Of a DNA stretch of 64,000 nt, positions 1 to 64,000 are shown one piece after another. Every line of letters begins with the position of its first letter. Position 1 is the stretch's first letter. Source of the stretch: Xenorhabdus cabanillasii. GTDB taxonomy: Bacteria > Pseudomonadota > Gammaproteobacteria > Enterobacterales > Enterobacteriaceae. The DNA lies in assembly GCF_003386665.1 (NCBI RefSeq), contig NZ_QTUB01000001.1:3038001-3102000 (forward strand), given 5' to 3'. Below the pieces are notes generated by a model. That model was not told the DNA's origin. It worked only from the letters and a program-made list of their open reading frames with translations, and made no database searches. Made by a program: the position numbers and the translations under genes.

Positions 1-3000
1 AAGGCTTAATACCGCTTGTCCTGTCGAGTTAAGAGTCACCGCCGATGGTATTGAATTAACTTCTTGCGCTTCTTCAACCAGAGTAACCAACGTGTGTCTG
101 TCGATTTTACCGTTGTCGGATACAGGTATCGTATCGAGAATAATAAATCGCTGCGGACACATCCAAATAGGTAAGGTTTGCTGTAACCAGTGAGGCAGTA
201 TTGGTAAAAGTTCGGTAGATAGCGGCGCGTTGTCAGTTAAACGTAAGCCCGCAACCAGTTGCAATGCGCCGGTTGACGTTGTATGAGCAAATACTAACGC
301 TTGTTGTATCGCAGGATGTTCGCATAAACGGTGCTCAATTTCGCCTAACTCAATTCGGTAGCCACGGATTTTAATCTGGTGATCATTGCGCCCCAGAAAT
401 TCGATATTCCCGTCTGGTAGCCAGCGCCCCAAATCACCCGTACGGTAAAGCCGCTCACCTGTTTGAGGATGTGTGATAAAAGCATGTTTCGTTTTTTCAG
501 CATCGGCCCAATAACCCAGTGCCAGACCTTGTCCACCAATATACAATTCACCGGTTACCCAGACAGGACAGGGTGAAAGCACTGTATTAAGCACATGGAA
601 AGTCTGATTAGCCAGAGGCTTACCATATGGAATGCTGCGCCAGTCTGGATCGACTTGTACAATAGGATAGGTAATAGACCAGATTGATGCTTCAGTTGCA
701 CCTCCTAAACTAAGGAGGTTTAACTCAGGGTGAAGCGTATGTAATTTGGCCGGCAAATTGATTGGTATCCAGTCACCACTCATCAATACCCAACGCAGGT
801 TGTGTAGGGAATGGGGATAGCTACGGGCATATTCCTCAAGCAGTTGCACAAATGCGGGAACGGAGTTCCAGACAGTCACCGATTCTTGTTGTAACCATGC
901 TAATAATTTGTCCGGCTGCCTATTGTCACCCGCAGCAGGCATTACCAGTTTTGCCCCACAACTTAGCGTGCCGAACAGGTCATAAACGGAGAGATCGAAG
1001 GTTAACTCTGAAATTGCCAATACGCTATCGTGCTCATTGAGTGCAATGCGCTGGTTAATATCGAGAATAGTATTGACCGCACCTTGATGATCAATCATTA
1101 CGCCTTTTGGTGTTCCGGTAGAACCGGAGGTGAAGATAACATAAGCCAGATCTTCAGGGTGTACGGATAAACTTGGTTTGCTGGTGGCTGGCAACTTGTT
1201 GAGTAGTGTTTTATCCAGAGGGATGATCTGGACATTGTCGGGCCAGTTCAACTGTTGAGCGAACTTAGTTTGAGTCAATACAGTATCAACTTCCCCTGAT
1301 GCTAATAGCTGATGAATCCGTTGTTGCGGATAGCTGGCATCAATAGGCAGATAAGCACGTCCTGCTAATAAAATTGCAATAACTGCAATAACCTGTTCCC
1401 GGCCTTTTTCCATCACCACACCAACCAGAGGTGAAGTCTGATTTTCTTGTGCTTGCAGATGAGCCGCCAGTGTCAGGCTTTGTGACCACAAAGTGCGATA
1501 GTCTAACTGACAGCAGGCATCGACAACGGCGATATGTTGTGGATAACGATTTACTGCCTGTTCAATCAACGAGCAAAGAGTATGTGGCGGAAAATCACTT
1601 GTTGTCGCATTACTATTCTGGCACAAAGCGCGATCATGCGTCGGGAACCAGTCAGGAAGCGGAGTACTCCATAGGTAGTCTGGTTCAAGCAGGGTAGCGA
1701 TACCGGCCTGATAGTGAGCAAACATGTTTTCTGCTACTTGAGGCTGGAACAGTTGCGGCAAGATCGCCCATTGTATGGTGACACCACCTTCTGCACCGGA
1801 AATTAGCATACAGTCAAGATAAACATGAGGTGTTTGCGCACCAAAAAGATTGAGTGTTCCTAATCCTGATGGCGCTTTACCCGCAGTACCGGTTGTATCG
1901 TTGAATACGATTGGCATACCGGCATTCAGGTTGTGGCGATGCTGATTTTTCTCCCTGAGTACCAATTGCCCGTCAAACAGTGCGTGTTGAAGATCAGCTA
2001 TCCATTGTTTTTGAATCCGGTTTGCAGCATCGCTAAATCCGGAGATATTGCGTAAATCGACTTCCAACAATGAGGTGGTGGACAAATTGCCGACCAGCAT
2101 ATCGCAATGTTGTGGCATTAACAGGCGATTGCCATGCAGGACATTGATAGTGAAATGCTCGCTGTTGCTCCATACTGACAAAGTATGGGCAAATAGCGTA
2201 AGCATCACTTGGGACGGTGATATGCGGTGCTCTGCTGCACGTTGTTGCAAACATTGCCATTGTTGTGGGCTGATATATCCTGTCAGGCACTGTTGATCAA
2301 GTTGCTGTGACTGGTGATCTTTCAGTGGTAACATCGGGGCGTCTGGCAGTGAAGGTAAACGATCAAGCCAATATTGGCGGCTTTGTTGCCAGGTTGTTTC
2401 GGCTTTCTCATTCTCCAGTGCCTGAATATAGTCAGCAATTGTCGCTGCCGGCGGCTCTGGTTGCCAGTCAGGTTCCTGATACCAGTGGTGTAAATCACGC
2501 AAGATTAAGGTCAGACTTTTGCCATCTGCCACCAGTAGGTCAATAGTCAGGTGTAATAAATGTGTCCGGTCATCGGTATGGTACAGCGTTAAATCAAATA
2601 ACGGCCAGTTATCGCTAGGAACGCCTTGAGTACGCAGAGTGTTACGGGCGTTATTCAGTTGTGTCTCGCACTCCTCTTGTGGCATGTCACGACAATCAAT
2701 GACTGTCGGCGTATAGCAGGGCACTGCTGGCAGAATATGATATTGTCCCTCTTTTACATAACCGCGTAATTGCCCATGATGGTTTATCACACGGTTCCAC
2801 GCGGCAGTAAAACGAGGCAGATCAAGCCCGTCAATAGTCAGCTCAGCATAGAAGTGGGCAATACCATTGCCAAACTGAAACAGTTGGCTCTCTCCCAACC
2901 AATAAGCATATTGCAGAGCAGTGAGTGGCAGAATCTGCTCTGATGCTGGTTCTGTTTGATGTGGTGTAACCAGTGTTGTTGAATTTGTCTCAATAACCCG

Positions 3001-6000
3001 CAGGGTACGGCAAAATTCACTCAATTTAGGGTGTTCAAACAGTTGTTGCAGATTGGCTTGTTCATAACCCTGGCGACGTAGTTGCACCACCATGCGGGTA
3101 GCAATCAAGCTATCGCCGCCACTTTGGAAAAAATCACTGTGACGTTGAATTGTTTGCGGAAGTAGTGAGTTCCAGAGATCAATGACTTGCTGTTCAATAT
3201 CATAAAGCTGAGCATCTGCTGTTTCCGGTTGTCCAGCTTCCCCGCTGACCGAGTGTGCCATGTTATTTTTCGCGGCCATTGTTGGTAATGCTGCCAATGG
3301 TAACTGCTCTTGTTGTTGAATATGCAATGGGTAAGGCAAGGCAGAAAATTGTACTGCTATTTCAACAACATTCAGTCGTGCCTGCTGTTCGGATCGCGCC
3401 AGAATCAATTGCTGATACAGTTCTGGCCCATCTTGTCCCGGCCATTCCAGTGAAACACGATAACCGGATTTCTCCAGACATTTACGCCAGTCCGCAAGTT
3501 CCAGCAGTGCGCTATTACCTTGATCATCACCGCGATCATCGGCCCAGGCATTAATACCTTCAATAAATCCGACACTGGCGAGTTGCATAGCACTTTCGCG
3601 TTTGGTGGATTCAATAATCAGCAGCCACCCACCGGCTTTTAGTAACCGGGACAGACGTTTCAGGGTATTCTTTAGATGGATGGCATCATGTAAGACGTTA
3701 ACCGCTATAATCAGGTCATAACCAGATTCAGGATGTTGACTAAAATCAATATGCTGATTAATGTCGAACAGGGCAAATTTTACGGTTTCGCCATAGTGAT
3801 TAAGTGACTGGCGGGCATCATCCAAAAATAACGGTGAAACATCAGTAAAGTGGTAACTTTCAATGGATTGAGAATTCTGTTTAAGCACTTTTTTTGATGT
3901 GGCGCCTGTTCCTGCGCCGACTTCCAGCACAGTGAAATGTTCAGATGTCTGGCTCAATTGTCGGACAATTTCAGCGGCAGCCTGATTCAGGCAACGTAAT
4001 GCAGGGTTTTCGCTGTAAAGGCTGGCTGTAGTTTGTTTATCGGCAAATAGCAGTTCCAGTGCATTGCCATATCCGGCAAGCAGGGTGTTATGTTGGTCAA
4101 TGCAGGTTGCAACATAACGGCTGATGGTTTGGCACCACACCGCATCATCCAGTTTTGCTGTAGGAGCAGGGATCTGGCTGAGCGGTTGCAGACAACGGTA
4201 TCCACCAGCGATTTTTTCCATAAATCCTTGCTTGCTTAATAATCCTAGCCATTGGGTAAGCAGGCGTTGATACCGTGGTGCCAGTTGTAAACATTGTTCA
4301 ATCTCTTCACGGGAGTGACATTGTTGTGAAGAGGTGAACAGGTTATGGCGTAGTAAGGTCTGGCCTATACCCAATAACGCTTGTTGCTCAATATGTTGCC
4401 AAGAGAGTTCAAATACTTGTTGTTCCGTTAATGTCGGCAGTGGTAAGACTTCGGTGTTTATTACCAGTGGTTCTGGCAACGATAATGACAAATTATCTTC
4501 TGCTACCAGCCATAAATTATAACTCTGAGTATCGTCCTGACGTGGCTGGATTTCTGCTAACCGTATTTCAGGTTGAGAACGCAGATATTGTTCGGCCTGA
4601 TGCAATGCAGGGTGTTGTGGCCAGAAGTCATAACGAGTATGACCGACAGGTGGCGTATGAAGATCATAATGCTCCAGACATTCAGGCTGGTGGCAAATTT
4701 GTACAACTTGTACTAACAATGCGTTATAGGCAGCAAATAGTGCTTCAATGACCCCCGTTTCCAGTACATCGTCCATGCAATACCAGTTAAACAGCAGATT
4801 ACCATCCACTTCCATAACCTGATGATCCAGCCAGACTTGTGGCGTTTGGCTCAGCACAAAGACCGGATCACCCAATAATTGAGTGATGGATTGTTTTATT
4901 GCAACACCTTCTTGTGCCATTCCCAACATACTGGTGAAAACAACTGGCGTCAGAGGTTGCCGGCTTTGGGCTTCACCCGATTGCTGGCGAGCCAATTCCC
5001 GCAGTACTTCAACCCCATTGACATGACTATGACTCAGCCGTTGCCAGAACAGGGCCTGAGTTTTTTCCATGCTGGTACGCAGGGAGGTGGTTTTACGTAA
5101 ATCAAAATCCATCAGCATGACGGAGGTAAAATCACCAATCAGCTCTTGAACCTCTGAATGGAAAGGCTGGCGGTTAAAAAATGTCAGGTTGAGAGTAAAT
5201 AGCGGATGACGGCTGTACCATTCAAGCGTATGAGCAAACAGTGTTAGCAGACCCGCGGAAGGTGTGACCCCCCATTTTTTCCAGCTTTGTTTAAGTGTTT
5301 GCCAGTCAGATTGTGCCAACCGACCTTCATAAGTCGTGAATTGTGGCTGGTTACGCTGAGGTAATTGTGGGTTCAACGGTAATCTTGGCGCTGGAGGCAG
5401 TGAAAGCAATTGTTCCTGCCAGTATGCCCATGATGCGCGCCACTCTTTACTTTCACGTTGTGCTTGTTCTGCCATCACATAGTCGCGGAAAGTAAATGTT
5501 TGTGGAGCCAGTGGTTGTTGCTGATGATAAGCTCGTTGTAGATCGTCCATCATGATCCGGAAACTCTGTACGTCAAACTGCAACAGATCCAAGTTCATAT
5601 GTAAGCGGCAGCGCGCATTCGGCAGCAGGGAAACAGAGACTTCAAACAGTGGCCACTGTTCCGCAGGCGGCACTTGATAAGAAAGAGTATGACGACGCTG
5701 AGCCAAAGCTTGTTCACAGGCTGTATCGTTCAGCGTTCGCAAATCACCCTGTGATAAAACATACCAGGGCGTTTCAGACAGAATTCTCTGTTGTCCCTCT
5801 TCATCAACAATCATGCGCAACATGCCATGACGCTGAATTAAGGCATTCCATGCCTTTTCAAAACGTAGGATATCAAAGCTGTTTAGTACCAGATCCCATT
5901 CAAACAGGACGTGACACGCCACACCACCAAAATCAATGGCCTGAGTACGGCCAACCCAGTAAGCGTGCTGAATTGGCGTCAGAGGAAATGGTTCATGGTG

Positions 6001-9000
6001 TTGGGTACTGTCAATAATGATCTCAGGCTGAGCTGATACAGAGGCTTGTTCAGGCAATGCGTCGCCAATAATCGTATTAAGCCCCTCCAGTGTCATATTC
6101 TGATAGGCCAATTCAGCGGTTAATCTGAAACCAAATTGCTGGTGGATCACCGTATTTAGTTCAAGGAACAGTAGGGAATCCAAACCAAATTGCAATAGAT
6201 CTTGTTGTGGCTCCAGATGTTCAGGCTGTTCTAAGCGCAATAATATTGCAACATGCTGACGTAGCCAATGAAGCCGCTGTTTACTATCCTGATAGAGTGC
6301 GTTATCAGTAGAGGGTGCAGATGTCGGTGTTGTAACGGCATGGGCCGTGTCAGTCTGCAAACGCCGCAAAATGTCAGGATGACGCTCATCTAACCGCATT
6401 GCCAGATAGCAAGGAGAAGCGGTACGCAGAGATTGATTGAGATGCCAGATTCCCTCATTGACACTGAATGGTAACATGCCATCTTGCGCTAGTTTTTCCA
6501 CTAATCGCCGATCGCTGGCCATGCCAATGCCACCCCAGACACCCCAAACTAACGTTTTTACCATCAATGTATCGGTTGCGGTCAGTGCTAAAGATTCCAG
6601 ACAAGCATTGGTGATGGCATAAGCGCTTTGTCCCTGAGCACCTAGCATTGAAGCAGCGGAAGCATGAAGCAGCAGATATTGTGCTTTATGTTGCTGAAGT
6701 ACTGTTTGTAACGTTAACGCGCTCTGTGCTTTTACGCATAACATCTGCGACAGATGTTGACGCTCAAGTTTTGCCAGAGGAGTGTGATCAGCAATACCGG
6801 CAGCATGAATCGCGCCAGCAATCCTATCTTCTTGTGCCAGTGATTGCACGGCATTTAACAAAGTTGATTTGTCAGTGACATCAACGTTAATCCAGCGTAT
6901 TTCGCATTCGCCACTCAGTGACAACTCATGAACAAAAGCATCCCAGTCCTCTTGTTTGCGGCGGGCAAACACAGCAACCTTACGAGCGCCTTGGGCCAGC
7001 AACCAACGGATAGAAATTTGCCCGATCCCCCCCATACCGCCAGCAACGATGTGCCAACCCTGATGGGGAATCGACATTGGTTGCTGCGATAGCACAAGTG
7101 GCTGACGCTGTAAAACAGGGACAGTCACTTGATTTCCGCGTACTTTCAGCCAGCGATGTTGTTCATTCAGATAACTGAGTGCTAATAACAAAGCATCAGT
7201 ATCATTGATATCGGCGATATCAACCGCCTGAATATGGCGATGGGGATACTCTTCAACCGCGACACGCAACAGTGCCCAGACAGCGTATTGAGCGGGATTG
7301 ATATCCTCTTTTGATAAGGTGCTTTCAGGTTGAGCACAGCAAGTTATAACCGTTAAGGATGTCGTTTTATCACGTTGTAATTCGCTAATAACCTGATCAC
7401 ACAATTCAACGACATCATCACCCTGGAGCAGTAATAATGTATTTCCGCTTTCCGGCTGTAAATTTATGCCTGCCTGACGCCAATCTTGAGCAATTGTGTC
7501 ACTCGCTGTTGATGAACGAAGAGCATACGTCGTTGAAGATCTTGGCTTATCTACAGTAGTTATGGTGCGCCAATGCAGAACATAGTGAGTATCAGGGCAT
7601 GGCTGTGGTACAGGAAGCCATGATTTTGTCGTCATCGGCGTTGTCGCCAATTGGCGAGGTAGGTCGGCCCTGTCACTCATGAATGCGAATAAACGTTCGC
7701 CAACATAGATCAATGCAGGGAAATCGGTGAGTAAATTTGCCTCCAATAAGCGGCGCTTGGCATATGGCAGAGCACGGTGAGGGCGATACATTTTGCTGAC
7801 TGTTAGCCCGACAACTTCTTGGTAATAGCCTTGCTGAACACAATGGTTCAATAGTTGTTCCAGCAAAGGGCGCCAGCAAGGTTGCAGTCGGCCAGCCCGA
7901 ATCGTGTCAATGGCACTGAAACCTTGTTCAGTCTTGTGCCCATGGCATTGATAAACCAGTGCATCGGTATACAGCGCTCGAAGTATTGCTGCATTGGCGT
8001 TTTGCTCAATGGCAGGATTGAGCAGGGAATTAATATCAAGCCCAGTATTAGTATTGACCGAATGTTGTACAAAATTGTGTTGCACAGTGCTGGTTGTAGC
8101 GAAGCTATAATGCTGTTTATCAAATGGATAGAGCGGAGCATGACATTTTGTCCCGGTAAACGGAAAGAGACGCGGCCAGTCAAGATGTGCACCGGCACAG
8201 TAGAGTTGCATTAGTGCTGTTTGCTGAGCTGTCTCTGGAGTGCCTTGACGATGTGCACTGGCAACCCAGGTTTCATGTGGCAAACTGACGCGTCGCCCGA
8301 TCCCTGTTAACTGTGAATCAGCACCAAATTCTACGAATAATGCTACACCTTGTTGACGGGCAAACTCAATCGCTTGATAGTAACGCACCGTCTGACGCAT
8401 ATGGTGACGCCAGTAGTCTGGTGAACCTAATTGCTCGGTAGTTGCAATATCTGCTGTCAGGGTAGAAATTAACGGAATTTCTCCCGATACAGGATGTAGC
8501 TTGTTGTTATACAGGGAAAAACGCTGAGAAAATTCTTCCAGAATTGGCTCAAGCATGGCTGAGTGTGCTGCGCAGGCAACTTTAAGGCGCTGGCAACGGA
8601 TCTGCTGCTGTTCGAGACGTTGTGTCAATGTGTCAATTTCTGTTTCTGTACCCGCCCAAACCCAGTGTTGTGGACCATTGCAAACCGCCAGATCCAATGC
8701 CAGTGTATGCGTAAAGGGAAGAATATCTTCTTCGTTGGCAAAAACTGCCAACATTGCGCCCCCTTGGGCACATTTTTGCATCAATTTGCCCCGTACCGCG
8801 ACCATCGGCATCACTTGCTCCGGCGTGAAAATCCCGGCAACAACAGCAGCGGCGAATTCGCCAACGGAGTGTCCCAATACGTAATCCGGCTTTAAGCCTA
8901 GTGCTTGCCAATGTGCTGCCAGCGCAATCTGATGCGCTACAATAGCTGGTTGTGCATATTCAGTGCTAGTTAATGCGGCATAATGCTCTCCGAACATCAC

Positions 9001-10761
9001 TGTTTTTAATGGCAGAGCCAACTCAGAGGTACAGGCGGCACAACAACGATCCAACATAGCAGAAAAAACAGGAGAGCTGGCATACATTGCTTTTCCCATG
9101 CCAGACCATTGACATCCCTGACCGCTGAATTGCCACAGTTGTTTGCTTTCACCCTTGACTTGTCCACTAAAAATATCCGGTGTTGGGCTATGGTTCTCAA
9201 AGGCGGATAAGCTTGCGGCATTTTTTGCTGTATTTTGTGGTGTTAGTGTCAACGCTAAACGCCAGGGGAATGAAAGATCGCGCCCCTGTAAGGCCGTCCA
9301 GGCCAAATCGGCATGATTTTTTGAGGCAAGTAAAGTTGCGTAACGTTGTGCCAATTGACGCAGTGAAGATTCAGAAGCTGCGGAGAGCAACAAAGGTGTG
9401 CTTTGTGCCTGGGCTTGCGAATCATTGACACGGTGACGTTGTAATTCTTCTGGCAATGATTGCACTACGATATGGCAATTGGTGCCGCCAATACCGAATG
9501 AAGAAACGCCCGCAGTACGCAATTCTTGTGTCCAACGTTGTCCTTGTATTGCCAGCCTGAATGGGCTTTCTTCCAGCCGCAATGCCGGATTGGGGTGCTG
9601 TACATTGATAGTCGGAGGAATGTAACCATGCCAGACTGACAGAACCGTTTTAATCAAACTGGCAATACCCGCGGCAGTATCGAGATGGCCGATGTTGCTT
9701 TTCACTGAACCAAGGTGACAAGGCGGTACAGCCGCACTACGTTCGGAGAATATGCTGCGTAACGCATCAACTTCTATTGGATCGCCAAGTGGTGTACCTG
9801 TGCCATGTGCTTCAATCATTCCGACATCATCAATGCTGACATCGGCCAGTTGTAATGCTTCGGTAATCACACTGCGCTGACCATTAACCGAAGGGGCAGT
9901 AAAACCAACTTTCTCATTGCCGTCGTTATTAATGGCACTGCCACGCAACACCGCCATGATAAGATCGCCATCGCGTAACGCATCGCTCAGACGTTTCAGC
10001 GTAACAATCCCAACGCCATTGCCGCCGTAAGTGCCGTTTGCCTGACTATCAAAGGGACGGCAATGCCCATCAGGTGAAAAGATCATTCCCGGTTGATACA
10101 AGTAACCGCTTTCTTGTGGGAAAGAAACTGCCACACCGCCGGCCAGCGCCATATCACATTCCCCTGAACGCAGGTTTTCGCAAGCCATATGCACGGCCAC
10201 CAGTGAACTTGAACAGGCTGTTTGTACTGTCAGTGCGGGACCTTTCAGATTTAATTTATAGGCGGTACGCGTTGCAAGATAATCTTTATCGTTGCTCATT
10301 AGCGCCTGTAGTCCTTTCACTTTGCCAATATCGGTCATAGTGAATTGTGACCATGAAGGCCAGGTGCTGACTCGGCTACTGGCGAAAACGCCTGTTTTCA
10401 AGCGTACATTACGTGGCGAATAGCCGGCATGTTCAAGGGCATGCCAGGCTGTTTGCAGAAACAGGCGTTGCTGAGGATCGAGCATTTCTGCTTCCTGACG
10501 CGAATAGCCAAACAGTGTGGCGTCAAATTGTTCCGCATCCTCTAATATCGCTGCCTGATTGACAAAGTTTTCACTCTCAATGACTTCAGGTGGAATACCT
10601 GCATCCAATAATGTTTGGCGGGAGAGAGTGGTAGTACACTCAATCCCTTGTTGCAGGTTATGCCAGAAAGTAGCGCTATCTGGTGCCTGTGGAAAACGGC
10701 AGGCAAGGCCAATCACTGCGATGGGATCACAATTATCGTAGTGAGGCGTTAAATCAGTCAT
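1..10761 (-). CDS. irp1: Irp1/HMWP1-like hybrid PKS/NRPS, 3' end outside window
   Basis: This giant assembly-line enzyme extends a thiazoline siderophore-type chain. It has 3587 codons and is still open at base 1. Domains read from the translation are KS (about 10-430; Cys183 in TACSSS, His319 in HGTGTP, His359 in NIGH), AT (545-830; Ser632 in GHSVGE), a short methyltransferase-like remnant (890-1030), KR (1040-1440; GGMGGIG, SAYAITN), ACP (Ser1529), Cy (1593-2020; DLLQFDVQS), C-methyltransferase (2105-2455; VLEVGAGTG), PCP (Ser2551), a second Cy (2612-3020; DLLVADGKS) and A (3055-3560; FTSGSTGTPKG, NGKIDR). HMWP1 of yersiniabactin is about 3160 aa, ends in a thioesterase and has no A domain, so the last Cy-A module is extra. 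Its pocket residues read D-L-Y-N-L-S-L-I-W, the cysteine code. The ATG overlaps the irp2 stop (ATGA) and is preceded by AAAGGAG. The PKS/NRPS assignment is certain; the exact product is inference. Confidence 0.93.
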   Translation of the reverse strand, partial: MTDLTPHYDNCDPIAVIGLACRFPQAPDSATFWHNLQQGIECTTTLSRQTLLDAGIPPEVIESENFVNQAAILEDAEQFDATLFGYSRQEAEMLDPQQRLFLQTAWHALEHAGYSPRNVRLKTGVFASSRVSTWPSWSQFTMTDIGKVKGLQALMSNDKDYLATRTAYKLNLKGPALTVQTACSSSLVAVHMACENLRSGECDMALAGGVAVSFPQESGYLYQPGMIFSPDGHCRPFDSQANGTYGGNGVGIVTLKRLSDALRDGDLIMAVLRGSAINNDGNEKVGFTAPSVNGQRSVITEALQLADVSIDDVGMIEAHGTGTPLGDPIEVDALRSIFSERSAAVPPCHLGSVKSNIGHLDTAAGIASLIKTVLSVWHGYIPPTINVQHPNPALRLEESPFRLAIQGQRWTQELRTAGVSSFGIGGTNCHIVVQSLPEELQRHRVNDSQAQAQSTPLLLSAASESSLRQLAQRYATLLASKNHADLAWTALQGRDLSFPWRLALTLTPQNTAKNAASLSAFENHSPTPDIFSGQVKGESKQLWQFSGQGCQWSGMGKAMYASSPVFSAMLDRCCAACTSELALPLKTVMFGEHYAALTSTEYAQPAIVAHQIALAAHWQALGLKPDYVLGHSVGEFAAAVVAGIFTPEQVMPMVAVRGKLMQKCAQGGAMLAVFANEEDILPFTHTLALDLAVCNGPQHWVWAGTETEIDTLTQRLEQQQIRCQRLKVACAAHSAMLEPILEEFSQRFSLYNNKLHPVSGEIPLISTLTADIATTEQLGSPDYWRHHMRQTVRYYQAIEFARQQGVALFVEFGADSQLTGIGRRVSLPHETWVASAHRQGTPETAQQTALMQLYCAGAHLDWPRLFPFTGTKCHAPLYPFDKQHYSFATTSTVQHNFVQHSVNTNTGLDINSLLNPAIEQNANAAILRALYTDALVYQCHGHKTEQGFSAIDTIRAGRLQPCWRPLLEQLLNHCVQQGYYQEVVGLTVSKMYRPHRALPYAKRRLLEANLLTDFPALIYVGERLFAFMSDRADLPRQLATTPMTTKSWLPVPQPCPDTHYVLHWRTITTVDKPRSSTTYALRSSTASDTIAQDWRQAGINLQPESGNTLLLLQGDDVVELCDQVISELQRDKTTSLTVITCCAQPESTLSKEDINPAQYAVWALLRVAVEEYPHRHIQAVDIADINDTDALLLALSYLNEQHRWLKVRGNQVTVPVLQRQPLVLSQQPMSIPHQGWHIVAGGMGGIGQISIRWLLAQGARKVAVFARRKQEDWDAFVHELSLSGECEIRWINVDVTDKSTLLNAVQSLAQEDRIAGAIHAAGIADHTPLAKLERQHLSQMLCVKAQSALTLQTVLQQHKAQYLLLHASAASMLGAQGQSAYAITNACLESLALTATDTLMVKTLVWGVWGGIGMASDRRLVEKLAQDGMLPFSVNEGIWHLNQSLRTASPCYLAMRLDERHPDILRRLQTDTAHAVTTPTSAPSTDNALYQDSKQRLHWLRQHVAILLRLEQPEHLEPQQDLLQFGLDSLLFLELNTVIHQQFGFRLTAELAYQNMTLEGLNTIIGDALPEQASVSAQPEIIIDSTQHHEPFPLTPIQHAYWVGRTQAIDFGGVACHVLFEWDLVLNSFDILRFEKAWNALIQRHGMLRMIVDEEGQQRILSETPWYVLSQGDLRTLNDTACEQALAQRRHTLSYQVPPAEQWPLFEVSVSLLPNARCRLHMNLDLLQFDVQSFRIMMDDLQRAYHQQQPLAPQTFTFRDYVMAEQAQRESKEWRASWAYWQEQLLSLPPAPRLPLNPQLPQRNQPQFTTYEGRLAQSDWQTLKQSWKKWGVTPSAGLLTLFAHTLEWYSRHPLFTLNLTFFNRQPFHSEVQELIGDFTSVMLMDFDLRKTTSLRTSMEKTQALFWQRLSHSHVNGVEVLRELARQQSGEAQSRQPLTPVVFTSMLGMAQEGVAIKQSITQLLGDPVFVLSQTPQVWLDHQVMEVDGNLLFNWYCMDDVLETGVIEALFAAYNALLVQVVQICHQPECLEHYDLHTPPVGHTRYDFWPQHPALHQAEQYLRSQPEIRLAEIQPRQDDTQSYNLWLVAEDNLSLSLPEPLVINTEVLPLPTLTEQQVFELSWQHIEQQALLGIGQTLLRHNLFTSSQQCHSREEIEQCLQLAPRYQRLLTQWLGLLSKQGFMEKIAGGYRCLQPLSQIPAPTAKLDDAVWCQTISRYVATCIDQHNTLLAGYGNALELLFADKQTTASLYSENPALRCLNQAAAEIVRQLSQTSEHFTVLEVGAGTGATSKKVLKQNSQSIESYHFTDVSPLFLDDARQSLNHYGETVKFALFDINQHIDFSQHPESGYDLIIAVNVLHDAIHLKNTLKRLSRLLKAGGWLLIIESTKRESAMQLASVGFIEGINAWADDRGDDQGNSALLELADWRKCLEKSGYRVSLEWPGQDGPELYQQLILARSEQQARLNVVEIAVQFSALPYPLHIQQQEQLPLAALPTMAAKNNMAHSVSGEAGQPETADAQLYDIEQQVIDLWNSLLPQTIQRHSDFFQSGGDSLIATRMVVQLRRQGYEQANLQQLFEHPKLSEFCRTLRVIETNSTTLVTPHQTEPASEQILPLTALQYAYWLGESQLFQFGNGIAHFYAELTIDGLDLPRFTAAWNRVINHHGQLRGYVKEGQYHILPAVPCYTPTVIDCRDMPQEECETQLNNARNTLRTQGVPSDNWPLFDLTLYHTDDRTHLLHLTIDLLVADGKSLTLILRDLHHWYQEPDWQPEPPAATIADYIQALENEKAETTWQQSRQYWLDRLPSLPDAPMLPLKDHQSQQLDQQCLTGYISPQQWQCLQQRAAEHRISPSQVMLTLFAHTLSVWSNSEHFTINVLHGNRLLMPQHCDMLVGNLSTTSLLEVDLRNISGFSDAANRIQKQWIADLQHALFDGQLVLREKNQHRHNLNAGMPIVFNDTTGTAGKAPSGLGTLNLFGAQTPHVYLDCMLISGAEGGVTIQWAILPQLFQPQVAENMFAHYQAGIATLLEPDYLWSTPLPDWFPTHDRALCQNSNATTSDFPPHTLCSLIEQAVNRYPQHIAVVDACCQLDYRTLWSQSLTLAAHLQAQENQTSPLVGVVMEKGREQVIAVIAILLAGRAYLPIDASYPQQRIHQLLASGEVDTVLTQTKFAQQLNWPDNVQIIPLDKTLLNKLPATSKPSLSVHPEDLAYVIFTSGSTGTPKGVMIDHQGAVNTILDINQRIALNEHDSVLAISELTFDLSVYDLFGTLSCGAKLVMPAAGDNRQPDKLLAWLQQESVTVWNSVPAFVQLLEEYARSYPHSLHNLRWVLMSGDWIPINLPAKLHTLHPELNLLSLGGATEASIWSITYPIVQVDPDWRSIPYGKPLANQTFHVLNTVLSPCPVWVTGELYIGGQGLALGYWADAEKTKHAFITHPQTGERLYRTGDLGRWLPDGNIEFLGRNDHQIKIRGYRIELGEIEHRLCEHPAIQQALVFAHTTSTGALQLVAGLRLTDNAPLSTELLPILPHWLQQTLPIWMCPQRFIILDTIPVSDNGKIDRHTLVTLVEEAQEVNSIPSAVTLNSTGQAVLSL

Positions 10762-13700
10762 TGTGCAGCTCCTTTATGACGTTTTTCCCGTTGCTGCAGA
10801 CGCTTTTGCTGTTGATGCTGACGAAGAGCAATCGACGATTGATTTCTGTCTGGCGTATCTTTTCGGCAACGCAAGCTGAGCGCTTCTGGTGTTGGATAAG
10901 CGAATAAATCAGTGACAGCAAGATGGTGAAAACCTGCATGTTGTAATTTGCCGTGCAATTGAATTAGCTGTAGCGAATTGGCTCCGGCATCAAAAAAGTT
11001 CTGTTGAACATTGATGGAATGGCTGGTTACCGATAAAAACAGGCGTTGAATTTCACTGCATATCTGCGGATCGCATCCTTCCGAACGTGATGATGCAATA
11101 ACAACGGTTGCGTTATCTTCAACCCAGTTATCTTTGACTGCATTATCTGCAACCATCATGCATTGCTGGCGTGGCATCAGTTGTTCCAACGCTGAATGCC
11201 AGCTCTCTGGCTGTGCTGCGAGGGTACGTAATAGTGCTATGTAGCTGTTAAACATGGTTTGCAACTGATGTGGTTCAAATAACTCTTCGACCGCATCCCA
11301 GTTCAGGCAAAGTTCATCGTCAGATTCGTAAACCTGATGATCCAGCCAGATTTGTGGCGTTTGCGATATACCCCAAACGGGTTTCATCCATGATGAACGT
11401 GAAAGGAATTGCCCTTCATGAGTTCCTAATGCACTGGTGAAAACAACAGGCATGGTGGCTGCATCCGGGCCACGATTTTGTGCCAGCTCACGCATCACTC
11501 TGATCGCCGAAATATGGCGGTGATCCAGATCCTGCCATAACTGTTGTTGTAACCGCCGTGCACTTGATAACCAGTTTTTCTCCGGATGCCAGGCGAGAAG
11601 TGACAGTGAGGTGAAATCACCCAGAATATGATTAATGTCCTCATGCCAGTGTGGACGATCGAACAGGGTAAGATTAAGTGTTAACTCCGCTCTGGTGCTG
11701 AATGCAGAGAGAACAGCTGCATAAGCTGCAATCAAGAGGGCAGAAGGTGTTATCTGATGTGGGGCAGCATGTTGCTTCAACTGTTTCCAGTCATGTGCAG
11801 ATAACCGATCACTGTAGCGTACAAAACGAGGGGATTGCACACTTTCCGGTGCAATACGCACTGGTAATTGTGGTGCCAGTGGTAAAGTTTTCACTTGCTC
11901 TTGCCAATATTGCAACGAACTCTGATGCACTGGTATTTGTTGCTGGCGTAACACACAATCTCGGAATGTGATGTTCAGTGGTGGCAATTCTTGTTGTTCG
12001 TTGAGATATAGCTGTTCTAATTCAGCCAGCAATATCTGCATGCTCAATCCATCTAATAGCAGATTATCCAGACTGACAAATAATCGGCAGACAGGGCTGC
12101 TGTCTTGCGCAAGTTGGAAGTCGAACACTGGCCAGTGTCCGGCATCTAATACCTGATGTGACAAACGTTCGCGTAATGTATCCGCCTCAGAAATATCAGT
12201 GAATTGGTGCTGTTTAACTGAGAAGAGAGGGACATCTTTCAATATTTGCTGTTGCCCATTAATAACCACCGTTCTAAGTACCGGATGACGCTGGATCAGG
12301 CGATTTAATACTCGGTCCAGGCGTTGAACATCCAGTTGTTCTATCCGGTATTCGATAAAGAAATGTGCGCCAACACCACTCAGGGTAAAACCAGGGTGAC
12401 GTCCAACCAGATAAGCCTGTTGAACTTCGGTCAGTGGGAAAGGTTGATATTTATCCTCATCTTGCTCTTTTGATATCGAATATGTCTTTAATGAAATGTC
12501 AGACAGAGGAGCCGGTAGAGGAGAAAGTGTCGTGGTGAATGCCGCTAATTGCGGGTTACGGAAAAGGTGACTCAGTTCACCTTTCAAGCCTTGTTGTGCC
12601 AGTTCACCGATCAGACGTGTAGCTAAAAGGCTATCACCACCAAGTTGGAAAAAGTCGCTGTTACGACCTGGCTGATCAGTATTCAACAAACGTTGCCAAA
12701 TGGTAGCAACCGTTTGCTCCTCTGCATTCAACAGAATCATGTCATTCTGGTGCAGCCCGGTTTCGGTTTTTGTGGTGGACAGTAAGCCTTGTGCCAGAGC
12801 GTTACGGTCGATTTTACCGTTAGGTGTAAGGGGCAGATGAGGAATAACATGCAAGCGTTGTGGGATCATATATCCCGGCAAATATTGTGCCAATACTGAT
12901 TTAATTTTTTCCCGATCAGGTATGGAGACGTTGTCACTTGCTTGCATCAATAACACATTAAGGTTGCCAAGGGTAATTGGAGTTTCTGTCTGTAGTGGCA
13001 GAAGAGATAACCATTGTGATGCAGAGCGTAGCTGAATACCGTGAGGTGAGAGCAACTCAGTGGTAATCAGAGAGATAGATGAAGCGTGATGCAACTCTAT
13101 GGCCAATACTAACGCCCCGGGTTGTGCCAAAGGCATCAACGCCTTGATACAGTTTGTCGGATTTTCTTCACGGTGTAATACATTGTTTAGTAAGATAATA
13201 TCTGCCTGATGCTGTAGTGACTCAGGAACTTGCTCAGGCCAGCGTTTTATTGATACATGAGTGTGGGTACTTAACCGAGTTTGCATCTGGTTAATAAGTG
13301 CCTGAGAACGTTCAAAGCCGATATAGGACAGATGTTGATCAGTAATTTGTTCTGCCAGCCATTGAGCACAGAGACCACTTCGGGCATCGAACTCCATCAC
13401 GGTGACAGGGCGTTGTAACCGTTGGGAAAGAGCAACGATAACTTGTTTTAAACCTGCTAACCATTGTTGAGTTTCGGGCAGTATAAAGAGCTGTTGTTCC
13501 GGTGCGAACTGTGGATCATCAAGCAATGTAACTGCGGTTTGTTGTCCGGTCAGAATACTACGCAGTGTAGAATGCCAGCGCTCAGGGATATATCCTGCTT
13601 CAGCTTCGTTATGGAATGTTGAGGATAATAATCCAGTCTGATATACGTGATGTGCAGATTCAATCAATAGATTGCATTGGCAAAGATATGCCAGCATACG

Positions 13701-16700
13701 GGCAAACCAACCATGATATTCTGATCGGGGCTGGTAATCTTTCAGACAATCGGCGAGAGATTGGGGGGAAGTAAACGTAATACCGTAACGAGACAGATGT
13801 TCCAGCAAAAATGTTGCAACTTGAGGTTCACTGTTGCCATCAGTTGTATCTGTTTTATCGATAATGGCCTGCATTGCAGGAAACAGATCACGGTAAGTTG
13901 TCGGTAACTGTGAGGCACGATTTATGCGTTGGTATAAGGTATCGCCTTCCAGTTCAAGGAACGCCACCAGCGATTTTTCTTTTTCGCCACTGGTTAAAGC
14001 AACGCCTTTACGAATACCGGTTACTTGATTGAGGGCAGCATCAATCTCTCCTAGCTCAATGCGATATCCCCCAATTTTGACCTGACTGTCGCGGCGTCCC
14101 ATAAATTCCAGCCAGCCTTCGGGATGATAACAACCCAGATCACCAGTTCGATACCAGCGTTCTTCCTGATCGATGACGAATTGGGCGGTAGTGCGTTCTT
14201 CATCATTAAAATAGCCTAGTGCGATACCGGCTCCACCAATCCAAAGTTCACCGACAACCCAGTCAGGACAATCTTGGCCATCTTCACCCACGACACGATA
14301 ACGCTGGTTAGCCAGGGGATAACCATAAGGAATCGAACGCCACTGTGCATCCACTTCTTTGACGATATATTCATTTGACCAGATAGCTGCTTCCGTTGCA
14401 CCTCCCATGGCACTGAGTACACCAGCAGGATTGAATGCACGGTAACGTTCAGGCAGTGATAAGCCGATCCAATCTCCGGATAGCATCACGGTTCGAAGCG
14501 TTTTCGGTGCATCAACTTCCATTCCTTCACAATAGGTCAGCAACATATCAAACAGTGCCGGTACACTGTTCCACAACGTAATATTGTGTTGCTCGATCAA
14601 CATTTCCCAAGTTGATGGATCGCGGCGTTGTGCTTCATTAATGAGTACCAGTGTTCCTCCGGCACTGAGAATGCCAAAAATGTCGTAAACGGAGAGGTCG
14701 AAATGCAGTGCGGAGAGTGCCAGCAATCGATCACGACTTTGAACCTGATGACGACGGTTGATGTCCAGACAGGTATTCAGTGCACTTTGGTGACTGATAA
14801 CGACACCTTTCGGTATGCCCGTTGAGCCGGAGGTATAAATGATATAAGCCGGATCGGTTACGGCACGCTTAGCCATGTGGGTTAAAGGTAATAGTTGGTC
14901 ATCTTGGTGCCAGGAAATACAGCATATATTTTGTGACCAATCTGGATGTTGTTGTTTAGGATTAATGACAACGATAGTGATGCCAGCACTTTCGCAGATA
15001 GCACGACGTCGGTTTAATGGCTGATCCACCGGAACTGGAACGTAAACACCTCCAACATAAAGGATGGCTAATACAGCAACGATTTGCCCGATGTCTTTTT
15101 CCATGCTGACAGCAACTCGATCTCCCGGCATAACCGACATTTTTTGCAGTACGGTTGCTAATCGGCGGGCTGCCAGACTGAGTTCGCCATAACTGATTTT
15201 TTCATTATGATGGGTCACTAACGCAACAGCATGGGGGGTATGCTCTGCTTGATTAAACACACCTTCATGCAACAAGGCGTTTGGTAGCGGTTCAACTGTG
15301 TTGTTGATTTGACGTCGTAGATGGTATTGTGACTCAGGCATCAAGTCCGGGAGTTTCTCACTCCACTGCGCGGCGTTTTCCGTCAGGTTCTCAATAATCC
15401 CTTGATAGACAGTGAATAAAGTATCCATCAAGCCGTCAGGGAAGAGTTCATCATTACTGTCCCACTGAATGTTTAGTGTGCTTTCATGTTCAAAAGCAAC
15501 AAAATCTAACCATACCTGTGGTGTCTGTGAGATGCCCCAACCTGGTTTTCCCAGAACATCGCGGGTATTCTCACCATATAAAGGCCGGCCTAAATTGCTG
15601 GTGAACACAATTGGCGCACCGTGTGGGTGGTTACCGCGTCTCTTAAGTTCACGCAGCACTTCTACACCAGACCAATGACGATGTTCGTATGCTTCAGCAA
15701 ACGTTGCTTGTGCATTCTGAGCCAGTTGGCAGAACGGTAAATTATCACCGGGAATATCCAACAGTAGAATGTTGGTAAAGTCTGCCAAGATGTTATCAAC
15801 CGCAGGGTGCAGCGGAGCTCTGTCAAATAGCGTCAGGTTAAATAATAAGTGCGTGGTGCTATCTTGAGTTGCCTTAGCCTGTGTTGTGCTGCTCCAGCGA
15901 CACAATAAAGCAGCAAATGCGGTTGCCAATGCCATGGTTGGTGTCACCCCATTTTGCTGCGCGAGGTATTTAAAATGTTCCCAATGCTCAGGCGCTAAAC
16001 AGAAATGTCTGCGCTGGATCCGGACATTTTTTATTAGGGCAGGATCTTTGGCCAGAGGAAGCTGAGGCGCAAGTGGTAAGGTATCTAACCGGCTGCGCCA
16101 GAATGCCTCGGCTTCTTGTCTGGCTTGCTTAAATTGAGCCTGATATTGCGTCAGATAACTGCAAAAATCATAGTCAGGGGATATAGATGGCAAGTTACGT
16201 TTGGCAATCAATGCTGCCAGTTCAGTAAAGAACAGGCTGAAACTGGCGGCATCCATGATCAGCAAATCGATATTCGCATGCAGACGATGCTGATTATCAC
16301 CGAACAGGCTAAGTTGAATATCGAAAGTTTCTCCTTTTTCAACCTGTAATACCCGATGGCTTAATTGTTCACGTATGTTAGTCAGCGCTTGTTGCTGTTC
16401 ATTGGCTGTCAGGTTACGCAGATCGTGAACGGTTAATTTTTGCCAGTAAGCATTAGCCATTCCTTGTTGGCGGCCATCTGGCAAAAACTGTACACGCAAC
16501 ATGGGATGCCGCTGAATCAGAGCATGAATAGCTGCCTCCAATTGTTCAGGCTCCAGCCCAATACCATCAAATTCGTGATACAAATGGCAACCAACTCCTC
16601 CTAATGTTTGTTCCGGTGAACGTCCAACAAAATAAGCGTGTTGTACTGCCGTTAATGGGAATGGACCAGCATCTGCGATCTGTGGCAGTGGCGTTGTATC

Positions 16701-16958
16701 TTGAGAGACAGTTTGAGAGACCGGTGCATGGCGTTGCAGAAGCTGGCTCCAGGTATGTAGTGTTGGATTCTGGTAAAGCTCACGCAGAGTAACGCGATAT
16801 CCTTGACGTCTGAATTGGTTTAACAATGCCATTATTTGCATTGAATCCAGTCCGTTGCGAATTAAATCGTCGTTATCACCCACCAAATTATTTTTTTGGT
16901 TAAACAGACCAGAAATAAGCTGGCGCAGTGAATCTGGGGAGGGAAGGTCCATGTGCAT
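10758..16958 (-). CDS. irp2: Irp2/HMWP2-like nonribosomal peptide synthetase
   Basis: The 2066-aa NRPS matches HMWP2 of yersiniabactin (about 2035 aa) in size and layout. Domains are an aryl carrier (Ser39 in NGLDSMQ), Cy1 (100-540; DLLIMDAAS), A (560-980 and about 1340-1400; YTSGSTGIPKG, GGYRIELGE, NGKIDR), an MT/epimerase-like domain inserted in the A domain (about 990-1340), PCP1 (Ser1443 in GGDSLL), Cy2 (from about 1510; DNLLLDGLS) and PCP2 (Ser1995 in GANSLQL). By family knowledge the aryl carrier holds salicylate from a separate AMP ligase, and the two Cy domains condense and cyclise cysteines into a salicyl-bis-thiazoline. The A pocket reads D-L-Y-N-M-S-M-I-W, close to the cysteine code. 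The insert carries EFDARSG where an active methyltransferase has ExGxGxG. The C-terminus is a basic Gln-rich tail that may dock to the next protein. It lies 59 nt after the ABC gene and overlaps irp1 by ATGA. Confidence 0.95.
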   Translation of the reverse strand: MHMDLPSPDSLRQLISGLFNQKNNLVGDNDDLIRNGLDSMQIMALLNQFRRQGYRVTLRELYQNPTLHTWSQLLQRHAPVSQTVSQDTTPLPQIADAGPFPLTAVQHAYFVGRSPEQTLGGVGCHLYHEFDGIGLEPEQLEAAIHALIQRHPMLRVQFLPDGRQQGMANAYWQKLTVHDLRNLTANEQQQALTNIREQLSHRVLQVEKGETFDIQLSLFGDNQHRLHANIDLLIMDAASFSLFFTELAALIAKRNLPSISPDYDFCSYLTQYQAQFKQARQEAEAFWRSRLDTLPLAPQLPLAKDPALIKNVRIQRRHFCLAPEHWEHFKYLAQQNGVTPTMALATAFAALLCRWSSTTQAKATQDSTTHLLFNLTLFDRAPLHPAVDNILADFTNILLLDIPGDNLPFCQLAQNAQATFAEAYEHRHWSGVEVLRELKRRGNHPHGAPIVFTSNLGRPLYGENTRDVLGKPGWGISQTPQVWLDFVAFEHESTLNIQWDSNDELFPDGLMDTLFTVYQGIIENLTENAAQWSEKLPDLMPESQYHLRRQINNTVEPLPNALLHEGVFNQAEHTPHAVALVTHHNEKISYGELSLAARRLATVLQKMSVMPGDRVAVSMEKDIGQIVAVLAILYVGGVYVPVPVDQPLNRRRAICESAGITIVVINPKQQHPDWSQNICCISWHQDDQLLPLTHMAKRAVTDPAYIIYTSGSTGIPKGVVISHQSALNTCLDINRRHQVQSRDRLLALSALHFDLSVYDIFGILSAGGTLVLINEAQRRDPSTWEMLIEQHNITLWNSVPALFDMLLTYCEGMEVDAPKTLRTVMLSGDWIGLSLPERYRAFNPAGVLSAMGGATEAAIWSNEYIVKEVDAQWRSIPYGYPLANQRYRVVGEDGQDCPDWVVGELWIGGAGIALGYFNDEERTTAQFVIDQEERWYRTGDLGCYHPEGWLEFMGRRDSQVKIGGYRIELGEIDAALNQVTGIRKGVALTSGEKEKSLVAFLELEGDTLYQRINRASQLPTTYRDLFPAMQAIIDKTDTTDGNSEPQVATFLLEHLSRYGITFTSPQSLADCLKDYQPRSEYHGWFARMLAYLCQCNLLIESAHHVYQTGLLSSTFHNEAEAGYIPERWHSTLRSILTGQQTAVTLLDDPQFAPEQQLFILPETQQWLAGLKQVIVALSQRLQRPVTVMEFDARSGLCAQWLAEQITDQHLSYIGFERSQALINQMQTRLSTHTHVSIKRWPEQVPESLQHQADIILLNNVLHREENPTNCIKALMPLAQPGALVLAIELHHASSISLITTELLSPHGIQLRSASQWLSLLPLQTETPITLGNLNVLLMQASDNVSIPDREKIKSVLAQYLPGYMIPQRLHVIPHLPLTPNGKIDRNALAQGLLSTTKTETGLHQNDMILLNAEEQTVATIWQRLLNTDQPGRNSDFFQLGGDSLLATRLIGELAQQGLKGELSHLFRNPQLAAFTTTLSPLPAPLSDISLKTYSISKEQDEDKYQPFPLTEVQQAYLVGRHPGFTLSGVGAHFFIEYRIEQLDVQRLDRVLNRLIQRHPVLRTVVINGQQQILKDVPLFSVKQHQFTDISEADTLRERLSHQVLDAGHWPVFDFQLAQDSSPVCRLFVSLDNLLLDGLSMQILLAELEQLYLNEQQELPPLNITFRDCVLRQQQIPVHQSSLQYWQEQVKTLPLAPQLPVRIAPESVQSPRFVRYSDRLSAHDWKQLKQHAAPHQITPSALLIAAYAAVLSAFSTRAELTLNLTLFDRPHWHEDINHILGDFTSLSLLAWHPEKNWLSSARRLQQQLWQDLDHRHISAIRVMRELAQNRGPDAATMPVVFTSALGTHEGQFLSRSSWMKPVWGISQTPQIWLDHQVYESDDELCLNWDAVEELFEPHQLQTMFNSYIALLRTLAAQPESWHSALEQLMPRQQCMMVADNAVKDNWVEDNATVVIASSRSEGCDPQICSEIQRLFLSVTSHSINVQQNFFDAGANSLQLIQLHGKLQHAGFHHLAVTDLFAYPTPEALSLRCRKDTPDRNQSSIALRQHQQQKRLQQREKRHKGAAQ

Positions 16959-17017
16959 GAAGAGATCCTATAAAAATGGCAGTTATCTGATAAATCAATA
17001 AATGGAGTTACAATTTA

Positions 17018-18814
17018 TTAGGACGAATGTTTCCAGGTGGACGTCTCAGGTAAATGTTTTGGTTGTAAATGCCAATGCTCTTCTGAACCAAGATGATTTT
17101 TCCAGAGAGATTGATAAAGCGGACAACGTTGCAGTAACTCGTCATGGGTTCCACTATCACAAAGAGTTCCATGATCCATTACCAATATCTGATCAGCTCG
17201 AGTTATCGTGCTTAGCCGATGAGCGATAACAAAGACGGTTTTATTCTCGGTAAGAGAATAAAATGCTGCTTGTATCAATCGCTCATTTTCGGGGTCTAAT
17301 GAAGCTGTTGCTTCGTCCAGAAATAAAACGGGAGATTGTTTTAATATAGCGCGAGCAATAGCAAGACGTTGGCGTTCACCACCGGATAATGTACTTCCAT
17401 CTACACCTAAAAAGGTATCGTACCCTTGTGGGAGGGCCATAATTGTGTCGTGAATATTGGCAAGACGAGCAGCTTGTTCCAATTCCAACTGAGTCGCATT
17501 TGGATCCCCCAAACGGAGATTATTTGCGACAGTATCCTGAAATAGTGCGGTTTCCTGAAATACCATTGTGACGGTGTCATATAGTGCCTGAGTCTGGTAT
17601 TGATGAATGAGGTTTCCACCCAGACGAATTTCACCTTTGTCTAGCTGATAGAAAGAGAGCAATAAATAAGCCAGCGTAGATTTACCGCTACCGCTAGGTC
17701 CCACAATGGCGGTCATACTACCTTGTGGTGCATGGAATGAAACGTTTTGGATAGCGGGTTGGCTAGTTCCCGGATAACTAAATGAGATATTGTTAACTTC
17801 AACATCATATTGTGTAGGAGCGGTTAATGGCCCAGAAACTTGCGTTGCGACTGTTTCTATTTCGGCAATATGTGTTTCACCGACTTGTGTCAATGCAGTT
17901 ACATTGATCAGGGGAATAATTCCGCGTAAAGGGGTAATCGTGGCAAACAGCAGTAGGATTGCGATGAGCATTTCGGAAAGTGTGAGTGTTTCCGGTACGT
18001 GGAAGCGCAGAGCGCCAGCTAGTATCCCCACAACTACACTGGTATCAATAACGATGTAGAACAGACTCAATAGTGGTATGCTTTTTAATACTCCCCGCCG
18101 GAATGCGATACGTAATTGTTCAATTTCTTGGCTAAAACGTTGTTCTACCGTTGTAGTCGCTGCTGCTGCACGGATAAAGGCCATGCCTTGTGCATATTCT
18201 ACAATCGCTTCAGATACGCCAGCCATCATAGTGGCTCGTCGACGCAAGATTTCATTGAGTTTTTGGCGGATCGCGACCAGGATGAGTAATCCAACCATCA
18301 ATACCAACAGCGCACTGCCAGCTACAACCCAATCGAACCAAAATAAAGCCAGGTAAATGAGCACCAGCATCACAATCTGACAGGTGATTTGTGGGGTAGT
18401 ATAGGCTGACTGATTTTCCTGCCATTGCACATCTTCGGATAATGTCAGCGCTATTTTTCCGGCACTTAAACCCCGAATTGTCGCGACCGACATACTCACC
18501 AGCCGTTGTAGCAGAGAGCGACGGATCTCGATACCCAATCCATAAGCGGCAATGGTGAGTTTACGCAGTGCGCGGGTCATAAACGCGAACCGCAACAACA
18601 GTAAAATAACCAATAACACCAGAGTGATAAGCGGCAGCATATCAGTGCCACTTTCTTTCAGATGACGATCTTCCAGATGTGTGATAGCCCAAGCTGCTAT
18701 GGCAAGTTGAGCAATAATCGCAATAGTATCAAGCTGCTTATATAACAAACCAATGAACCAAACCCGTTGCAGTTTCGGGGACAGATGTTGCTGGAGACGA
18801 TTAAATAACCCCAT
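17018..18814 (-). CDS. YbtP/YbtQ-like ABC transporter, second gene
   Basis: This is a half-size ABC transporter with fused transmembrane and nucleotide-binding domains, 598 aa from the chosen start MGLFNRL. That ATG follows AGGAGCAAATTATC and overlaps the previous gene by 14 nt; a longer reading frame to 18877 lies inside that gene and has no ribosome site. Six membrane helices occupy about residues 20-290. The ATPase shows Walker A GPSGSGKST, signature LSGGERQR, Walker B VLFLDEATASLDPE and H-loop IAHRLST. YbtP and YbtQ of the yersiniabactin system have this exporter fold but are needed to take up the iron-siderophore complex. With its upstream neighbour this protein probably forms a heterodimer in the inner membrane. 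Which of the pair is the YbtP or YbtQ orthologue cannot be decided by eye. Confidence 0.88.
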   Translation of the reverse strand: MGLFNRLQQHLSPKLQRVWFIGLLYKQLDTIAIIAQLAIAAWAITHLEDRHLKESGTDMLPLITLVLLVILLLLRFAFMTRALRKLTIAAYGLGIEIRRSLLQRLVSMSVATIRGLSAGKIALTLSEDVQWQENQSAYTTPQITCQIVMLVLIYLALFWFDWVVAGSALLVLMVGLLILVAIRQKLNEILRRRATMMAGVSEAIVEYAQGMAFIRAAAATTTVEQRFSQEIEQLRIAFRRGVLKSIPLLSLFYIVIDTSVVVGILAGALRFHVPETLTLSEMLIAILLLFATITPLRGIIPLINVTALTQVGETHIAEIETVATQVSGPLTAPTQYDVEVNNISFSYPGTSQPAIQNVSFHAPQGSMTAIVGPSGSGKSTLAYLLLSFYQLDKGEIRLGGNLIHQYQTQALYDTVTMVFQETALFQDTVANNLRLGDPNATQLELEQAARLANIHDTIMALPQGYDTFLGVDGSTLSGGERQRLAIARAILKQSPVLFLDEATASLDPENERLIQAAFYSLTENKTVFVIAHRLSTITRADQILVMDHGTLCDSGTHDELLQRCPLYQSLWKNHLGSEEHWHLQPKHLPETSTWKHSS

Positions 18815-20615
18815 GATAATTTGCTCCTGTTCTGGTATTTTCTCCCCGCCAAGCAGCCCACTGTTTGGTATAGGCACCTTGCTGTGTGATCAATTCATCA
18901 TGGGTGCCTTGTTCAATAATTTGTCCTTTATCCAAAACCACTATTTGATCAAGATGGCGAATGGTCGGCAGACGATGGGCAATAACAATCACTGTCTTAT
19001 TCTGGCCTGTTTGGGTATGACATAGTGCGTTGAGTGCTTGTTGCATCTCTTTTTCACACTCTGGATCGGTATAGGCGGTCGCTTCATCCAAGACAAGGAT
19101 TGGCGCGTTCTTCAGGATAGCGGCGGCAACGGCAATACGCTGCTTTTCTCCCACAGACAAGCTGATACCGTTGTTCAGTACTGTGTTGTAACCCTGTGGT
19201 AATTGTTGGATAAATTGGTGTGCTTGAGCTGCGATAGCTGCGGCTTCAACCTCAGCCTGGGAAGCATCAGGACGGGCCAGGCGTATGTTATTAGCTACCG
19301 TATCGTTGAACAGAAATACCCGCTGGAAAACAAAAGAGATGTTATTGCGCAGGGTGAGTTCATCCATATTGCGAATATCAACACCACCAACAGTAATTTT
19401 GCCTTGCTGCGGATCCCAAAGACGAGCAATCAAACTGGCTACTGTGGATTTACCAGAACCACTGGCTCCTACCAGAGCCATTGAGCTTCCAGCCGGTACG
19501 GAAAAAGAGATGTTATTTAAGGCATTATCCTGCCCATTTTGATAGGAGAAACTGACATTATGCAAAGTCACACTGTTATTAACAGGTGTGTGGCTCTGAG
19601 TACATGGTGCTAGTTCAGGTTGGTTCATTAACCAGTGATAACGTGTGATTAATGCCTCTTGTTGTTGCAAGCGGGTCATTACAGCGAACATGGAGGAAGC
19701 AATATTGCCGAACGCCATGGCAGCCAGAATAAAGAAGGTAAATTCAAATATCGAGATTTCTTGTCGGTTAAATAACCAGACTGCCAAAGGGAGTACAAAC
19801 AGTAAATTGGCGCTGGATAGGACAAAAAATCGGCTGGATTTGACCTGCACTTTCTCTACCCAAACATCGATAATACGTGTCAGAGCGGTAAATGCTTTTT
19901 CGGCACGCTGTAGCGCAATATTGCCGCCCGAATAAGTTTTTACCACGGGGATAGCATTGATAACCTCTCCCATCGTCGAAGCAATGCGATTTTGGGCTGC
20001 GTAAAAGCGCTGAGTTGTGGTTTGAACTTTCATCTGAATATAGATGAACAGCAGACAAGCGCCCAGGGTTGGAGCGAATGCAGCCAATGCCAGTCGCCAA
20101 TCAATAACCAACATGACGCTCAACGCGATCAGCGGGCCGAACAGGGTTGCTGACATTTCTGGAATGATGTGAGCAACCCCATCTTCGAGCTGTTCGACGT
20201 CATCTAACATCATCTTTTTGATTTCAGTACTGTCAGTTAGCATAAAGAAGCCCAGAGGAACGGACTTCAACTTATTACTGATATTATGTCGAACATCAGC
20301 CTGAACGTCGGCAGCTATCAAATGAGAAACAAACGTTGAAGCGCTGAAAGTCAGCATAGCGGCAAACGTAGAGCTTAATAACATGACGCCGTAGCTCAGG
20401 AGTACGTCATATTGCCCGTCATAGATGGATTGAGTAATTAACCCGGCAACCGCCGCCGGTAAAATTTGCAGGCCAGCGGAAACAATGGCAAGTGCAATAG
20501 CTACGTAACTCAGAACACGGTATGGACGCATCATATTCCACAATGCTTTAAGAACGCCGGCATCAGCGGCACGCTGCTCTGGCGAATTCTGGACAGATGA
20601 GTCGTTACTGAGCAT
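18801..20615 (-). CDS. YbtP/YbtQ-like ABC transporter, first gene
   Basis: This is the first of two tandem exporter-fold ABC transporters, 604 aa starting MLSNDSS. The ATG has AAAAGGAAAACACC before it and overlaps the MFS gene by 11 nt; the longer frame to 20726 is mostly inside that gene and is rejected. Six membrane helices span about residues 30-310. The ATPase has Walker A GASGSGKST, Walker B ILVLDEATAYTDPE and IAHRLPT. The ABC signature is SLSVGEKQR rather than LSGGQ, so the site it builds may be atypical, as in many heterodimeric transporters. The sequence DDVEQLEDGVAHIIPE in the membrane domain fits the siderophore-linked YbtPQ/IrtAB type of ABC protein. Its role is inferred from position between the receptor/MFS genes and the NRPS genes. 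Confidence 0.88.
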   Translation of the reverse strand: MLSNDSSVQNSPEQRAADAGVLKALWNMMRPYRVLSYVAIALAIVSAGLQILPAAVAGLITQSIYDGQYDVLLSYGVMLLSSTFAAMLTFSASTFVSHLIAADVQADVRHNISNKLKSVPLGFFMLTDSTEIKKMMLDDVEQLEDGVAHIIPEMSATLFGPLIALSVMLVIDWRLALAAFAPTLGACLLFIYIQMKVQTTTQRFYAAQNRIASTMGEVINAIPVVKTYSGGNIALQRAEKAFTALTRIIDVWVEKVQVKSSRFFVLSSANLLFVLPLAVWLFNRQEISIFEFTFFILAAMAFGNIASSMFAVMTRLQQQEALITRYHWLMNQPELAPCTQSHTPVNNSVTLHNVSFSYQNGQDNALNNISFSVPAGSSMALVGASGSGKSTVASLIARLWDPQQGKITVGGVDIRNMDELTLRNNISFVFQRVFLFNDTVANNIRLARPDASQAEVEAAAIAAQAHQFIQQLPQGYNTVLNNGISLSVGEKQRIAVAAAILKNAPILVLDEATAYTDPECEKEMQQALNALCHTQTGQNKTVIVIAHRLPTIRHLDQIVVLDKGQIIEQGTHDELITQQGAYTKQWAAWRGENTRTGANYHGVI

Positions 20616-21852
20616 AGGTGTTTTCCTTTTGGAAATCATGGCATTTGCGTAATGTCCAGAACAGGCCAGCGAGGGTGAAGAGTGATGCGAGAGCGAAAAG
20701 AGAAGAATAGCCCGCTTTGGTAACAATCAGCCCACCGACCATTGAACAGATGATCGCAATGCCCATATCTGCCGATTGCATCAAAGCAAAATCCACACCA
20801 GATTGGCTGCTTGCTGCCAGAGACATCATCTGAGTGTATAAGGCAACAAATTTGGCCGCAGTGATTAACGTGATGAAGACGTATGCGGCTGAAAGTAAAG
20901 ATACGGAGGATTCTGGTTGTTGGGCAAGCCAGAAAATCCCCACCAGCACCATACATTCAAGCAGCATAAAGCTCAGTAGTGTTTGCATGGCGCCTAACTT
21001 ACGTACCAGAACACCGCCAAACAGGACACCAGATAATCCGGCTAATGCACCACCGCTGGCTGCAATAATGCCTAGTTGAGTTAAATCTACTCCGCGATCG
21101 ACCAAAAATGGGGAGAGCATACCGAGTGACAAGCGTGTACCAATCATACATAACAGGATTAAAACCAATGCCTGTTTAACCGGAGTACGGCGAAATGCAC
21201 TCTTGAGGGATGGGGGGACGGTAGCCTTTGAAATATCTGATTCTCTCTTCCCCTGCGTTTTTCGGATGAACAAAATAGGCAGTGACATCAAGAGAATCAC
21301 TATGGCTAATACGCCTGCACCAATGTGCCATCCATACAGTGAGGTCAGATATAAAAACAGCCCGCTACCGATAATGGCTCCCAGATAGCCGCCGCCAACC
21401 TGCATGACATTGCACCATGGACGATGCTGTGGTGATAATCGATCAATGGCTTGACCATCTGTGGTGGTATCTACGACAGTCAGGCAAAGTGTTATCAGAA
21501 ACAGCAGCGCGATAATTAACGGCATATGTTCGGCAGGTTTTGCCAATGACATTAAGCTGAAAAGGAGAAAAATTAAAATGTTACCGCAGAGCATGATGCG
21601 GCGGGGGTTGGTATCCCCGGAACCTGATTTACGATAACGCTCTACAATCGGTGCCCAAAGGAATTTGCATGCCCAGGGTAACATTAGCAGGTAAAGTAAC
21701 CCTATTTTATCCGGCGTGACACCGTGACTGCGCAGAAACGCTGGCATGCTTTGTAACGTTAACATACCAATGGTACTTTGGATGGTGTAAACACCAGCCA
21801 AAGTCAGAAGCAGTAACGAGATATGACGAGAGTTTGAAATATTATGCGTCAC
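20605..21852 (-). CDS. ybtX: YbtX-like MFS siderophore transporter
   Basis: This is a 415-aa protein of the major facilitator superfamily with about 12 hydrophobic segments over its whole length. The N-terminal part (GVTPDKIGLLYLLMLPWACK) and the conserved KFLWAPIVERY resemble the RhtX/FptX/YbtX group, which sits in siderophore clusters and moves siderophores across the inner membrane. YbtX is about 426 aa. Translation starts at GTG: the GTGA at 21852-21849 overlaps the stop of the receptor gene, so the two are translationally coupled. The substrate and direction of transport are inferred from context. Assignment to MFS is firm, the YbtX label likely. Confidence 0.85.
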   Translation of the reverse strand: MTHNISNSRHISLLLLTLAGVYTIQSTIGMLTLQSMPAFLRSHGVTPDKIGLLYLLMLPWACKFLWAPIVERYRKSGSGDTNPRRIMLCGNILIFLLFSLMSLAKPAEHMPLIIALLFLITLCLTVVDTTTDGQAIDRLSPQHRPWCNVMQVGGGYLGAIIGSGLFLYLTSLYGWHIGAGVLAIVILLMSLPILFIRKTQGKRESDISKATVPPSLKSAFRRTPVKQALVLILLCMIGTRLSLGMLSPFLVDRGVDLTQLGIIAASGGALAGLSGVLFGGVLVRKLGAMQTLLSFMLLECMVLVGIFWLAQQPESSVSLLSAAYVFITLITAAKFVALYTQMMSLAASSQSGVDFALMQSADMGIAIICSMVGGLIVTKAGYSSLFALASLFTLAGLFWTLRKCHDFQKENTYAQ

Positions 21853-23846
21853 AGTGCAATGCTCACATCCAGCCCAACATTCAGGCCCTTACTCATCATA
21901 CTGAGCGTCTGGCCTTTCGGGAAACTAGAAACACGGTACTTTTTATTGCCCAGGTTTTCGCCATAAAGCTTAATATTGACACCATGAGCCATCTCTAAAC
22001 TTAATGAAGCGTCATAGAGAGTATATGCACCTTGTTCAAGGGTATTTGCTTCATCAAAATAGCTTTTTGAATAGTGACGGGCACCAGCATTGACATAGAG
22101 ATTTCCTGGCAGGAATGTCTGTTTAATCAGATAGTCGATACCTGCATTAAGCATGATATCTGGTGCATAAGGCAGACGTTTGCCGTTGTAACTTACGCCA
22201 GTTGTTGTATCGGTTGCATGAGTGAAATTTGATTTACCAACGCTGCCACCAAGAGAAAATCTGAGCCCCTGCATTGGTTTGATCTGGCTACTCAGTTCGA
22301 TACCTTTACTTTCTGCTTTTCCGGCATTGCGAATGGATTGCATGCCAACAGGCCCAACATAGATCTGTTTGTCTTTTGAATAGATATAATAAATCGCGCT
22401 GTTTAATGTCACAGCATTATCAAAGAATGCGCTATTCCAGCCGAATTCATAATTGTCTGAAGTTTCGGTATCGTAGGGTTTCCTATCCTCGGCAAAGGAA
22501 ATAATGTTATTGAATCCGCCGGGTTTATAACCTTTAGCGGCAGAAACATAGAAACGAGTATCAGGTGTGAATTGCCAGCCCAAAGCCGCTTTAGGTGTAA
22601 ACTCATTGTTGGAAACTTGATTATCAAAAGCGCTGATCGTCATCCTGCCAGAACGGCCTGCATAGGCTATCTGTGATTTTTCATGTGACAAACGCCCGCC
22701 AAGGGTCAGATCCCATTGAGAAGCAATCGGTAATTTAACCTCACCAAACAGCGCCAGTGATTTTGTTTTAATTGTATTCAGGGAATCACTGTAGTAACCA
22801 GGATAAGCACCAACCAGATGTTTACTACTTTCATCTGAGAACCAACCACCAAGAACACTGGTTATTCCATTTGAATAGTTGGAATTTAAACGCAGTTCTT
22901 GGATGGTAGCATGGTGTTTCTCTTTCCATTTACCCCCGATGAAATCACGGAAAATATCGCGATCCTGATAGGAAGTGACACTGGTTAATGCACTGTTGCC
23001 GAAATTATATTCAGCCTTCAGTGCATAACTGTTGACTCGCCGTTTTAAATCAGGGATAGGGCCATCGTACTTTTTCTGACGGAATTGCTCGTCGGTTAAA
23101 TAAAGCTCTTCGTGTGAATTGAGATCCTCGTGAGCAAAGCTAAGTTCAGCATTGAAAGGTGAATCATCTGGTGCAAATGTCAGTTGGCCTTTACCTAACC
23201 AAGTTTTACTGGAATCAATGTTTTTACGATTTGGTGCATCAATTTGCCCAGGTTCTTTGACCCAACGTAGGTTCATACTGCCATAAAGAATGTCTTCGAT
23301 AAGAGGCGTTGATCCGCTGAAGGAACCGCCTTGCTTCAATTTAGAATAATTACCAGACAGGTTAAACCAGGGGCCTGCTTTGGGGGAACGGGTAACAATA
23401 TTGATAACTCCCGCTTGGGCGTTTCCTCCGTATAAAGTGCCCTGAGGGCCACGTAATAATTCTACGCGTTCTACATTAATTAATTCTTGTGTTAGGAACT
23501 GATGATCCTGAGGCACACCATCAACATAAATTCGAACAGAAGGTGAATAATAATCAGGTGAACTGATACCCCGAATTGTGGTTGCCGAATAGGTTCGGTT
23601 ACCGCGAGAGCGAATTTGTAAACCAGGGAAAGCACGCTCAAGATCCTGTACTTGGGTAATTCCCGCTTGCTCAAGTTCTTCGCCAGTTTTAACCAAAATG
23701 CTGCCGTTAATTTTATTTAATGCTTCTTTCTGCTTGTTAGCCGTTACGATCAAAACATCTTCTTTCACTTCAGACGCATGTCCTGCCCAGGTTACGGGGG
23801 TAATTAAGCAACATAAGACAGACGCTTTAGCATATTTTTTTTTCAT
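21849..23846 (-). CDS. fyuA: FyuA-like TonB-dependent siderophore receptor
   Basis: This is an outer-membrane ferric-siderophore receptor of 665 aa, near the 673 aa of FyuA/Psn. A signal peptide covers about residues 1-25 (cleavage near GHA/SEV), and a TonB box follows (EDVLIVTA). The plug domain shows the typical VELLRGPQGTLYGGNAQAG, and the rest is a 22-strand barrel ending in an aromatic/hydrophobic strand (VGLDVSIAL). The stretch IYVGPVGMQSIRNAGKAESK is very close to the matching region of FyuA. It is the first gene of the minus-strand operon and is divergent from the AraC-family regulator. A Fur box lies about 150 nt upstream, so iron repression is expected. It also resembles receptors of the piscibactin group; the ligand is inferred. 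Confidence 0.92.
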   Translation of the reverse strand: MKKKYAKASVLCCLITPVTWAGHASEVKEDVLIVTANKQKEALNKINGSILVKTGEELEQAGITQVQDLERAFPGLQIRSRGNRTYSATTIRGISSPDYYSPSVRIYVDGVPQDHQFLTQELINVERVELLRGPQGTLYGGNAQAGVINIVTRSPKAGPWFNLSGNYSKLKQGGSFSGSTPLIEDILYGSMNLRWVKEPGQIDAPNRKNIDSSKTWLGKGQLTFAPDDSPFNAELSFAHEDLNSHEELYLTDEQFRQKKYDGPIPDLKRRVNSYALKAEYNFGNSALTSVTSYQDRDIFRDFIGGKWKEKHHATIQELRLNSNYSNGITSVLGGWFSDESSKHLVGAYPGYYSDSLNTIKTKSLALFGEVKLPIASQWDLTLGGRLSHEKSQIAYAGRSGRMTISAFDNQVSNNEFTPKAALGWQFTPDTRFYVSAAKGYKPGGFNNIISFAEDRKPYDTETSDNYEFGWNSAFFDNAVTLNSAIYYIYSKDKQIYVGPVGMQSIRNAGKAESKGIELSSQIKPMQGLRFSLGGSVGKSNFTHATDTTTGVSYNGKRLPYAPDIMLNAGIDYLIKQTFLPGNLYVNAGARHYSKSYFDEANTLEQGAYTLYDASLSLEMAHGVNIKLYGENLGNKKYRVSSFPKGQTLSMMSKGLNVGLDVSIAL

Positions 23847-24244
23847 ATAAGTACTCGTTATGCCCTTTCAAATCATGTTTTACAAAAATCAGGTATGGTA
23901 AAACGAAAAAAACTTATCAGGGAGACTAATGGGAATAGAGAAGTAGGGCTAACGGGATAGGGACAAAAGTAACGCGATACGTACTATTGATAATAATTAT
24001 CATTAATGATAAATTGCGTGATATTTACATTAAGTATATATACTCAATAAACCTGAAGATGCATGATGAATAACTTGTATTACATTGATTTAAAATAAGT
24101 ATTAATCATCATAAACCAGCATTTTGAAGTTAAATTGGTATATATAAAATAAAAGTATAATGAATCTAGCACGCACAATATACTGTTTTTATTGTGGAAA
24201 TAGCTTTTCAAATGGAATCTGATGCTAATTTTACAGAGGATCTC
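23847..24244. promoter_or_regulatory. Divergent control region between receptor and AraC regulator
   Basis: This 398-base AT-rich gap separates the fyuA-like gene (minus) from the AraC-type gene (plus) and should hold both promoters. It contains the Fur box at 23988-24002. A purine-rich stretch with repeated GGGA-type words lies at about 23920-23965, between the Fur box and the receptor start, where a YbtA-like activator could bind. No ORF in it looks real. The activator sites are a guess. Confidence 0.6.
23988..24002. promoter_or_regulatory. Fur box
   Basis: TGATAATAATTATCA is an almost perfect palindrome and continues into CATTA, matching the 19-bp Fur consensus GATAATGATAATCATTATC over most positions. 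It lies between the receptor operon and the AraC regulator and probably represses one or both when iron is plentiful. Confidence 0.8.
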
Positions 24245-25225
24245 ATGAAGACGATTTATAACGAGAAATTGTGCATTTTCACTGCTGGCCATTGTAATTA
24301 CATACGTCCACAGGTGGTGGAAAATAATATAAATCCCCCGTTACTCATTGAGGAATTATCTGACGGAATTCATATAAACCGTATTCGTCTCGATCTTAAC
24401 AAAGATTTAACAGAATATTGTGAAGGGCCGCCAACGGTATCAATTGCTTTTGTTCTAAGTGGGAAAGGAAAAATGGCGATTGAAAACGGCGATATTTTAG
24501 ATATTAATCCGGGAACAATGATATTTTTCTATTCCCCTAAAAAAACACGAGGTATGAATTTCTTTGGTAGTGGAAAATGGCATATTCTCGATATTCGTTT
24601 TTCTCTGAACGAAATTGAAGCTCAGGAGTTGCCATCTTTTACCAAATTAGCGACTAGTTTTGAAAAAAATGTTAGTTACAGTAATGTATTAATGATGGCT
24701 GGTCCTATTCATCCGCCATTTATGCAGATAGTCAATCAAATAGAAGAATGTCAATTAAATGGTAATGTCCGCAAGGTTTATTTAAAGGCAAAAGCGTTAG
24801 AAATTCTCGCGTGTGTGACGGCTCAAGTTTATGATTGCCAATATAATGCGATTAACAGCTTACAGCGTCGTGCTGTTTACAATGCAATAAAAATAATTAA
24901 TAGCGACTATCATTACCCTTGGACAATAAAATCATTATCAAGAGCAGTAGGTTTGAATGAGCGGAAATTAAAAGAGGGATTCCGGGCGGTTGTTTTTCGT
25001 ACCTTCCATCAGTATCTGGAAAATGTTCGTATGACCACGGCAGAAGATTTATTGAAAAAAGGGATGAGTGTTATTGAAGTTGCTACAGCGGTAGGTTATT
25101 CCAGTCCAAGCCATTTTTCTAAACGTTTTCGGCAACATTATTTGATCAATCCGAAAGCATGGCAGGCGAAATATGCCGTGAATCATACACTAATGACAGA
25201 ATATGTTGCAGCAGGAGGTCAATAG
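24245..25225 (+). CDS. ybtA: YbtA-like AraC-family regulator
   Basis: This is a transcription regulator of 326 aa from MKTIYNEK; YbtA is 319 aa. This ATG has AGAGGATCTC just before it, whereas the longer frames from GTG 24194 or ATG 24212 have no ribosome site. The N-terminal half is a cupin-like sensing domain. The C-terminal hundred residues are a double helix-turn-helix AraC domain, with WTIKSLSRAVGLNERKLKEG as first helix pair and VIEVATAVGYSSPSHFSKRF as second. In the yersiniabactin system YbtA with bound siderophore activates the receptor, transporter and synthetase promoters and represses its own. The same is inferred here from the divergent position next to the receptor operon. Confidence 0.87.
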   Translation: MKTIYNEKLCIFTAGHCNYIRPQVVENNINPPLLIEELSDGIHINRIRLDLNKDLTEYCEGPPTVSIAFVLSGKGKMAIENGDILDINPGTMIFFYSPKKTRGMNFFGSGKWHILDIRFSLNEIEAQELPSFTKLATSFEKNVSYSNVLMMAGPIHPPFMQIVNQIEECQLNGNVRKVYLKAKALEILACVTAQVYDCQYNAINSLQRRAVYNAIKIINSDYHYPWTIKSLSRAVGLNERKLKEGFRAVVFRTFHQYLENVRMTTAEDLLKKGMSVIEVATAVGYSSPSHFSKRFRQHYLINPKAWQAKYAVNHTLMTEYVAAGGQ

Positions 25226-25453
25226 AAGGTTTGATCGTGACCCAATTTGTTGACTGATATTATAGTACCCTTATCTGGTAATTATTTGAGTTCAAGAAAA
25301 AATCCTTTTAAAAGTGTGAAACGGCTGACTCCGACAGACAAATCATTTTTAAGCTCTCACTTTTTCGACAAGATTCTAATATAAATGGAATTTAGACTGA
25401 AATTAGTGACTATAGTATAACCGGAATAATCCAATTATCAGTAAAGAAGGAGT

Positions 25454-25483
25454 AAATTCAGAGGTAATACTACCTCTGAATTT
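25454..25483. terminator. Bidirectional terminator hairpin
   Basis: Two perfectly complementary 13-base arms (AAATTCAGAGGTA and TACCTCTGAATTT) flank the 4-base loop ATAC. T-rich sequence follows on both strands. It lies between two convergent genes and should stop transcripts from both the AraC gene and fabI. Confidence 0.8.
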
Positions 25484-25490
25484 ATTTGAT

Positions 25491-25612
25491 TATAGCCGTC
25501 GTCTTCCAAGTTGCCTCTCACCGGAGGCCAGCCTTTGGCTGGATAAATTCGTTCCCGACGAATTTGTCATTCCCTTGCTGCCGCGACGCATCTTGAAATC
25601 CATTATCTATAT
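25491..25612. repeat. Dispersed palindromic repeat, copy 1 (long form)
   Basis: The ends TATAGCCGTCGTCTTCCAAG and CTTGAAATCCATTATC frame the element and are roughly complementary (CCAAG/CTTGA). GTTGCCTCT and GGCTGGATAA occur inside and recur at 51477-51536. The middle carries an extra palindrome, AAATTCGT/ACGAATTT around TCCCG. This copy is about twice as long as the others in the window. Confidence 0.6.
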
Positions 25613-25630
25613 ATCAACAACTTACTGCAA

Positions 25631-26419
25631 TTATTTCAATTCCAATTCATTCATGGCAGCGATGCTGAACCCGCCATCAACATGCAGGATCTCACCAGTA
25701 ATACCGCCAGACAGATTAGAGCACAGGAATGCAGCAGCATTACCTACATCTTCTGTGGTAACAGTACGACGGATAGGTGTGACAGATTCACAGTGTGCCA
25801 GCATTTTACGGAAGTCTTTGATACCAGATGCGGCCAGAGTGCGGATTGGGCCTGCGGAAATACCATTAACTCGGACACCTTCAGCACCCATAGCATTTGC
25901 CATGTAACGTACGTTTGCTTCCAAAGATGCTTTTGCTAACCCCATAACGTTGTAGTTAGGGATTGCACGCTCTGCACCTAAATAGCTTAAGGTAAGCAGG
26001 GCAGAGTCAGGGTTCAGCATGCTGCGACAGGCTTTTGCCAACGCAACAAAGCTGTATGCACTGATATCATGTGCAATTTTGAAGCCTTCGCGATTGACGG
26101 CATTGACATAATCACCGTCAAGCTGTTCAGCAGGTGCATAGCCGATAGAGTGAACAAAACCGTCGAATTTAGGCCACACTTTGCCTAGTTCAGCGAACAA
26201 TGCGTCGATACTTTCATCTTTTGCCACGTCGCATGGCAGAACGATGTTCGAATTCAATGATGCAGCGAATTCTTCGACACGAGGTTTCAATTTGTCATTT
26301 TGGTAGGTAAAAGCCAGTTCAGCACCTTGATCGTGCATTGCCTTAGCAATTCCATAGGCAATAGACAGTTTACTGGCGACGCCAGTGATTAGAATGCGCT
26401 TGCCGGTCATGAAACCCAT
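25631..26419 (-). CDS. fabI: Enoyl-[acyl-carrier-protein] reductase (NADH) FabI
   Basis: This 262-aa protein, the same length as E. coli FabI, reduces trans-2-enoyl-ACP to acyl-ACP in the last step of each fatty-acid elongation cycle in the cytoplasm. It is an atypical short-chain dehydrogenase. The N-terminal NADH-binding site is [18 protein letters not shown]. The catalytic Tyr...Lys pair lies in the region [20 protein letters not shown]. The start MGFMTGKRI aligns with the E. coli start MGFLSGKRI. It is separated from sapF by 179 bases and probably has its own promoter. It ends at a shared terminator region with the convergent AraC gene. Confidence 0.97.
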
Positions 26420-26598
26420 AGCAGTTCCTTATTGTTCTTAATGTTCAAAATACCAAAGTTAATATTATAGAATAATAATATACTCACTATAACTAGGGTA
26501 TTCATTGTTAATAAACGGGTATGATTCTACCACGCTGGAAAAAAATGTGGTGAGTTTCCACTGCTGTTCCGATCAGTGATAAAACCTGCCCAATAAAA

Positions 26599-27408
26599 TC
26601 AAGTGATATCCTGTCTCCATGCTTCGGCGGACAGAGGTTCGCCAAAATGGCTGGCTATCAGCTTGCGTGTAATATCATGTAATGGAGACGCCAGCACTTC
26701 AGCAGTATTACCGCGCTCTACGACTTCCCCCTGATGCATGACCAACACCTGGTCACTGATGTGTTTCATCATACCGAGGTGTTGGGTGACATATATATAG
26801 GCAATACCCTGTTTTTCCTGTAATTCCAGCATCAGATTAATAATCTGGGAACGCATAGACATATCAAGAGAAGCCAATGCTTCATCAGCAACAATAATTT
26901 GTGGTTGTAATATTAGTGCTCGTGCCAGTGCCACACGCTGCTTCTGACCTGAAGCCAGCATATGTGGATAATAATTGGCATGATCGGGCAGCAGCCCGAC
27001 TTGGCGTAATGTCTGATTGATGCGTTTTTCCCGTTCAGAAGGAGAGAGTTTCGTATTCAGGATCAAAGGCATATCCAGAATCTGACCAATCCGTTGACGG
27101 GGATTTAATGACGTACTGGGATCTTGAAAAATCATACGGATGAGCTGGCTGCGATAACTATAGTCCCCATAAACCAGTTTATGGTTGTTGATCAAGATTT
27201 CACCTGATGTAGGCTGGATAACCCCTGACAGCATTCTGGCCAGCGTAGATTTGCCTGAGCCGTTTTCCCCGATAATCGCCAGCGTTTTTCTCGGTTGCAA
27301 AGTAAAACTTACGGGTTTCACGGCATCAAGATAATGGCGGCGGAAAAATCCGGTACGATAGCGGAATGTTTTCGTCAGGTTTTTAACTTCCAATAATGTT
27401 TCGATCAC
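26599..27408 (-). CDS. sapF: SapF ABC transporter ATP-binding protein
   Basis: This is an ATPase subunit (269 aa) of the Sap transporter, last gene of sapABCDF. Walker A is GENGSGKST, the signature region reads MLASGQKQR and Walker B is IIVADEALASLD. It begins at GTG directly after the sapD stop (TAAGTG) with GGAGGAAC upstream, so it is translationally coupled. It belongs to the Dpp/Opp-type family of ATPases. Sap was first linked to resistance to cationic antimicrobial peptides and potassium uptake; in E. coli SapBCDF has been reported to export putrescine. Regulation here is not visible beyond operon structure. Confidence 0.95.
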   Translation of the reverse strand: MIETLLEVKNLTKTFRYRTGFFRRHYLDAVKPVSFTLQPRKTLAIIGENGSGKSTLARMLSGVIQPTSGEILINNHKLVYGDYSYRSQLIRMIFQDPSTSLNPRQRIGQILDMPLILNTKLSPSEREKRINQTLRQVGLLPDHANYYPHMLASGQKQRVALARALILQPQIIVADEALASLDMSMRSQIINLMLELQEKQGIAYIYVTQHLGMMKHISDQVLVMHQGEVVERGNTAEVLASPLHDITRKLIASHFGEPLSAEAWRQDIT

Positions 27409-28401
27409 TTATTGTTCCTCCATGTTCAAGGGGAAGTGACAGGCAAAAGTATGACTTTTGCCTCCCCGCAATCGTGGCGTTTCAATGCAGGTCTTCTGGG
27501 CATAAGGACAACGAGGCCCCAGCCGGCATCCAATCGGCAAATGTTCCAATGATGGAGTAACACCGGGTAGAGTGTTCAGGCGACTTTTATGGGGTAGTGG
27601 GCTATCGAAGTCAGGAATTGAACGGATCAATGCCTGTGTATAAGGATGACGAGGAGTTACCAGCAGTTCATCAGGTGTAGCGCTTTCCACCGTCTGACCA
27701 CAATATAACACGCTGATGCGCTTTACCAATTTACTCATCATTTGCAGATCATGGCTAATTAACAAAATCGTCATATTGTTGTTTTGATTCAGACTCGATA
27801 GCAAACGGAATATTTGAGCCTGCGTTGTTGGTTCCATTGCATTGGTCGGTTCATCGGCAATTAGCAATCTTGGCTGATTGGCAAGTGCAATGGCAATCAT
27901 CACTTTTTGACACTCTCCATCAGTTAACTCATAAGGATAAGAGTTCATAATGTCATAGTGATCTTTGATACCCGCCCGATGGAGCAATTCAATGGCACGG
28001 CGTTTTTTCCAGTTGAATCGTTGCCACCAACGACCTTTAAATGTCCAGCCGGGAATAGATTGAATGAGTTGTTTACCAATACTTTCTGATGGATCGAGGC
28101 ATGATTGGGGTTCTTGAAATATCATTGAAATATTGTGCCCAATGACTTTACGGCGCTGTTTTGGTGTCAGGCGCAGTAAGTCAATATCATTAAAGCGGAA
28201 ACGATCTGCGGTAACTGTAAGGTTATCTTTTGTGACACCACAGATAGCTTTGGCGATCAGGCTTTTACCAGAACCTGATTCACCAGCCAGTCCGAGTATT
28301 TCACCTTCTGTTAACGAAATACTCATTCTGTCAACAGCTTTGACAGGGCCTTCTGCCGTCATGAATTCAATTGTAAGATTACGGATATCGAGTAACGGCA
28401 T
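27409..28401 (-). CDS. sapD: SapD ABC transporter ATP-binding protein
   Basis: This is the second ATPase of the Sap transporter, 330 aa as in E. coli. Walker A is GESGSGKSL, Walker [12 protein letters not shown] and the C-terminal oligopeptide-transporter extension carries the cysteine-rich [14 protein letters not shown] typical of Dpp/Opp ATPases. The helical region has [12 protein letters not shown] in place of the LSGGQ signature, a known SapD trait. In E. coli SapD also supports Trk potassium uptake. Its ATG overlaps the sapC stop (TAATG). Confidence 0.95.
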
Positions 28402-29288
28402 TATTCGACTCCTGCATTAATGGCGCGGTGCAGGCCGTCACCAAGTAAGTTAACCAGCAGGACGCTGAGCATAATCGCCACACCGGGCAACATCACGGTC
28501 CAGGGGGCAGTGTAGATTAATTCCAGTGATCCACCGAGCATTGCTCCCCATTCAGGTGATGGCAATTGTGCGCCAAGATTGAGAAAACCTAAAGCTGCAA
28601 TATCAAGGATGGCAATAGAGAAAGTACGCGTTAATTCACTGACTATCACAGCAGTAATGTTCGGAAAAACGGCATAACGTAGAATATGATAATTTGAAGC
28701 GCCATCCAAACGGGCAGAAATAATATATTCTTTATCCAACTCGTCGTGCACAGCGGTGTAAATGGTTCGCACAATCCTTGGTAATAAGGCCAGGCAGATA
28801 GCAATCATCGCATGTTGCAAACTGGCTCCCACAAAAGCAACCACAATGATAGCCAATAACAGTGAGGGAATGGAAAGTAAGGTGTCAAGAATGTGGTTCA
28901 GAATTGCAGACTTCAACCCATGTGTTATGCCAGCAAGGCTGCCGATAAATAATCCGACAATGGCTGCTGCCGTAGTCACAATCAACGCCGCACCAAAAGT
29001 AGAAGAAGTGCCAATCAATAACCGACTGAAAATATCCCGCCCAAGATCATCTGTGCCAAGAAAAAAAGCAACATTACCGTAATGTGACCATGAAGGGGGC
29101 ATCAACTGGTCAATAAATTGCTGATCAAGCTGATATGGCGCAATATGGCTACCGAAAAGACTGAAGACAATTAAAATCAGTACGCCATAAAAACCCGTCA
29201 TTGCCAGTACGTCAGCATAGAAAAAACGCCAGATAACTTTTAGGGGCGAAGGCGTTTTCTTTTCACGGTAAAAATTATCTAAGGGCAT
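28401..29288 (-). CDS. sapC: SapC ABC transporter permease
   Basis: This is an inner-membrane permease of 295 aa with about six helices and a BPD_transp_1 domain. The ATPase-contact EAA loop is at about residues 195-215 ([20 protein letters not shown]). It pairs with SapB. The start overlaps the end of sapB by 14 bases and the stop overlaps the sapD start, so the operon is compact. Confidence 0.95.
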
Positions 29289-30240
29289 ACCATTCCTTAT
29301 GTTTTAAGGGATTAGCCATCGCGCCAATAATATTTGTCAGCACGTTAACTGAAATAACTAAAGTGCCTATCACCATCACACCCGCAGAGATAGTCGAATA
29401 GTCCTGCTGACGAATGGCACTGATGAGCCAACGTCCCAATCCCGGCCAATTGAAGACTTGCTCTGTGACCATCGCTAATGTGAGCATGGTTGAGAATTGT
29501 AATCCTAGCTTGGGGATAATGGGAGGCAGGGCATTATGCAGTAAATGACGACGGATAATCGTCAGTCTCGATAAACCACGAATGGAAGCAGATCTTATGT
29601 AGTTGGATGCTGAAACCTCTTCTGCACTATTACGCATCAAACGAATAACATCGGTCATCGGAGCAACTGACAGTGTGATAACAGGTAAAATCATGTGCAG
29701 GATGACATTCATGATCATTTCATTACGATGAGGGCTTTCTGATAACCAGGCATCAATCAGTGCTGAACCTGTTACGGGTTCCATTCGGTACAGTAAATCA
29801 ATTCTTCCCGATACTGGTAACCAACCTAAGTGCAGTGAAAATAAGAGAGTGAGTAGTAAAGCCAGCCAGAACACTGGAATAGAAAAACCAAACAGTGCAA
29901 GCGTGCTGATAATTTTATCTGCCTTTTTATTCCGCCATACACCAGCAATAATCCCTAAAGGGATACCAATTAATAACGCCAGAGTGAATGAAAGCAGGCA
30001 AAGTTCAAGAGTTGCCGGAAATACATCGTACAGTTGTTCAACAATTCTCTCACCATTAATGCTGGAAATACCAAAATCCCATTGTAGCAGGCCGTGAAAA
30101 TAGAACAGATAGGCATCAATCAGTGATGCACCGCTCAAAGGTCCGTGAGGAGTAAAATACATCAGACTAAAGCTGATTAATGAGAGAAAAAATAACGTCA
30201 CAACCAGTAATAGCAAACGACGCAGAATATAAATAATCAT
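29275..30240 (-). CDS. sapB: SapB ABC transporter permease
   Basis: This is an inner-membrane permease of 321 aa, the E. coli length. It has an N-terminal helix ([20 protein letters not shown]) followed by a periplasmic stretch and the permease core. The EAA loop reads [20 protein letters not shown]. It forms the channel with SapC. Its ATG overlaps the sapA stop by 4 bases. Confidence 0.95.
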
Positions 30241-31988
30241 TTGCTTCCCTTTTCGTTTCCAGCAGGCGCAGGTGTAGATATATGTTCAGTGGATATAGAG
30301 TGTTCCTGCGCTCGGTAAACGCCGGCAAAAGAGCTATTGCCAAAAGGACTCAGAACTAAGCCTTTAATGTCATAGCGAAATATCTGTGATCGCATTGGAT
30401 AAGCTAATGGCAAGACAGGTAATTGTTGGGCAAGGATTTGTTGTGCAATATGATAACTTTTGATACGTGATGCGAGTTGTTGATCTAACAGGGCCTGGTG
30501 GATTGCATTATCAAAAGTCGGATCACACCAGCGGCTCAAATTTGTTTGAGATGCGATAGCTGCACAACTAAGAAGCGGGCGGAAAAAACTATCAGGATCG
30601 TTACTGTCAGTAGACCAACCCGCTAACGTCATATCATGGGTTTTGTCCATTAATTGGTTTTCCTGAAAACGACCCTCAACAGAGCGGATAGACATGTTAA
30701 TACCGACATGTGCCAGATCTGCCTGAATCAATTCCGCCATTTTCAAAGGACTTGGATTATAGGATTGTGAAGTGGTTGGCACCCACAATGTCAGGTCCAG
30801 CCCATTTAAACCCAATTTGTCGAGTATCTTGCGGGCTTTTGCCGGATTATATTCGGTAATTTCGGCCCGATTATCATAAGCCCATGATGCCCTTGGTAAA
30901 ATAGATGCCGCAGTTTCAGCCGTGCCATAATAAATAGCTTGCATCAACCTTTGGTTATTAATGGCATACGCAATGGCCTGACGCACTTCCAGTTTATCTA
31001 ATGGCGGTTTACTGGTATTGAATGCGAGATAGGCAATATTCATCCCTGAACGTAAAGTCAGGCGCAGGTTCGGATCACTATGGAGTAAGCTCCATTGGTT
31101 AGCCGTTGGGTAGGCTAATACGTCACATTCACCAGTGAGTAATTTGGATATCCTGCCTGTACCACCAGCTCCGGTATCTACAACGAATTGTTCCATTAAT
31201 GGCTTACCTTTCCAATAGTTATCATGCCGGACAAGGCGGATATATTGCCCCATCTGATAATCTTCCAGCATGAATGGCCCTGTCCCGACGGGCTGCCAGT
31301 CAATTTGTTCTTCCCTGTTTATGTTATGCAGTTTCTGCCCGTATTCGGCAGATAATATAGGAGAATAATGAGTGGCTAAGTGCCAGAGAAAAGAAGCATC
31401 AGGAGCATTCAGGCGGAACTCGACAGTATATTTATCGATTTTTCGGATATTCTGAACGGAATCGCCAAACTGTAAGCTATCAAAATAGGGGTAATGCCCA
31501 CCGTTAACATAATGATAATAGTGCATTTTGTCGAATAAACGGCGGAAGCTGAAGACAACATCATCAGCATTCATTGTACGGGTCGGAGTAAACCAGGCAG
31601 TTGACTGGAAAGCAATGTTATGGCGTAAGTAAAAACGGTATGTTGCTCCGTTATCCCTTACTTCCCAGCGAGAAGCTAATTCTGGCACCAAACGATAAGT
31701 CAGAGGATCTACTCCTAGCAGACGATCATAAATCTGGGCGGCCAGAGTATCTACAGTCAGACCGCTAATAGCCATTTGAGGGTTAAAGGTACTCAGGTTA
31801 CCGTTGACGCAATAAATAAAGCCATTCCGCCGCAGGGCGGCCGGAACATAAGATATACCTTCTGATATATGTCCATGAGCTACTTTGGCAGTAGCTTTAG
31901 TCGTTTCTGGAATAGCTGTCTCAGCAGCCAGAGTGGACGCTGAAAACAATAATATGATCCAGTAAATCAAATAGCGCATATAGAACAT
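30237..31988 (-). CDS. sapA: SapA periplasmic peptide-binding protein
   Basis: This is the solute-binding protein of the Sap system (SBP_bac_5 family), 583 aa by the longest start; E. coli SapA is 547 aa. A start at the internal MRYLIYW (fourth codon) gives a normal signal peptide, [12 protein letters not shown], cleaved near residue 22. Blocks shared with E. coli SapA include [60 protein letters not shown] and [19 protein letters not shown]. It has a C-terminal tail longer than the E. coli one. It is first in sapABCDF, and upstream of it on the other strand lies RyhB. Confidence 0.95.
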
Positions 31989-32088
31989 CAGTTATAGAAA
32001 AAAGTCTGGCTATTGTAACTTAACTTCCCCTTCTTGCTCAAAAACAACGAGTAGATCACGATAGTGAGAAAAATTCTCAATAAAACAC

Positions 32089-32118
32089 TTTACAATCACT
32101 ATTGATAAGCATTATCAT
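32089..32118 (+). promoter_or_regulatory. ryhB promoter with overlapping Fur box
   Basis: A -35 box TTTACA (32089-32094) and a -10 box TATCAT (32113-32118) are 18 bases apart. The perfect palindrome TGATAAGCATTATCA (32103-32117) covers the -10 box. Fur bound there would block polymerase, as known for ryhB. Confidence 0.8.
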
Positions 32119-32123
32119 TCGCA

Positions 32124-32239
32124 TCGTGCTGTTGAGATGTGTTTCGTGACCCCAGTCTGTTGTCTCAATATGCATGACATTGCTCACATTGCTTCCAGTA
32201 TTTTTATTATTAGCCAGCTCGGGTGCTGGCTATTTTTTT
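32124..32239 (+). ncRNA. ryhB: RyhB iron-stress small RNA
   Basis: RyhB is made when iron is scarce and, with Hfq, pairs with mRNAs of iron-using proteins (sdh, sodB, acn and others) so that they are degraded. The conserved pairing core is at 32176-32203 and contains CATTGCTCACATTGC followed by TTCCAGTATT, which matches E. coli RyhB as I remember it. It is followed by an A/U-rich stretch and then by a terminator whose stem, AGCCAGC/GCTGGCT, also matches E. coli RyhB. The 5' part differs from E. coli, and the length of about 115 nt is longer than the usual 90. The 5' end is estimated from the promoter. It lies between sapA and pspF on the opposite strand, unlike its yhhX-yhhY location in E. 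coli. Confidence 0.9.
32212..32239 (+). terminator. RyhB rho-independent terminator
   Basis: A 7-bp stem, AGCCAGC/GCTGGCT, with loop TCGGGT is followed by A and seven T residues. It is both the 3' end and the Hfq-binding tail of RyhB. Confidence 0.88.
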
Positions 32240-32306
32240 ATCTGCGCAACCTTCCGCATTTTTTCTTTTTTTAGCCCATAACTAACTTATAAATAACCCA
32301 TAACTT

Positions 32307-33335
32307 TTAATCCATAACATGGATATTGATGTGATGTTTTTTGATTAATCCTCGTAATTGATGGTATGTCAGGTTGAGTTTTTCAGCCGCTTTTTTCTGG
32401 CTGTATTGGCTTTCTGTTATTGCTTGTATAATCAGTCGCTTTTCACAGTCATTTTGCCATTGTCTTAAATCGAGAGGTAAATCGGGAAGAAAATAGTCAC
32501 TGGCTGTATTATAGCCGGAGGTTTTATCTGACACCGTTTGTGCAGCAGATGAAAATATTGGTGATGTTGAAAAAGGATTGATAATAACGGTAGTTAATTC
32601 ATTTTGATTGTCTCCATGACGGTAGATAGAGCGCTCTATGACATTTTTCAATTCACGAACATTGCCGGGCCAATGATAATCGAGTAACTGTTGTTTGGCT
32701 TGCTCGGTAAATCCCGGAAAGAAAGGAAGGTTTAATTCCTGACACATTTGAATGGCAAAGTGTTGTGCCAGTAACATAATATCTTGATGTCTTTGGCGTA
32801 ATGGAGGGATGTTGACAACATCAAATGCCAGCCTGTCGAGCAGGTCAGCCCTGAATTTTCCGTGAGTTGCCATAGCAAGTAAATCTTCATTGGTGGCACA
32901 GATCAACCGGACATCAACCTGTAAAGCTTGACTGCCTCCCACACGTTCAAAATATCCATACTCAATGACCCTTAATAGCTTTTCTTGTACTTGCATTGGA
33001 GCAGTAGCAAGTTCGTCAAGAAACAGTGTTCCGCCATCGGCCCGCTCAAAACGCCCCAGATGCTTCGAACGTGCACCGGTAAAAGCACCAGCTTCATGAC
33101 CAAAAAGTTCTGAATCCAGTAAATTCTCGTTGAGGGCGGCACAGTTCAGTGAAATAAAAGGGCCTTGCCATCTGGGAGAAAGATAGTGTAAACGGCGGGC
33201 AATCAGCTCCTTACCTGTTCCCCGTTCTCCCAAAACCAAAACAGGTTTATTTAATTTTGCCAATTCAGAGACTTGTTCCAGGATCTCAATAAAATTGTTT
33301 GCTTCCCCTAATAGGTTATCAGTGAGCTGATTCAT
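32307..33335 (-). CDS. pspF: PspF, sigma-54 enhancer-binding activator of psp
   Basis: This is an AAA+ activator of 342 aa (E. coli 325) that drives sigma-54 transcription of pspA and is held inactive by PspA. It has no receiver domain. Walker A is GERGTGKE, and the sigma-54 contact loop GAFTGA is present (GHEAGAFTGARSKH). Walker B is GGTLFLDELATA, the arginine-finger region reads FRADLLDRLAFDV, and the C-terminal helix-turn-helix includes KKAAEKLNLTYHQLRGLIKK. The start gives MNQLTDNLLGEANNF, which lines up with the E. coli N-terminus. It is divergent from pspABC as in E. coli. Confidence 0.95.
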   Translation of the reverse strand: MNQLTDNLLGEANNFIEILEQVSELAKLNKPVLVLGERGTGKELIARRLHYLSPRWQGPFISLNCAALNENLLDSELFGHEAGAFTGARSKHLGRFERADGGTLFLDELATAPMQVQEKLLRVIEYGYFERVGGSQALQVDVRLICATNEDLLAMATHGKFRADLLDRLAFDVVNIPPLRQRHQDIMLLAQHFAIQMCQELNLPFFPGFTEQAKQQLLDYHWPGNVRELKNVIERSIYRHGDNQNELTTVIINPFSTSPIFSSAAQTVSDKTSGYNTASDYFLPDLPLDLRQWQNDCEKRLIIQAITESQYSQKKAAEKLNLTYHQLRGLIKKHHINIHVMD

Positions 33336-33463
33336 AATTTTTCCACTAATAGATCGTATTTTTCGCCAATTATTGGTTGATTTAACTACATTAAAATATT
33401 GTAAGAAAAAATCAAATGAAAATTAAGCTATATATTTCAATATGATAATCGGGAGATAAAAGT

Positions 33464-33479
33464 TGGCACGTATCTTGTA
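33464..33479 (+). promoter_or_regulatory. Sigma-54 promoter of pspABC
   Basis: TGGCAC at 33464-33469 and TTGTA at 33475-33479, spaced by five bases, fit the -24/-12 consensus (TGGCAC-N5-TTGCA). It lies 85-100 bases before pspA and downstream of the divergent pspF start, where PspF would bind its upstream sites. Confidence 0.8.
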
Positions 33480-33563
33480 TTTAACTGAATGCCTTACTCT
33501 GTGTCTTACTTAACAGTACACAGGCATAACATACATACATTCTAATGAAAGAGGTTTATGACT

Positions 33564-34235
33564 ATGGGTATTTTTTCTCGTTTTGCTGATATCGTTAACG
33601 CTAATATCTCTTCTCTGCTGGATAAAGCAGAAGATCCACAAAAAATGATCCGCTTGATGATTCAGGAGATGGAAGATACGCTGGTGGAGATACGTTCAAC
33701 ATCTGCCCGTACTTTAGCCGAGAAGAAGCAGCTTCTGCGCCGTATCAGCACCGGAGAAAGTCAAATTGAAGGTTGGCAGGAAAAAGCCGTACTGGCATTA
33801 AGTAAAGACAAAGAAGACCTGGCCCGTGCTGCCTTGATTGAAAAACAAAAAGTCAGCCAATTGGTTGAAACGCTGAAAAATGAACTGTCTATTCTCGATG
33901 AAACGTTTGACCGTATCAAAGGAGAAGTTGCTGAACTGGAAAACAAATTAACTGAAGCGAGGGCAAGACAGCAGTCTTTGACTTTGCGTCATCAGGCGGC
34001 GGTTTCTTCCCGTGAAGTACGTCGTCAGCTAGACAGCGGTAAAATTGATGAAGCTATGGCTCGTTTCGAGCAGTTTGAGCGCAGAATTGATCACATGGAA
34101 GCCGAAGCGGAATCTGTTGGTCTGGGGAAAAAGCAATCGCTGGAACAGCAGTTTGCAGAATTGAAAGCGGATGATGAAATCAATGCACAACTTGCTGCAC
34201 TCAAGGCTAAAATGAGCGCCAAAGATTCACAGTGA
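33564..34235 (+). CDS. pspA: Phage shock protein A
   Basis: This is a peripheral inner-membrane protein (223 aa; E. coli 222) of the PspA/IM30/ESCRT-III family that protects damaged membranes and inhibits PspF when the membrane is intact. It is almost all helical coiled coil. The N-terminal amphipathic helix is [14 protein letters not shown]. The start is taken at the second ATG (MGIFSRF), since this matches E. coli and sits nine bases from AGAGG; an ATG six bases earlier (33558) is also possible. It is first in pspABC. Confidence 0.95.
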
Positions 34236-34279
34236 TAGCAAATGTTATTTGCACTTTCATTGATAACTAAGGAAAGGTA

Positions 34280-34501
34280 ATGGCCTATATATTTCTGGGG
34301 ATCCCGCTGATCCTGTTTGTACTCTTTGTGTTACCCATCTGGTTATGGCTGCATTACAGCCACCAGAATCGCGGAAAATTGGAGAACAATGAAATTCAAC
34401 GTTTGGAGCAGTTGGCAGAAAATGCCCGGCGTATGCAGGAGCGAATCAAAACGCTGGAAGATATTCTTGATGCAGAACATCCAAACTGGAGACAGTCATA
34501 A
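34280..34501 (+). CDS. pspB: Phage shock protein B
   Basis: This is a small inner-membrane protein of 73 aa (E. coli 74). One membrane helix (about residues 2-24, IFLGIPLILFVLFVLPIWLW) is followed by a cytoplasmic coiled coil. With PspC it binds PspA at stressed membranes and so frees PspF. AAGGAAAGG precedes the ATG, and the stop overlaps the pspC ATG (TAATG). Confidence 0.95.
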   Translation: MAYIFLGIPLILFVLFVLPIWLWLHYSHQNRGKLENNEIQRLEQLAENARRMQERIKTLEDILDAEHPNWRQS

Positions 34502-34860
34502 TGTCCAACTCTTACCGTGGAAAACTTTACCGTTTGCCAGAACAGGGAGTGATTAAAGGCGTGTGTGCCGGGTTAGCGCACTATTTTGGTGTCCCGGTTG
34601 CGCTCATCCGCACCATGACAATATTGTCACTATTCTTTGGATTATTTGGCATAACAGTATTGGCTTACATTATCCTGACCTTTGTGTTAGATCCCGCACC
34701 TGCGGGATATCAGGCAGAGGAAAACAGAACACCATCAACCCGAAAAATGCTGGATGAAGTTGACTACCAGTTGCGGGCAGGGGAAGAACGTCTGCGCCAA
34801 ATGGAACGTTATGTTACTTCTGATACCTATAATGTGCGCAGCCGCTTTCGCCAGCTTTAA
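34501..34860 (+). CDS. pspC: Phage shock protein C
   Basis: This is the membrane sensor of the Psp response, 119 aa as in E. coli. The PspC domain (about residues 8-65) shows KLYRLPEQGVIKGVCAGLAH and a membrane helix around 38-62. The C-terminal part is a charged helix (RAGEERLRQMERYV). It is translationally coupled to pspB. No pspD or pspE follows; the next gene is ycjX. Confidence 0.95.
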   Translation: MSNSYRGKLYRLPEQGVIKGVCAGLAHYFGVPVALIRTMTILSLFFGLFGITVLAYIILTFVLDPAPAGYQAEENRTPSTRKMLDEVDYQLRAGEERLRQMERYVTSDTYNVRSRFRQL

Positions 34861-34951
34861 GCGATGCCGGATAGATTTTCAGTGAGGCAACTTGGAATTA
34901 TTGGGCAGGGATCTAAAGGTTGATACAGTTGCAATTCCCCGCCCATTATCT

Positions 34952-34973
34952 CTCACCCATCGGGTTGGGTGAG
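34952..34973. terminator. Hairpin between pspC and ycjX
   Basis: Arms CTCACCCA and TGGGTGAG surround the loop TCGGGT in the 242-base gap after pspC. No run of T follows, so it may be an attenuating or mRNA-stabilising structure rather than a strong terminator. TTCCAAGTTGCCTC, a word of the dispersed repeat, occurs reversed at about 34883-34896. Confidence 0.4.
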
Positions 34974-35102
34974 GGAATTCACCTATTCGGAAAATCCAAG
35001 CCATAATGAGCAAGACATGATAAAAATGGACGACATTGGAAATGTCTTTTATTGAAATATGGCAGGCATAAATAATGTGATGGTGTCCAATTCAGGAGAA
35101 AC

Positions 35103-36500
35103 ATGAAACGATTGCAAAATGAACTGACGGCACTTGTTAATCGTGGAATCGATCGTCATTTACGGCTGGCAGTAACAGGATTAAGCCGTAGTGGGAAAAC
35201 AGCATTTATTACTTCTTTGGTCAATCAGCTTCTGCATGTTCACAGTGGTGCCAGATTACCGCTGTTTTCAACTGTGCGTGATGGCCGTTTATTAGGTGTG
35301 AAACGAGTACCACAGCGGGATTTTGGTGTTCCCCGTTTTGCCTATGATGAAAATATTGCTGCGCTGCATAACACACCGCCTTGTTGGCCAATTCCGACCC
35401 GGGGAGTAAGTGAAATCCGTCTTGCTCTGCGTTATCGTTCAGAAGATTCTTTATTTCGTTATCTCAAAGAGACCTCCACTCTTTATCTGGAAATTGTCGA
35501 TTATCCGGGAGAGTGGTTATTGGATTTACCTATGCTGGAACAGAGTTATCTGGCATGGTCACGGCAGATGAACGGATTATTGAAAGGTGAAAGGTTAAGC
35601 TGGGCCGAACCGTGGCTGGCATTATGTAAACAGTGTGATCCATTAGCGCCTGCGGATGAAAATTTGTTGGCCAGAATTGCGCAGGCTTATACGGATTATT
35701 TACACCAGTGTAAAACACAGGGGCTACATTTCATTCAGCCGGGGCGTTTTATCTTACCGGGAGATTTGACGGGAGCGCCTGCACTGCAATTTTTTCCCTG
35801 GCCGGATATTGATCGAATCGGAGAGTCTCAACTACTTAAAGCGGATAAAAATACCAATATTGGTATGCTGCGTGAACGGTTTACGTATTACTGCAATCAC
35901 ATCGTAAAAGATTTTTATAAAGAGCACTTCCTTCGTTTTGACAGGCAAATTGTTCTGGTTGACTGTTTGCAGCCATTAAACAGTGGCCCACACGCTTTTA
36001 ACGATATGCGTCTGGCGCTGACACAGCTAATGCAGAGTTTTCATTATGGCAAGCGGACGCTATTTCGCCGTTTATTTTCTCCTTGCATTGACAAGTTAAT
36101 GTTTGCGGCGAGCAAAGCGGATCATGTCACAGCGGAGCAACATGCCAATCTTGTTTCCCTTCTCCAGCAACTTGTACAGGAAGCATGGCAGAATGCTTCA
36201 TTTGAAGGGATCAGTATGGATTGTGTCGGCCTTGCGTCTGTTCAGGCAACTGAAAGTGGTATTGTGGTGCATGAGGGAGAAAAGATCCCGGCTATCAAGG
36301 GAAACCGTTTGTCAGATGATAAGTTATTGACATTTTTTCCGGGAGAAGTGCCACAGCGTTTGCCTGACAATGTTTTTTGGCAAAAGCAGGGTTTCAATTT
36401 CGAATCATTTCGGCCAAGGCAAGTTAATATTGATGAGCCGTTACCGCATATCCGCATGGACAGTGCGATGGAGTTTTTATTAGGAGATAAACTGACATGA
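35103..36500 (+). CDS. ycjX: YcjX-like predicted GTPase/P-loop protein (DUF463)
   Basis: This is a 465-aa protein of the YcjX/DUF463 family, a P-loop NTPase-like protein co-regulated with psp genes in enterobacteria. The nucleotide loop is [10 protein letters not shown] at about residues 26-35. [12 protein letters not shown] resembles the G3 region, and [11 protein letters not shown] and AASKADHVT (G4-like) follow. AGGAGAAAC precedes the ATG. The stop overlaps the ycjF start. Its biochemical function is not established. Confidence 0.93.
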
Positions 36501-37600
36501 CAGACTCTTTGAAGACGGAACCAAAGGGATCTGGCTCCTTAAAACCAAGAGTGGATTTTGATGATCTTTTATCAGCATCATCAGAACCTTCACTGAAATC
36601 CCAAAAAAAATTCAATGAGCGGGAGAACGAATTTTATCCGGTTATGCCTGAATTGAATGCTGAGGAGCAGGAGAGTGAATTTGAAGGAGCAGTTAATGCA
36701 GCACTGAAGCCTAAGCGCAGCTTGTGGAGAAACGTTTTTTCCGGCGCAGTACTGTTATTGGGTGTCAGTGTTATCGCTCAGTTTATTCAATGGATATATC
36801 AGTCATGGCAACAACAGGATTGGATTGCATTGGGTGTAGCTGCCGCAGGTAGTCTGATTATCTTTGCGGGAACAGGTGGTGTAATCAGCGAATGGCGTCG
36901 TCTTTATCATTTACGCCAGCGGACAGAAGAACGTGATATCGCCAAAACATTGTTACAAAGTCATGGCATTAGCAGAGGACGCCATTTTTGTAAGAAACTG
37001 GCAGAACAGGCGGGTATAGGGCAACAACATCCTGCTTTACAACGTTGGCAGGCTGCTGTGCATGAAACTCACAATGATCGTGAGATAGTCATGTTATACA
37101 GCAAGCTGGTTCAACCTGTTCTGGATGAGCAGGCCAAAAAAGAGATCCGTCGTTCAGCAGCAGAATCTGCACTGATGATCGCTGTCAGCCCACTTGCTGT
37201 GGTGGATATGGCTTTCATTGCATGGCGAAATATTCGTCTTATTAACCGGATTGCAGCAATATATGGAATTGAATTGGGGTATTTCAGCCGTATTCGTTTG
37301 TTTCGGCTGGTATTGCTGAATATTGCCTTTGCAGGTGCGTCAGATTTGGTCAGAGAAGTGGGGATGGATTGGTTATCGCAGGATATCGCTGCCCGGCTTT
37401 CAGCCCGTGCTGCGCAGGGTATTGGCGCGGGGTTGCTTACAGCTCGTCTGGGAATTAAAGCAATGGAGCTATGTCGTCCTTTACCCTGGATTGATGACGA
37501 TAAACCCAAGTTGGGAGATTTCCGTTATCAGCTAATTAACCAGCTTAAAAGTACGTTGGCGACTAAGTCCAAGAGTGAAGCCAAAAAAACAGGACTGTAA
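36497..37600 (+). CDS. ycjF: YcjF inner-membrane protein (TIGR01620/DUF697)
   Basis: This is a 367-aa membrane protein of the YcjF family. The N-terminal hundred residues are charged and cytoplasmic. Two membrane helices lie at about 77-100 and 112-135 ([38 protein letters not shown]), and a hydrophobic DUF697 region occupies 215-345. It overlaps ycjX by 4 bases (ATGA) and forms a unit with it, as in E. coli, upstream of tyrR. Its function is unknown beyond the link to envelope stress. Confidence 0.93.
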
Positions 37601-37644
37601 CCAACTAGAAACCATAACCAAATAGAAGCGGCTGTCATTTAAAT

Positions 37645-37679
37645 TTGACACTTTGCTTTATTGTCAACTTTAGCTGACA
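37645..37679 (+). promoter_or_regulatory. Putative tyrR promoter with TyrR box
   Basis: TTGACA at 37645-37650 could be a -35 box. TGTCAACTTTAGCTGACA at 37662-37679 is an 18-bp imperfect palindrome with the G and C spaced as in the TyrR box (TGTAAA-N6-TTTACA). It would overlap the -10 region, in line with tyrR autorepression in E. coli. The fit to consensus is moderate. Confidence 0.45.
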
Positions 37680-37755
37680 AGGGGCTTCATCTATTGCACA
37701 GTAACGAGTAATATTTCAGTCGGTTATGAACATCATGTAAATAAGGTCGGAATAA

Positions 37756-39339
37756 ATGCGATTGGAAGTTACTTGTCAGGATCGAATTGGGCTGACTCGC
37801 GAGTTACTTGATTTATTGGTTTTAAGAAATATTGACCTGAAAGGAATTGAGATCTCTCCTGAACGTCGTATTTACCTTAGTTTTACTCAAATTGATTTCA
37901 ATACCTTTCGCTTGCTGATGGCAGAAATCCGCCGGATTAATGGTGTGATAGATGTCAGGACAGTGGCTTTTATGCCGTCAGAAAAAGAGCACAGGGCTAT
38001 GTGGACATTACTGGAGTCTGTGCCTGAGCCTATCTTGTCCATTGATATGAAAGGAAATATTGATTTGACTAACCTGGCATCCCAGACATTGTTTGGCATT
38101 AACAAAGAAAAAATCCACCCTAAAAATATCAGCCAGCTTATCAGTAATTACAATTTCCTCCGTTGGTTGGAAAGCGATCATCATCAGCCTCATTCGACAA
38201 CGTTAACTATCAAAGGAAAATTCTATTTGATGGATATTACGCCTATGCAACTGACTGATGAAAATCAGAAAGTTAAATGTGTGGGAGCGGTGATTATGCT
38301 GCGTGCATCCGTTTATGCGGAACCTGTGCAGAAAAAATTGACAGTGAATGACGATCAGGCCTTTAAGGATATTGTTGCTGTCAGTCCAAAGATGGTTCAT
38401 GTCGTTGAACAGGCCCGTAAAATGGCTATGTTGGATCTGCCTTTGTTGCTTATTGGTGATACAGGAACAGGGAAAGATGAATTTGCCAAAGCGTGTCATC
38501 TGAGAAGTTCAAGAGGAAAACAACCTTTTCTTGGACTAAATTGTGCATCTATGCCGGATGACGTAGTAGAAAGTGAACTGTTTGGCTATGCAGCAGGTGC
38601 GTATCCGAATGCACTGGAAGGTAAAAAAGGCTTTTTTGAGCAGGCGAATGGTGGCACGGTTCTGTTAGATGAAATTGGTGAAATGTCGCCACAGATGCAG
38701 ATCAAATTACTCCGTTTCCTCAATGATGGAACATTTCGTCGTGTTGGGGAGGATAACGAAGTTAAAGTGAATGTCAGGATCATCTGTGCTACTCAGAAGA
38801 ATTTGGTTGAGTTGGTGCAAAAAGGGGAATTCAGGGAAGATCTCTACTATCGGCTCAATGTATTAACAATCGCATTGCCACCTTTACGGGAGTGTCAGGC
38901 TGATATCATTCCATTGACGGATTATTTTGTAACCCGTTTTGCTAAAGAGCAGGGTGTAGAAAAACCCAAATTCTCACCTGATCTGGAACAATTCTTGTGT
39001 AGCTATTATTGGCCCGGAAATGTGAGGCAATTGCGTAATGCCATCTACCGGGCATTAACGCAGCTTGAAGGGAACCAGTTAAGTCCACAAGATATTCAGT
39101 TACCGGAATTAGAAACAGAAACCGCCCTTATCAATGAAGACATTTTGGTTGGCTCTTTAGATGAAATCAGTAAGCGTTTTGAACGCTCTGTCTTGACCCG
39201 CCTTTATCGCCACTATCCTAGTACCCGCAAGTTGGCAAAACGACTTGGTGTTTCTCATACCGCGATTGCCAATAAACTGCGTGAATATGGATTGAGTGGA
39301 AAAAAACAGACAATTGAATCGGATTCGAATGATGAATAA
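37756..39339 (+). CDS. tyrR: TyrR, aromatic amino acid regulator
   Basis: This DNA-binding regulator (527 aa; E. coli 513) responds to tyrosine, phenylalanine and tryptophan and controls aromatic amino-acid synthesis and transport. An ACT domain (1-75) starts MRLEVTCQDRIGLTRELLDL. A PAS domain lies at about 78-190, and an AAA+ domain at about 205-430 has Walker A GDTGTGKDE. A Fis-type helix-turn-helix is at the end (RKLAKRLGVSHTAIANKLRE). Where sigma-54 activators have GAFTGA it has GAYPNA, as in E. coli TyrR, so it works with sigma-70 polymerase. The tail after the HTH is longer than in E. coli. It follows ycjF by 155 bases. Confidence 0.95.
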   Translation: MRLEVTCQDRIGLTRELLDLLVLRNIDLKGIEISPERRIYLSFTQIDFNTFRLLMAEIRRINGVIDVRTVAFMPSEKEHRAMWTLLESVPEPILSIDMKGNIDLTNLASQTLFGINKEKIHPKNISQLISNYNFLRWLESDHHQPHSTTLTIKGKFYLMDITPMQLTDENQKVKCVGAVIMLRASVYAEPVQKKLTVNDDQAFKDIVAVSPKMVHVVEQARKMAMLDLPLLLIGDTGTGKDEFAKACHLRSSRGKQPFLGLNCASMPDDVVESELFGYAAGAYPNALEGKKGFFEQANGGTVLLDEIGEMSPQMQIKLLRFLNDGTFRRVGEDNEVKVNVRIICATQKNLVELVQKGEFREDLYYRLNVLTIALPPLRECQADIIPLTDYFVTRFAKEQGVEKPKFSPDLEQFLCSYYWPGNVRQLRNAIYRALTQLEGNQLSPQDIQLPELETETALINEDILVGSLDEISKRFERSVLTRLYRHYPSTRKLAKRLGVSHTAIANKLREYGLSGKKQTIESDSNDE

Positions 39340-39341
39340 TG

Positions 39342-39368
39342 CCTGTTTGTGCAAACGACAGGTTTTTT
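39342..39368 (+). terminator. tyrR terminator
   Basis: CCTGTTTG and CAAAC-G-ACAGG form a stem with one bulge and a tight loop, followed by six T residues. It starts two bases after the tyrR stop. Confidence 0.8.
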
Positions 39369-39419
39369 CCGAGGGATAATGTTTTTCAGGAGATGAATTT
39401 TCGGTTGTTATTCCTGGCT

Positions 39420-39454
39420 CAGATCTCCTGAAGGCAGACATGTCAGGAGATCTG
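39420..39454. terminator. Perfect 12-bp hairpin at the end of the T6SS operon
   Basis: CAGATCTCCTGA and TCAGGAGATCTG are exact complements separated by 11 bases. The second arm includes the stop codon of the kinase gene. It lies between convergent tyrR and the T6SS operon and could block read-through from both sides. There is no T-run, so its termination strength is uncertain. Confidence 0.55.
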
Positions 39455-40411
39455 ATAAAGGAATGGGAGATGGGATGCGGGAGTTTGACCGTCTTGGATG
39501 ATAGAGGGTTTTATCATCGCTGCTAATTTTGAAATCGTGGACGGGCGGTCTGACACTTTTATTGCCAGCATACAATCAATTACATGCAGAAATGATAAGG
39601 AATAACCTGTAGGGCACCGTTTGGTTAAAGGTTGATAACGATCTTCAATATTGCGCACAATGCTGACGGGTGGTGGTTTCCCGACAATCAAAGTATGCAA
39701 TACAGCCCCTAAGGCATAGATATCAGTCCAGGGGCCTTGCTGTCCTTCTCCATTGATGGTGTATTGTTCACAAGGCGTGAAACCAGGCCTGACAGTGATT
39801 TCTTCATTATCAGACAAATGTTCTGTTGTTTTTCGGGCCGATCCCAAATCAAGCAGTATTGGTAACTGTTTGTTCTGAATTAAAATATTATCGAGAGAAA
39901 TATCGCAGTGCAGATAACCTGCCTGATGAAGCGTATTGAGCGCATTAAACAAGGGAAACAAAATACGACACAGCCAGTTCTGTGTAATGATCTTTGGGTG
40001 TTTTAGCTGCAACAGTTTTAGTGTTATGCCCCTGTAAAACGGAGTGGCAATATAAGCCGTGCCATTTTGTTGCCAAAAACGCAAGAAACGGGGCAGACAT
40101 GGATGATTAAAGCAAGACATTATATGGGCTTCACGCATAAAACTGTGAAGACCGATTTTGAATCTCTTTTGCAGACTTGAGCAACGCAGGTTTAATTTCA
40201 AATCATTGCGACGGATCACAACTGCCGATGGCAGATATTCTTTAATGGCAACAGCACATTTTTTACGGTGATCCCAAGCCTTATATACGATGCCAAATCC
40301 ACCTTTACCTACAATTTTCTCAATTTCAAATTCATTGAAGCAGTATCCAGTAGGTAATGCCTGCAATGATGGGTATCTGTTATTAAAATAGTTATAGTAG
40401 GAATTCTGCAT
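39443..40411 (-). CDS. T6SS-associated Ser/Thr protein kinase
   Basis: This is a 322-aa eukaryotic-like kinase with no membrane helix or sensor domain. The glycine loop is GKGGFGIVYKA (about 35-45), the ATP lysine is Lys57 (VAIKEY), the catalytic loop is HCDISLDNIL and the metal site is DLG. PGFTPCEQY matches the activation segment of the PpkA/PknB-like group. In the catalytic loop the usual lysine two residues after the Asp is serine. It is the last gene of the T6SS operon. In Pseudomonas PpkA phosphorylates the FHA protein to switch secretion on; the FHA partner TagH is encoded here, but the phosphatase PppA is not seen. The kinase fold is clear, activity probable. Confidence 0.87.
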   Translation of the reverse strand: MQNSYYNYFNNRYPSLQALPTGYCFNEFEIEKIVGKGGFGIVYKAWDHRKKCAVAIKEYLPSAVVIRRNDLKLNLRCSSLQKRFKIGLHSFMREAHIMSCFNHPCLPRFLRFWQQNGTAYIATPFYRGITLKLLQLKHPKIITQNWLCRILFPLFNALNTLHQAGYLHCDISLDNILIQNKQLPILLDLGSARKTTEHLSDNEEITVRPGFTPCEQYTINGEGQQGPWTDIYALGAVLHTLIVGKPPPVSIVRNIEDRYQPLTKRCPTGYSLSFLHVIDCMLAIKVSDRPSTISKLAAMIKPSIIQDGQTPASHLPFLYQIS

Positions 40412-40449
40412 CGGAGATGGCCTCTTGAACCTTTGTTTTGTCCTCTTTA

Positions 40450-40504
40450 CTTTTCAAGTTATCTCTTTGCTGGCTGCCTCTTGAAATCCATAGGGTGTAT
40501 ACAC
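40450..40504. repeat. Dispersed palindromic repeat, copy 2
   Basis: CTTTTCAAGTTATCTCTTTG opens the element, GCTGGCTGCCTCTTGAAATC follows, and it ends in a TATAC-rich flank. The arms TTTCAAG (40452-40458) and CTTGAAA (40480-40486) are complementary. It sits between clpV and the kinase gene and shares the words of copies 1 and 3. Confidence 0.6.
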
Positions 40505-40522
40505 GATGTTACGCAGGATCTA

Positions 40523-43162
40523 TCAATTATCATTCGAAAACTGGAACTCAAGTTCCCCTTGTTCGAGTGACACTTGTAATCGGTTATATTGTTCATCCTG
40601 AGCGCTGGCAGAGAGCAGCCGTTGACTGATTTGTGGCAATATGGTGTTAGTCAAGATAGCATCAACCGTACGACCACCTGATTCAACCTCAGTACAACGA
40701 CTGACAATATTTTCAATCATAGCGTCATCAAATGTTGCAGCAATGCCATGGTTTTCCAGTAAACGTTTTTGAATTCTCCCTAATTGTAAATGGACAATAT
40801 TAGTCATCACTTCGTCATTCAATGAATAGTAGGGAATAACCAACAAACGTCCCAATAAAGCCGCAGGGAATGTGTCTAATAATGGCTTACGTAATGCAGA
40901 GCTGAGCTGTTCCGGCTCCGGTACGCTATTATCTTGTTGGGCATGCTGGCGGCATAATGAACTGACTAAATCGGCTCCCACATTGGATGTCAGGATAATA
41001 ATGGTATTACGAAAATCAATGTGTCGGCCTTCACCATCTTCCATCCAGCCTTTGTCGAATACCTGAAAGAAAATCTCATGAACATCAGGATGTGCTTTTT
41101 CGATTTCATCCAGCAATACAACACTGTAAGGACGGCGGCGAACAGCTTCGGTTAATACACCGCCTTCACCATAGCCAACATAGCCGGGAGGTGCTCCCTT
41201 CAATGTTGATACGGTGTGTGCTTCCTGAAATTCGCTCATATTGATGGTAATGAGATTTTGCTCGCCACCATATAATGTTTCAGCCAGAGCGAGTGCTGTT
41301 TCCGTTTTACCCACACCAGAAGGGCCACATAATAGAAAAACTCCAACCGGTTTATTGGGATCATCTAATTTCGCCCGTGAAGTACGTACCCGTTTTGCGA
41401 TTATTTCCAATGCGTGGTACTGACCAATCACCCGCTGACTGAGTGTATCAGCCAACTGCAATACGGCTTCGATTTCATCTTTCATCATGCGGCTTAGAGG
41501 AATGCCGGTCCAATCTGACACAACAGCGGAAACAACGTTACTGTCTACTGCCGCAAAAATGAGAGGCTCTTCCCCCTGTAAAGTTTTCAATTGTTGTTGC
41601 AGATCAGTTAATTCAGTACGGAGAAGAGCGGAATCATCATTCTGGTCTTCATTCAACTGGATGCGTAATTGAATAATTTTCTCTGTCAGGGAAAGTTCTT
41701 GTTGCCAGCGTGCCTCTAGCTGCTCTTTTTGTTCTGCCAGAGTGGTGAGCTGATTGAGGATATTTTCTGTTCGCTGAGAGTCACCCATACCTACTTTTGC
41801 TTCTCGCGCCACAATCTCCAGCTCAACATTCAGTGCATCTATCTGATGACGGCAGTTTTCTAGCTGAGGAGGTTCTGCATGCTGGCTGACAGCAACTCTG
41901 GCACAGGCTGTGTCCAGTAATGCGATGGCTTTATCCGGTAACTGACGGGCAGGGATGTAGCGGTGGGAGAGATGCACCGCTGCTTCGACTGCCTCATCTA
42001 ATAAAAGAATACGGTGGTGTTTTTCCAGTGTATTGACCAGACTACGTAGCATTATCAGAGCTTTGGTTTCGTCAGGTTCATGAACCTGAACAACCTGAAA
42101 ACGACGGGTCAAGGCAGGATCTTTTTCGATATATTTTTTGTATTCTGACCAGGTTGTAGCCCCAAGCGTACGTAATTGACCTCTCGCTAAGGCTGGTTTT
42201 AATAAGTTGGCAGCATCTCCTGTTCCTTGCTGCCCACCGGCACCAATCAAAGTATGGATTTCATCAATAAACAAAATAATGGGGGTTGGACTGGACTGCA
42301 CTTCTTCAATTACTTTTCGCAGACGGGATTCGAATTCGCCTTTAACACCTGCCCCTGCTTGTAACATGCCAATATCCAACAACCAAAGCTGAACATTCCG
42401 TAAAGGAGGAGGAACTTCATCTGCGGCAATTCTCAGTGCTAATCCTTCAATTACCGCAGTTTTACCGACACCAGCTTCACCTGTCAGTAATGGGTTATTT
42501 TGACGGCGGCGCATCAGGATATCAATGATCTGGCGGATTTCTTCATCACGCCCAGACACCGGGTCAATCTCACCATTACGGGCCCGCGCCGTCAATTCCT
42601 GACCATATTGCTGTAGTGCTGAGCCTGTTGCAGTTTGTGTTGTTGCCCCTTGTGTACCGGTTGATGATGCTGTGATCTCCTGGGCTTCATCACTGCCATC
42701 GAATATTGCGTGAAAATTATCGATCAGGACATCTGTATTAATGCGATCAAACAGGGGAGAAATGGCTTTCAGGGCATTGCGTAGATTGAAAGTTTTCAAT
42801 ATGCCTATCAGTAAATGGGCACTGCGAATTTGATCAACACCGAATTTCAGCGAACCGTAAACCCAGGCCCGTTCAACGGCACTGTCAATATGTTCTGAGA
42901 GGTCAGAAATGGCGCTGGCACCACGAGGCAGACGATCCAGCGCTGTAACAATGTCTTTGGTCAACGCAGATTCATCCAGATTGAAGTGATGGAGGAGTTT
43001 CTGTAAATCACAGTTTTGTTGCTGCATGATTTGGTGTAGCCAATGCACTAACTCAACATAAGGGTTACCACGCAGCTTGCAAAAAGCAGTGGCACTTTCT
43101 AACGATGTGAATAATGTGCGGTTAAGCTTACCAAATAGTACGGAGCGGCTGATTTCTGACAT
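40523..43162 (-). CDS. clpV: T6SS ATPase ClpV (TssH)
   Basis: This AAA+ unfoldase (879 aa) pulls apart the contracted TssB/TssC sheath so that its subunits can be reused. It has the N-terminal Clp repeat domain that binds the sheath, a first ATPase (GEAGVGKT near 225, LFIDEIHTLIGAG), a middle coiled-coil region (about 430-540) and a second ATPase (GPSGVGKTETALALAE near 617, VVLLDEIEKAHPDV). The length and these motifs fit ClpV rather than ClpB, as does the operon setting. It lies 60 bases downstream of tssG. Confidence 0.95.
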   Translation of the reverse strand: MSEISRSVLFGKLNRTLFTSLESATAFCKLRGNPYVELVHWLHQIMQQQNCDLQKLLHHFNLDESALTKDIVTALDRLPRGASAISDLSEHIDSAVERAWVYGSLKFGVDQIRSAHLLIGILKTFNLRNALKAISPLFDRINTDVLIDNFHAIFDGSDEAQEITASSTGTQGATTQTATGSALQQYGQELTARARNGEIDPVSGRDEEIRQIIDILMRRRQNNPLLTGEAGVGKTAVIEGLALRIAADEVPPPLRNVQLWLLDIGMLQAGAGVKGEFESRLRKVIEEVQSSPTPIILFIDEIHTLIGAGGQQGTGDAANLLKPALARGQLRTLGATTWSEYKKYIEKDPALTRRFQVVQVHEPDETKALIMLRSLVNTLEKHHRILLLDEAVEAAVHLSHRYIPARQLPDKAIALLDTACARVAVSQHAEPPQLENCRHQIDALNVELEIVAREAKVGMGDSQRTENILNQLTTLAEQKEQLEARWQQELSLTEKIIQLRIQLNEDQNDDSALLRTELTDLQQQLKTLQGEEPLIFAAVDSNVVSAVVSDWTGIPLSRMMKDEIEAVLQLADTLSQRVIGQYHALEIIAKRVRTSRAKLDDPNKPVGVFLLCGPSGVGKTETALALAETLYGGEQNLITINMSEFQEAHTVSTLKGAPPGYVGYGEGGVLTEAVRRRPYSVVLLDEIEKAHPDVHEIFFQVFDKGWMEDGEGRHIDFRNTIIILTSNVGADLVSSLCRQHAQQDNSVPEPEQLSSALRKPLLDTFPAALLGRLLVIPYYSLNDEVMTNIVHLQLGRIQKRLLENHGIAATFDDAMIENIVSRCTEVESGGRTVDAILTNTILPQISQRLLSASAQDEQYNRLQVSLEQGELEFQFSNDN

Positions 43163-43222
43163 AGCGTGTAATCCGTGATGTTATCGTTGATCGTGTTTTG
43201 TAGAGAGTGATTACATTGTTGT

Positions 43223-44269
43223 TCAGTGAAATTCTGGATTATAGATTAAGTCACCACAGTGGGATTTCTGTTCAATGTTGCCAAGCCAGCTGTTTAATCC
43301 TAATTTTACTGGTGCTGACAGGTGAATACCTTTTATATCGGCCCGATCAAGTATCAGGCGGATATCCCATGCGTATTCGATCCCGAAATATTGATGTACC
43401 CAATCACGTAGCTGTAGTGATTTTGGTTGGTTTGGTAAAAACGCTTCATACTCAGCCAGGGTTAACGGGCCGAGTTCAAGGCGGAATTTATATTGAACAT
43501 CATATAATGTTGTTCCCAAAAAGGCCGATTCGCCTAAACGAGGCATATTGCGTCCGGCTTTTAACCGCGCCTGATCCTGAGTTTCAATTTTCAGCCATTG
43601 GGGAATATTTTGTATAACTTTTAATGGAATATTGAAGTAACTAAATAATATTTTCGCCAACCCTTCTGCGCTATGCCCCTGCCGGGATAAATGGCCTGAT
43701 AACGAATAGCGGGCGTGTTCACTAATTGAATCTGATTGTTGTTGAGCAGGTAACCCCATACCAACCAGACAGGCGAGATAATGACAGAAGCGTTGGTTAT
43801 CCTGACGGTCAAGCGACACTGTTGATTGGGAATTAGCCCAGGCACGATAGAACAGCAGTATTAGCCGATGGTGAAATAAATTGGCAAATGCGTTCAGTGT
43901 TGGGTCTTGATAGTTATATTGTCGCGCATAAGTATATTCGGTGATATGGAGCGGCAATGGCCCATTCGGGCCGAACAAGCCAAAACTGTAAATCAGTATG
44001 TCATACAGTTTTGAGTTTTCGCGTTTTCTGGCTTCAGCAATGGTAGATGGCGCGAATATCATAGATGCTTTTTGACCTAACCGCAGCAGGTCGTATCGCG
44101 GCAATGGGGCTGAACCCAGCATATAATACTCCCCGGACTGGGCGTCTATTCGGCGCAGGGTCTGAAATAGATCGAATTGCCACGGTGTCTGGGTTAGCTG
44201 CTGCCAAAAATTGTCCGGCAGGTAACATATGCGATGTATGGAAACGGCACTTGTTTCTCTCATATTCAT
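43223..44269 (-). CDS. tssG: T6SS baseplate protein TssG
   Basis: This is a baseplate wedge component of 348 aa (ImpH/VasB family). The N-terminus shows FWQQLTQTPWQFDLFQTLRR. The family-typical stretch PLPLHITEYTYARQYNYQDP is present, and later RLGESAFLGTTLYDVQYKFR. TssG works with TssF, TssE and TssK to start tube and sheath assembly. The gene follows tssF after 19 bases, whereas in many operons the two overlap. Confidence 0.94.
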   Translation of the reverse strand: MNMRETSAVSIHRICYLPDNFWQQLTQTPWQFDLFQTLRRIDAQSGEYYMLGSAPLPRYDLLRLGQKASMIFAPSTIAEARKRENSKLYDILIYSFGLFGPNGPLPLHITEYTYARQYNYQDPTLNAFANLFHHRLILLFYRAWANSQSTVSLDRQDNQRFCHYLACLVGMGLPAQQQSDSISEHARYSLSGHLSRQGHSAEGLAKILFSYFNIPLKVIQNIPQWLKIETQDQARLKAGRNMPRLGESAFLGTTLYDVQYKFRLELGPLTLAEYEAFLPNQPKSLQLRDWVHQYFGIEYAWDIRLILDRADIKGIHLSAPVKLGLNSWLGNIEQKSHCGDLIYNPEFH

Positions 44270-44288
44270 TTTTATCTGTAAGTACTGG

Positions 44289-46163
44289 CTATATCAGCTT
44301 CTTTTTTCCCATCCGGGCCGGCCAAAAACCGATCCTGCCACGTTGCTGACTATAGAGCGTCATTTCAGTAAAAGAGTTCATGGTGACCAGACGTGAGAAT
44401 AATTTTTCCAGAACACTTCCCAGTAACCAGGGGCTGTTTCCGGCAAATTCCTGCTCATCCACTTCCAGTTCAATGCTGACTCCACGGGCAAAAACGATCG
44501 GGCCGGGTTCAGGAACCCTACGACAAATTGTTTTTAATGAACAATGGCGAATACCATTAATCTGACGGGCGATAGCTGGCTCTGAAAGGTTGGCATACAG
44601 ACTGAGTAATTGCCGTAATGCCTGAGTTCCTTGCTCATCATTTTTATCCATAAAATTTAGATAGTTGAGCTGGAGGTGACTGATTAATTTCCAGGATATT
44701 GAGCCTTGTGCTAAAGCCGGGCGTGGTATGGTTGGTCTTTTAAGAAACACAATCTGGTTGATGGGGATAGAATCCAGCATAACGAAGCTATCAAGATCTT
44801 GTTGACGCAACATTGCAGATAAGTCACGGTTGGTGCACATGACATCGGCAGTCAGGAACTTGAGTTCATTCGGCCAAGGGGAATGTTGTTCATCAACAAT
44901 AGAAACAAAGGATTCTGTACCGACATAACTGGTTCGGGTGCCGTAATGATGCGCATGTTCAGATAAAATACGGGGATCACGGCGCACAGAAAAATAGGCA
45001 CCGTAATTGCCTTTATCATCACTGAAAGTAGACCAGAAAGGTCTGAAAATTCGTGTTTCTCTGTGTTTAATATCTGCACCATGCAGATGTTTTACAGAAA
45101 AGATTTCATAATCCAGAGGCCGGATATTATCGACAACTAAATGATACTCATTTGTACTTTCTTCTACCGTGACACGTTCAGTCAACTTAGGGAATAAATT
45201 AATTACGGGTGTACTATTGAGGGCTAAATAAGAGGAATCAACCAGATGCTCCAAATCCGTGTCTATTTTGTCCAAAAGCAGGATCAGTTCAAACTCACTC
45301 TCTTTTTGCGTTTTTTCCAACAGAGATTGCATGCCACTAATGCTGAAAAATTGAAAACGTACCGGAAAAGCGAAATATTCCTGGATCTGACGATAGCCAC
45401 TGAAAGTACGCGGATCGTTAGGTAACAACGACTGATCATCATCAAACCCTTCATGATGTGGAGAAATATCAGGTAAAACCTGATATTGGGGAGTATCACC
45501 AAGGGTCTGACATACCATGCCGACGCAATGTTCCATGAGCAATTCTAACAATTGTTGGGATTGAATATCCGGCCCTGAAAGAAAGAATACCAGTTTATTG
45601 AGATCCAATTCGTTGAGGAAAAATTTTCCTTTGCAGGAGAGATGAATGCGCAGTGCACTGACAGCACCGGATTGGTGAAGATTTAAAGTTGCCAGAGGAA
45701 TGTTGGCAGGGAGCTTACCCAGTTCAACTTTTTGCAAATGTAATGGTTGCAAAATAACGTCTTGTGCTGTGCTGTACTGGAATGTAATGCCATCTTTTTT
45801 CAATGTCTGACAGTGCATGAGCGTTCCGCGTGGCACTAAAAATCCATGGCTGATATCCCCTTTGCTGGTATCAGGCTGGAGTTCGACGATTGTCATTGAT
45901 GGGGTAGGAGCCAGATAATTAGGGTAGAGCATCTCCAGTAATTGCTGGGAAAAATTCGGAAATTCGGCATCCATTTTGAACTGAATACGGGAAGTCAGAA
46001 AAGCAAAACCTTCCATAAGTCGTTCAACATAAGGGTCAGCAACATCAATACCATGCATACCCAGACGGTTGGCGACTTTTGGATAACGTTCGGCAAATTC
46101 TTTGCCCATTTCACGTAAATAAACTAGCTCACGATTGTAATATTCAAGAAGTTTGCTATCCAT
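44289..46163 (-). CDS. tssF: T6SS baseplate protein TssF
   Basis: This is a baseplate component of 624 aa (ImpG/VasA family). The N-terminus is diagnostic: LLEYYNRELVYLREMGKEFA, then YPKVANRLGM and PYVERLMEGFAFLTSRIQFK, then LLEMLYPNYLAPTPSM. TssF binds TssG in a 2:1 wedge and links the baseplate to TssK and the membrane complex. It lies 26 bases after tssE. Confidence 0.95.
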   Translation of the reverse strand: MDSKLLEYYNRELVYLREMGKEFAERYPKVANRLGMHGIDVADPYVERLMEGFAFLTSRIQFKMDAEFPNFSQQLLEMLYPNYLAPTPSMTIVELQPDTSKGDISHGFLVPRGTLMHCQTLKKDGITFQYSTAQDVILQPLHLQKVELGKLPANIPLATLNLHQSGAVSALRIHLSCKGKFFLNELDLNKLVFFLSGPDIQSQQLLELLMEHCVGMVCQTLGDTPQYQVLPDISPHHEGFDDDQSLLPNDPRTFSGYRQIQEYFAFPVRFQFFSISGMQSLLEKTQKESEFELILLLDKIDTDLEHLVDSSYLALNSTPVINLFPKLTERVTVEESTNEYHLVVDNIRPLDYEIFSVKHLHGADIKHRETRIFRPFWSTFSDDKGNYGAYFSVRRDPRILSEHAHHYGTRTSYVGTESFVSIVDEQHSPWPNELKFLTADVMCTNRDLSAMLRQQDLDSFVMLDSIPINQIVFLKRPTIPRPALAQGSISWKLISHLQLNYLNFMDKNDEQGTQALRQLLSLYANLSEPAIARQINGIRHCSLKTICRRVPEPGPIVFARGVSIELEVDEQEFAGNSPWLLGSVLEKLFSRLVTMNSFTEMTLYSQQRGRIGFWPARMGKKKLI

Positions 46164-46189
46164 GTATCTGTATCCTCTCGTATCTGTTT

Positions 46190-46744
46190 TTATCCTGCTT
46201 CTTTGATAGTGAAATAACCGTTTTCCAGATCAATATCACTACGGAACAGGAATTCGAGTGGCCAGGGAACACACCACAAAAAACCTTTAATCTCAATGGA
46301 TAATGTATTGTATAGGTTCAGAGAGTCAGTATCGGAAACACAATTCACTTCAAGTTCATCGGCAATAATGCGTGGTTCAAACACATGTATAGCCTTAATG
46401 ATTTTATGTTGAATATCTCCCCACTCTATTTCAGACATGCGTTTACCCGCCAGAGGTTCCAGCCCAAAGTTATAAACAGAACGGCGTATTTCCGGATACA
46501 GGGTAAGAGCTTGCTCGGATTCACAGTTGATGCTGTTGAGCAACCACTGTAAATCCCGCAGAACATTTTGTCGTAATGTACTGTGTGATATCAGATAGTT
46601 GCTGATTGCCTCTTTTTTCTTATCGGGGTCGTTATCAGTGAGCCTATCCAGCAAGGAAGGCTGCATTCTGTCTCTGGCAGTGATACGCTTGGCATTACTC
46701 CGACGATGATAACCACCATGTATTAAAGTTATATTGTCATTCAT
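46190..46744 (-). CDS. tssE: T6SS baseplate protein TssE (gp25-like)
   Basis: This is a small baseplate protein (184 aa from MNDNITLI) of the gp25 lysozyme-like family that nucleates sheath growth. The start is chosen because AATAGG lies seven bases before this ATG; a frame starting 11 codons earlier has no ribosome site. MQPSLLDRLTDNDP and the ending of the gp25 domain (PLEFLFRSDIDLENGYF) fit the family. The gap to tagH is 75 bases. Confidence 0.9.
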   Translation of the reverse strand: MNDNITLIHGGYHRRSNAKRITARDRMQPSLLDRLTDNDPDKKKEAISNYLISHSTLRQNVLRDLQWLLNSINCESEQALTLYPEIRRSVYNFGLEPLAGKRMSEIEWGDIQHKIIKAIHVFEPRIIADELEVNCVSDTDSLNLYNTLSIEIKGFLWCVPWPLEFLFRSDIDLENGYFTIKEAG

Positions 46745-46819
46745 GGAGTACCTATTGGTCGTAGTGATAATGGGCAATAGGGGAAAGATTGCTGAGGCAA
46801 TGAACTATTTTTGATTTGC

Positions 46820-48658
46820 CTATTTTTTTAGTTTGCTTTGAGAACTTTTATATTTATTGACCTCTTTTTCATAGGATTGCAGGAAGTTTTCACCAAACAG
46901 AACTGAATTTTGCTCAAATTCGTTGGCTGTTTTTTGATAGTATTTGGTGAGAAATTCCCACAATGATGTTTTGTAGGTTGACGATAAAGACAAACGCGGC
47001 ATGCCGCCTTCATCCCGTGCTTTCTGCTCAAGAATTCCGGGATGGAATAGTTGCAGGATATCTCTCGTAATGGCACGTACTCCTGCTATCATTCCTAATT
47101 GGTGTGCTTGCAATTCAATTAAAATATCGCGGGTCGCCTGCTCAACAGGCATAAATCCAGGCATATGATCACCAAACATCTGTACTAAAACAGATTGACC
47201 AGAAGGTAATAGCTTAAATGGATTATTGGCATCCAATAGCATCTGAGTCATATCCGCATCAGCTTCCCGTTTCAGCATCGTGCGTGAAGCATTGAGTGCG
47301 ACGATCCCTTGGGATAACTGGCTGATAAACAGACCTAATTGATACATGCGGTATTCATCAAATTGTGGTTGGTGAAGGTTTTTGAGTCCCATTCCCTCTA
47401 ATAGTGATGCCAGTAATTTCCCCTCCAGTTTGATCCCGTCTGTTTGATGGTTATCGGAACTATAGCTTATAGGATCAATACCAAGCCGCTCATAAGCATG
47501 GTTATCATGCGTGATATGAAGGGAATTATTAGCGTTATTCACCTGGTGTTTAATTGAGGGCTGGTGATTGGCGCTGGTCTGATGATCAGGATATTCATTT
47601 GAAGGAGCAGGGGGAAAGGGCGGAAAAATATTTTCTTTTGTTCTGGCTTCTTCTATACCTGTATGACTTTTGGCTAAATCTTTACTGAGTTCCTTAGATA
47701 TCTCTTCTGTTGTGAAGAGTGGCGGTAAATAAGGTGGCTGAGCAATGGATTGTTTATCCTGAGCAGATATGGGCTGTGATACAGGAGCAAACTGAGGATC
47801 GGAAATTGTCGGGTTATCAGGTGATGTCAATGGTACGGCATTATCTAACATTAAGTTTAGTGGATCGTCATTTTTGACGCGTTTCTGCTGTCTTATAGGG
47901 TTGTCAGAAAATAATGCCAGTGGATCAATTTCTTTTTCTTTGTCGTCACTATGTTCAATTTCCTGGGTATTGTACTGGAATAATGTTGTGGGCGTATTGT
48001 TATTCAGAATATCTTCCTGTTGGAAGAGGGCATCTGAGTGGAACATAGTCACAGGATCTGTCGCCCGTAATTGTAGTGTCTCCAGATCGGTTGTGTTTTC
48101 AATTTGTGCTAATGGATCAATGGGGTTACGTTCATCGTTTTCCTGTTGTTGGGGTTTGAGCAGTGGGTTATTGTCATTTCCCTCTGATGTTGCCTGATGT
48201 CTGTTGAGGGAGGATAACGTATCGGGGGTAGTGAAAATTTGTTCGAGACCATCCCAGATTTCATTGGGAATGCCTGAACAGTTGGTAGCCGATTGGGATC
48301 CTGTATTGATAACCCGTGTGGTTGCCTGCGGAGGCGCACTTTTATTGATATCAACTGCCTGAATCTGATAGCCGCCAATATTCAATACATCACCATCACG
48401 GATTTCAACCTGACGATCCGGAGCCAATGGTATTGTGTTTAGTAACAATTCAGATGCAGAGCCACGATTGGTAATCCGACACTCACCATCAGCAGAAATA
48501 GATATGATGGCCTGAAGCCGGGCAATAGCCTGTTCTTTGTCGGGCAAAATCCAGTTATTGTCTTTGCTGCGACCGATAGTTCCCCCCGGAGGCAAAAAGT
48601 CATAACTCAATTGTGTGGGTTGATCTGTACCGCTGTTTTTAACAATGGTGAATCGCAT
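46820..48658 (-). CDS. tagH: T6SS FHA-domain protein TagH (ImpI/Fha type)
   Basis: This is a 612-aa protein with an N-terminal FHA phosphothreonine-binding domain (about 20-100; GGTIGRSKDNNWILPD, ITNRGSASELLLN), a long low-complexity linker rich in Asn, Gln, Asp and Pro (about 115-400), and the conserved type VI FHA C-terminal domain (about 410-600; LLASLLEGMGL, FKLLPSGQSVLVQMFGDHM). FHA proteins of this type are scaffold/switch components, phosphorylated by a PpkA-type kinase in some systems. A kinase gene ends this same operon. It follows hcp after a strong hairpin. Confidence 0.92.
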   Translation of the reverse strand: MRFTIVKNSGTDQPTQLSYDFLPPGGTIGRSKDNNWILPDKEQAIARLQAIISISADGECRITNRGSASELLLNTIPLAPDRQVEIRDGDVLNIGGYQIQAVDINKSAPPQATTRVINTGSQSATNCSGIPNEIWDGLEQIFTTPDTLSSLNRHQATSEGNDNNPLLKPQQQENDERNPIDPLAQIENTTDLETLQLRATDPVTMFHSDALFQQEDILNNNTPTTLFQYNTQEIEHSDDKEKEIDPLALFSDNPIRQQKRVKNDDPLNLMLDNAVPLTSPDNPTISDPQFAPVSQPISAQDKQSIAQPPYLPPLFTTEEISKELSKDLAKSHTGIEEARTKENIFPPFPPAPSNEYPDHQTSANHQPSIKHQVNNANNSLHITHDNHAYERLGIDPISYSSDNHQTDGIKLEGKLLASLLEGMGLKNLHQPQFDEYRMYQLGLFISQLSQGIVALNASRTMLKREADADMTQMLLDANNPFKLLPSGQSVLVQMFGDHMPGFMPVEQATRDILIELQAHQLGMIAGVRAITRDILQLFHPGILEQKARDEGGMPRLSLSSTYKTSLWEFLTKYYQKTANEFEQNSVLFGENFLQSYEKEVNKYKSSQSKLKK

Positions 48659-48700
48659 AAGCGTAGATCCCTATTTTTTGATAAGGATAGATTAGTAGAA

Positions 48701-48727
48701 ATAACCTCCCTGTTTCAGGGAGGTTAT
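48701..48727 (-). terminator. Hairpin terminator/attenuator after hcp
   Basis: Twelve-base arms ATAACCTCCCTG and CAGGGAGGTTAT are perfectly complementary with a 3-base loop. On the minus strand TTTCT follows. It lies 20 bases after the hcp stop and 43 bases before tagH, so it should cut or protect the 3' end of hcp mRNA while letting some transcription continue. Confidence 0.75.
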
Positions 48728-48747
48728 CGGGGTGGTCAATGATGTAA

Positions 48748-49227
48748 TTAGAGTGGCTTATTAGCGAAAGAATCCCATCCATAGGTGACTTCAGCGCCTT
48801 TTTTGCCTGTGAAGTCCAGAGGATAATAGCTTTCTTTATGTGATTGGAAGACCAGCTTAACAGTAGAAATATATTGATCAAATGAAAATCCGAGCGATGT
48901 GCTTGCTACCATAACGTTTGTCATGACTATGGTGTGCCAAAGTACATTTTCACCTCCTTGTCGCATGACTTCAATTTTAACTTCTTTGATATGTTTACCT
49001 ATCGTCAGATAATTAGACAAACTTATACATGATTTATCAAAGAAGAGCCCTACAGTAATACCAGGAATGCTAACTATACCCGAACTCAATCCGCTAGACT
49101 GAGTATTTGTAGAAATTTCATTAGTCATTCCCAACTCAAAAACATGGACGGCTGTCCATTCTTTATGGGTATCGTCACCTGATTCACCTTTAATATCAGT
49201 AAAAGTAATAAATGCGTTGTTAGACAT
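48748..49227 (-). CDS. hcp: T6SS tube protein Hcp (TssD)
   Basis: This is the subunit of the inner tube, secreted as hexameric rings, 159 aa from MSNNAFITF. That start has AAGGCAAAG before it and gives the usual Hcp length; the frame extending to 49269 lacks a ribosome site. ITFTDIKGESGDDTHKEWTA and the C-terminal VKLVFQSHKESYYPLDFTGKKGAE region fit the Hcp1 beta-barrel family. It stands apart from its neighbours: 155 bases separate it from tssC upstream, and a terminator-like hairpin follows. This suggests its own promoter and a high message level. Confidence 0.9.
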   Translation of the reverse strand: MSNNAFITFTDIKGESGDDTHKEWTAVHVFELGMTNEISTNTQSSGLSSGIVSIPGITVGLFFDKSCISLSNYLTIGKHIKEVKIEVMRQGGENVLWHTIVMTNVMVASTSLGFSFDQYISTVKLVFQSHKESYYPLDFTGKKGAEVTYGWDSFANKPL

Positions 49228-49382
49228 AATCTTTGCCTTAATAGAGTTGAATAGGATGATTGAATCCAATGGATGTATATTGGAGTGCGTATATACGTCT
49301 AGAAATGCATGTGTATTGTTACTGGAAGCCCCACTGTGCGGGATAATTTCTGATTTTGCTTAGAGAAAATAATTTTTTAGTA

Positions 49383-50885
49383 TCATGCTCCTTTTAATGA
49401 GGGTAATTTTGAAACCAGACGTAAAGAAACGGTTAGTCCTTCCAATTGATAATGGGGGCGGAGGAAAAATTTAGCTTGATAATATCCCGGGTTGCTCTCT
49501 ATTTCTTCTACCTGAACTTCCGCGGCTGCCAGTGGCTTCTTCGCCTTGGTAAGCTGTGATGAATTGACCGGGTCACCGTCAACATAATGAGTGATCCATT
49601 CATTCAGCCAACGTTCCATATCACTACGCTCCTGAAAAGTCCCGATTTTGTCGCGGACAATACATTTCAGGTAATGAGCAAAACGACAGCAGGCAAATAA
49701 ATAAGGCAGACGAGCAGAGAGGTTGGCATTTGCTGTAGCGTCAGGATCATAATATTCTGATGGTTTTTGCAGCGATTGGGCACCGATAAAGGCGGCCATA
49801 TCGGTATTCTTACGGTGCAGAAGTGGAATAAAACCATTTTTGGCTAATTCAGCCTCACGACGATCGCTGATGGCAATCTCGGTAGGACATTTCATATCCA
49901 CGCCGCCGTCATCAGAGGGAAAAGTATAGCAAGGTAAATTTTCTACAATTCCACCAGATTCCACACCGCGAATAGAGGTGCACCAGCCGTACAGTTTAAA
50001 GGAACGGTTGATATTGACTGCCATGGCATAAGCGGCATTTGCCCAGGTATAATTTTCATGGGTGGGGCCTTCGGTATTTTCCTCAAAATTGAAATTATCA
50101 ACGGGATTAGTGAGAGCACCATAAGGTAAACGGGACAGAAAACGTGGTAGTGCTAATCCGATGTAACGTACGTCTTCTGATTCGCGTAAACTACGCCAGG
50201 GGGCGTATTCCGTATTTTGGAAAATCTTGGTGAGATCACGAGGGTTCGCTAACTCCTGCCAGGATTTCATTTGCATAACACTTGGGGCTGCTCCTGAAAT
50301 AAATGGACAGTGTGCTGCGGCACCGATTTGTGCCAGCTGACGCAAAAGTTCAACATCCGGCGCGGTGTGGTCAAAATAATAATCTCCTACCAGACAGCCG
50401 AAAGGTTCACCACCAAACTGACCGTATTCTGCTTCATAGATCTTCTTAAAGAGCGGGCTTTGGTCCCAACTGACTCCTTTGAAACGTTTTAGTGTGTTGC
50501 TTAGTTCTTTTTTGGAAAGGCACATCACACGGATTTTCAGCATCTCATCGGTTTCTGTGTTATTAACCAGATAATGCAGACCACGCCATGCGCCTTCCAG
50601 TGTCTGGAATTCATCATGATGCAGGATATGATTCATCTGTTGTGATATTTTGGTATCAATTTCAGCAATCAATGACTGAATAGTACGGTAAGTATCGCCA
50701 GAAATAGTGACGGTATTTTCCAGTGCCTGCTGTGCCAGGGTTTTTACCGCATTTTCAACGGCATCACGTGTTTGATCACTTTGCGGACGGAATTCCTTAC
50801 CGAGCAATACACTTAATTCATCAACTGTATATTCTTTCGGTGCCTGCTCTTGTTGAGCCAGGTTTTCTTGTTCAGTCGTACTCAT
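49383..50885 (-). CDS. tssC: T6SS contractile sheath large subunit TssC (VipB)
   Basis: This is the large sheath protein, 500 aa, which with TssB forms the contractile outer cylinder. The family block EFQTLEGAWRGLHYLVNNTE is present, followed by YEAEYGQFGGEPFGCLVGDY and the C-terminal PGYYQAKFFLRPHYQLEGL. The start is taken at the ATG with GGAGTAATTG before it. The alternative TTG one codon earlier is less likely. It follows tssB with almost no gap. Confidence 0.96.
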   Translation of the reverse strand: MSTTEQENLAQQEQAPKEYTVDELSVLLGKEFRPQSDQTRDAVENAVKTLAQQALENTVTISGDTYRTIQSLIAEIDTKISQQMNHILHHDEFQTLEGAWRGLHYLVNNTETDEMLKIRVMCLSKKELSNTLKRFKGVSWDQSPLFKKIYEAEYGQFGGEPFGCLVGDYYFDHTAPDVELLRQLAQIGAAAHCPFISGAAPSVMQMKSWQELANPRDLTKIFQNTEYAPWRSLRESEDVRYIGLALPRFLSRLPYGALTNPVDNFNFEENTEGPTHENYTWANAAYAMAVNINRSFKLYGWCTSIRGVESGGIVENLPCYTFPSDDGGVDMKCPTEIAISDRREAELAKNGFIPLLHRKNTDMAAFIGAQSLQKPSEYYDPDATANANLSARLPYLFACCRFAHYLKCIVRDKIGTFQERSDMERWLNEWITHYVDGDPVNSSQLTKAKKPLAAAEVQVEEIESNPGYYQAKFFLRPHYQLEGLTVSLRLVSKLPSLKGA

Positions 50886-50888
50886 CAA

Positions 50889-51425
50889 TTACTCCTTATC
50901 TTCAGCACCTTCATCTGAAGCTGAAGTGCTATCTTCAGGTTTTGGCGCTTCCGCCAGTGATTTCAGCAGAGCAGGGTTTTGCAGTATTTCAGCAATCAGT
51001 TGTTCTGCACCACTTTTACCATCCATATAAGACAGTAGGTTTGCCAGTTGGGTACGTGCTTCCAGCAGTTGAGCTAAAGGTTCTACCTTTTTAGCGATAG
51101 CATCGGGTTGAAAGTCTTCCATTTTTTCAAAAACTAATTCGACATTCAGTTTGCCATCACCTGTCAGGGTGTTATCAACCTGAAAGGCAGCTCGTGGCTT
51201 TATTGACTTCATACGTTCGTCAAAGTTATCAACGTCAATTTCCAGAAATTTTCGCTCGCTAACGTCTGGTAGGGCTTCTGTGGGTTTTCCTGCCAAATCA
51301 GCCATAACGCCCATGACAAATGGTAATTGGACAACTTTTTCTGAGCCATAAAGCTCGACATCGTATTCAATCTGGACTCGGGGAGCACGATTTCGGGCTA
51401 TAAACTTTTGTCCACTGGATTTCAT
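50889..51425 (-). CDS. tssB: T6SS contractile sheath small subunit TssB (VipA)
   Basis: This is the small sheath protein, 178 aa. RNRAPRVQIEYDVELYGSEK near the N-terminus, LPFVMGVMADLAG and the segment FEKMEDFQPDAIAKKVEPLA are diagnostic. The C-terminus contains the helical region bound by ClpV in related systems, then an acidic tail. It is translated directly before tssC. The 108-base gap to tssA contains a repeat hairpin. Confidence 0.96.
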   Translation of the reverse strand: MKSSGQKFIARNRAPRVQIEYDVELYGSEKVVQLPFVMGVMADLAGKPTEALPDVSERKFLEIDVDNFDERMKSIKPRAAFQVDNTLTGDGKLNVELVFEKMEDFQPDAIAKKVEPLAQLLEARTQLANLLSYMDGKSGAEQLIAEILQNPALLKSLAEAPKPEDSTSASDEGAEDKE

Positions 51426-51476
51426 GACAATTTCTCCATTGCTGGCTAAATAGGTAAGTTAAGAAATAAACGGGCG

Positions 51477-51536
51477 ATATACCCTTCGTCTTTCAAGTTG
51501 CCTCTTTGTTGGCTGGATAAATACAAGAGGCAACTA
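51477..51536. repeat. Dispersed palindromic repeat, copy 3
   Basis: It begins ATATACCCTTCGTCTTTCAA and continues GTTGCCTCTTTGTTGGCTGG. Arms AGTTGCCTCTT (51496-51506) and AAGAGGCAACT (51525-51535) are perfect complements around an 18-base loop. It lies between tssA and tssB and reaches into the tssA stop codon (51534-51536). Confidence 0.65.
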
Positions 51537-52640
51537 ATTTGTATCAGTGTCAGAATTATCAGTATGGCCAAAAATGATGGCGAGCTGATTTAATCCTTCT
51601 GGTGCAAGGTCATAGACAATGTCGATAAAATCACGATCAATCAGGCGTTGAATGCGGTCAATCATCATCGGAGCAGGATGGCTTGGTTCGTGTGTGAGAA
51701 AATAGGTTTTCGCTTTTTCCAATAGCATGCGAGCTTCATCACGATTGTTGATTGCTACTCCGTACCAATTAAATGAGGACAAACCAGTCGGAGCTATTGT
51801 CTCTGTTGGTGATTGATCTGTAGACGATGGGGCTATTGATGATCGTGTTGTTGCCTGCTTTGTCACTGATGCAGATTTAGGTTTTCCTTCATTGCCGGGA
51901 GTTATCGAAGCGGTTTTTACAGGTCCATTTAATGCGCAAAATTCAATAACAGTATTCAGGTTTTTTAGGAATCGCGATAATTCAGGCATATGGCCGGCGG
52001 ATAAGTGCTGGCGAATAATATCAAGCAGGGCAATAATGTGATCGCGGATGATGACTAATGATGATATTTCCGGCGTGTCAGCTTGTTGTTTTAATTCATC
52101 TTGCAGGCGGGTTCGCCCTCCGGTGTAACCACTAATTTCTGTTATCGAACCATCAAGCAGTGAACAAACCTCCCGGAATGACAATTCTTGCGAAATACTT
52201 TTCAGCAGAATGGAATGTTGTACTTTTATTGAGAGAGGGGAACCATCTTCAATATCTGCCAGGGCATTGAGGCGAAATAAGGGATCGTATTCACCATCAA
52301 ATTCCAGTCTTGGCCATACCTCTTCCCAATAGTGCTCCAGTGTTTGCCGGAGTAGCTCCAGCCCATCGGCATAGCCACATATTCCCTGGGTTTCTACCCA
52401 TGCATGTATGAGAGCGATGATAATACGCAGATCTTTGGTACGGGACAGCAGTAGCGTTGTGGACTGTTTTTCCACTTCTAACCAGTCGGGTGGTTCCGCA
52501 GGAATAACAAAATCACCAAACTGTTGCTCTGCTTTTCCGATAAGACTTTGTTCTAATAACAGAAATACTTCATCGTATTCGAGGTTTTCCCCGCAGGGAG
52601 ACTCTTCACTGATTGGCGCAAGTAAGGCATCAATATTCAT
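51534..52640 (-). CDS. tssA: T6SS cap/priming protein TssA
   Basis: This is a 368-aa protein of the ImpA family. The N-terminal ImpA domain reads LLAPISEESPCGENLEYDEV, and FGDFVIPAEPPDWLEVEKQS and WPRLEFDGEYDPLFRLNALA follow. A Ser/Thr-rich linker (about 250-290) leads to a short C-terminal domain ending in an Asp/Thr tail. TssA helps recruit the baseplate and caps the growing sheath. Its ATG overlaps the tssM stop (ATGA), and its own stop codon lies at the edge of a dispersed repeat. Confidence 0.93.
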   Translation of the reverse strand: MNIDALLAPISEESPCGENLEYDEVFLLLEQSLIGKAEQQFGDFVIPAEPPDWLEVEKQSTTLLLSRTKDLRIIIALIHAWVETQGICGYADGLELLRQTLEHYWEEVWPRLEFDGEYDPLFRLNALADIEDGSPLSIKVQHSILLKSISQELSFREVCSLLDGSITEISGYTGGRTRLQDELKQQADTPEISSLVIIRDHIIALLDIIRQHLSAGHMPELSRFLKNLNTVIEFCALNGPVKTASITPGNEGKPKSASVTKQATTRSSIAPSSTDQSPTETIAPTGLSSFNWYGVAINNRDEARMLLEKAKTYFLTHEPSHPAPMMIDRIQRLIDRDFIDIVYDLAPEGLNQLAIIFGHTDNSDTDTN

Positions 52641-55600
52641 GGTGTTTTCATACTCTTCAGGTTCGGGCAGGAGAAATCAGGCAGTTTAAACGGACTGAAA
52701 ATACTATTTGGTGTGAACTCCAGTAAGACGGTATGCCCTTTGATATTAAACATTGCCTGTAAGCCAGCATCATCACTTTGAGTTGAATTTCTTGCTCTGC
52801 TTTGCCAAATACGCTTTGCTTGATCCAGTAACCGGTTCAGTGCCCAGGGGCCAGAAGCCGATAAGTTTGCCGTTGTGCCATTTTCTAAATTTAATTGAAT
52901 GCGGGCCTGATTGGTTCCCGCAGAGCCTGGCCAGCTAATGAGCTGAGAAAGTTGAGGGCCGTGACTATATTGCAGTCGTTGCCCGTCAACATCCAGTACC
53001 ATACTCAATATCTCATTATCCATACTGATTGGGCGAACCATGACATGAAATGACGGCGTGAGAGCCCCGCTGGCAAAGAGAGTATCGCGAATAATCTGTG
53101 CCTGCTGGAAAGGTTTGAGCAACTTTTCTCCACCGGGTAAAGGCTTGCCATCTACCCCCGGCATAAATCGCCATTTTGGCTGAGTTGTATCAACCTTGCC
53201 CACTAAATTTTTTTGGAAAAAACTGTCCATTAGGCCTTTTCCAGGAGCAAACATCCGTATCATGTCATCAGGTTTGATATCCTTGCTCGCTTTAGGCATC
53301 AATGGATAACGATCGGCAATAGCCTGTTGGCAAAAACCACCTATTTCAGCAGCGAGATGTTTGCCGACATTTTTCATATCACTGATTTGTGTATCACTAC
53401 TGGCGCCGATTGCCAGGGCGGAAATCATATCTCTGAATGGTATTGGCAGGCGTTCAGATGCCGTTTGTAGTTGGGTAATAATATTGTTGGGAGGAAAAGA
53501 CATACCTGTATTGACGGCATTTTGCACTGAAGCCAGATACTGATATAAGTCACCGATTTTTTTCAGTATATCGTCGAAAGGTATTTTCTTATTTTTTCCA
53601 TCCGGGCTTTTCGCCAGAGTGGTAATTTGTGCAAAATGTTCTGCTAATACCTGCTCTGGTGACGGTTGGCTATTATCCGGCAAGATTTGTTTCGGAACTA
53701 AATTTGTTAAGTTACTACTGACCTTACCTTTAGCCTTCTTCATAAGACTGTTGAGTTGCTCATTAGTTAGTGTGACATTTTTGCTGATATTGATTAGCAG
53801 GGTACGCATCGGTGAAGCTGGAGAAGAGAGCAGGCGTGCTGTACTGGCACGTTGATTTAATTCATTAATATTGTTCAAACGAATATCAGTCAGATATTTG
53901 TCCCACTGATAAATATAATCATTGATATAAAACTGTCGGACAGATAATTCGAGATCTTTAACTGACTGTTTTCTCGCATAGGAACCCAGTACCCAATTAT
54001 CCTGTGAATTCAAAGTGACAAGAAAAGACATGAGATCTTTGCCGATACTTCTTTTATAACCCGCAGGGGTGAACATTCCCGGTATACCGCTGGTTATTGG
54101 TGCTCCACTGATGCGTGAGAAAGCCAACTCAGCTTGAGGGCCGGCAAGTGTGACTAAATTTACTGATGTTAAATTGGGGGCAAGTAGCAAATTGTGTTTC
54201 AGGATATTGTAGGCACGTTGCGCCGTGGGAATGCTGCCAATTAATGCCTGTTTCTGTTCAACCAGATAGTCATTACGAATGTACGGCGATGTGACAACCC
54301 GATTATCCAGTAATTGGCTAAGATGCCCGTTAAGTTGTTGCAGTTGTTCCTGAGTTGTTTCTGGATCTAAGTGTGCTTTCAGATATTGCATCACCCAATT
54401 ACGTAGAAATTCACCGTCATAGTGTTTGGGCTGATATAACATCTGATACGCTTTTAACGTATTGTAGGTTTCCTCTGTATCATTGCCGTTAGCATTGTGT
54501 AGCTGGCTGGTGATTAACTTTGTTATTTGTGGCAGTAGTAATGTTTGCAGTGCTTTCATATACAGAGTACGGCTTGCATTACTGACTTGTTCACCACTAT
54601 ATAATCCCATGCGGTAAGATATCGGGGGATCGTCCAGCGAAAAGTTCTGGCTTTTAGCGAGGTTGGCCAGACTGTTCAAAATCGGCAATAGATTATAGGT
54701 GTTATTTATCTCATCGGTGTCATCATGATTTTTATTTAATTCAGCTTCCTGACGCAAAATGGTCGGAATTTTAGCCTGAACTTCCATCAGATAATTTTTA
54801 TTATTGTTGTAACTGGTCAGAAATAAAGTAGTTACTAAGACCAGAATTGCTATTAATGTCGTGTTGCCTAACCAATTAAGCAGGCGATTCTGGTATACCC
54901 ACCAACGGTTGTAGCTGGCGAGTCCTGCTTCCTGAAAAATACTGTCCAGTAAATTTTTCAGGAAATAAGTCCGGCGGGTCTGGGGTTGATATAAAATTCC
55001 TTTATCATCATTATTTCCCCATGACATTGAGATACTGTCATTGTCTGTTGGCAATTGGAAATTGTGGTTAAATTTATCCATGACACCATCAAATGGTATC
55101 CCTTCCTGTATTCCACTGGTGAAATAGAGTCCTCGTGGGTAACTGGGGACTTCAAACCCTGATCTTGCAAATACAATTTCAAGATATTGCGCAATACGCA
55201 GACGTAAAGCAGCAAATTCTTGTGGAAACAGATAACTCTCGGCACATTGCCGCGGATTCGACTCGTTTAAGAGAATAGAGGGTAATTCTGCATCCAGTCG
55301 CAGTTGTAACTGGTTATATTGTTCCTCAAATATCGAATTGATATTCCAGTCAGTTTTTTTGTCTTGTGGGAATGTTAACCCCCAAATTTGTTCACGTGAT
55401 GCTTTATCAAAATGGGTAAAATAGGCGTTAAATCCTTTTAGTAAATCAGTTTTAGTGATGAAAATGTAAACAGGAAATTGGATCTTAAGTTTTTCACGTA
55501 ACTCAGACAGGCGTCTGCGTAACATATAGGCGTGTTGATCACGGGCTTCTGTTGACGGATTCAGCAAATCTTCCACACTGATAGTAAGGATGATCCCATT

Positions 55601-56305
55601 GATTGGCTGGCGTGTACGGTATTTTTTTAACAGCCTGATAAAGGTCTGCCATTCTCTGCTGTCTGCTGCGTGTGGATTGTTATCATGAGAGGTATAGCGA
55701 CCTGCGGTATCAAGCAGGACGGCTTCATTCGTAAACCACCAGTTACAGCTATTCATATCTCGCATGGGGTACAGGGCAGATTTACCGAAATAGTCTGACA
55801 GTGGGAAATTCAGCCCGGAATTTGCCAGCGCCGTTGTTTTACCTGAATGTGGGGCACCGATAACGAGATACCAGGGTAATTGGTATAAATATTGACGGCT
55901 GAACAGCCACCTCCAGCCAGGTTTAGGTTTGCCATTTAAACCGGAAAAATAAGCTTTTCTCAATAATTTTACGGCGTCAGAAAAGCGTTCTGACAATGTG
56001 AGATATTGTTCATCTTGTTTATTTTCCTGTTTCTGTTCTTTTTCATCGTCCTTAATGATATTCAATTGGTTAGCTAATTTTTTGTTAAGCCATGTCCGAT
56101 ATAGCAGGGGGATTAACTGACTTAAGAGCCAGGCTAAGAAAAGTGAAATAATGGTAAAGATTCGTATGAATTTCGATTCAAAAGGGACTGAGTTACCGAC
56201 AGAAATAATGGGTCCTATAAACCAGATAATGGCAGAAATCGCCGTTATACCAAGAAAACTCCACGTTAATCTGCTGGTAAGGATAGAAAAGAGTACATTC
56301 AACAT
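52637..56305 (-). CDS. tssM: T6SS membrane complex protein TssM (IcmF)
   Basis: This is the large inner-membrane protein of the TssJLM trans-envelope complex, 1222 aa. Two N-terminal helices (about 8-30 and 46-68) and a third near 485-505 (LIAILVLVTTLFLTSY) are visible. The cytoplasmic loop between them has an intact Walker A motif, GAPHSGKTTAL, and LLDTAGRYTSHDNN. The long periplasmic part ends in the IcmF C-terminal domain that contacts TssJ. It overlaps tssA by 4 bases and follows tssL after 10 bases. Confidence 0.96.
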   Translation of the reverse strand: MLNVLFSILTSRLTWSFLGITAISAIIWFIGPIISVGNSVPFESKFIRIFTIISLFLAWLLSQLIPLLYRTWLNKKLANQLNIIKDDEKEQKQENKQDEQYLTLSERFSDAVKLLRKAYFSGLNGKPKPGWRWLFSRQYLYQLPWYLVIGAPHSGKTTALANSGLNFPLSDYFGKSALYPMRDMNSCNWWFTNEAVLLDTAGRYTSHDNNPHAADSREWQTFIRLLKKYRTRQPINGIILTISVEDLLNPSTEARDQHAYMLRRRLSELREKLKIQFPVYIFITKTDLLKGFNAYFTHFDKASREQIWGLTFPQDKKTDWNINSIFEEQYNQLQLRLDAELPSILLNESNPRQCAESYLFPQEFAALRLRIAQYLEIVFARSGFEVPSYPRGLYFTSGIQEGIPFDGVMDKFNHNFQLPTDNDSISMSWGNNDDKGILYQPQTRRTYFLKNLLDSIFQEAGLASYNRWWVYQNRLLNWLGNTTLIAILVLVTTLFLTSYNNNKNYLMEVQAKIPTILRQEAELNKNHDDTDEINNTYNLLPILNSLANLAKSQNFSLDDPPISYRMGLYSGEQVSNASRTLYMKALQTLLLPQITKLITSQLHNANGNDTEETYNTLKAYQMLYQPKHYDGEFLRNWVMQYLKAHLDPETTQEQLQQLNGHLSQLLDNRVVTSPYIRNDYLVEQKQALIGSIPTAQRAYNILKHNLLLAPNLTSVNLVTLAGPQAELAFSRISGAPITSGIPGMFTPAGYKRSIGKDLMSFLVTLNSQDNWVLGSYARKQSVKDLELSVRQFYINDYIYQWDKYLTDIRLNNINELNQRASTARLLSSPASPMRTLLINISKNVTLTNEQLNSLMKKAKGKVSSNLTNLVPKQILPDNSQPSPEQVLAEHFAQITTLAKSPDGKNKKIPFDDILKKIGDLYQYLASVQNAVNTGMSFPPNNIITQLQTASERLPIPFRDMISALAIGASSDTQISDMKNVGKHLAAEIGGFCQQAIADRYPLMPKASKDIKPDDMIRMFAPGKGLMDSFFQKNLVGKVDTTQPKWRFMPGVDGKPLPGGEKLLKPFQQAQIIRDTLFASGALTPSFHVMVRPISMDNEILSMVLDVDGQRLQYSHGPQLSQLISWPGSAGTNQARIQLNLENGTTANLSASGPWALNRLLDQAKRIWQSRARNSTQSDDAGLQAMFNIKGHTVLLEFTPNSIFSPFKLPDFSCPNLKSMKTP

Positions 56306-56315
56306 CTTAGTTTCC

Positions 56316-57539
56316 TCACTTTATTTGATCGGCTGGAGAAACTAACAGTGTGATTTCTACTCGTCTGTTTTTAGCCCGGTTACTGGGAGTATCATTAGGT
56401 ACAAGAGGATCACTTGCGCCCCTTCCCTCAGTTTTGACTCGCTCAGGCTGATGCAGATAATGCTGAAGTTCTCTCTGGACAGATTTAGCTCTGGCCAGCG
56501 ATAAAGAGTAGTTAGAGACGAAACGAGAATAGATGGGAATATTATCGGTATATCCGACGACTAAAATTTCACCTTTGTAATGGTTCATCGCTTCCGCAAT
56601 ACGCCTGATAACGTCCAGATAACTGTTTCTGATTTGTGTTGAAGCTGATTTAAATAAACCGTCTCCCTTCAAGGTGACGATGCTTCTGTCAGCCAGATCG
56701 GTTACAGTTAATAGCCCGGCTGAAATTTCATCCTGTAACCTGCTTTGCAGATTCAGCGTCGGAGGAACAGGTGGGGATATCCGATCATCGACAGTTACAT
56801 TTGGCAGATTGGTCTGATAGATAGATGATAAAACCGGGATAGATATATCACTTAATCGCCAGTTCAGGCCGATATACAAGATACATCCCAGAAAACACAA
56901 TAATGCTATACAAATCCACATAGGCAAAAAAGGTTTCCAGAGTTTGTTGGGTTTTGTGATGACTTGTACATTGGGAGACAATTCGGTGGGATGATTGCCG
57001 CGGATTGAGCGGATTAACTGAAACAGGCGTTGTTTTAGCGTTTCTAACTGAGAACGTCCGTTGTCCATGATGCGGTAACGTCCTTCAAATCCAAGCTGGA
57101 GACAAAAATTGATCAGCTCTAATAGAAATAAATTTTCTTTAGGATTCTGTGATAATTTAGCCAACAGTTGGAAGAATTTTTCACCTCCCCAGGTTTCATT
57201 ATGAAAAGTGACCAGTAATCCACTCCCGGACCAAACACTGCGACTTCCCCAGGGGGTAAGTGCGGCTGCTTCGTCCAGTGCGGTACATAGACAGTAGCGT
57301 GCGCCAATAATGACTTCATAGGGTTGTCTGGCATGCTGACACGCTACTTCAAAACGTCGGATTTCATCAATCAATTTTTGACGTAAATCTGCTGGGTCTG
57401 GATGAACAGTAGTATGCCGGATTTGGGGAAGAGTATTCAGCAGAGGATTTGCCGCAGCAACCAGAGGATTATCATTGGTTTTACCAGAAAACCATGTATG
57501 CTCAATCTTCTGCATTTCTTGTCTTATCATCGGTGTCAT
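56316..57539 (-). CDS. tssL: T6SS TssL (DotU) with C-terminal OmpA-like domain
   Basis: This is an inner-membrane protein of 407 aa with a cytoplasmic DotU domain (about 20-190), one membrane helix (about 205-228, MWICIALLCFLGCILYIGL) and a periplasmic OmpA/MotB-type domain (about 280-400; VVGYTDNIPIYS, LSLARAKSVQREL, GRGASDPLVPNDT, NRRVEI). The fused OmpA domain makes it an extended TssL that can anchor the complex to peptidoglycan without a separate TagL. It follows tssK after six bases. Confidence 0.95.
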   Translation of the reverse strand: MTPMIRQEMQKIEHTWFSGKTNDNPLVAAANPLLNTLPQIRHTTVHPDPADLRQKLIDEIRRFEVACQHARQPYEVIIGARYCLCTALDEAAALTPWGSRSVWSGSGLLVTFHNETWGGEKFFQLLAKLSQNPKENLFLLELINFCLQLGFEGRYRIMDNGRSQLETLKQRLFQLIRSIRGNHPTELSPNVQVITKPNKLWKPFLPMWICIALLCFLGCILYIGLNWRLSDISIPVLSSIYQTNLPNVTVDDRISPPVPPTLNLQSRLQDEISAGLLTVTDLADRSIVTLKGDGLFKSASTQIRNSYLDVIRRIAEAMNHYKGEILVVGYTDNIPIYSRFVSNYSLSLARAKSVQRELQHYLHQPERVKTEGRGASDPLVPNDTPSNRAKNRRVEITLLVSPADQIK

Positions 57540-57545
57540 TTACCT

Positions 57546-58886
57546 CTATTTAGGCTGATCACGGACAGCCCAAAACTCCATATTTAAACCGGGGAACTCA
57601 CCTGCCAAATGCAATGCAAAGCCACCCGATTTATCCATTTGTTTCCATAAATCCCCGTCTTTTTCCAGTTCAAAATAGATATATCCTGAGTGCCAGGGGA
57701 TTTGTCTTGGCACGGATGGCAGAGCGCGTATTGAAATACCGGGTAATTGCAACTGAACCAGTTCTCGTATACGACCGACAGGGGCAATTTTCATTTGGGC
57801 CGGGAAATGACTCATTAATGTGTCATTGGCGATATCAGCGTAGACAGCCAGAATAAAGCTGAATGTATTTACCATGCTGGCGTTGGGTAATGTGGCAATG
57901 TTCAAACCATGAGAATATTCGGTCAATGGCAGCTGGATGGCATGCTCTTCCAGAATGATTGACAACCCTTGACGCAACTGAAACATGAGTTGATTGAAAC
58001 ACAGCGTCAAATTGTCGTGATCATAGAGTGGAAAGATTTCTTCCGGCACACGGTTTTGGGAGAACGTTGCCAACTCAGTGACAAATTGCAGCCACTCACT
58101 AAATAGCCTCTCAGGATGCAGTAACGATATATTCCGTATGTGGTTTACCTGACCACTATAACGATTAACCAGGGACAGCAAGAGGAAATCCATGATTTCG
58201 GAATCATTGTGCCGTCCCAATTGTAACAAACGTTGGCTTATCTGCTGGCGGCGTTGCTCTAATAACCCCTGGATATCAGTGATAAATCCCGCCACCTGTG
58301 GGCTGGCGTAACAGTTAAGCAGGGGAGGAATAAATTGTTGATCAAGATAGATTTTATTATCGCTGGTTCTATTTATGACATGCACAATGCTTAATGCAGT
58401 CCATTCTGGTGTCAAATCAGACTCCAGCATCAGGCGCAAGCGCATTTTGCCGAATTGTACAGCGGCACTGCCGACTGACATAGCATTAAAATCATTCACT
58501 TCGGCTTCAAAACTGACAAAACGCGCCAAAGAGTCTTTTTTTTCACTGAAAATGACTTCTTCTCTGCCCCGCCGAAAAAGAGGCAGGGCGAGTACTACAT
58601 TAACATCTGTCTGATTTTCAGTAAGTTGCAAAGGAACAGGGGCATGTGCACCGTCAAAACTGAATGGGGTTCCATCCGGAAAAATACCACTCGCTGAGGA
58701 AAGCATGACTTTACCCTGATTGAGTAGTTCTTGATCCAGTTCGAGTGTCAGAAAACCCCAGTAATAGGACATTTGGGACTTTCCCCAGTCGCGGACATAA
58801 GCTTCCAGATAGTTTTCAGTCTGTTGGAAATGATGAGGGCGCAGAAACATGCCTTCGGTCCAAATGACTTTTTCTGATCTATTCAT
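57546..58886 (-). CDS. tssK: T6SS baseplate connector TssK
   Basis: This is a 446-aa connector that joins the baseplate to the membrane complex (ImpJ/VasE family). The start MNRSEKVIW is chosen because KVIWTEGMFLRPHHFQQTEN aligns with the usual N-terminus; a frame from GTG 58910 would overlap tssJ. The C-terminal part (SGYIYFELEKDGDLWKQMDK, then GGFALHLAGEFPGL) is typical. It begins seven bases after the tssJ stop. Confidence 0.94.
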   Translation of the reverse strand: MNRSEKVIWTEGMFLRPHHFQQTENYLEAYVRDWGKSQMSYYWGFLTLELDQELLNQGKVMLSSASGIFPDGTPFSFDGAHAPVPLQLTENQTDVNVVLALPLFRRGREEVIFSEKKDSLARFVSFEAEVNDFNAMSVGSAAVQFGKMRLRLMLESDLTPEWTALSIVHVINRTSDNKIYLDQQFIPPLLNCYASPQVAGFITDIQGLLEQRRQQISQRLLQLGRHNDSEIMDFLLLSLVNRYSGQVNHIRNISLLHPERLFSEWLQFVTELATFSQNRVPEEIFPLYDHDNLTLCFNQLMFQLRQGLSIILEEHAIQLPLTEYSHGLNIATLPNASMVNTFSFILAVYADIANDTLMSHFPAQMKIAPVGRIRELVQLQLPGISIRALPSVPRQIPWHSGYIYFELEKDGDLWKQMDKSGGFALHLAGEFPGLNMEFWAVRDQPK

Positions 58887-58893
58887 GATTTTT

Positions 58894-59424
58894 TCAGTTT
58901 CCTGCGGCACAATTTAAGTTGGAACTTAAGCCTTTGCCAGTAACCTTAACGCACACTTGTAGTTCATCGGGGGCAAAACGCCAGAATTCGTAAAAAGGGG
59001 GCTTTTCTGGTACGGGGGCTGGAAACGAAGTACGCCATTTCTTGCCGTCCAGTTGTTTATACTCTGCAATAATTCCGATGTAGCTAATTTCTGGTTGATT
59101 TTTTTCCAACAAATAATGTGCACGTTCGAAAGGAAGTATAAAAAATCGATCTTCATTGACCAATTTATCGCCTAGTGTGTCTTTTGCTTTGTCTTGTAAT
59201 GAAAAAAAGTCTGCCGACATAAATTCTTCATTCGATTTCAATAAAAAAACGTGTACTTTCAGAGGCGCTGAATCATTTACATTAGATGCGATATTGAAAA
59301 TTAATTTATAAGGGGGCAACTTTTCCGGTTGCGATGAACAGCCTGTCATTATTAAGAGAAGTGATATTAATAAAAACGACGGTAAAAACGCCCTCTTAAT
59401 CCAAAAATTAATTGAATATGACAT
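58894..59424 (-). CDS. tssJ: T6SS outer-membrane lipoprotein TssJ
   Basis: This is a lipoprotein of about 176 aa (SciN/VasD family) that tethers TssM to the outer membrane. A hydrophobic signal (FLPSFLLISLLLIMTGC) ends in the lipidated cysteine, followed by SSQPEK. Family features such as PLKVHVFLLKSNEEFMSADF and the final Cys-bearing segment are visible. The start is uncertain: none of the ATGs at 59475, 59466 or 59424 has a good ribosome site, and 59424 is preferred because it gives a normal signal peptide. Confidence 0.88.
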   Translation of the reverse strand: MSYSINFWIKRAFLPSFLLISLLLIMTGCSSQPEKLPPYKLIFNIASNVNDSAPLKVHVFLLKSNEEFMSADFFSLQDKAKDTLGDKLVNEDRFFILPFERAHYLLEKNQPEISYIGIIAEYKQLDGKKWRTSFPAPVPEKPPFYEFWRFAPDELQVCVKVTGKGLSSNLNCAAGN

Positions 59425-59524
59425 TTTGATTAAGATTGTTTTTCTGAGTGAAAAACGCAATATCATAAAGTTCATTAATTATTCAGGCACAGCCAGCATT
59501 GAATAAAATAAAAAGCCGGGTGTA

Positions 59525-59917
59525 TCAGGCCGCTGAAATAAGCACTTTTGTCTGGCTAGGGGTAATGCGGGCACCTACGGCATTTGTTGAATTCTGCATA
59601 GTGAGACTTGTCAGCCGCGTTACCGGTGAGCCTTTGATCAAGACGGAGTTGGCCCCTAATGTATGTCGGGCTGGCCCCATCACTGTTCCGGAAGCCACTC
59701 CCATATTAACTCCGGCGTTATCACCTGTTGTCATGGGAAAGTTTGTCGCTATGTTATGTACAGGAGAACCTGCAAATAAGATGTTCATGGCATTAGTGAT
59801 GCCGGTAGGCCCTTGTGCCATATTGGGATAAGGCACGGGTACAGGAAAGGGGCTTGGGGTCAGGCAAACATCAGGTACTGCCAAATCCATTCCACCACTT
59901 TGAGTATTAGCAAACAT
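59525..59917 (-). CDS. PAAR-like DUF4150 spike-tip protein
   Basis: This is a 130-aa protein of the DUF4150 (PAAR-like) family. It opens MFANTQSGGMDLAVPDVCLT and has the Pro-rich segment PSPFPVPVPYPNMAQGPTGI characteristic of the family. Repeated Gly/Thr/Val beta strands end at ITPSQTKVLISA. PAAR-like proteins cap the VgrG spike, often with a toxin fused at the C-terminus. Here the protein stops at the end of the fold, so it carries no fused toxin. It has a very strong ribosome site (AAGGAGATATC). It lies between the DUF3540 gene and tssJ. Confidence 0.88.
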   Translation of the reverse strand: MFANTQSGGMDLAVPDVCLTPSPFPVPVPYPNMAQGPTGITNAMNILFAGSPVHNIATNFPMTTGDNAGVNMGVASGTVMGPARHTLGANSVLIKGSPVTRLTSLTMQNSTNAVGARITPSQTKVLISAA

Positions 59918-59926
59918 GATATCTCC

Positions 59927-60544
59927 TTAACCAATATGAATTTGTTCAGCATCTATTTTGGCGACAGCTTTTGCAGACATCATGGTGTTTTGGGCATGTA
60001 ATCGGATATAGCTTTCAGCCTGTATATCTAACTGGCCTGCCTGAACCTGTTCTGTCTGCGTGGTATGACGAAATAGCCGGTTGCTAAGCTGTGTTACTGT
60101 CTGCCAGACAGATTCAAATTTATTGCCAATCAGTTGGGTGATGGATACCCATGCAGACAGTGATTCACCACTGTATTGCATTTTGCTGATATGGCAGTTT
60201 CCAATGCTGGCAGCAATATTCAGTCCGTTGCTGTTTAAACTTAAATCTCCCTGAGAAGAGATAGCCAGATCACCGGGCACGCTGATTTCTGCCAGATATT
60301 GTTGTTCAGGTCGCTCTAATATGGCCAAAACCCACAGTTGACCATCAGCTGTCGTCACTAAAACGGTATCTCCCGGTTCAGGAGTCAACAGGCAACTGGC
60401 AGCACGCCGGCAGTGCCATCCCCGGTTGTTACTTTCCACCATTAAACTACCGTCCTGAAGGCGATTAACAACCTGACCTGCAACTTGTTGTAAAGGTCCG
60501 GTAGTAAGAGGGGGTGAAGAAAGCGCATAAGAAGGTTTTGACAT
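59927..60544 (-). CDS. DUF3540 family protein, T6SS-linked
   Basis: This is a protein of about 205 aa from MSKPSYAL, a start with GGGAG seven bases upstream. It resembles the DUF3540 family, small proteins found beside DUF2169 and DUF4150 genes in T6SS loci. The N-terminal half is a small barrel (QVVNRLQDGSLMVES, PGDTVLVTTADGQLWVLAIL). The C-terminal half has repeating beta-rich words (ISVPGDLAISSQGDLSLNSN; LDIQAESYIRLHAQNTMMSA), like the helical needle of VgrG/gp5. This suggests a spike-like or spike-binding structure. Its exact role is unknown. Confidence 0.75.
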   Translation of the reverse strand: MSKPSYALSSPPLTTGPLQQVAGQVVNRLQDGSLMVESNNRGWHCRRAASCLLTPEPGDTVLVTTADGQLWVLAILERPEQQYLAEISVPGDLAISSQGDLSLNSNGLNIAASIGNCHISKMQYSGESLSAWVSITQLIGNKFESVWQTVTQLSNRLFRHTTQTEQVQAGQLDIQAESYIRLHAQNTMMSAKAVAKIDAEQIHIG

Positions 60545-60558
60545 TTTGATTCTCCCAG

Positions 60559-61623
60559 TTAAATCTTGCGTTGCATACTCCACTCTTCGGCTGCAAACAG
60601 TTCAGGATCATTTTCCAGGATGCCACGACGGTCAGAAAACAGTGTTTCAGTCTGTTGGGCACGATGAAAAAGTGTTCTCATAAAGTGTGCTGTGCGAAAG
60701 TTACTATTGTTGACATTAGCGTAGGAAAGATCGGCATAAGACATATCACAGCCGGTAAATTGTGCATTCACTGCATGTACTTTGTGCATAATGGCCTGGA
60801 TTAATTTGCTTTGCCTGAAATCCGCAGATTCAAGGCAGGCACCAACAAAAATCGCCTGTTCAAACAGACTATTGCTGCAACATGCCTGGGTTAAATCTGC
60901 TTCAATAAATAAAGCCTGGGTTGCATTGACATTCGATAACATTGCACCTTGTAAAGTGGCACCCTTGAAATTGCAGTTAGTCAACCTTGCATAATTGAAA
61001 TTTGCTGCTTCAAGTTGACAGTCTGTGAACAGGCACTCTTTAAACTGTTGTTTCTGATAGTCCTGACCACGTAGATCACATTCAAAAAAAACAGTTTTAG
61101 TGTATTCATTGGCAGAAAAACCGGTTTCCCGTAAATCCAGCCGAAAAAAAGTGACCAGAAACAGTTGGTTATTTGTTAATTTTGCTTGATTAAGTGTTGA
61201 ATCAATAAATGTTACCCGCTCAAGATCACTATTGTTAAATTCCGCACATCGCAGTGAACTGGATATAAACTGAGTTTCATTTTGCTTATTTTCTGTAAAA
61301 CGTGCTTTCTGCAAAATACACTGGTTGAATACGCTGTTTATTATTTCACTTTTGTGGAATACAGTGCGGATCATATTGCATTGTTCAAAAGTACTCTGTT
61401 CGAGCAGGACTGAATCAAAAACGGCTTCTTCGAATTGGCATTCAGTAAAAACAGTTTCTTTCAGTTGAGCATGAGAGAAATCCGCACCGGAAAAATTGAC
61501 TTCTCTGAAAATCCCGCCAGATAAATCCTGTCGGGTGAGCGATATATTCTGCAAGCTGACTTTCTCAATTATCTCCCCTTGTCTGATTTTTGTTATCAGT
61601 TCACCTGTTGACAGCGAATTCAT
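60559..61623 (-). CDS. Pentapeptide-repeat protein, T6SS-linked
   Basis: This 354-aa protein is built almost wholly of A(D/N)LxX-type pentapeptides from about residue 25 to 340 (for example SGADFSHAQLKET, EAANFNYARLTNC and KGATLQGAMLSNV). This predicts a long right-handed quadrilateral beta helix. It has no signal peptide or membrane segment. Its ATG overlaps the stop of the DUF2169 gene by 4 bases, and the DUF3540 gene starts 14 bases after its stop, so it belongs to one translational unit with them. Pentapeptide proteins near T6SS spike genes are common, but their job is not settled: structural partner, cargo carrier or effector are all possible. Confidence 0.85.
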   Translation of the reverse strand: MNSLSTGELITKIRQGEIIEKVSLQNISLTRQDLSGGIFREVNFSGADFSHAQLKETVFTECQFEEAVFDSVLLEQSTFEQCNMIRTVFHKSEIINSVFNQCILQKARFTENKQNETQFISSSLRCAEFNNSDLERVTFIDSTLNQAKLTNNQLFLVTFFRLDLRETGFSANEYTKTVFFECDLRGQDYQKQQFKECLFTDCQLEAANFNYARLTNCNFKGATLQGAMLSNVNATQALFIEADLTQACCSNSLFEQAIFVGACLESADFRQSKLIQAIMHKVHAVNAQFTGCDMSYADLSYANVNNSNFRTAHFMRTLFHRAQQTETLFSDRRGILENDPELFAAEEWSMQRKI

Positions 61624-64000
61624 ATCACTCCCTTATCTCGTTTGGGTAAGGTTTTAGTTTGCTGTGTGTAGGTTCCTTCAAATAAGGTTGAGCCGTCAAC
61701 GATGGACTGGGACATATCGGCACGGAATAGATTGGTTGCCCGTAAATCCGTACCATTAAAACTACATTTTTGCATCAGAGCATTCATCAGGCTGGCATTG
61801 TTCAGCAAAGCCCCCCGAAAGTCTGTTCTGATGAATATGCTTTTTATCGTATTTAAATACTGCATATCGGCTGACTGGCAGTTAGCTTCACTCAGGTCAC
61901 AGTTGTTCAAAGTCGCAGAGTGAAATACTGACTGAACCAAAGGCATTTTGCGCAGATTGCACTCTGTTAAGGTAGCCTGACTGAAATCAGCCTGGTTAAG
62001 TTCGCTGTTCATCACAAAAGCACAAGTCAACAGATTAGCGGAGCGAAATCGGATCTTGTTTGCTTCAGTTTCTATCCAGGCACAGCTTTCGAGGAGTGCA
62101 TGGTCAAAAATGGCTTGTTCCAGTTTACACTTGAGAAAAGACACTTTATTCAGGTTTGCGAGATTGAATTTGAGTGCAGGTAATTCGAGTTCAGTAAAGG
62201 TACAATCTTTCCACCGGGAGTGCCGAAAATCACAATGGGTAATAAAAACCTGTTGCAGGAACAGATCTGTGAATGTTGCGCGGTTGAACCGGCAATGATC
62301 AAACAGCGCTTCCTGTAATTGTGTTTCTTTAAAGCTGGTGGCAGAAAAATCGCTCTGTTCACATTTAGCCAGTACTAAGTTGGCATTATCCAGTTTAACT
62401 CCGAACAGGGAAGCGTTGCAGATCTCTGTTCTGGCCAGCATAGCTTCACTGAAATCGGCTTCATCCAGTTGGCTGTTATTGAAACAGGCGCTTTCCAATA
62501 ATGCCTGGGAAAAATTGGCTCCGCGCAGATCCATGTTTGACAAGTCTGCTCCGGTAAAATCCATGCCACTGAAATTACCGCCTTGCTCCATGATCTTTTT
62601 CACCCGTTTACGGATAATTTGCGACAAACTGCCTGTCAGGCGTAAGGCAGGATTTTGTGATTGCACTGAAAAAAAATACGTATCACGTAGTGATTGTTCA
62701 ATTTGTGCTAATTTTTGGTCGTCAAACGCGATTTGCTGTTGTTGCTTGTGCAATATATCCCGCATTTTATAGAGATTTTCCGGTCCTCTGACTTGGTTTT
62801 CTGTCACTGATTGTTCAATATCAATACCCAGTTGTTTCGCTTTAGCAGCTATCTCCACTCGCTTTAGCTCTGCTTCGGCACGCTTTTGGGTAGCATCCTG
62901 CTCTATTTTCTCCACAAATTCTGGCAGTTCATCCAGTCTGGGGGGAACCGGAGGTGCAGATGTTGTGGGGGGAGCAGGAATGATAGTATCGATATCGTAA
63001 CCATATTCAGCTAAACGTTCTTTCTGTTGTTCACGGAGACGTTTTTCACGATTAAGCACATTTTCTTGTATTGGATTGTTTTCAGGTTGTTCCGTGTCTA
63101 TCCACGGGCCAATAATTTCTTCCGGGATGAGATCTTTTTCCCGGAAGCTATACAAAACGCCTTTTTCTTTATCCATACGTTGGTTGAGCACTTGCAGGTA
63201 ATGATCTTCCGCAAGGGGGTTATCATTCAATTCCAGTGCCGATACCATTTGTAATACATCCGCTGCGTCATCTTCATTAATCTGGGAACATCCATGCCAT
63301 ATCAGGATCATTTGCTCCAGATGAGGGAAGAACCATACTGTCGTCTGGCGCATGCCTATTTCTTCAAAAACCTCCTCATCAAGACGTAATCGTTTGATAA
63401 AGCAACGCGCATTCCACGCAGGCAAAATGCCTTCTTGTACTGGTTTTTCAGGATGCATATTCTCAATACGCCATGCAGCCTGAACCGGCAGGGCAGTTAT
63501 CTGATCCAGCCATTGATCCCTTGGGGCCGCATTAAATAGTCGCCAGTCAATATCATGGGCAAACCCCGGAAATTCATTTTCCAGCCACTCCTTGTCATAC
63601 TTTTTACCTATACGGGTAAAACGACGCGGCCATGTAAAATCCAGTGGACAAAAACTGGCAGGAATAGGGATATCCTCTGGTGATAACAATTGTTTGTGCA
63701 ATGTTTCGATATTGGGCAGAGGATGGATTTTTACGCCATTTTCCATCAATTCCGGCTTGAAACCGATACCGTGTGGGTTCTCTTCATAGCCTTCACCACC
63801 AAAAGCCCGGCTCCAGTCTAACCGCATGTGTTCAAATGCCTCCGATTTTGAGGGAGTATCACCAATCCAATAACGATCACCGAAAGCAACCAATGTTTTT
63901 TCCAATTGATCCACCTGAATACGTACTGTACAGGCTGTTTTATCGGCTTGGTGATGTGTATAGGCATAGCCTGTGGCCAGAAATTCAGCACAGGATTTAG
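61620..64000 (-). CDS. DUF2169 protein with pentapeptide-repeat C-terminus, 5' end outside window
   Basis: At least 792 codons are visible and the frame is open through base 64000, so the start is outside. The apparent start MDQLEK at 63914 is an internal GTG valine; upstream residues KSCAEFLATGYAYTHHQADK continue the same domain. The first 300 residues are a DUF2169 domain (VAFGDRYWIGDTPSKSEAFE, DWSRAFGGEGYEENPHGIGF). Then comes a charged coiled-coil linker (about 320-450 of the visible part) and a pentapeptide beta-helix (about 475-780). DUF2169 proteins are reported as adaptors that help load DUF4150-type effectors on the T6SS spike. A DUF4150 gene lies three genes downstream, which fits. 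Confidence 0.88.
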   Translation of the reverse strand, partial: KSCAEFLATGYAYTHHQADKTACTVRIQVDQLEKTLVAFGDRYWIGDTPSKSEAFEHMRLDWSRAFGGEGYEENPHGIGFKPELMENGVKIHPLPNIETLHKQLLSPEDIPIPASFCPLDFTWPRRFTRIGKKYDKEWLENEFPGFAHDIDWRLFNAAPRDQWLDQITALPVQAAWRIENMHPEKPVQEGILPAWNARCFIKRLRLDEEVFEEIGMRQTTVWFFPHLEQMILIWHGCSQINEDDAADVLQMVSALELNDNPLAEDHYLQVLNQRMDKEKGVLYSFREKDLIPEEIIGPWIDTEQPENNPIQENVLNREKRLREQQKERLAEYGYDIDTIIPAPPTTSAPPVPPRLDELPEFVEKIEQDATQKRAEAELKRVEIAAKAKQLGIDIEQSVTENQVRGPENLYKMRDILHKQQQQIAFDDQKLAQIEQSLRDTYFFSVQSQNPALRLTGSLSQIIRKRVKKIMEQGGNFSGMDFTGADLSNMDLRGANFSQALLESACFNNSQLDEADFSEAMLARTEICNASLFGVKLDNANLVLAKCEQSDFSATSFKETQLQEALFDHCRFNRATFTDLFLQQVFITHCDFRHSRWKDCTFTELELPALKFNLANLNKVSFLKCKLEQAIFDHALLESCAWIETEANKIRFRSANLLTCAFVMNSELNQADFSQATLTECNLRKMPLVQSVFHSATLNNCDLSEANCQSADMQYLNTIKSIFIRTDFRGALLNNASLMNALMQKCSFNGTDLRATNLFRADMSQSIVDGSTLFEGTYTQQTKTLPKRDKGVI

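What the first reader, a model, noticed from the sequence alone, without database searches (positions are those of the whole stretch)
1..3000. Irp1-like enzyme has an extra Cy-A module after the HMWP1 layout
Directly visible: after KS-AT-KR-ACP-Cy-MT-PCP, where yersiniabactin HMWP1 ends with a thioesterase, this protein continues with another Cy domain (DLLVADGKS) and a full A domain, and stays open at base 1. Known: HMWP2 carries the only A domain in yersiniabactin assembly and loads all three PCPs. Inference: this system adds a third cysteine-derived ring through its own A domain and makes a product nearer to piscibactin or photoxenobactin than to yersiniabactin.
Basis: partly seen in the sequence, partly recalled or inferred. 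Interest (0 to 1): 0.75.

Follow-up and report, generated by a model that had tools for sequence, protein, structure and literature searches.

The report
Photoxenobactin synthetase with non-cyclising Cy module
The window holds the known photoxenobactin/piscibactin assembly line of a Xenorhabdus bacterium; its extra cysteine module is complete, and its ring-forming domain seems to have lost residues needed to close the ring, which would explain the odd sulfur ends of these compounds.

Summary
The frame open at base 1 runs 1,035 bases further: the whole protein (3,931 aa) is KS-AT-KR-ACP-Cy-cMT-T-Cy-A-T-TE, followed by a thiazolinyl imide reductase, a type II thioesterase and a fused salicylate ligase/synthase. 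This is PxbG of the published pxb cluster; the published X. szentirmaii PxbG numbering fits P0020 and the residues are conserved here. The extra Cy4-A2-T6 module was described in 2022, so the feature is already known.

The inference of an added third ring is wrong in detail. The third ring comes from Cy3; module 6 brings a fourth cysteine, and published products show no ring from it. The sequence suggests why: in 35 of 35 PxbG/Irp1-type proteins examined, Cy4 lacks the dyad Thr, helper Gln, gating Phe and a conserved Arg; 0 of 480 other Cy domains lack all four. The replacements are nearly fixed, so Cy4 looks like a conserved condensation-only Cy domain that uses cysteine as sulfur donor for release. 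I found no printed account of this pattern, but the 2022 paper's supplementary alignment could not be read.

The parts
1..10761 (-). PxbG/Irp1-type hybrid PKS/NRPS, residues 1-3587 of 3931; the rest lies left of the window (G000:C1:3036966-3038000)
9460..10728 (-). KS domain (about residues 12-434)
   Evidence: Pfam, NCBIfam; TACSSS motif
8290..9135 (-). AT domain (residues 543-824)
   Evidence: Pfam
6532..7059 (-). KR domain (residues 1235-1410); no methyltransferase hit between AT and KR
   Evidence: Pfam; HMWP1 comparison
6043..6249 (-). ACP (about residues 1505-1573)
   Evidence: Pfam
4687..5997 (-). Cy3 with canonical residues (R, F, T, D, Q all present)
3622..3927 (-). core of the carbon methyltransferase (Pfam part, residues 2279-2380)
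2998..3204 (-). T5 carrier domain (about residues 2520-2588, serine 2551)
1684..2940 (-). Cy4 of module 6 (residues 2608-3026): D2741/D2746/S2749 and D2983 kept; E2624, G2877, N2954 and M2985 in place of Arg, gating Phe, dyad Thr and helper Gln
   Evidence: model, fold match
106..1563 (-). A2 adenylation domain of module 6 (residues 3067-3552), core motifs like those of A1
1..18 (-). first residues of T6 (3582-3646, serine 3610); the rest of T6 and the TE (3668-3910, serine 3737) lie outside the window
10758..16958 (-). PxbF/Irp2-type NRPS (T-Cy1-A1 with insert-T-Cy2-T)
   Evidence: 48% identity to E. coli HMWP2
17018..18877 (-). ABC transporter (YbtP/YbtQ-like by position)
   Evidence: Pfam
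18801..20726 (-). ABC transporter (YbtP/YbtQ-like by position)
   Evidence: Pfam
20605..21852 (-). major facilitator transporter (YbtX-like by position)
   Evidence: Pfam
21849..23846 (-). TonB-dependent outer-membrane receptor
   Evidence: Pfam
24194..25225 (+). AraC-family regulator (YbtA-like by position)
   Evidence: Pfam

Best explanation
The protein is PxbG of a complete pxb (photoxenobactin/piscibactin) cluster in a Xenorhabdus. Shown here: gene and domain order, conserved catalytic residues, and the four-residue departure of Cy4. Published for X. szentirmaii: A2 is suggested to load T5 and T6, and T6 is needed for photoxenobactins C and D. Inferred: Cy4 condenses the T5-bound, C-methylated thiazoline intermediate with cysteinyl-T6 but does not cyclise and dehydrate it, because the dyad Thr, helper Gln, gating Phe and Arg are replaced by Asn, Met, Gly/Ser and Glu. 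The fourth cysteine therefore serves as a sulfur donor: cleavage of its C-S bond (the release proposed in 2022) gives a thiocarboxylate-type end, and TE or the type II TE clears the leftover residue from T6.
For: Identity: domain order; reductase, type II TE and fused ligase/synthase downstream; published PxbG positions S2579, S3666, D3287, K3583, G2305, D2771 and S3793 fit P0020 and map to S2551, S3610, D3256, K3552, G2282, D2741 and S3737 here. Residue pattern: 34 of 34 PxbG-type proteins have Asn at the dyad Thr and Met (33) or Ile (1) at the helper Gln. With P. caribbeanensis (Ser and Ile) added, 0 of 35 Cy4 keep any of R, F, T, Q, while 301 of 480 other Cy domains keep all four and none keeps zero. 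In the separate DNA scan, 36 of 40 loci aligned to Cy4 and 35 of those 36 have the Asn, V. anguillarum included. The reference numbering was checked on E. coli HMWP2: 11 of 11 positions fit the published letters. Cy1-Cy3 of the same line are canonical except Cy1, which lacks the Gln. Function of these residues: PchE Q482A gives about 9.8% heterocycle with linear product tripled, and mutation of the gating Phe harms activity (PMC8807600 and PMC9547227, passages). Cy4 is a Cy fold: model pLDDT 87.3, the best 18 PDB matches are Cy-containing chains (query TM up to 0.90). In a quick tree the 19 Cy4 rows form one clade (SH-aLRT 100) on a stem of 1.76 changes per site, yet the new residues are nearly fixed within it. 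Products: no fourth ring reported in X. szentirmaii (PMC9396620); deletion of module 6 abolishes photoxenobactin E in V. anguillarum (PMC12421891). Evolution: in Photorhabdus that lost the cMT in two separate deletions, Cy4 but not Cy3 evolves faster.
Against: No single lost residue is decisive: of the 480 other Cy domains, 44 lack Thr, 102 lack Gln, 40 lack Phe and 20 lack Arg (3 of these by a gap), and PchE-Cy1 cyclises with Ala at the Thr position. Cy4 keeps the latch Thr that PchE uses. No activity or product was measured for this strain. Whether Cy4 joins through S or N is open. The faster Cy4 evolution rests on three species and two losses, is weak for P. heterorhabditis (p 0.03 and 0.08), and among 42 uncorrected tests one A2 test (p 0.0499) and one TE test (p 0.046) also fall under 0.05. 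The tree was a quick one and warned of long branches and odd composition in several Cy4 rows.
Confidence: 0.75

Rival explanations
1. Cy4 is a full heterocyclising domain and module 6 makes a fourth thiazoline, which is later hydrolysed or lost, so that isolated products are breakdown forms.
For: A fourth thiazoline was the earlier proposal for piscibactin, as reported in PMC9396620; Cy4 keeps DxxxxDxxS, the dyad Asp and the latch Thr.
Against: Four residues linked to cyclisation or the active site are replaced in 35 of 35; four labelled cysteine sulfurs enter photoxenobactin C, which the authors take as three rings plus the dithioperoxoate, and it is the main product on days 1 and 2.
Confidence: 0.1
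2. Cy4 is a decaying relic; module 6 is a passenger and products leave from T5.
For: Piscibactin and photoxenobactins A and B are ascribed to T5; the Cy4 D2771A mutant only halves photoxenobactin C.
Against: Cy4 is 86-95% identical in 17 further Xenorhabdus genomes, and the T5, T6, A2 and TE residues checked are conserved in 34 of 34; the T6 mutant loses photoxenobactins C and D and module 6 deletion abolishes photoxenobactin E in V. anguillarum.
Confidence: 0.05
3. Cy4 cyclises slowly for reasons outside these four positions (substrate fit to an alpha-methyl donor, domain motion), and the residue changes are adaptations to that donor.
For: The 2022 paper speaks of low catalytic efficiency, and its main text names no such residues; the cMT-less lineages show faster Cy4 change, so donor and Cy4 seem coupled.
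Against: The changed positions include one whose mutation in PchE strongly lowers cyclisation while linear product rises (Q482A).
Confidence: 0.1

Closest known systems
pxb cluster and PxbG of Xenorhabdus szentirmaii DSM 16338 (photoxenobactins; PMC9177418, PMC9396620)
   Same: Homologues of the five biosynthetic genes pxbF-J, same domain order, no cMT1, extra Cy4-A2-T6, fused PxbJ; Cy4 86% identical
   Different: No architectural difference found; sequence divergence only
irp cluster of Vibrio and Photobacterium (piscibactin; PMC12421891, PMC9396620)
   Same: Irp1-type proteins of V. anguillarum, V. ordalii and P. indicum, among others, have the same Asn/Met Cy4; the original P. damselae Irp1 was not among the sequences examined
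   Different: Cy4 about 43-47% identical; Irp5 and Irp9 are described as two proteins (PMC12421891, passages), here one fused protein
yersiniabactin HMWP1/HMWP2 (E. coli irp1/irp2)
   Same: KS-AT-KR-ACP-Cy-MT-PCP and TE; HMWP2 48% identical to PxbF
   Different: HMWP1 has a second methyltransferase, no Cy4-A2-T6, and its single Cy has the usual Thr and Gln
PchE-Cy1 of pyochelin synthetase (PDB 7emy)
   Same: A Cy domain that lacks the dyad Thr
   Different: Keeps helper Gln, gating Phe and Arg (alignment) and does cyclise (PMC8807600 passages)

Membership tests
PxbG (photoxenobactin synthetase) | Domain order KS-AT-KR-ACP-Cy-cMT-T-Cy-A-T-TE | tested here: met
PxbG (photoxenobactin synthetase) | No cMT1 between AT and KR | tested here: met
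   no methyltransferase hit there, against HMWP1
PxbG (photoxenobactin synthetase) | Published catalytic positions conserved (T5, T6, A2, cMT, Cy4, TE) | tested here: met
PxbG (photoxenobactin synthetase) | Downstream reductase, type II TE and fused salicylate ligase/synthase | tested here: met
PxbG (photoxenobactin synthetase) | Makes piscibactins and photoxenobactins | not testable with these tools
   needs culture and mass spectrometry
HMWP1 (yersiniabactin) | Ends PCP-TE with no A domain | tested here: not met
HMWP1 (yersiniabactin) | Two methyltransferases | tested here: not met
   one MT in P0001, two in HMWP1
Heterocyclising Cy domain (applied to Cy4) | Cy fold and DxxxxDxxS motif | tested here: met
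Heterocyclising Cy domain (applied to Cy4) | Asp of the Asp-Thr dyad | tested here: met
   D2983; 35 of 35 Cy4
Heterocyclising Cy domain (applied to Cy4) | Thr of the Asp-Thr dyad, or helper Gln in its stead | tested here: not met
   Asn and Met here; neither Thr nor Gln in 35 of 35 Cy4, against 6 of 480 other Cy domains
Heterocyclising Cy domain (applied to Cy4) | Gating Phe | tested here: not met
   Gly, Ser or Arg in 35 of 35 Cy4; Phe in 440 of 480 others
Heterocyclising Cy domain (applied to Cy4) | Cyclodehydration activity | not testable with these tools
   published products suggest none (PMC9396620)

The most novel reading that the evidence does not exclude
Cy4 founds a distinct, conserved class of Cy domains that have given up ring closure and work as cysteine acyl-transferases, making the Cy-A-T-TE unit a sulfur-donating release module. 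It occurs in the PxbG/Irp1-type proteins examined (35 of 35) and, with the same four losses, in a SAR324 NRPS without a PKS part in the 8 kb seen (P0188), so the unit may have spread between assembly lines and could be used to find further thiocarboxylate natural products.
Probability: 0.5. Interest if true: 0.55.

Novelty: already known. Interest (0 to 1): 0.35.

Why it matters
The module, its cluster and its products are published, so the finding as given is not new. What may be new is a sequence reason for the published puzzle that Cy4 does not cyclise: a joint loss of four residues, absent from 480 other Cy domains. It would give a simple rule for predicting whether a Cy domain closes a ring, correct ring counts predicted for piscibactin-type clusters, and point to other assembly lines that may end in thiocarboxylic acids.

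Tried and rejected
Rejected: truncated or disrupted A domain; stop without PCP; membership in HMWP1; a third ring from module 6 (see best explanation). Loss of the dyad Thr alone as explanation was dropped once PchE-Cy1 was seen to have Ala there and yet cyclise, and the survey showed, among 482 Cy domains, 38 without Thr but with Gln and 96 with Thr but without Gln; only the joint loss is peculiar to Cy4. Led nowhere: searches for printed accounts of Cy domains that condense only; PMC12971057 and PMC8795117 held nothing on this point in the passages seen. Searches behind 'not found in print': and the word search in PMC9396620 (no threonine, dyad, asparagine or glutamine in the main text). The paper's supplementary Figure S3, an alignment of Cy domains, was not readable and may show the pattern. 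Papers: PMC9396620, parts 1-3 of 4 of the text; PMC9177418, PMC9547227, PMC8807600, PMC8795117, PMC12971057, passages; PMC12421891, passages and section 10; others in search listings only.

Rows dropped: the survey kept 515 of 612 HMM domains (those with both Asp and filled active-site columns). One search adds P0026, whose first Asp is Gly, counts P0189 as Cy4 and keeps P0188 apart, giving 480, 35 and 1. The survey was drawn by similarity, only the best 120 rows of two searches were listed, and the sequences are related, so counts are not independent. The tree used 104 of 448 domains, 19 of 34 Cy4. In the scan, 36 of 40 loci aligned to Cy4, and X. hominickii is counted three times there.

Full report
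What is there. The window is G000:C1:3038001-3102000 of a 4.34 Mb one-contig genome. Its nearest PxbG relative in the protein search is from Xenorhabdus sp. Flor (98% in Cy4). The frame 1-10761 (-) continues to genome position 3036966; the whole protein P0001 has 3,931 residues. Pfam and motifs give KS, AT, KR, ACP, Cy3, one methyltransferase, T5, Cy4, A2, T6, TE. Downstream lie a thiazolinyl imide reductase (TIGR01761, 319.9 bits, cut-off 188.8), a type II thioesterase, and a fused aryl-acid adenylate ligase (best model TIGR02275, 589.7 bits, below its cut-off of 723.55) plus salicylate synthase (TIGR03494, 466.4 bits, cut-off 325.15). Upstream lie an HMWP2-type NRPS, two ABC transporters, an MFS transporter, a TonB receptor and an AraC regulator.

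What it is. This gene set is the pxb cluster. PMC9396620 (parts 1-3 of 4 read) and PMC9177418 (passages) describe PxbG as lacking cMT1 and holding an additional Cy4-A2-T6 module, and PMC9396620 describes PxbJ as bifunctional. The X. szentirmaii protein P0020 fits the published residue numbers (9 positions looked at, 7 mapped onto this protein). In the same genus 18 of 30 genomes, the own one included, hold Cy4; PMC9177418 gives 58% of Xenorhabdus.

What module 6 does. Published (X. szentirmaii): T6 mutation loses photoxenobactins C and D; A2 mutation lowers products 2-6; four cysteine sulfurs enter photoxenobactin C; Cy4 is said to form only a thioester. In V. anguillarum deletion of module 6 abolishes photoxenobactin E, with piscibactin still made at a very low level (PMC12421891, section 10). 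So the extra module works without giving a ring that anyone has reported in the papers seen.

Why it may not close the ring. Structural papers name a catalytic Asp-Thr dyad, a helper Gln and a gating Phe in Cy domains (PMC9547227, passages; PMC8807600, passages). I checked the HMWP2 numbers on E. coli irp2: 11 of 11 letters fit. In Cy4 here the places hold Asn 2954 for Thr, Asp 2983 kept, Met 2985 for Gln, Gly 2877 for Phe, and Glu 2624 for the Arg that can meet the first Asp of DxxxxD. Among 480 other Cy domains, 301 keep all four of Arg, Phe, Thr, Gln, 158 three, 15 two, 6 one, none zero; of 35 PxbG/Irp1-type Cy4, 35 keep zero. Thr and Gln seem able to stand in for one another: of 482 domains 340 have both, 96 only Thr, 38 only Gln, 8 neither, and two of those 8 are the P. 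caribbeanensis Cy4 and its SAR324 relative. Cy4 keeps both Asp of its motif (34 of 35), the dyad Asp, the latch Thr, Tyr, and Asn (34 of 35). Asn, Met and Glu are shared by Xenorhabdus, Photorhabdus, Vibrio, Photobacterium, Psychromonas and Aliamphritea proteins with few exceptions, so Cy4 does not look like a relic. A quick tree puts the 19 Cy4 rows in one clade with a long stem. The model is a good Cy fold.

A natural test. Three Photorhabdus lack all or most of the cMT: P. noenieputensis and P. caribbeanensis share one deletion junction, P. heterorhabditis has another, so probably two losses. The 2022 paper calls methylation a checkpoint before module 6. As that predicts, relative-rate tests find Cy4 faster in the cMT-less lines: 30 against 10 changes (p 0.0016) and 30 against 11 (p 0.003) for P. 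caribbeanensis, 24 against 9 (p 0.009) and 22 against 8 (p 0.011) for P. noenieputensis, 21 against 9 (p 0.03) and 21 against 11 (p 0.08) for P. heterorhabditis. Cy3 shows no significant difference (p from 0.09 to 1.0), nor does the control pair P. africana and P. akhurstii in any domain. Against a clean picture: one A2 test (P. noenieputensis against P. akhurstii, p 0.0499) and one TE test (P. heterorhabditis against P. cinerea, p 0.046) also fall under 0.05. 42 tests were run without correction, and the first two species are not independent.

Limits. No activity was measured. Dyad Thr alone is not decisive (PchE-Cy1). The residue pattern may be visible in a supplementary figure that I could not read. 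The finding as handed over is therefore an ordinary, known module; the added value is a testable residue rule.

Noticed in passing
L021, L037, L049; P0015, P0021, P0189: PxbG of three Photorhabdus lacks all or most of the carbon methyltransferase by in-frame deletion, two different junctions; Cy4 evolves faster there.
   Followed up: yes
L039 (P0188): A SAR324-cluster NRPS has a Cy-A(MT)-T-Cy4-like-A-T-TE end with the same four Cy4 losses; beyond a search of that genome with P0002 its cluster was not studied.
   Followed up: partly
L013, L032, L035: Xenorhabdus hominickii DSM 17903 carries part of pxbG on three contigs, identical over 4.2-7.7 kb: duplication or assembly redundancy.
   Followed up: partly
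P0031: A PxbG/Irp1-type protein cluster of 803 member sequences is named after Vibrio cholerae.
   Followed up: no
P0276, P0277, P0278, P0047: Cy domains outside the PxbG family with Asn at the dyad Thr and Thr at the helper Gln place, as if the hydroxyl had moved.
   Followed up: no
P0026: One PxbG-type Cy4 has Gly in place of the first Asp of DxxxxDxxS.
   Followed up: no
G000 whole genome: 84 matches to the Condensation family in 4.3 Mb: an NRPS-rich genome.
   Followed up: no
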